This document shows, piece after piece, positions 1 through 16,701 of a stretch of DNA of 16,701 nt. The position numbers and the translations under genes are program-made. Location: positions 1 through 16,701 of the forward strand of contig JAJNBK010000011.1 in NCBI GenBank assembly GCA_021155845.1, read 5' to 3'. The notes beneath the pieces were generated by a model, which was given only the letters and a program-made list of their open reading frames with translations, was not told the origin of the DNA and made no database searches. Source of the stretch: Nitrososphaeraceae archaeon (GTDB lineage Archaea > Thermoproteota > Nitrososphaeria > Nitrososphaerales > Nitrososphaeraceae). Every line of letters starts with the position of its first letter. Position 1 is the first letter of the stretch.

Positions 1-1003
1 TGACTTTTCTTTGTTTTTGTTATTATCTTGTTTTTATTACCAAACAACTTTATCTGATCTTTTCGAAGCTAATCAAGCTTATCGTTACTCTTATTTAATC
101 TAACCCACTAATAAATATATCAGCGATCAGAAAAGAAATATGTATTTTTATGTTATACTACATTTTTATATAAAGCTATGTCTAAGGTTACTGCCATAAC
201 CCCAGAGAGAGATAAGGTAGTTTCGTAGGATACAACTTCAATGTCATGCAAGATCAGAAGAAAAGACGTAGTGGCGTTGCGGTCTGTACTAATATCTCTC
301 CATACATTTGGGGATTGTTAAAATATCGGCAGCTCTTATCACTGTACTCTATATTTTTTTTCCTTTTTACAGAATATGAAGGAAATTTTACGTAGCATAT
401 ATAATTAGAAAGGTCTCTCATAATCTGAAGATACTTTCGAAATTTGCCAGTATATTCTATGAGTCTATATATGTATACGAATATTTTCTTCTACCTTGTT
501 AAGAATGAAAAAGACTCCTTTCCGTAAAAGGAAAAAAAACAGTTTTGCTGAAGGTGATTCTGTTCCTGGGTTAGTTCCTTAGTATATTATGGAAATTGTA
601 TCATTAGCATTTGCATAATGTTCATTATGGCGTCAGATGCATTAGATAGTACAGTTGTATATAATTACAGACTATTGAGTGCAGTGTAATTCCTGTTGTT
701 CCTTTTTCATCATTTATTATCAAATATATAACATGGACTTTAGATAATAAATGGTATCAGTAATATTGAAAAAGAAAAAAGAGAATTTTATGGCATTGCT
801 GTTTATCAGTGTTAGTCAGATGTGCTACATGGATCATAATATACACAGAAAATGATATAACAGCTGCAGCCAAAGAAAATCACAGTCAAAATCTGAATGA
901 GTCTAAACAAGCCTGAACCCTCCCGACTCTACCTTAAGCCTGTACATATACATAGCTGACTATTTCTGATCACTTGGAATATCAAAACTCTTTCTGATTG
1001 GAT
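1..1003. other. Long stretch without a convincing gene
   Basis: I see no gene I can defend here. Reading frames are short and broken in all six phases. The best candidate is a plus-strand frame from an ATG at 246 to a TAG at 393-395 (49 codons), beginning MQDQKKRRSGVAV and ending in an aromatic, hydrophobic stretch over a run of eight or more T. It has no recognisable family. An overlapping frame from 178 contains one TAG and also looks partly coding, so the area may be an old, decayed gene. Confidence 0.4.
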
Positions 1004-1032
1004 CTTCTTCTTCTTCTTCTTCTTCTTCTTCT
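1004..1032. repeat. CTT trinucleotide microsatellite
   Basis: Nearly ten uninterrupted copies of CTT. The tract is bracketed by GGATC on the left (1000-1004) and GATCC on the right (1033-1037), so the flanks form a short inverted repeat. It lies just beyond the 3' end of the minus-strand frame that ends at 1046. Slippage could vary its length between strains. No function is visible. Confidence 0.9.
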
Positions 1033-1045
1033 GATCCTGTCCATG

Positions 1046-1357
1046 TTATGTGTCTATTCTTTTTGCCGTGAAGTATTGTATTTCTAAATAGATTTTTAAT
1101 TCAACTACAATACTCAAATTATCTTTACAATCTTTGATAAATGTATGGACCTTCTCATCTTTTGTATTTTTAAAAAATATATAATCTAAAAAACCAAATA
1201 CAGTTTCTATGTTGTAAGGTAAACTCACCCTTATTCTCCATTTCTTTGTGAATACGTAGTCCTTCACAAGTTATGCATTCTGCAACAGATTAGTTTGTGA
1301 TTTCGAACTATTCATTAGTGAATCTACAAAATCCAACATTGGCAAATAACTTAGCAT
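1046..1357 (-). pseudogene. Hypothetical small gene, probably broken by an in-frame TAA
   Basis: The open part is a 73-codon frame from a GTG at 1267. In the same phase the frame continues upstream across a TAA at 1271-1273 to an ATG at 1357, giving a continuous 103-codon reading interrupted once. The upstream piece begins MLSYLPMLDFVDSLMNSS; the downstream piece is rich in Lys, Ile, Phe and Tyr (for example VFGFLDYIFFKNTKDEKV). I do not recognise the family, and there are no metal motifs or clear membrane segments. It follows another broken frame (1407-1748) on the same strand, and both may be remnants of one acquired segment. It could also be a genuine 73-residue protein started at GTG, or chance. 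Confidence 0.35.
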
Positions 1358-1406
1358 CTATTTGATGGGTTTGGTATTATTCAATTAATTTAGATCAGGT
1401 TTCGAT

Positions 1407-1748
1407 TTAGCTTGCTCTTCTTTTAGCAAGGCCAGATTTTATCATGGTCAGAAAGACTTGATCAAGTACTTTAGGAAATCCTCTCTTTCTTTTCTGACAT
1501 GCCCAGTATTTGTCCACTCTACGCCGGCTATTGTTTTCTTGTACCTGTTCATTTACAGTATCAATAGTCTTCTGTTTGAGCTGTGCTTTTGGATTATATT
1601 TTCAACGAGTACAGTTTAATATATCAAATGAAAAGTTGATGATTTTGGCATAGTTAGGATATTGCCCCTTATATGAAATTCATAGATTTTGTATCGATCC
1701 TTTGTAATTTTCATCAACTTCCTCTAAATTCACTAGAATTAAAAATCT
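1407..1748 (-). pseudogene. Decayed gene with two in-frame TGA codons
   Basis: One phase reads from 1748 down to a TAA at 1407-1409 and makes protein-like sequence throughout, broken only by TGA at 1680-1682 and 1602-1604. The segments between them include ISYKGQYPNYAKIIN, then KYNPKAQLKQKTIDTVNEQV, and finally a basic tail with GFPKVLDQVFLTMIKSGLAK. Both stops would be Trp if a single G had changed to A (TGG to TGA), and both fall in contexts where Trp is plausible. No start codon was found at the upstream end, so the 5' part is also missing. I cannot name the family; the basic C-terminus would suit a nucleic-acid-binding protein, but that is a guess. Confidence 0.5.
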
Positions 1749-1927
1749 TTATTATTTATGATACTGTACAAGTAAAATACACTAAATTCTATAATAGTAA
1801 TTCACTAGCGTGAAGTTTGATTAATTTGTGTTAATAGATAATGTTAATTTGAATATATCTTGTATTATCATCTTTTGTATATTAATTTTCTAAATAATGA
1901 TAACTAGTATACTTCATAGAATTCTAG

Positions 1928-2509
1928 CTAACTATTCGTTTTGGTAACGTCATTTGTTTTTTCAGTTGACATATTCTTTGGTATTGCTGATGTTGATCTA
2001 GTAATCATTGTAGGTGTAATAGGTGTTATCTTGTTTATTGCTGTAGGCTCTACCACAGTCGCTGCTGTCTCCTTTGGGGGAACAGTCAAATCGCGAAAGT
2101 TATTTTTTCCCTCAACAAACAAAGGTTCATTTATCTTATTTGCTTTACTCAAATAGATTTTATAACCCATTAATTCTTCCTCGGATACTATATCATCTTT
2201 ATTATTATTATCATCTCCAATTTTTTTCTTTTTATTACTGATCATAGGTCTAGATTTTTCCACAAATGCAAATTCTTTTTCACAGTTTATAGTAAGATCC
2301 TTTTTATCATAATCTGTAAAAAGGGTATTTTTAATGTATTCCATAGATTCGTGCCAAGTATAAGCTTTGATCGTACCTACTAATTTCATATTGTTTGAAT
2401 GCCGGTCAATATAGCTATAAACATCAAAGTAGTCAGCTACTTTATTACAACTATCACAATAAACCCTCTTTCCTTTTTTGTTACATCTATCACATTGTTG
2501 TATAATCAT
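1928..2509 (-). CDS. Zinc-finger protein with disordered C-terminal tail
   Basis: A protein of 193 residues and unknown function. The N-terminus has a four-cysteine metal site: C6-x2-C9-x8-C18-x2-C21, expected to hold one zinc. Residues 25-85 look folded, with aromatic and charged residues (YSYIDRHSNNMKLVG). From about residue 93 the chain is low in complexity: a Lys/Asp/Asn stretch, then a Thr/Pro/Ile-rich tail to the end that is probably disordered. There is no signal peptide or membrane segment, so it is likely cytoplasmic. It starts at ATG 2509, and a perfect 17-bp tandem repeat lies just upstream (2514-2547) where a promoter would be. I do not recognise the gene; binding of nucleic acid or protein through the ribbon is an inference. 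Confidence 0.7.
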   Translation of the reverse strand: MIIQQCDRCNKKGKRVYCDSCNKVADYFDVYSYIDRHSNNMKLVGTIKAYTWHESMEYIKNTLFTDYDKKDLTINCEKEFAFVEKSRPMISNKKKKIGDDNNNKDDIVSEEELMGYKIYLSKANKINEPLFVEGKNNFRDLTVPPKETAATVVEPTAINKITPITPTMITRSTSAIPKNMSTEKTNDVTKTNS

Positions 2510-2513
2510 ACGT

Positions 2514-2547
2514 ACCTATCATTCACTTTCACCTATCATTCACTTTC
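2514..2547. repeat. Perfect 17-bp tandem duplication upstream of the 193-aa gene
   Basis: ACCTATCATTCACTTTC occurs twice with no spacer (2514-2530 and 2531-2547). On the minus strand it begins 4 bp upstream of the start codon at 2509 and covers the area where a TATA box or leader would lie. It could be a duplicated operator or a recent slippage event that changes promoter spacing. Confidence 0.9.
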
Positions 2548-2748
2548 GTAGTATTAAGAATGATCGGAATATTTATCCGTTCTATTAATGATGATGACTC
2601 ATTATGAAATTCTTTGCTTCCGTATTATATTTAAGATCATAGTTAATGAAATATGCTTGTCTGTAAAAGGCATATAGATTTATGACAAAAAAGCACGAAC
2701 AAGTTAATCTAAAGAGGACCAGACATGAGAAAAAGAAGAAGAACAACA

Positions 2749-3804
2749 TTAACTCCTATGATTGCGTATGGAAGCAAAAGTCCCACCGTAGATTATGTCC
2801 CTTATAGTTTCAGAATCCAAGAAATCATGAGGAAAACCGAGCTCTATCTTACTTATATCATCTAATCTTTTTAGCTGTGCTTCAGTTAATTGAAAATTTA
2901 GACATTCTAAATTCTGCTTTATTTGATATGCATTTCTTGCGCCAACAATTGGAATTATTCTATTTCTACCCTTTTGTTGTTGCTTAGCTATCTTGTTGAC
3001 CTCTTCTATTATTAGCATATCTTTATCTTTGAATTTAATATTAACAGGATCACCAGATCTAGAGCTGACGACAATTAGTCTTCCTTGTTCTGATGTACTT
3101 TGTTCTTGTTTCTAATGCACCTGAGTTTCATTTTTCTTGTTGTAATATTTTCCTGTAAGAAGACCACCGGCTAGCGGTGACCAAGCAGTTACTCCAATAT
3201 CCAAAGCATTAGCCATAGGTAGAAGGTCACGTTCTGCTGTCCTTTCGAGTAAACTATATTCAACCTGTAAACCTGTAAATGGCGTCCAACCTCTTAGATC
3301 TGCTAAAGTATTTGCTTGAGAGATCAGCCAAGCAGGAGCATCCGAGATTCCAGCATAAAGAATTTTACCTTTCCTCACCATATCATCTAATGCACGCATT
3401 AGCTCTTCGACTGGTGTCAATGGATCCCAGGCATGAACCCAGTACAAGTCTATATAATCTGTATTCAATCTTTTTAGGCTTCCTTCCAAAGATTGAACTA
3501 AACTCTTACGATGATTTCCACCAGCGTTAGGATCTCCTCTACGCATATTTGATGTGTATTTAGTTGCTAAAACAAATTGTTCTCTATCAGAGGAAATAAA
3601 TTCACCAATATATTTCTCACTTGTGCCTTCAGTATACTTATTAGCAGTATCAATAAAATTTCCGCCAGCATTTATATAAGCATCAAATATTTTGCGACAT
3701 TCATCTTTTGATGCTCCCCATCCCCATTCTTCACCGAATGTCATAGCCCCCAGGCACAGTTCAGAAACTCTCAACCCACTCTTACCTAACAGATTATATT
3801 TCAT
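2749..3804 (-). pseudogene. Aldo/keto reductase, interrupted by an in-frame stop and an internal deletion
   Basis: This is an NAD(P)H-dependent aldo/keto reductase of the long-chain type, normally a TIM barrel of about 330-360 residues. Reading from ATG 3804, the first 230 codons carry the whole catalytic tetrad: Asp52 (FIDTA), Tyr57 (NKYTEG), Lys82 (LATKYT) and His124 (YWVHAWDP). A TAG at 3112-3114 then ends the frame. The same phase continues without shift for 120 more codons to a TAA at 2749-2751, including the cofactor-binding stretch RIIPIVGAR and the helix QLTEAQLKRLDDIS. Before RIIPIVGAR the usual segment of about 12-16 residues (typically SPAQVAL-NW) is absent, pointing to an in-frame deletion. 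Two independent lesions argue for a real pseudogene. A product ending at the TAG would lack the last barrel strands and much of the cofactor site. Confidence 0.85.
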
Positions 3805-4113
3805 TGAATTATCTTTCTTGATTTATAATAAAAATTCTCCTGTCTCATCATAGAATCCCGTTATAAGATAAACATACAATTATGTCAATTTCCCAAATCA
3901 CATTGAGATTATATACTTACATAGAACATATAATAATGTAAAAATTTTTAAAAGTATATCTTATCTTATCCTAAATTCCTCTCCTTTTTAGTCGGATAAC
4001 GAACGGGATGCTGGACCTACAACAGCAATAGTATATTATAACTAGATTAACCTGCTCTGATGTTTTACCGCAGTTATGTAAAGCCAGCCATATAATTGCC
4101 TATGCATGATACA
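3805..4113. other. Intergenic region, nothing recognised
   Basis: A+T-rich spacer upstream of the aldo/keto reductase pseudogene. It should contain that gene's old promoter. I see no intact frame, no tRNA and no convincing dyad. A slightly less A+T-rich island at about 3985-4030 gives a short protein-like frame (SDNERDAGPTTAIVYYN) but nothing to anchor it. Confidence 0.5.
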
Positions 4114-4382
4114 TCATAACTTTATATGAAAATGTTCGAAGTATTTGTAGATTGTATTATAATTACATAACTGATTAATATTTTCTAGGCTAAAGATGGA
4201 AATCATTCTAACCAAAGCTTTTATTATCATATTTTTCTGTGATTCTAATAAGTTTGTATATTTTATTTTGGCTATTCCTATTGGTAATATTATGCTAAGT
4301 AATCCAAAGTATACAACATTATTATCTCACACTTCACTTATTCATCCCTTTGTAGTAATGGCTCTCTACAAATCAGACACAT
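4114..4382 (-). pseudogene. Possible decayed gene with a membrane segment and a CxxC motif
   Basis: On the minus strand a 70-codon frame is open from 4326 to a TGA at 4114-4116. It holds a likely membrane helix (YFGLLSIILPIGIAKI) followed by a charged region (TNLLESQKNMIIKALVR), but has no good start codon. Just upstream, in another phase, an ATG at 4382 begins MCLICREPLLQRDE, which ends at a TAA. That resembles the start of a RING-like or zinc-ribbon protein (C-x2-C, then VKC after the stop). The two could be parts of one frameshifted gene. The opposite strand has a 104-codon frame here, which I take to be a shadow. Support is weak. Confidence 0.25.
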
Positions 4383-4475
4383 GCCTTATAGTTTACCCGT
4401 TAAAAATAGCAGATTTCCTTGTTCAATTATTAAAAATACCTTCACAGCCGTCAATCTGCCTCTATAGATTAATCA

Positions 4476-4928
4476 TCAATCCCAACCGGCTATATTTTTT
4501 TCTGCAATAATTTTTGTGGGCATTACTCGTATAAGCAATTCACCTTCAGTACTATTTCTTCTACCGTAGGCTTCTGCATTCCTTTTTCCCATATATCGTT
4601 CTGCTATTTTTGTTGCCCACTTAAAAAGGTCATTTTGTCTATACTCCTTAATTTCTGCAATGCCATATACTGTTACAAAGGAAAATGGCGGCATTTGATC
4701 ATCAACACAAATACTTACTCTATTATCACGTTGAATATTTCTTGCTTTGAGTGACGTACTGCCCGTAGTAAAAATGATATCCCCCTTCCTACCTCTATTA
4801 CCGTTGTCCAATGTAAACCAAATTGGAACAACATGAGAACTTCCATCCTTTTTTACTGTAGCGAGTTTTCCTGTTAAGGTCCCTTGCATAAGAAACTTCT
4901 TAATTTCTTTATTTGACATTTCTGTCAT
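4476..4928 (-). CDS. PPOX-family flavin/F420-dependent oxidoreductase (split barrel)
   Basis: A 150-residue protein of the pyridoxamine-5'-phosphate-oxidase-like split-barrel fold, a usual length for the single-domain F420- or FMN-dependent members. Residues 15-75 show the core pattern: GTLTGKLATVKKDGSSHVVP, then IWFTLDNG, IIFTTGS and LKARNIQRDNRVSICVDD, matching the strand order and the S/T-x-K-x-R-N-x-x-R-x-P/N cofactor-phosphate region of the family. The middle strand FSFVTVYGIAEI follows, then a helix with AERYMG, also typical of these reductases. Members reduce small organic substrates with F420H2 or FMN; the substrate here cannot be read. Ammonia-oxidising archaea make F420, so F420 is the likelier cofactor. 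A second ATG three codons in could be the true start. The gene appears intact and stands alone. Confidence 0.85.
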   Translation of the reverse strand: MTEMSNKEIKKFLMQGTLTGKLATVKKDGSSHVVPIWFTLDNGNRGRKGDIIFTTGSTSLKARNIQRDNRVSICVDDQMPPFSFVTVYGIAEIKEYRQNDLFKWATKIAERYMGKRNAEAYGRRNSTEGELLIRVMPTKIIAEKNIAGWD

Positions 4929-5146
4929 TATTGTTATTACTTATCCTGATCCTTAAAATATGATCATTTGTTTAATTTTTTATATTTAGAGTTTTGTTTC
5001 ATGGTAGCGTTGAGATATTTTGTTTGTTTGGGTAGTAGCTATCATTCATAAGTTTTGATATCATGATTAAAAAAGTAATTTAAGACTATAAATGATTTTT
5101 ACTTTTCGCACGAATAAAGTCACTCTCGTTGTAATGGCGATTTTGA

Positions 5147-6232
5147 CTACTGACTTAATTCATCCAATTCTAAAATTGTAGCCAATAACAGCTCTGTTAT
5201 TGAAGACAAATATTTTAAATCAAGTGTATCTGGTGTATCAGATGTGCTGTGGTAATTGGGATTTTGTTCTACTCCTCCGTCATGTACTCCTATAACTATA
5301 TAACCAAAAGCTTCAAAAGGACGGTAATCACTATTACCATCAATAATAGTCAGTGTAGTATTTAGTCTTGTGTATTCTAAGGCAATCTGTTTCATGAATA
5401 TTCCAACAATATATGAAGATATGTCATTTGTTGTGACCTTATTCCCCCAATCGTACTGTAAGTTGACTTTATTTGATCCTTGGGGAGGATAGCCAATCAT
5501 ATCTGCGTTGATTAGTAGATCTATCTTTCTGTTGTTATCAAGTAGGTATTTTACATAGTTTTTTGATCCCCATTGACCTTGTTCTTCGCCTGAAAATAAC
5601 ACAAATTGAATGTTATTTTTCAAATCAATTTGAGAAAGGATCCGTGCTAGTTCAAGGATCGCAGATACACCACTGGCATTATCATCAGCTCCTGGAGCTC
5701 GGCCATTGGTATTATTAATGTCTTGCATTCTACTATCATAGTGTGCTGAAATAATGATAAGGTTGTCTGATTCTAATCCCTTCTTATCACAAACGATATT
5801 TTTCAAATGATAATCTGTTCCTTGGTCCGTTTGAGTAAAATTGTGAAAGTAAACCCTAGCTTTGCATATACCTTGGAGCTCATCTTTGAGCCAATACGCA
5901 GCGTCTTCAATATATTCTGATTTGGTATGTCTAGTGTGAAAAGATGATAGAACATCTACCCATTTTCTAAGTTTAGTATAGTTAACTTGGTCTATGACTG
6001 AACTTATGGATAGTTCATCGGCTTCTTCTGATTCTTCTATTTTCTGCAGTGACGAATCTTTCACACAATTAATAGCATAAAAAAGACATAAAGTATAGTT
6101 ATTATCTGCATCTACATTTTTATTCGCAGCAGCAATTCCAATTGTAGTATTTGACAAGCTAGCAAAGATTGTGACTAATATTAATAATATCAATAACCAG
6201 GATAGTTTAATAGATACTTTTTTCACCGACAT
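5147..6232 (-). CDS. Secreted or membrane-anchored M28-family zinc aminopeptidase
   Basis: A 361-residue peptidase of family M28, which uses two zinc ions to remove N-terminal residues from peptides. An N-terminal hydrophobic segment (about residues 10-36, after KK) is a signal peptide or anchor, placing the enzyme outside the membrane. The metal ligands and catalytic residues are all visible: His164 in IISAHYDSR, bridging Asp183 in GADDNASG, the Glu216-Glu217 pair in FSGEEQGQWGS (catalytic base and ligand), Asp244 in NADMIGYP and His328 in NYHSTSDTPD. Residues 75-150 form the usual N-terminal part before the first zinc ligand. The gene is complete, about 220 bp from the oxidoreductase downstream, and probably has its own promoter. 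With the amino-acid permease further upstream it suggests use of external peptides, which is an inference. Confidence 0.92.
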   Translation of the reverse strand: MSVKKVSIKLSWLLILLILVTIFASLSNTTIGIAAANKNVDADNNYTLCLFYAINCVKDSSLQKIEESEEADELSISSVIDQVNYTKLRKWVDVLSSFHTRHTKSEYIEDAAYWLKDELQGICKARVYFHNFTQTDQGTDYHLKNIVCDKKGLESDNLIIISAHYDSRMQDINNTNGRAPGADDNASGVSAILELARILSQIDLKNNIQFVLFSGEEQGQWGSKNYVKYLLDNNRKIDLLINADMIGYPPQGSNKVNLQYDWGNKVTTNDISSYIVGIFMKQIALEYTRLNTTLTIIDGNSDYRPFEAFGYIVIGVHDGGVEQNPNYHSTSDTPDTLDLKYLSSITELLLATILELDELSQ

Positions 6233-6255
6233 GAATATATATTTTAGGTATTATA

Positions 6256-6408
6256 CTAATTCAATAACATAAACAGATCCCTATAATCCATCTGGAAAAT
6301 TATGAATGAAGGAACAGATTCAGAGGTCTGTCTCTGTCTTTCAAATATTCCACTCTTTTCTAACTCTTTAGGCGTGATTGACAATGTCCATGTGCCAAAG
6401 GCTTTCAT
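6256..6408 (-). CDS. Candidate 50-residue hypothetical protein
   Basis: An ATG at 6408 opens 50 codons ending in TAG at 6256-6258. The product begins MKAFGTWTLSITPKELEKSG, continues IFERQRQTSESVPSFIIFQM and ends with DYRDLFMLLN. The composition is protein-like, with alternating hydrophobic and charged residues and few of the Asn/Ile/Lys runs that fill random frames here. There is no signal peptide or metal motif. It lies upstream of the M28 peptidase on the same strand, only 23 bp from its start codon, so the two could be cotranscribed. It may also be a fragment of a larger lost gene. I do not recognise it. Confidence 0.4.
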   Translation of the reverse strand: MKAFGTWTLSITPKELEKSGIFERQRQTSESVPSFIIFQMDYRDLFMLLN

Positions 6409-6743
6409 GTTTGTCTAAATTGTTTATTTCTTAGGAGTAGTTGTAAAGTCTTATTGTATGACTAAATGACAATGATAATCATAGTTTAATTATTACCATT
6501 ATTACCATTATCAAATACTACTTCTATATAGCAACAGCAAAAAACTGCATTAGAACAAACAACAAGATACGACAACTTGTTGACTTGGAAATTATATATC
6601 TTGCACTTTGTAATAATGCCTCCTCTACTACATGCAAAGTAGCATATTGAAATCCTGTACATTTTAAAATGATAATAGTTTAAACTCCATTTTTGTATTA
6701 AAGATTATACAGAAGTCAATTTGCAAAAGATATTGGTTGCCTT

Positions 6744-6887
6744 ATGCTTGAATTCTTATCATATTATCCAATTAGCAAGTTTCCTCTTCCTCCTAGAGAA
6801 GTCCCCTATATAGATGACAATTCCAGTTATATAGCAGCTATGATAGGACTAGGAGAAACTATCCATGCAATAAGGGAGTCTCGCTAG
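6744..6887 (+). CDS. Candidate 47-residue hypothetical protein or gene remnant
   Basis: An ATG at 6744 opens 47 codons to a TAG at 6885-6887, with sequence such as MLEFLSYYPISKFPLPPREV and AAMIGLGETIHAIRESR. The same phase is open upstream to a TAA at 6699-6701 (RSQFAKDIGCL), so the start may have been lost. Past the end, another phase continues with protein-like sequence (SLDIATEISKLAVSGLIL) before a TAG, so a frameshift near 6880 is possible. It faces the 3' end of the permease gene tail to tail. No family is recognised. I favour a remnant of a longer gene over an intact small protein. Confidence 0.35.
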   Translation: MLEFLSYYPISKFPLPPREVPYIDDNSSYIAAMIGLGETIHAIRESR

Positions 6888-6982
6888 ACATTGCTACTGA
6901 AATATCAAAATTAGCTGTTAGTGGATTGATTTTATAGTTTGTGATCTATCAATTCTTCCTCAAGACAATAAAATTATCTTTA

Positions 6983-9409
6983 TTATCTATGAATAGCCCT
7001 CAGTAGAGCATATTTTATCCGACTTACACCTGGAATGATAAAACTTCTTGCAATAATAGCTGGGCAGTTAAGCCCATCTAACATGGAGACAAAATGTTGA
7101 TTATCAAATACATTAAATTTACCAACTCTTTTACCCATTATTACTAGATCTGGCTGAGAAGCATTAACTGAAGACAAGATCAACTTTGCAAAGTTTTCAC
7201 TATTGTTTTGTGTCTTTTCTGATACAAAAACTTCGTGGAACTCTACACCAATCTGCTCCAAATACTGCACATGCTGCTCTTTTTCTAGTTCTTTTTTATT
7301 CTTTATATCTTCGTTATCAATTTTGCTGTAGCCTATATGTTCTCGTTCTTCTTTCTTCTTTATAGATAATACAATTACCTTGAACCTTCCAGAACGCTCT
7401 AGCCAACTAGCTGTCCTCAATACCATATCTGAATGATCTCCTCCATCGTACAGAACAACCATGTTCTTCCTATTTCTTTCAGATATAGGATTTGCTTCTT
7501 CTCTTTTTTCTTCTTTTGCAATAAATTCCTCAAGCATGAGTTCTTGATCACTGCCTCCACCTGTCAAAACAGCAAGTATATTGCATGTTAAAAGCGTCTG
7601 TAATGTCTTGTTTCTCCTTAACGTTTCATAATCTGTAATCAAAAGATCGATGCGCTGCTCCTCAATTGTTGATAATATAGCCTCGGTTGCATCATGGGAA
7701 ATCCTTACAAAGTAATGATTTAGTATGTTTTCTTTATCTATTATTTTTTCTAATGGTTCAAAAGCTCTTGCTGCAGACTCTGTAAATGCGATTCCTGCAG
7801 AAAGTGGTGTTTGTTGTGGCACTGTAATAACTCTTAATATGTTAATTTCTCCATCATTTTCCTTTGCAACCCTAATCGCATATTTTATTAATCTATCAGG
7901 ATTCTCTGGAGTATAAGGAATTAAAATCCTGAAATCTTTTCTTGTTAGATCACCTTCACTGGTGATAATTGGCGCATAATGATCAATTTCTTTTCTGAAA
8001 GAATAAATTCTATATACAGCAAAACCTATTGCAATCCATAATACGCTAATAACCCAACTGAAGGGTTCAGTAATTAGAAGATAAATGGCAAGTCCTAATT
8101 TCACAATGACGCCGATGATAGGTACAAAGGGAAAGAATGGAGTCTTAAATCCATAATGAAGCTTATCTCCATACATATTTCTTATAGTAATGACGGAAAT
8201 GTTTACTTGTGTAAATAAGAGCAAGAATATGACACCAGCGGCAAGTGCAATTTGGTCTAGTGGTAATGCATAGGCCACAACAGCCATTAATATACCCGAT
8301 ATTATTGTAGCAACGTATGGAGTTTTGAATTTATGATGAATTTCGCTTAATTGATATGGTAGATTATAATGTCTACCCATAGCAAATGCGACTCTGGCTG
8401 ATGAGTAAGTAGTAGCATTCAATGCAGCTAAACTTGAAACTATACCACCAGCAAGAATGATAAAAAAGCCATAGGGTAAAAATAACTCAGCAGCTTTACT
8501 TATCCCTAAATCACCATTTTGACCTATGAATTTCCATGCAGGAATATCACCAATATTTTGAGGAAAAATTGCACCGATGGAGACAAATGCTACAAGACAA
8601 TACAATAAAACAACAAGAGTTAACGAAATGAAGATTGCTCTTGGTATATTCTTCTTTGGATTCTTTATTTCCTCGCCGGTCTGAACTATTATTTCATAAC
8701 CTTCAAAGGCAATGAATGTTAGTCCCATAGCAGCAACAATTCCCCCTATTCCTATAGGAGCAAAGTTACTGAGGATATTGGAATTCCATTCAGGATTATT
8801 ACTTATAGTCATAAAGCCAGCGCCTATTAATGCAAAAATTGTTCCAAGCTGAATGACAGTAACTATGATCCCAAGTTTACTAGTCTGAGATGCTCCTTTG
8901 ACATTAACATAAGTAAAAGCAGCTATTGATGCAACTGCTATCAGTTTATCTAAATGAATAATTCCTAGTATAGGTTGGTCTCCAATAATACCTAACATCT
9001 CTAATAGACTAAACTGAAAAGAACCGTATCCTACAGCATACAAACTACCAGCAACTATATGAGCAAACCAAGCCATCCAACCGCTTATAAAAGCATTAGG
9101 TCGTGGCAGTCCTTCTCTAACCCAAAGATAGCCGCCACCAGCCTCTGGCATAGCAGAACCCAATTCCGCATAACCCATAGCCGTGAAAAGTGTGATTATT
9201 CCATTAATAATAAAGGCAATAATAACAGCACTTCCTGCAAGACCTATTGCTGGGCCGACAAGAACAAATATAGCCCCACCAATCATGCCGGCTATACCAA
9301 TCATAACAACATCTAGAAGACCCAAGGTACGGACTAGGTGACGCTGGCGAAGATTTGCAGGCAATGGTACTTCTGATATATCATTATCATTACTGCGATA
9401 TTCTGCCAA
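6983..9409 (-). CDS. APC-family amino-acid permease fused to two universal-stress-protein domains
   Basis: An 808-residue fusion. Residues 1 to about 475 form an APC-superfamily cation-coupled transporter with about 12 membrane helices. The first helix carries the family's glycine-rich substrate motif (GIAGMIGGAIFVLVGP), and AFEGYEIIVQTGEEIKNPKK matches the conserved helix-6 and following loop. After a basic linker (YSFRKEIDH) come two cytoplasmic Usp-like domains: about 490-620 (FRILIPYTPENPDRLIKYA, IDLLITDYETLRR) and about 650-790 (NMVVLYDGGDHSDMVLRTA, DLVIMGKRVGKF). Usp domains often bind ATP or AMP and may gate the transporter; the classic nucleotide signature is not clear in either. The start is TTG 9409: an in-frame TGA lies four codons upstream and the first ATG would remove the N-terminus up to helix 1. 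AGGTGA lies 12 nt before it. The substrate is unknown, probably an amino acid or polyamine. Confidence 0.9.
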   Translation of the reverse strand: MAEYRSNDNDISEVPLPANLRQRHLVRTLGLLDVVMIGIAGMIGGAIFVLVGPAIGLAGSAVIIAFIINGIITLFTAMGYAELGSAMPEAGGGYLWVREGLPRPNAFISGWMAWFAHIVAGSLYAVGYGSFQFSLLEMLGIIGDQPILGIIHLDKLIAVASIAAFTYVNVKGASQTSKLGIIVTVIQLGTIFALIGAGFMTISNNPEWNSNILSNFAPIGIGGIVAAMGLTFIAFEGYEIIVQTGEEIKNPKKNIPRAIFISLTLVVLLYCLVAFVSIGAIFPQNIGDIPAWKFIGQNGDLGISKAAELFLPYGFFIILAGGIVSSLAALNATTYSSARVAFAMGRHYNLPYQLSEIHHKFKTPYVATIISGILMAVVAYALPLDQIALAAGVIFLLLFTQVNISVITIRNMYGDKLHYGFKTPFFPFVPIIGVIVKLGLAIYLLITEPFSWVISVLWIAIGFAVYRIYSFRKEIDHYAPIITSEGDLTRKDFRILIPYTPENPDRLIKYAIRVAKENDGEINILRVITVPQQTPLSAGIAFTESAARAFEPLEKIIDKENILNHYFVRISHDATEAILSTIEEQRIDLLITDYETLRRNKTLQTLLTCNILAVLTGGGSDQELMLEEFIAKEEKREEANPISERNRKNMVVLYDGGDHSDMVLRTASWLERSGRFKVIVLSIKKKEEREHIGYSKIDNEDIKNKKELEKEQHVQYLEQIGVEFHEVFVSEKTQNNSENFAKLILSSVNASQPDLVIMGKRVGKFNVFDNQHFVSMLDGLNCPAIIARSFIIPGVSRIKYALLRAIHR

Positions 9410-9421
9410 ATATTGTACTAG

Positions 9422-9427
9422 TCACCT
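9422..9427 (-). promoter_or_regulatory. Possible ribosome binding site for the permease TTG start
   Basis: AGGTGA on the minus strand, 12 nt before the TTG at 9409. The spacing is longer than usual, so its role is uncertain, but it supports a leadered transcript and the TTG start. Confidence 0.35.
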
Positions 9428-9447
9428 TATTATAGTCTAATTTAAGG

Positions 9448-9463
9448 TTTGAGTTAACTCAAA
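9448..9463. promoter_or_regulatory. 16-bp perfect palindrome upstream of the permease
   Basis: TTTGAGTTAACTCAAA is a perfect palindrome centred about 46 bp upstream of the permease start codon. TATA-like sequences (CTATAATAAGG and TTAAATTA on the minus strand) lie between it and the gene, so it sits where an archaeal regulator would act just upstream of the promoter. Its GTTAAC core resembles the half-sites of the TTAAC-N3-GTTAA family near 11.3-14.0 kb, but without the 3-bp spacer. Confidence 0.55.
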
Positions 9464-9470
9464 AATAAAA

Positions 9471-9490
9471 TATGTATATATATATATACT
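9471..9490. repeat. TA dinucleotide run
   Basis: A short run of alternating T and A (about eight TA units, one interrupted by G) next to the permease palindrome. It may ease DNA melting or simply be slippage-prone sequence. Confidence 0.6.
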
Positions 9491-9605
9491 ACCAGGATAA
9501 AGCCATCATTTCGTTGCATAGGTTATTAATTATAAAAATATTATACAACTGTGTAAATTCTGTGGATTAAGTGGAATATAGATATATTTTATTGCAACTC
9601 AGGTT

Positions 9606-9776
9606 CTATTCATAACCTTGTTCATTTTTTCTATGTCTGTTGTCTTTTTTCTTAACATGCTAAAGACAGTTTAATCCTATTGCAATCAATGAAGCAACAA
9701 TCATATCTGTAAAAAGATTTGGAAAAATAGATGAGTAGTATAATGTGGAGTTAATCTTGCCCTCTGCATTATTATA
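9606..9776 (-). pseudogene. Remnant of a membrane-anchored protein gene with one in-frame TAG
   Basis: One minus-strand phase reads from 9776 to a TAG at 9606-9608 with a single internal TAG at 9660-9662. The sequence is protein-like: NAEGKINSTLYYSSIFPN, a hydrophobic helix (MIVASLIAIGLNCL), the stop, then a basic tail HVKKKDNRHRKNEQGYE. This layout (outer segment, one membrane helix, positively charged tail) suits the C-terminus of an exported, anchored protein. No start codon exists at the 5' end, which is closed by a TAA at 9777-9779, so most of the gene is lost. Family unknown. Confidence 0.45.
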
Positions 9777-9957
9777 TTATAGAAAATTGTGATGTTATCT
9801 GAACACCTTCTCGATAGAAATTTTGGTTAATTAAGGTAACTATGTTAAGCAAGACATTGCTTTAACTATTAATTTATTGTTTATATGAATATCATTACAA
9901 GTGCTCAATATAATACTTAAAAGGGTAAAATCACTTGCAATTAGAGATTATATTGGA

Positions 9958-9967
9958 CTATAAAGTA
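9958..9967 (+). promoter_or_regulatory. TATA-like box for the winged-helix stub
   Basis: ACTATAAAGT lies about 25-30 bp before the ATG at 9991, the spacing expected for a leaderless archaeal transcript. The promoter appears intact although the gene behind it is not. Confidence 0.5.
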
Positions 9968-9990
9968 AAAGTCTAAAGTCATCATCTATA

Positions 9991-10200
9991 ATGTCTGGTT
10001 CCAATAGTTCATATCGAGATAGGATATACATTGTCAAAGATATAATCCTAAAACTTTTGGAATATAGTGAACTAAACCAGACAGCATTAGTAAGCTTTTG
10101 TGGCTTGAATCTAAAAAAACACAAACCTAGATGTTCCCTAGAAGGAAGACTATTGATGATAGTGATGATGATGACGCCACTGCTGAATAACAATAAATGA
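9991..10200 (+). pseudogene. Truncated winged-helix regulator (HTH_45-like)
   Basis: The first 46 residues match the start of a thaumarchaeal winged-helix DNA-binding protein of the HTH_45 type: SYRDRIYIVKDIILKLLEYS followed by the helix-turn-helix ELNQTALVSFCGLNLKKHKP. Intact members continue for about 50 more residues with the wing and a C-terminal helix. Here the sequence changes after KHKP into a Met/Leu/Asn-rich tail with no family resemblance and stops at 69 residues. In another phase the same DNA reads RRKTIDDSDDDDATAE and then stops at 10188-10190, which looks like an acidic protein tail. This fits deletion of the middle of the gene with loss of frame. It ends 8 bp from the tail of the convergent membrane-protein gene. 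Confidence 0.65.
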
Positions 10201-10208
10201 ATAATATA

Positions 10209-10640
10209 CTAACTAATAGAGTCGTTCTTAAAATCTTGTTGCATATTATCTAAACCATCACCATATTGTGATTCAATCATTTTATCTAGTTTCTGTTTTT
10301 CCTCAATATACTCCTTATATCTATTATTCCAAGAACTTAGAGAACGATATTGTCTTATTCCTGTTATAAGCCAAATTGAAGAAATAATGATAACTGCACC
10401 CAACAAAACACTAAGGACCAGTCCAAATTCATTTTCTATTTCAAGGATAGCAAAGAATGAAGGATGTAACATAAGATATATTGAAAGTGCAATTGCAAGA
10501 GGTGAGAGAACCAAAGCAGAAATAGAAACACCAAGAAGAGTTCTTCTAATTTGATGTATTTGTTCTATGAAATTATCAAGTAAACTCAGAATGTCATGAC
10601 GAGACATATTTAATTTCTCTTCGTTATTATCAGAGCTCAT
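10209..10640 (-). CDS. Conserved two-helix membrane protein
   Basis: A 143-residue protein of unknown function. A hydrophilic N-terminus (about 1-33) is followed by two membrane helices, about 36-58 (LGVSISALVLSPLAIALSIY) and 73-95 (GLVLSVLLGAVIIISSIWLI), and a charged C-terminal region from 96 that is probably a short coiled coil (WNNRYKEYIEEKQKLDKMI). Both termini are likely on the same, cytoplasmic side. From memory, proteins of this layout are common in ammonia-oxidising archaea, but I know no function. It starts at ATG 10640 and shares direction with the cupredoxin gene upstream, though the 109-bp gap suggests a separate promoter. Confidence 0.75.
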   Translation of the reverse strand: MSSDNNEEKLNMSRHDILSLLDNFIEQIHQIRRTLLGVSISALVLSPLAIALSIYLMLHPSFFAILEIENEFGLVLSVLLGAVIIISSIWLITGIRQYRSLSSWNNRYKEYIEEKQKLDKMIESQYGDGLDNMQQDFKNDSIS

Positions 10641-10749
10641 ATGATTAATAAAACACCATATTATCTATATTATTTTTAAATTAGAGTATTAATATTAGAA
10701 ATCTTCTTTTTGAAATCATATACATGTACATATATGTATGCATATCTGA

Positions 10750-11334
10750 TCAGCCTGTACTGCCTGCTACTACTACAATATTACCTTTCATCTCAGGATG
10801 TATCGTACAATAATACTGAAATGTTCCTTCCTTATCTGCAATAAATGTAACCGTTTGACTTTGAAAATATCCTAAATCTTTTGTATGCACATTGAATTGA
10901 TCTATGTTAAAGTTATGCTTTGAATGTGTTTGGTAGTCTTCATTTATCATGTGGATAGATTCCACACTGCCTTTATTGAAAGTATAAGTTGGACTAGTGC
11001 TGTAAGCACTTCCACCACCACCACTACTTCCACGAAGACCTTTTACTGCACCACTAGATTGACTTACAAAAATATAACCTGTCTGGGGTGAATGTGATGC
11101 CTTGATAAAGATATTTCGAGGCGGCGAGAGAACAGGTGATTTACCATTTACTGGAATCATTGAATTTATTGCATAATAAGATATTATTGTGATAGCAGTT
11201 GCTACAGCGAGAATTACTATGATAGCACCTCTAGAAAACTTAAACTTATTCTTATTTTTACCCTTAAGATTCTGTTTTTTCTGTTTTCTTGTTGTTGTCG
11301 TATAATAATTTGAATAAATGGTATATTTAGGCAA
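10750..11334 (-). CDS. Membrane-anchored blue-copper (plastocyanin-like) protein
   Basis: A 194-residue cupredoxin. A basic N-terminus (1-36) is followed by one membrane helix (about 37-57) and an outside domain. The type-1 copper ligands can be assigned to His140 (KHNFNID), then Cys176, His179 and Met182 in YYCTIHPEM, the C-x2-H-x2-M arrangement of plastocyanin-like proteins. A Gly/Ser stretch (102-110) links anchor and domain. Ammonia-oxidising archaea use many such proteins as electron carriers in place of c-type cytochromes, and that is the likely role. The start is TTG 11334: a TAA lies two codons upstream in frame and the next ATG (residue 59) would remove the anchor. A TTAAC-N3-GTTAA palindrome begins 3 bp upstream of the start, and two TATA-like boxes lie further up. 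Confidence 0.9.
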   Translation of the reverse strand: MPKYTIYSNYYTTTTRKQKKQNLKGKNKNKFKFSRGAIIVILAVATAITIISYYAINSMIPVNGKSPVLSPPRNIFIKASHSPQTGYIFVSQSSGAVKGLRGSSGGGGSAYSTSPTYTFNKGSVESIHMINEDYQTHSKHNFNIDQFNVHTKDLGYFQSQTVTFIADKEGTFQYYCTIHPEMKGNIVVVAGSTG

Positions 11335-11337
11335 TGC

Positions 11338-11350
11338 TTAACATAGTTAA
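11338..11350. promoter_or_regulatory. TTAAC-N3-GTTAA palindrome, copy 1 (cupredoxin)
   Basis: TTAACATAGTTAA, within the longer shared form GCTTAACATAGTTAATC (11336-11352). It lies 3 bp upstream of the cupredoxin TTG start, apparently downstream of the transcription start expected from the TATA boxes near 11400. A protein bound here would block transcription or hide the start region. Confidence 0.65.
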
Positions 11351-11395
11351 TCTACTACTACATCCATTGTAGTAATAGAAAAAATGTCACAAATA

Positions 11396-11414
11396 TCTTT
11401 TATACCTTTTATAA
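11396..11414 (-). promoter_or_regulatory. Two TATA-like boxes for the cupredoxin gene
   Basis: On the minus strand TTATAAAAGG (11414-11405) is followed at once by TATAAAAGA (11404-11396). Both fit the archaeal TATA consensus. Starts 25-30 bp downstream would leave a leader of about 35-50 nt containing palindrome copy 1. Confidence 0.55.
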
Positions 11415-11543
11415 TGGGGTGTGTATAATAGGAGAAAATAAATTAATTAATTATTCTTTTAAGTAAAGATGAGTATATTCCATGAATTGAATTGCTATCA
11501 ATTTTACTTTTGTTTGTTTGTTTGACCAATAGAACTTGATGAA

Positions 11544-11600
11544 GGGTAGAGAGAGAGTGGATGTAGAGTGAGATTAGGGTTGGATGTACACTCTCTACCC
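11544..11600. repeat. Inverted repeat with 10-bp arms in the divergent intergenic region
   Basis: GGGTAGAGAG (11544-11553) pairs with CTCTCTACCC (11591-11600) around a 37-nt loop that holds two copies of TGGATGTA (11558-11565 and 11581-11588). It lies between the divergent cupredoxin and zinc-ribbon genes, so it is not a terminator of either. It may be a regulator site or a decayed mobile-element end. Confidence 0.6.
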
Positions 11601-11654
11601 ATATCCAAGAGGTCTAGTTAATCATAGTTAGATTCGAACATTATAATGTCTTGC

Positions 11655-11688
11655 TTAACATAGTTAATTCAATGCTTAACCTAGTTAA
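11655..11688. promoter_or_regulatory. Two tandem TTAAC-N3-GTTAA palindromes, 21 bp apart (copies 2 and 3)
   Basis: TTAACATAGTTAA (11655-11667) and TTAACCTAGTTAA (11676-11688), each preceded by GC. The 21-bp period is two turns of the helix, so two dimers would lie on one face of the DNA. The pair ends 7 bp before the TATA box of the zinc-ribbon gene, a position suiting an activator or a cooperative repressor. A related half-site, CTAGTTAATC, lies at 11614-11623. Confidence 0.7.
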
Positions 11689-11694
11689 TCCATC

Positions 11695-11703
11695 TTTATA
11701 AAT
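11695..11703 (+). promoter_or_regulatory. TATA box of the Cys-rich zinc-ribbon gene
   Basis: TTTATAAAT is centred about 23 bp before the ATG at 11722, consistent with a leaderless or nearly leaderless transcript. Confidence 0.6.
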
Positions 11704-11721
11704 CAAAATAGTACATCAGCG

Positions 11722-12108
11722 ATGATGTTGCTTCAGAAATCCAATCTTGATGATAGAATGACTGATGATTGTCATATACATTGTGATGGCAGTACTACTG
11801 CTACTGCAACAACAAATAGAACAACAACTACTGATACTGCATACCACCACCACCACACTAACACAAACAAATTGAGCAATGAAAAGAAAAGAATCATTAC
11901 AAAACAAAGACATTTCTTACTATGTGAATCATGTTTTTGGTGTGCTTCTTCTATCTACTTGGTTAGTATGGATTGGATATGTCCTGTCTGCAGCAATAAT
12001 AATAATAACAAGGTAGAATCAATACCCATTCAGAATAATGAAATATACAAATTTGATTACAATCAAAGACATGGAGTTATCCTTGAATTCTCAGAATCGG
12101 TAGTGTAA
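11722..12108 (+). CDS. Cys-rich zinc-ribbon protein with Thr/His-rich N-terminus
   Basis: A 128-residue protein. Residues 1-60 are low in complexity: a Thr/Ala-rich run, a His4 run (42-45) and an Asn/Lys stretch. The folded part starts near 60: KQRHFLLCESCFWCAS, then MDWICPVC, giving Cys68, Cys71, Cys74, Cys87 and Cys90, a zinc ribbon (C-x2-C-x2-C ... C-x2-C). After an Asn run (92-96) the C-terminus IYKFDYNQRHGVILEFS looks like a short beta hairpin. I recall similar small CESCFWCAS-type proteins in thaumarchaea; function unknown, perhaps DNA or RNA binding. The His run and Cys cluster could also bind metals. ATGs at 11722 and 11725 are both possible. Two palindromes and a TATA box precede it, and the next gene follows after 8 bp, probably as an operon. 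Confidence 0.75.
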   Translation: MMLLQKSNLDDRMTDDCHIHCDGSTTATATTNRTTTTDTAYHHHHTNTNKLSNEKKRIITKQRHFLLCESCFWCASSIYLVSMDWICPVCSNNNNNKVESIPIQNNEIYKFDYNQRHGVILEFSESVV

Positions 12109-12116
12109 TATAGTTA

Positions 12117-12368
12117 ATGAATATCATATATACAGAAACACCTTTGTCAATTATGGCAAAGACATGTGGCTTTAGCGAGAGAAACAGAAGGGTAACATAT
12201 GCATTTTTTGATTCTTATCATAGTCTTTGTCTTGATAAGAAAGATATTATCTATTCTGAAATAGAAGCATGTCAAAGACTTTTGAAATACACAAATGATA
12301 AAGCAGATAAGAAAGTAATACAAAAAGAGATTACAGGATTGAAGATGGCATTAGATCTTATGCATTAG
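12117..12368 (+). CDS. Conserved small helical protein downstream of the zinc ribbon
   Basis: An 83-residue protein, mostly helical and charged: GFSERNRRVTYAFFDSYHSL, then IIYSEIEACQRLLKYTNDKA and EITGLKMALDLMH. There is no membrane segment and no complete metal site (Cys16, Cys38 and Cys52 are scattered). The gene begins 8 bp after the zinc-ribbon stop, in the same direction, so the two are probably cotranscribed and may work together. ATG 12117 gives the longest form; ATG 12153 (MAKTCGF) is an alternative, since the first 12 residues look unlike the rest. Function unknown. Confidence 0.65.
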   Translation: MNIIYTETPLSIMAKTCGFSERNRRVTYAFFDSYHSLCLDKKDIIYSEIEACQRLLKYTNDKADKKVIQKEITGLKMALDLMH

Positions 12369-12471
12369 TAATTTTATTAGTTATAATAAAGGAATTCCAA
12401 TGATTTACAATATTAATAACTATAGTAATATTTAGAACATCGTTATTTTAAGATAGGGTCGAAAGATATAG

Positions 12472-12540
12472 ATGACTAGGATAAAAAAGAAAAGAATTTT
12501 AGTTGTCGAACAAGGGTCAGATGCCTTAATGGTACATTAA
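12472..12540 (+). pseudogene. N-terminal stub of a response-regulator receiver domain
   Basis: ATG 12472 opens 22 codons: MTRIKKKRILVVEQGSDALM then VH and TAA. The pattern basic-RILVVE-x-x-x-D-A matches strand 1 and the acidic loop that start CheY-like receiver domains, except that the usual acidic residue after Glu13 is Gln. The stop comes before strand 2, and the following DNA does not continue the domain in any phase I checked. Short, so chance resemblance is possible. Confidence 0.4.
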
Positions 12541-12598
12541 TTCTAGCATGGGAAAGGTAGATAGATTTGTATATTTCGTAGCCTTTAATAAAAGTCTA

Positions 12599-12611
12599 CT
12601 AACCTAGTTAA
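12599..12611. promoter_or_regulatory. TTAAC-N3-GTTAA palindrome, copy 4 (one mismatch)
   Basis: CTAACCTAGTTAA, one base off the perfect form. The shared stretch CTAGTTAATCATAG also occurs near 11614, so this may be a duplicated site. No intact gene follows closely, consistent with a decayed gene having stood here. Confidence 0.45.
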
Positions 12612-13344
12612 TCATAGGTATATAGTTCAAATATAATTCAACAACTTGATGACAAGTAATAGCAGAATTACAGAAGGATAAAATGCAACATTAAAAACAA
12701 TTAGAACAATTTTAAGGGAACAGATGCAGAGAATGGAAACTTGATGAACACAGGGAATTTTTCGCCTTAAGCGTATAATTCTATAATCATTACAGCATTA
12801 AATAGATGGCATTATTTCTTTTTTACCAAAAGTGTATCTATAGGAATATGATGAAAACGAAGTCTTATTAAGTATATCTCTTAAACATTTAGAAAAAATT
12901 TCTATTATAAGATTTTGCTTATGTCGTGATATATTATTCTATTTATTCTCAATTCCACTCAATTATCATACCGAACACCTCACCAACCCTAATTATAACT
13001 GATGAACTATAGTATAACAGAGCAGTTCGTTATCTTAACTTATGAAAAATGAGATAGTTGCTTTTGTGAGCAGGAAATCATTAAGTTCAATACCTTGGTA
13101 AGCAAGAGTGCACATAATAGAAAAAATATCACATACAATAATCCGAACAAATAATAAATATTAGTTAATCCAAAATTTAAATTTCATTTAGTTAGCGTTC
13201 ATGCTAAAGGATATGTTTGGACTAAAACATTATGGTTGATAGATAGGTATTATTTATTATACACACTATCTGATCTATAATATAGCATATATGAAATCAT
13301 CCGTCAGTTCCATTACCATTGGCCTGTTTTTGAGGATTGATGTT

Positions 13345-13515
13345 TCAGAATCGATTGTCCTTCTTTTTCCTTTCGCCTCTTCCCGTGTGAGCTATTTTCG
13401 AATGCACCTTAAACCTCTGCTTATCTTCAAATCTCATATCACAATGCTTGCACTTGACAGGTCTATTATCATCGTTTTCCTTTTCCTTTTTATTTCTTTT
13501 AAAAAATAGCTCCAT
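13345..13515 (-). CDS. 56-residue C2H2 zinc-finger protein
   Basis: ATG 13515 to TGA 13345-13347. The product begins MELFFKRNKKEKENDDNRPV, and residues 21-43 form one classic C2H2 finger: Cys22-x2-Cys25-x12-His38-x4-His43 (KCKHCDMRFEDKQRFKVHSK and then IAH), with Phe29 and Phe35 near the usual core positions. A basic tail (GRGERKKKDNRF) follows. A single finger with basic flanks suits a small nucleic-acid-binding protein, and short C2H2 proteins of this kind occur in thaumarchaea. The opposite strand has a longer 72-codon frame over the same DNA, which is only a shadow with no sensible composition. A palindrome copy lies 48 bp upstream of the start, so the gene may belong to the same regulon as the zinc ribbon and the cupredoxin. 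Confidence 0.8.
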   Translation of the reverse strand: MELFFKRNKKEKENDDNRPVKCKHCDMRFEDKQRFKVHSKIAHTGRGERKKKDNRF

Positions 13516-13563
13516 GATAATCTTTCGAGATATTCAGATGCAATATGAGTACTTAAACTATGC

Positions 13564-13576
13564 TTAACATGGTTAA
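13564..13576. promoter_or_regulatory. TTAAC-N3-GTTAA palindrome, copy 5 (C2H2 gene)
   Basis: TTAACATGGTTAA within GCTTAACATGGTTAATT, 48 bp upstream of the ATG of the C2H2 gene. A weak TATA-like GTTTAAGTA on the minus strand lies between it and the gene. Confidence 0.6.
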
Positions 13577-13715
13577 TTTAAACACAAGAATTAACAACCG
13601 TTGGATTGTGACAAAGAACGAAAGACATGATTGCATAGTTTTAAAAAACCTTTGTGAAATTTGAGCTTCAAATACCAAATAGTTTATGTCTATAGATATT
13701 TTAGCAGAGACGCTT

Positions 13716-13907
13716 TCATACTAATTTTTCTAATTTTGCGGTATTACGGGGTTTTGTTCTCAGAATAGTCCCACAACAAGGACATCTTTTATTCTTCCAT
13801 TTAATAAACACATCACAGATCTGGCAGCGTTTATTACCCGCAGAATAATAACTGCCTCTTTTCTCTTTTTTTGCCCTATATTTCTCACAGATGTTTTTGC
13901 ATAGCAT
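13716..13907 (-). CDS. Small zinc-ribbon protein of thaumarchaeal type
   Basis: A 63-residue protein with a C-terminal zinc ribbon: Cys28-x2-Cys31 (KRCQICDVFIKW) and Cys42-x2-Cys45 (RCPCCGTILRTKPRN), with Cys44 as a spare. The N-terminus (NICEKYRAKKEKRGSYYSAG) is basic and probably helical. From memory, proteins with this exact layout, ending in CPCCG-x-x-LRT-x-PRN, are frequent and present in several copies in Nitrososphaeria; no function is known to me, but nucleic-acid binding is likely. The length looks complete, with the start at ATG 13907. The gene is divergent from the winged-helix regulator, with a palindrome copy in the shared upstream region. Confidence 0.8.
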   Translation of the reverse strand: MLCKNICEKYRAKKEKRGSYYSAGNKRCQICDVFIKWKNKRCPCCGTILRTKPRNTAKLEKLV

Positions 13908-14008
13908 ATTATTCTTCCTAACTTAAAGAGTATTTGTAATCATTAGCCTTTCTCTTATCGTCTTCATGATAATTAATTGTGATAGCACCCTTGCAATATA
14001 AGCTCTGA

Positions 14009-14021
14009 TTAACTAAGTTAA
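14009..14021. promoter_or_regulatory. TTAAC-N3-GTTAA palindrome, copy 6 (between divergent genes)
   Basis: TTAACTAAGTTAA within GATTAACTAAGTTAATCC. It lies 102 bp from the zinc-ribbon start (13907) and 86 bp from the regulator start (14107), so it could control either or both. A further half-site (GATTAATTAACC) follows at 14026-14037. If the regulator binds this family of sites, this copy would give autoregulation. Confidence 0.55.
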
Positions 14022-14106
14022 TCCAGATTAATTAACCAAGCTTCTCAAAAATACGTAGTCGCGCATTGGGATTAATCAATAGTATGATTTGGAGTGGATT
14101 AGTTGA

Positions 14107-14652
14107 TTGTTGTGCAAGATAAACGGGTTGGAAGGAAATATTGACAAGGTGTTACGCTTTATTCAAGATAAGCCAGGATGTCATCTACGACAGATCAAAA
14201 AGGAGGTACATATATCGATGGGAACAGCTCAATACCAATTAGCTCGACTGGAAAAAATAGGAAAGATAACTTCTACCAAAAAGGGTTTATATAAATTTTA
14301 TTTTCCATCTGGAGTTTTTCAGGATAATGAAAAGGATATCCTTCAAGTTCTGAGTCAGGAAACTGCAAGAGAAATACTAATGTTCATTATTGAACGAAAA
14401 AATCCTACACAATTAGATATAGTCGGTAAAATTGGAATATCAGCTGCATCTGCAAACTGGCATGTTAAACGCTTAATTGCTTTTAAGATAATAGATGAGG
14501 ATAGAGAAGGAAAGTACAAACGATACCAACTACATGATTTTGATGATTCTAAATACATAGTAGCATTGTTGAAGAATTATTATCCTGGTATTTGGGATAA
14601 ATGGTGTAATAGACTAGCTGAAATGTTTCTGTCATTATCTATGGGAGATTGA
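14107..14652 (+). CDS. Transcriptional regulator with two winged-helix domains (COG3398-like)
   Basis: A 181-residue DNA-binding protein with two winged helix-turn-helix domains. Domain 1 spans about 12-67, with recognition region HLRQIKKEVHISMGTAQYQL and wing KITSTKKGLYKFYF. Domain 2 spans about 75-142, with PTQLDIVGKIGISAASANWH and wing EDREGKYKRYQL. A C-terminal helix rich in Leu and Trp (YIVALLKNYYPGIWDKWCNR) probably supports dimer formation. The layout matches the archaeal two-HTH regulators of COG3398. No ATG is available before Met38, and an in-frame TGA lies at 14104-14106, so the start is one of the TTG codons at 14107, 14110 or 14128. Its stop overlaps the start of a small membrane protein, a pairing suggesting that the membrane protein senses or restrains it. 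A palindrome copy lies 86 bp upstream. Confidence 0.85.
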   Translation: MLCKINGLEGNIDKVLRFIQDKPGCHLRQIKKEVHISMGTAQYQLARLEKIGKITSTKKGLYKFYFPSGVFQDNEKDILQVLSQETAREILMFIIERKNPTQLDIVGKIGISAASANWHVKRLIAFKIIDEDREGKYKRYQLHDFDDSKYIVALLKNYYPGIWDKWCNRLAEMFLSLSMGD

Positions 14653-14933
14653 CAATAGAAATAGTTCCTTTTGAATCATTTTTTCTTGAAGTTGAACTAA
14701 TTGACACAGTAGAAGGTATGATATATCTAAGCAGTACGGTACTCTCGCTTTTATTGATGGCACTATCAATTTCTGCTTATAGAAATACAGGTCTAAAAAA
14801 AATGTCATACGCCGCAGCTGCATTTGCTCTATTTGCTGCTTATTTATCTTCTGAATATTTGGAAGCTGTCTATGAATTTTTACAAAGAGCATATAGTGAT
14901 GCAGTATTGCCCTCTATGGCATTGGTGTCCTAA
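14649..14933 (+). CDS. Small membrane protein paired with the regulator, apparently frameshifted near its end
   Basis: TTG 14649 overlaps the regulator's TGA (TTGA), which implies coupled translation. The 94-residue product has an N-terminal amphipathic part, a membrane helix at about 23-44 (MIYLSSTVLSLLLMALSISA) and another at about 53-75 (YAAAAFALFAAYLSSEYL). It ends abruptly with AVLPSMALVS. One base back in phase, from 14915, the DNA reads YGIGVLILFFLVIVKKNN and stops at 14969-14971: a third membrane helix with a basic end. One lost base in CCCTC at 14910-14914 would join them into a 3-helix protein of about 107 residues (14649-14971). Small three-helix proteins are common partners of archaeal HTH genes. 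Whether the shift is real or a sequencing slip in the CCC run cannot be told. Confidence 0.7.
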   Translation: MTIEIVPFESFFLEVELIDTVEGMIYLSSTVLSLLLMALSISAYRNTGLKKMSYAAAAFALFAAYLSSEYLEAVYEFLQRAYSDAVLPSMALVS

Positions 14934-15142
14934 TCTTATTCTTCTTAGTAATAGTTAAGAAGAATAATTAAAATAACTGACCATCTATTTGATATATCGA
15001 TCCTGCATGACTCTAAACTTAGAGGAATAGACATAAAAAGTAAAAAGGTCAACTCTGGTATCTATAATGACTTATTTGTTGAATATTATTTAGTTTGATT
15101 AATCAGTCCCATCAACTTATTTTTAGATAAGGATTTTGTAGA

Positions 15143-15227
15143 CTAATTAATAATAAATGAGGTACAGATATCTAAGTATATTAACATAGACTAATAAAGA
15201 ATGTCTCAATCAGTTAGACATTTGTAC
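15143..15227. repeat. Left arm of an 85-nt inverted repeat
   Basis: Read on the minus strand, this stretch aligns without gaps to 16004-16088, with 75 of 85 positions identical by my count and a 30-nt identical core (left 15161-15190, right 16041-16070). The right arm is the upstream region of the metallophosphoesterase gene, so this is an inverted copy of that region. Weaker similarity continues inward for some 20-30 nt. Confidence 0.9.
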
Positions 15228-15241
15228 GAGAAGACCTTATA

Positions 15242-15452
15242 TTAAGGTGCAGTCGTCGCCAACATTGGAATGAAATGTCCCATTGTTTGATTAATGCGAT
15301 CTTCGATTTGAAGGGGTACGAAAACGGGCTTAGCCTTTCTTTGCATCCGCCTGTTGCTCTTGAAGTACCGTTGGTGCGAGTACTAACCCAGCCATCACAA
15401 ATGCAGTTAAAGATACTACAGCAATCCTATGGTGATTTATTGTTTACTCCAT
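15242..15452 (-). pseudogene. Small secreted-protein gene, broken by a nonsense codon and a frameshift
   Basis: Starting at ATG 15452 the frame reads M-E, then TAA, then TINHHRIAVVSLTAFVMAGL, VLAPTVLQEQQADAKKG and TAA. That is a clear signal peptide ending near a QADA-type cleavage site. Skipping one T at about 15330-15332 (minus strand GGC-T-AAG) continues in a new phase with KPVFVPLQIEDRINQTMGHF and IPMLATTAP to a TAA at 15242-15244. With AAA in place of the first TAA and the extra base removed, the gene would encode 69 residues. Similar tiny exported proteins are common in thaumarchaea, but I do not know this one. The opposite-strand 63-codon frame is a shadow. Confidence 0.7.
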
Positions 15453-15644
15453 TGGTAGCACAATAATTCAAATTAATTATAAGAATGAAACTCAACCATG
15501 TTAACCAAGGATGTTGTATCGCTATATCTTGATGGCAGTATCTAACAACCTGTCCAGCTTTTCTCTGAGAATTCACTTTTTTTGCAGTACTTTGTCATTG
15601 GCTTTGCAAACCCCTTTTAATCATCTGTTCGTGCCATCAATAGA

Positions 15645-15834
15645 CTATATTATCTCAAACCAACAATCAACAGAATCTCCACCATAAGCATAGTCACCCA
15701 GTGCAAGTACCAAGTCTGGACTTTTATCTAATATGTTATTTACAGTTTCTATTGTGTGAGATGTACATCCCCTCTCCTACGGCTGCAAAATTAAAATCAG
15801 GTATAAGGGATGATGATTCTGATGCAAATGCAAA
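15645..15834 (-). pseudogene. Inverted, decayed copy of the metallophosphoesterase 5' region
   Basis: Read leftwards from 15834, the phases give FAFASESSSLIPDFNFAAVG, then, after a one-base loss at about 15769-15772, CTSHTIETVNNILDKSPDLV, LALGDYAYGG and DCWFEII before a TAG at 15645-15647. This aligns with IPDFNFAAAGDW, CTSHTIETVNNILDKSPELV and GLGDFSYD of the intact gene at 16114. A 54-nt block (15715-15768) is identical to 16278-16331 in reverse complement, while the flanks are much more diverged. The copy has the second metal-binding GD but has lost frame, and nothing recognisable of the GNHD motif follows. Similarity may reach further at either end in eroded form. Confidence 0.85.
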
Positions 15835-16003
15835 TTTTTGGTGCTGATGTTTTTTTATTTTTGTTCTTCTATCGTAATTGTTATGGAAATGTCTAATAAA
15901 ATTACAATGGATATTAATAAATAAACTAATACTGATAATAATCGCATCGACAAGTGTAATATATATTGGGAGAATTATTAGTAGTTCAATATAATTCGTT
16001 CTG

Positions 16004-16088
16004 GTACAAATGTCTAACTGATAGAAAATTTTTCATTTAGTCTATGTTAATATACTTAGATATCTGTACCTCATTACTTATTAATTAG
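16004..16088. repeat. Right arm of the 85-nt inverted repeat, upstream of the metallophosphoesterase gene
   Basis: Partner of 15143-15227 in inverse orientation. The identical 30-nt core includes a TATA-like TTAATATAC (16048-16056), about 60 bp before the ATG at 16114, so the repeat carries the likely promoter of that gene. Confidence 0.9.
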
Positions 16089-16113
16089 AGAATCAACAAA
16101 TCATGCTCTCGCA

Positions 16114-16701
16114 ATGCAAACAGAACTACTTTTGGTATTACTATTTACAGTCATAATTGCAAGTGGAATTACTTTAGCACCCGTCTTAGGTGCTTCTGAC
16201 CAAACCATTACAACCTCTCTATCACCACCAACACAAACGATACCTGATTTTAATTTTGCAGCTGCAGGCGATTGGGAATGTACATCTCACACAATAGAAA
16301 CTGTAAATAACATATTAGATAAAAGTCCAGAATTAGTAATAGGATTGGGTGATTTTTCATACGATCCTACCACGGATTGTTGGTTTAAGATAGTAGATCC
16401 TATAGATGAAATAATGAAAATTAGTATAGGCAATCATGATGAGGACTCTTCTGCTGAACTAAACTCATTGATGAGTCATTTTAATCTTACAAAGCCATAC
16501 TATTCCTTTGACTATCAAAACGTTCACTTCACTATAATTTATAGTAGTCCAGGAGAGACGTCTCATCATACGATAAAAGCCACCCTTACAGAAGGTTCTG
16601 ATCAATATGAATTTATTAAGAATGATCTTGCAAAAGCATCCACAGACCCAAATATAGATTGGATAGTAGCAGTCTATCATAAATTTGCTTATACTTCACC
16701 A
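16114..16701 (+). CDS. Secreted metallophosphoesterase, 3' end beyond the window
   Basis: The first 196 residues of a calcineurin-like metallophosphoesterase, which hydrolyses phosphate esters with a two-metal centre. Residues 4-27 are a signal peptide (LLLVLLFTVIIASGITLAPV, then LGAS), so the enzyme is exported. Visible metal motifs are AAGDW (Asp53), GLGDFSYD (Asp80), IGNHDE (Asn107, His108) and, near the cut, VYHK (His189); the last GHxH part would lie outside the window. The spacing fits purple-acid-phosphatase-like or 3',5'-cyclic-AMP-phosphodiesterase-like members. ATG 16114 is chosen because it begins just before the signal peptide; an ATG at 16103 is in another phase. An inverted, broken copy lies 280-470 bp upstream, and the promoter region is one arm of an inverted repeat. 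Confidence 0.88.
   Translation, partial: MQTELLLVLLFTVIIASGITLAPVLGASDQTITTSLSPPTQTIPDFNFAAAGDWECTSHTIETVNNILDKSPELVIGLGDFSYDPTTDCWFKIVDPIDEIMKISIGNHDEDSSAELNSLMSHFNLTKPYYSFDYQNVHFTIIYSSPGETSHHTIKATLTEGSDQYEFIKNDLAKASTDPNIDWIVAVYHKFAYTSP

What the first reader, a model, noticed from the sequence alone, without database searches (positions are those of the whole stretch)
11336..14021. A recurring palindrome, TTAAC-N3-GTTAA, marks a cluster of small metal-protein and regulator genes
Five perfect copies (11338, 11655, 11676, 13564, 14009) and one with a single mismatch (12599) lie within 2.7 kb; I saw none elsewhere in the window. Ten fixed bases, two of them G/C, should be rare by chance even in DNA this rich in A+T. 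Most share the longer form GCTTAACATAGTTAATC, so they are more than random dyads. They sit upstream of a cupredoxin, a Cys-rich zinc ribbon, a C2H2 protein and a two-HTH regulator. A common, undescribed regulon, perhaps responding to a metal or redox state, is the simplest reading.
Basis: partly seen in the sequence, partly recalled or inferred. Interest (0 to 1): 0.75.

Follow-up and report, generated by a model that had tools for sequence, protein, structure and literature searches.

The report
Shared promoter switch of ammonia-oxidizing archaea
A short mirror-image DNA sequence repeated in front of small metal-protein genes turns out to be a probable docking site placed at a fixed distance from the start signal of transcription, found in many ammonia-oxidizing archaea, and probably read by a small DNA-binding protein often encoded next to it.

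Summary
In detail: five perfect TTAAC-N3-GTTAA sites lie in 2.7 kb of a Nitrososphaeraceae (ammonia-oxidizing archaeon) contig; no shuffle matched the count. The regulon reading is right and larger than proposed. In relatives the palindrome has a TATA-like box at one fixed place (TAAATA exactly at +15 from its centre at 24 of 83 sites, at most 4 at any other offset). The strict composite occurs 110 times in 64 of 400 class genomes, against 11 for the reversed control. Targets include an anchored cupredoxin, a zinc ribbon, C2H2 proteins, a DUF1059 protein and a small hydrophobic protein. A better candidate is a 110-residue winged-helix (HTH_45) protein beside the cluster: it lies within 1 kb of a composite site in 34 of those 64 genomes, and sites are missing around one variant of its recognition helix (4 loci). 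The window's own copy has lost about 133 bases. Placement upstream of the TATA box suggests activation. Signal and binding are untested. My open-access searches found no description.

The parts
11338..11350 (-). Perfect palindrome, probable promoter site of the cupredoxin; TATA-like TAAATA at 11324-11329 on the minus strand
11655..11667 (+). Perfect palindrome, upstream tandem partner of 11676 (21 bp apart)
11676..11688 (+). Perfect palindrome with TATA-like TATAAA at 11697-11702; centre 40 bp from the ATG at 11722
12599..12611 (+). One-mismatch palindrome; A+T-rich hexamers at +15 on both sides but no open reading frame of 50 aa or more that starts between it and 13290 on the plus strand (orphan or decayed promoter)
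13564..13576 (-). Perfect palindrome, probable promoter site of the C2H2 gene; TAAGTA at 13550-13555
14009..14021 (-). Perfect palindrome, probable promoter site of the zinc-ribbon gene; TATATT at 13995-14000. A+T-rich (AATTAA) on the other side too, so a role for 14107 is not excluded
9836..9848 (+). One-mismatch palindrome 149 bp upstream of the winged-helix gene; no TATA-like hexamer at +15
9991..10200 (+). Winged-helix gene (relatives are HTH_45), probable cognate regulator, truncated: 46 conserved residues, then about 133 bp missing relative to L088 and a change of frame
10209..10640 (-). Small protein with two hydrophobic stretches (read by eye), convergent partner of the winged-helix gene
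10750..11334 (-). N-terminally anchored cupredoxin (PF13473); the listed TTG start lies upstream of the TATA-like box, so the true start is uncertain
11722..12108 (+). Cys-rich small protein (CxxCxxC...CPxC), conserved in 4 of 20 fetched loci, in some with a site upstream
12117..12368 (+). Conserved 83-aa protein; in G038 and G060 its homologs have their own site upstream
13345..13515 (-). Single C2H2 zinc-finger-like protein (Pfam scores below cut-off)
13716..13907 (-). Zinc-ribbon-like protein (C-x4-C ... CPCC, no Pfam hit), conserved in 4 of 20 fetched loci, 3 of them with a site upstream

Best explanation
TTAAC-N3-GTTAA is the operator half of a composite promoter element of ammonia-oxidizing archaea: palindrome, then 8 bases (the BRE region), then a TATA-like hexamer at +15 to +20 from the palindrome centre, then, at many targets, a start codon about 40-50 bases from the centre. 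A homodimer of a small winged-helix protein (HTH_45 type, FCGLN-KH recognition helix, often encoded next to the cluster) binds the palindrome and, from this fixed place just upstream of BRE/TATA, recruits TFB or TBP and so activates the genes of a small metal-protein regulon: anchored cupredoxin, zinc ribbon, C2H2 proteins, DUF1059 protein, the convergent hydrophobic small protein. Shown: conservation, fixed spacing, linkage in about half of the genomes tested. Inferred: binding, direction of control, signal. In the window the linked regulator copy is truncated, so here the sites are read by another copy or the regulon is losing control.
For: Site excess in loci fetched by protein search: 5 exact sites against 0.10 expected and 26 with up to one mismatch against 3.20 in 16 FCGLN loci, 0 of 100 shuffles reaching the latter. 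TAAATA at exactly +15 in 24 of 83 distinct sites, at most 4 at any other offset. 19 promoters chosen by me average 0.95 A+T at +15 to +20; best of 2000 random-shift sets 0.825. Strict composite: 110 matches in 64 of 400 class genomes against 11 for the reversed pattern (my sums). The winged-helix gene lies within 1 kb of a composite site in 34 of those 64 genomes and within 2 kb in 38 (my arithmetic), in genomes of 1-5 Mb. Sites in excess near FCGLN (16 loci), YCRLN (6) and YCGLN (3) types but not near the CCGLNF type: 0 exact and 1 with up to one mismatch against 0.78 expected in 4 loci. AlphaFold model: winged helix, mean pLDDT 81.5. Activators in archaea typically bind upstream of the BRE (PMC5512572, passages; PMC5937170, passages).
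Against: In 26 of the 64 genomes with the strict composite the winged-helix gene is not within 2 kb of it; 2 of 64 lack a hit, and a group of 13 (such as G209, G210, G171) has good hits (best E 1.6e-49 or lower) far from, or on another contig than, the site. The gene is common anyway (60 of 70 family genomes), so mere presence says little. The window's own copy is broken while five sites remain perfect. The winged-helix gene's own promoter does not obey the +15 rule: 0 of 20 copies with an upstream site by the strict pattern; in marine-type genomes that site is shared with a divergent C2H2 gene. Only 10 of 27 winged-helix loci and 13 of 22 cupredoxin orthologs have a site with up to one mismatch within 250 bp upstream. 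The bare motif and the one-mismatch long form do not exceed the reversed control. No binding or expression data.
Confidence: 0.66

Rival explanations
1. Same element and same regulator, but the winged-helix protein represses: bound beside the BRE it blocks TFB, and a metal or oxidant releases it.
For: Many small winged-helix regulators are repressors (recalled); TrmB represses from a palindrome at the BRE/TATA box (PMC4158304, passages). The site lies close enough to the BRE for steric hindrance.
Against: Rigid spacing with the site wholly upstream of the BRE region fits direct contact with the basal machinery. In the OxsR and TGM cases upstream sites activate and downstream sites repress (PMC9426492; PMC4158304; passages).
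Confidence: 0.17
2. The reader is another regulator, unlinked in many genomes (for instance a different winged-helix paralog), and the neighbourhood of the HTH_45 gene is only one target region.
For: In 26 of 64 genomes with the composite the gene is not within 2 kb of it; the HTH_45 gene's own promoter lacks the +15 geometry; the window's linked copy is broken with sites intact.
Against: Linkage within 1 kb in 34 of 64 genomes; recognition-helix variant without sites.
Confidence: 0.1
3. The reader is the 14107 two-HTH protein.
For: A perfect site lies 92 bp upstream of it, and the side facing it is A+T-rich too; part of it resembles ArsR/SmtB metalloregulators, below cut-off.
Against: 28 of 29 loci with its homologs have no perfect site, and the one site is about 9 kb away. 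The zinc-ribbon gene on the other side has the site in G036, G043 and G010 as well.
Confidence: 0.03
4. The palindrome is bound by a general factor (nucleoid protein or a particular TFB/TBP paralog), and the cluster is just a set of genes using one promoter class.
For: Fixed spacing to the TATA-like box would also suit an extended core-promoter element.
Against: It is rare (110 strict copies in 400 genomes), recurs at a few gene families and lies within 1 kb of one winged-helix gene in 34 of 64 genomes.
Confidence: 0.03
5. The excess is chance or a dispersed repeat in A+T-rich DNA.
For: The bare motif is below its reversed control in 11 relatives; the one-mismatch long form shows no overall excess.
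Against: Sites recur at orthologous genes in genomes of 43-56% GC, with independent flanks and the same TATA spacing; other palindromes of the same shape are absent or single.
Confidence: 0.01

Closest known systems
TFB-RF1 of Pyrococcus furiosus (PMC5937170, passages read)
   Same: A regulator that binds a semi-palindrome (TCTG-N5-CAGA) next to a weak BRE and activates by recruiting TFB; its gene sits in an operon with a hypothetical gene whose promoter it activates.
   Different: Different palindrome, host lineage and target genes; homology to the HTH_45 protein here was not tested.
OxsR of Haloferax volcanii (PMC9426492, passages read)
   Same: Single winged-helix archaeal regulator with a conserved cysteine; motif upstream of BRE/TATA goes with activation.
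   Different: TrmB family and CG-rich motif; the protein here hits HTH_45, not TrmB, in Pfam, and its invariant cysteine lies next to the start of the predicted recognition helix.
EarA of Methanococcus maripaludis (PMC5512572, passages read)
   Same: Activator with sites immediately upstream of the BRE.
   Different: Four 6-bp sites at one operon; euryarchaeal; archaellum genes.
Copper-limitation motifs of Nitrososphaera viennensis (PMC7785015, passages read)
   Same: The only conserved promoter motifs of soil ammonia-oxidizing archaea that my searches turned up; also near copper proteins.
   Different: Consensus TTCSGSMTTTGWACYANT and RATTTAAABATAGATTTAAATAATAAS; neither is TTAAC-N3-GTTAA.
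Sso10a / HTH_45 DNA-binding proteins of crenarchaea
   Same: Nearest annotated family by sequence (Pfam HTH_45) and among the nearest folds (Sso10a-2, TMq 0.56).
   Different: Scores 26.4 bits against a cut-off of 60 for NCBIfam Sso10a; a specific operator is not what chromatin proteins are known for (recalled).

Membership tests
PF14947 HTH_45 winged helix | Score above Pfam's gathering cut-off | tested here: met
   Relatives L088 and L236 score 29.5 bits against 25.5. The truncated window copy was not scanned.
Sso10a chromatin protein (NF053610) | Score above NCBIfam cut-off | tested here: not met
   26.4 bits against 60
TrmB family (as OxsR) | Pfam PF01978 match | tested here: not met
   Not among the Pfam hits up to E 0.1 for the L088 protein
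Archaeal activator-type promoter (site upstream of BRE/TATA) | Operator at fixed spacing upstream of a TATA-like box | tested here: met
Archaeal activator-type promoter (site upstream of BRE/TATA) | Protein raises transcription through TBP or TFB | not testable with these tools
   needs in vitro transcription
N. viennensis copper-limitation motif regulons | Published motif consensus | tested here: not met
   Consensus sequences compared by eye and differ; expression of these genes under copper limitation not seen (supplements not available)
Type-1 copper cupredoxin (10750-11334) | Cupredoxin domain and His-Cys-His-Met ligand set (ligand roles recalled) | tested here: met
   PF13473 32.3 bits against 27; H119, C155, H158 and M161 are among the invariant columns of six orthologs, the window's included

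The most novel reading that the evidence does not exclude
An ancient regulon predating the split of the soil and marine ammonia-oxidizing archaea, run by a paired system new to archaea: a winged-helix activator and a small hydrophobic (probably membrane) partner that senses copper or redox state at the membrane and holds or frees the activator. The pair is itself repeated as paralogs with their own targets.
Probability: 0.28. Interest if true: 0.85.

Novelty: new member of a known kind. Interest (0 to 1): 0.7.

Why it matters
Ammonia-oxidizing archaea drive much of soil and ocean nitrification (recalled), and my searches turned up no regulon of theirs with a known operator and reader. This gives a precise, testable operator, promoter geometry, target list and candidate factor that can be assayed in vitro without genetics. 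The targets (a copper protein of the electron-carrier fold and small zinc-binding-type proteins) touch the copper-based metabolism of these organisms.

Tried and rejected
Rejected: 14107 as reader. Mobile-element or plasmid origin: no near match in plasmids for 6001-16701 or in phages for 9801-12400, and the cluster recurs in many genomes. Known RNA or tRNA gene: none found. Chance. A replacement palindrome in the CCGLNF genomes: upstream regions read, none convincing. A relic of a known cluster gene in the ORF-free stretch 12369-13300: only weak tblastn hits (best E 0.008 in the part printed, cut at 1500 characters). Solved-structure relatives by sequence: none at E 0.01. Autoregulation with the same geometry: not borne out.

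Results against, and limits: the bare motif is below control in 11 of 11 relatives. The one-mismatch long form is 83 against 96 controls over 70 genomes (my sums). The looser composite is 81 against 56 over 70 genomes (my sums); in the 18 genomes listed from G035 to G051 with G010, picked after seeing the table, it is 20 against 1. The 20 genomes were not a blind choice: I took mostly genomes with several sites, and for 7 of them had already seen the hydrophobic-protein gene behind a site. All 20 were linked; the 44 left out, tested afterwards, were linked within 1 kb in 14 and within 2 kb in 18; 4 of these 14 gave sequences to the A2 profile. Many sites precede no clear gene (such as L198, L199, L210, L213) or an unrelated one (a SufC-like gene, named by eye, in L194 and L196), so not every match is a promoter. 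One search's counts are biased upward because L219-L248 were fetched for holding the composite. One search's loci came by protein search, but some (L160, L161, L163-L166) cover places first met by motif, and homologous promoters are not independent. One search used the winged-helix hits listed, nearly all small-protein hits (second pieces of split matches and some weak ones left out), and only part of the cupredoxin list. A5 holds 31 of 120 listed hits. L125 was left out of the five groups; it is FCGLN and has 2 exact sites. Of the 8 site-free cupredoxin loci, one (G015) has an FCGLN copy elsewhere in its genome.
Full report
The window. Proteins of the window match Nitrososphaeraceae, a family of soil ammonia-oxidizing archaea; GC is 32%. 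Handles G001 to G408 are unnamed. G035 can be named by matching records: its contig of 2,954,373 bases has the length of the longest contig of P0123, named by its source Candidatus Nitrososphaera evergladensis SR1.

The observation. One search confirms five perfect sites and the one-mismatch site, plus two more one-mismatch sites, with 0 of 200 shuffles as rich. Six control palindromes of the same shape are absent from the window.

Conservation. A family scan with the long form and one mismatch (70 genomes) showed no overall excess (83 against 96 controls, my sums), but in some genomes two sites lay within 400 bp. Twenty stretches chosen from it were fetched, and the window's own genes turned up in them: the cupredoxin in 7 of 20 loci (one, L089, only partly), the hydrophobic small protein in 6, the winged-helix gene in 6, the zinc ribbon in 4, the Cys-rich small protein in 4 and the 83-aa protein in 2. 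Each of these has a site upstream in at least one relative. The exact symmetric long form GMTTAACNNNGTTAAKC occurs 17 times in 70 family genomes against 2 for the reversed control. The bare 10-base form, by contrast, is below its control in all 11 relatives.

The candidate regulator. The plus-strand frame at 9991 matches winged-helix genes of relatives over 39-46 of its first 46 residues at 79-93%; relatives hit Pfam HTH_45. In the window the rest is missing. After KHKP the sequence jumps, in another frame, to the conserved C-terminus, about 133 bases shorter than L088. Around 27 winged-helix loci there are 20 exact sites against 0.15 expected by shuffling, but six of these loci (L099-L104) cover places first found by motif. 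Without those six and L121-L125, the 16 FCGLN-type loci fetched by protein have 5 exact against 0.10 and 26 with up to one mismatch against 3.20. The recognition-helix text tracks the sites: FCGLN (16 loci), YCRLN (6) and YCGLN (3) types have an excess, CCGLNF (4) has none, and 8 cupredoxin loci without such a gene beside them have none. A profile of the gene matches 122 places in 60 of 70 genomes; 94 of the 122 have the hydrophobic small protein within 1 kb, 63 in the same direction with the winged-helix gene first, 30 convergent, 1 in the other order.

The promoter geometry. Oriented to their genes, 19 promoters chosen by me have an A+T-rich hexamer at +15 to +20 from the palindrome centre (mean A+T 0.95; best of 2000 random-shift sets 0.825). 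In loci fetched by protein search, 24 of 83 distinct sites have TAAATA at exactly +15, and no other offset has more than 4. Of 13 further sites outside the cluster, 12 have, by eye, a hexamer of at least five A or T at +15 on one side or the other; with two sides to choose from this alone is weak. Some of these precede C2H2-protein genes (G040, G043, G051), others no clear gene or an unrelated one.

Depth. The strict composite TTAAC-N3-GTTAA-N8-TAAATA has 110 oriented matches in 64 of 400 genomes drawn from the class, against 11 for the reversed pattern (my sums). Many of these genomes are of 1-2 Mb, as marine Nitrosopumilaceae are (recalled). I first tested 20 of the 64 for the winged-helix gene, not blindly (see Tried and rejected). 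All 20 have it (E at most 1.1e-44), 446 to 910 bp from a composite site (my arithmetic). The other 44 were then tested: 42 have a hit, 14 within 1 kb of a composite site and 4 more within 2 kb. Together that is 34 of 64 within 1 kb and 38 of 64 within 2 kb, far above what 1 to 6 sites in 1-5 Mb would give at random. In 26 of 64 the two are apart. These include 13 genomes with strong hits whose composite site lies elsewhere, several of them with closely similar flanks (such as TTAACCAAGTTAATCTATCAATAAATA and its like in G171, G209, G210, G154 and G163); what these sites control was not examined.

Around the sites of the fetched class loci lie the hydrophobic small protein, the cupredoxin and the zinc ribbon, two kinds of C2H2 protein (below Pfam cut-offs), a DUF1059 protein (25.8 bits against a cut-off of 21.1) and an unnamed 148-aa protein. 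Exact sites lie 20-200 bp upstream in 21 of 37 copies of the hydrophobic small protein, 23 of 30 of one C2H2 kind, 7 of 8 of the other, 20 of 27 DUF1059, 17 of 27 zinc ribbons, 5 of 6 of the 148-aa protein, 10 of 16 cupredoxins and 20 of 35 winged-helix genes (biased upward by selection). At the C2H2, DUF1059 and 148-aa genes the centre lies 41-47 bases from the aligned start in most copies. The promoters of these genes and of the zinc ribbon that were printed (up to 13 per family) have an A+T-rich hexamer at +15; the stricter pattern missed forms such as TTATAA and TATTAC. The winged-helix gene's own promoter is the exception (0 of 20), and in many of the marine-type genomes it shares its palindrome with a divergent C2H2 gene.

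Mechanism. In archaea, sites upstream of the BRE usually serve activators that recruit TBP or TFB, and sites over or after the TATA box serve repressors (PMC5512572, PMC5937170, PMC4158304, PMC9426492; passages read). The rigid spacing here therefore favours activation by direct contact. The AlphaFold model of a relative (31-sequence alignment) is a winged helix with mean pLDDT 81.5. Its nearest folds are MarR-type, PadR-type and Sso10a proteins, some of them thiol switches (AbfR, OhrR, SarZ; roles recalled), but TM-scores of about 0.5-0.7 make this only a fold match. One cysteine just before the predicted recognition helix is invariant in the alignments, which allows a redox or metal switch but does not show one.

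What the window adds. Its linked regulator is truncated, its site at 9836 has a mismatch and no TATA-like box, 12599 has no reading frame of 50 aa behind it, and yet four target promoters keep perfect sites and TATA-like boxes. Either another copy of the regulator exists (some genomes have two close copies, such as G012 and G035), or the loss is recent, or the deletion is an assembly error. These cannot be told apart here.

Prior description. Ten searches of the open-access library returned no paper that I recognised from listings or passages as describing this element; one search listed 15 of 60 papers and 10 of 11. The literal string TTAACNNNGTTAA is in none. The published N. viennensis copper motifs are different (PMC7785015, passages). 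Passages of PMC6563490 and PMC7554672 do not mention the element. Subscription papers and supplements were not seen.

Noticed in passing
window 9991-10200: The winged-helix gene has lost about 133 bp, with the conserved C-terminus still readable in another frame.
   Followed up: partly
window 12369-13290: About 900 bp without an open reading frame of 50 aa, holding the one-mismatch site 12599; looks like decayed or non-coding DNA.
   Followed up: partly
window 2749-3804: An aldo/keto-reductase-like gene (named by eye) is split into two minus-strand frames (230 and 89 aa), so it is probably broken.
   Followed up: no
window 10750-11334: The only usual start codon before the cupredoxin's hydrophobic anchor (TTG 11334) lies upstream of the predicted TATA-like box, so the start of translation is unexplained.
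   Followed up: partly
L088 194-535 and relatives (P0126, P0144, P0150): The winged-helix protein ends in a short hydrophobic tail (such as LAMLILI), kept in many listed relatives; possible membrane contact or degradation signal.
   Followed up: no
Class loci L238, L243: One palindrome with TAAATA on both sides at +15: a probable bidirectional promoter.
   Followed up: partly
70 family genomes: The winged-helix gene and the hydrophobic small protein form a recurrent pair with several paralogs per genome, sometimes beside another cupredoxin (G035, G036, G051).
   Followed up: partly
G171, G209, G210, G154, G163: Closely similar composite sites away from the winged-helix gene; perhaps a further shared target in that group, not examined.
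   Followed up: no
window 6983-9409: Amino-acid permease fused to universal-stress-protein domains (808 aa).
   Followed up: no
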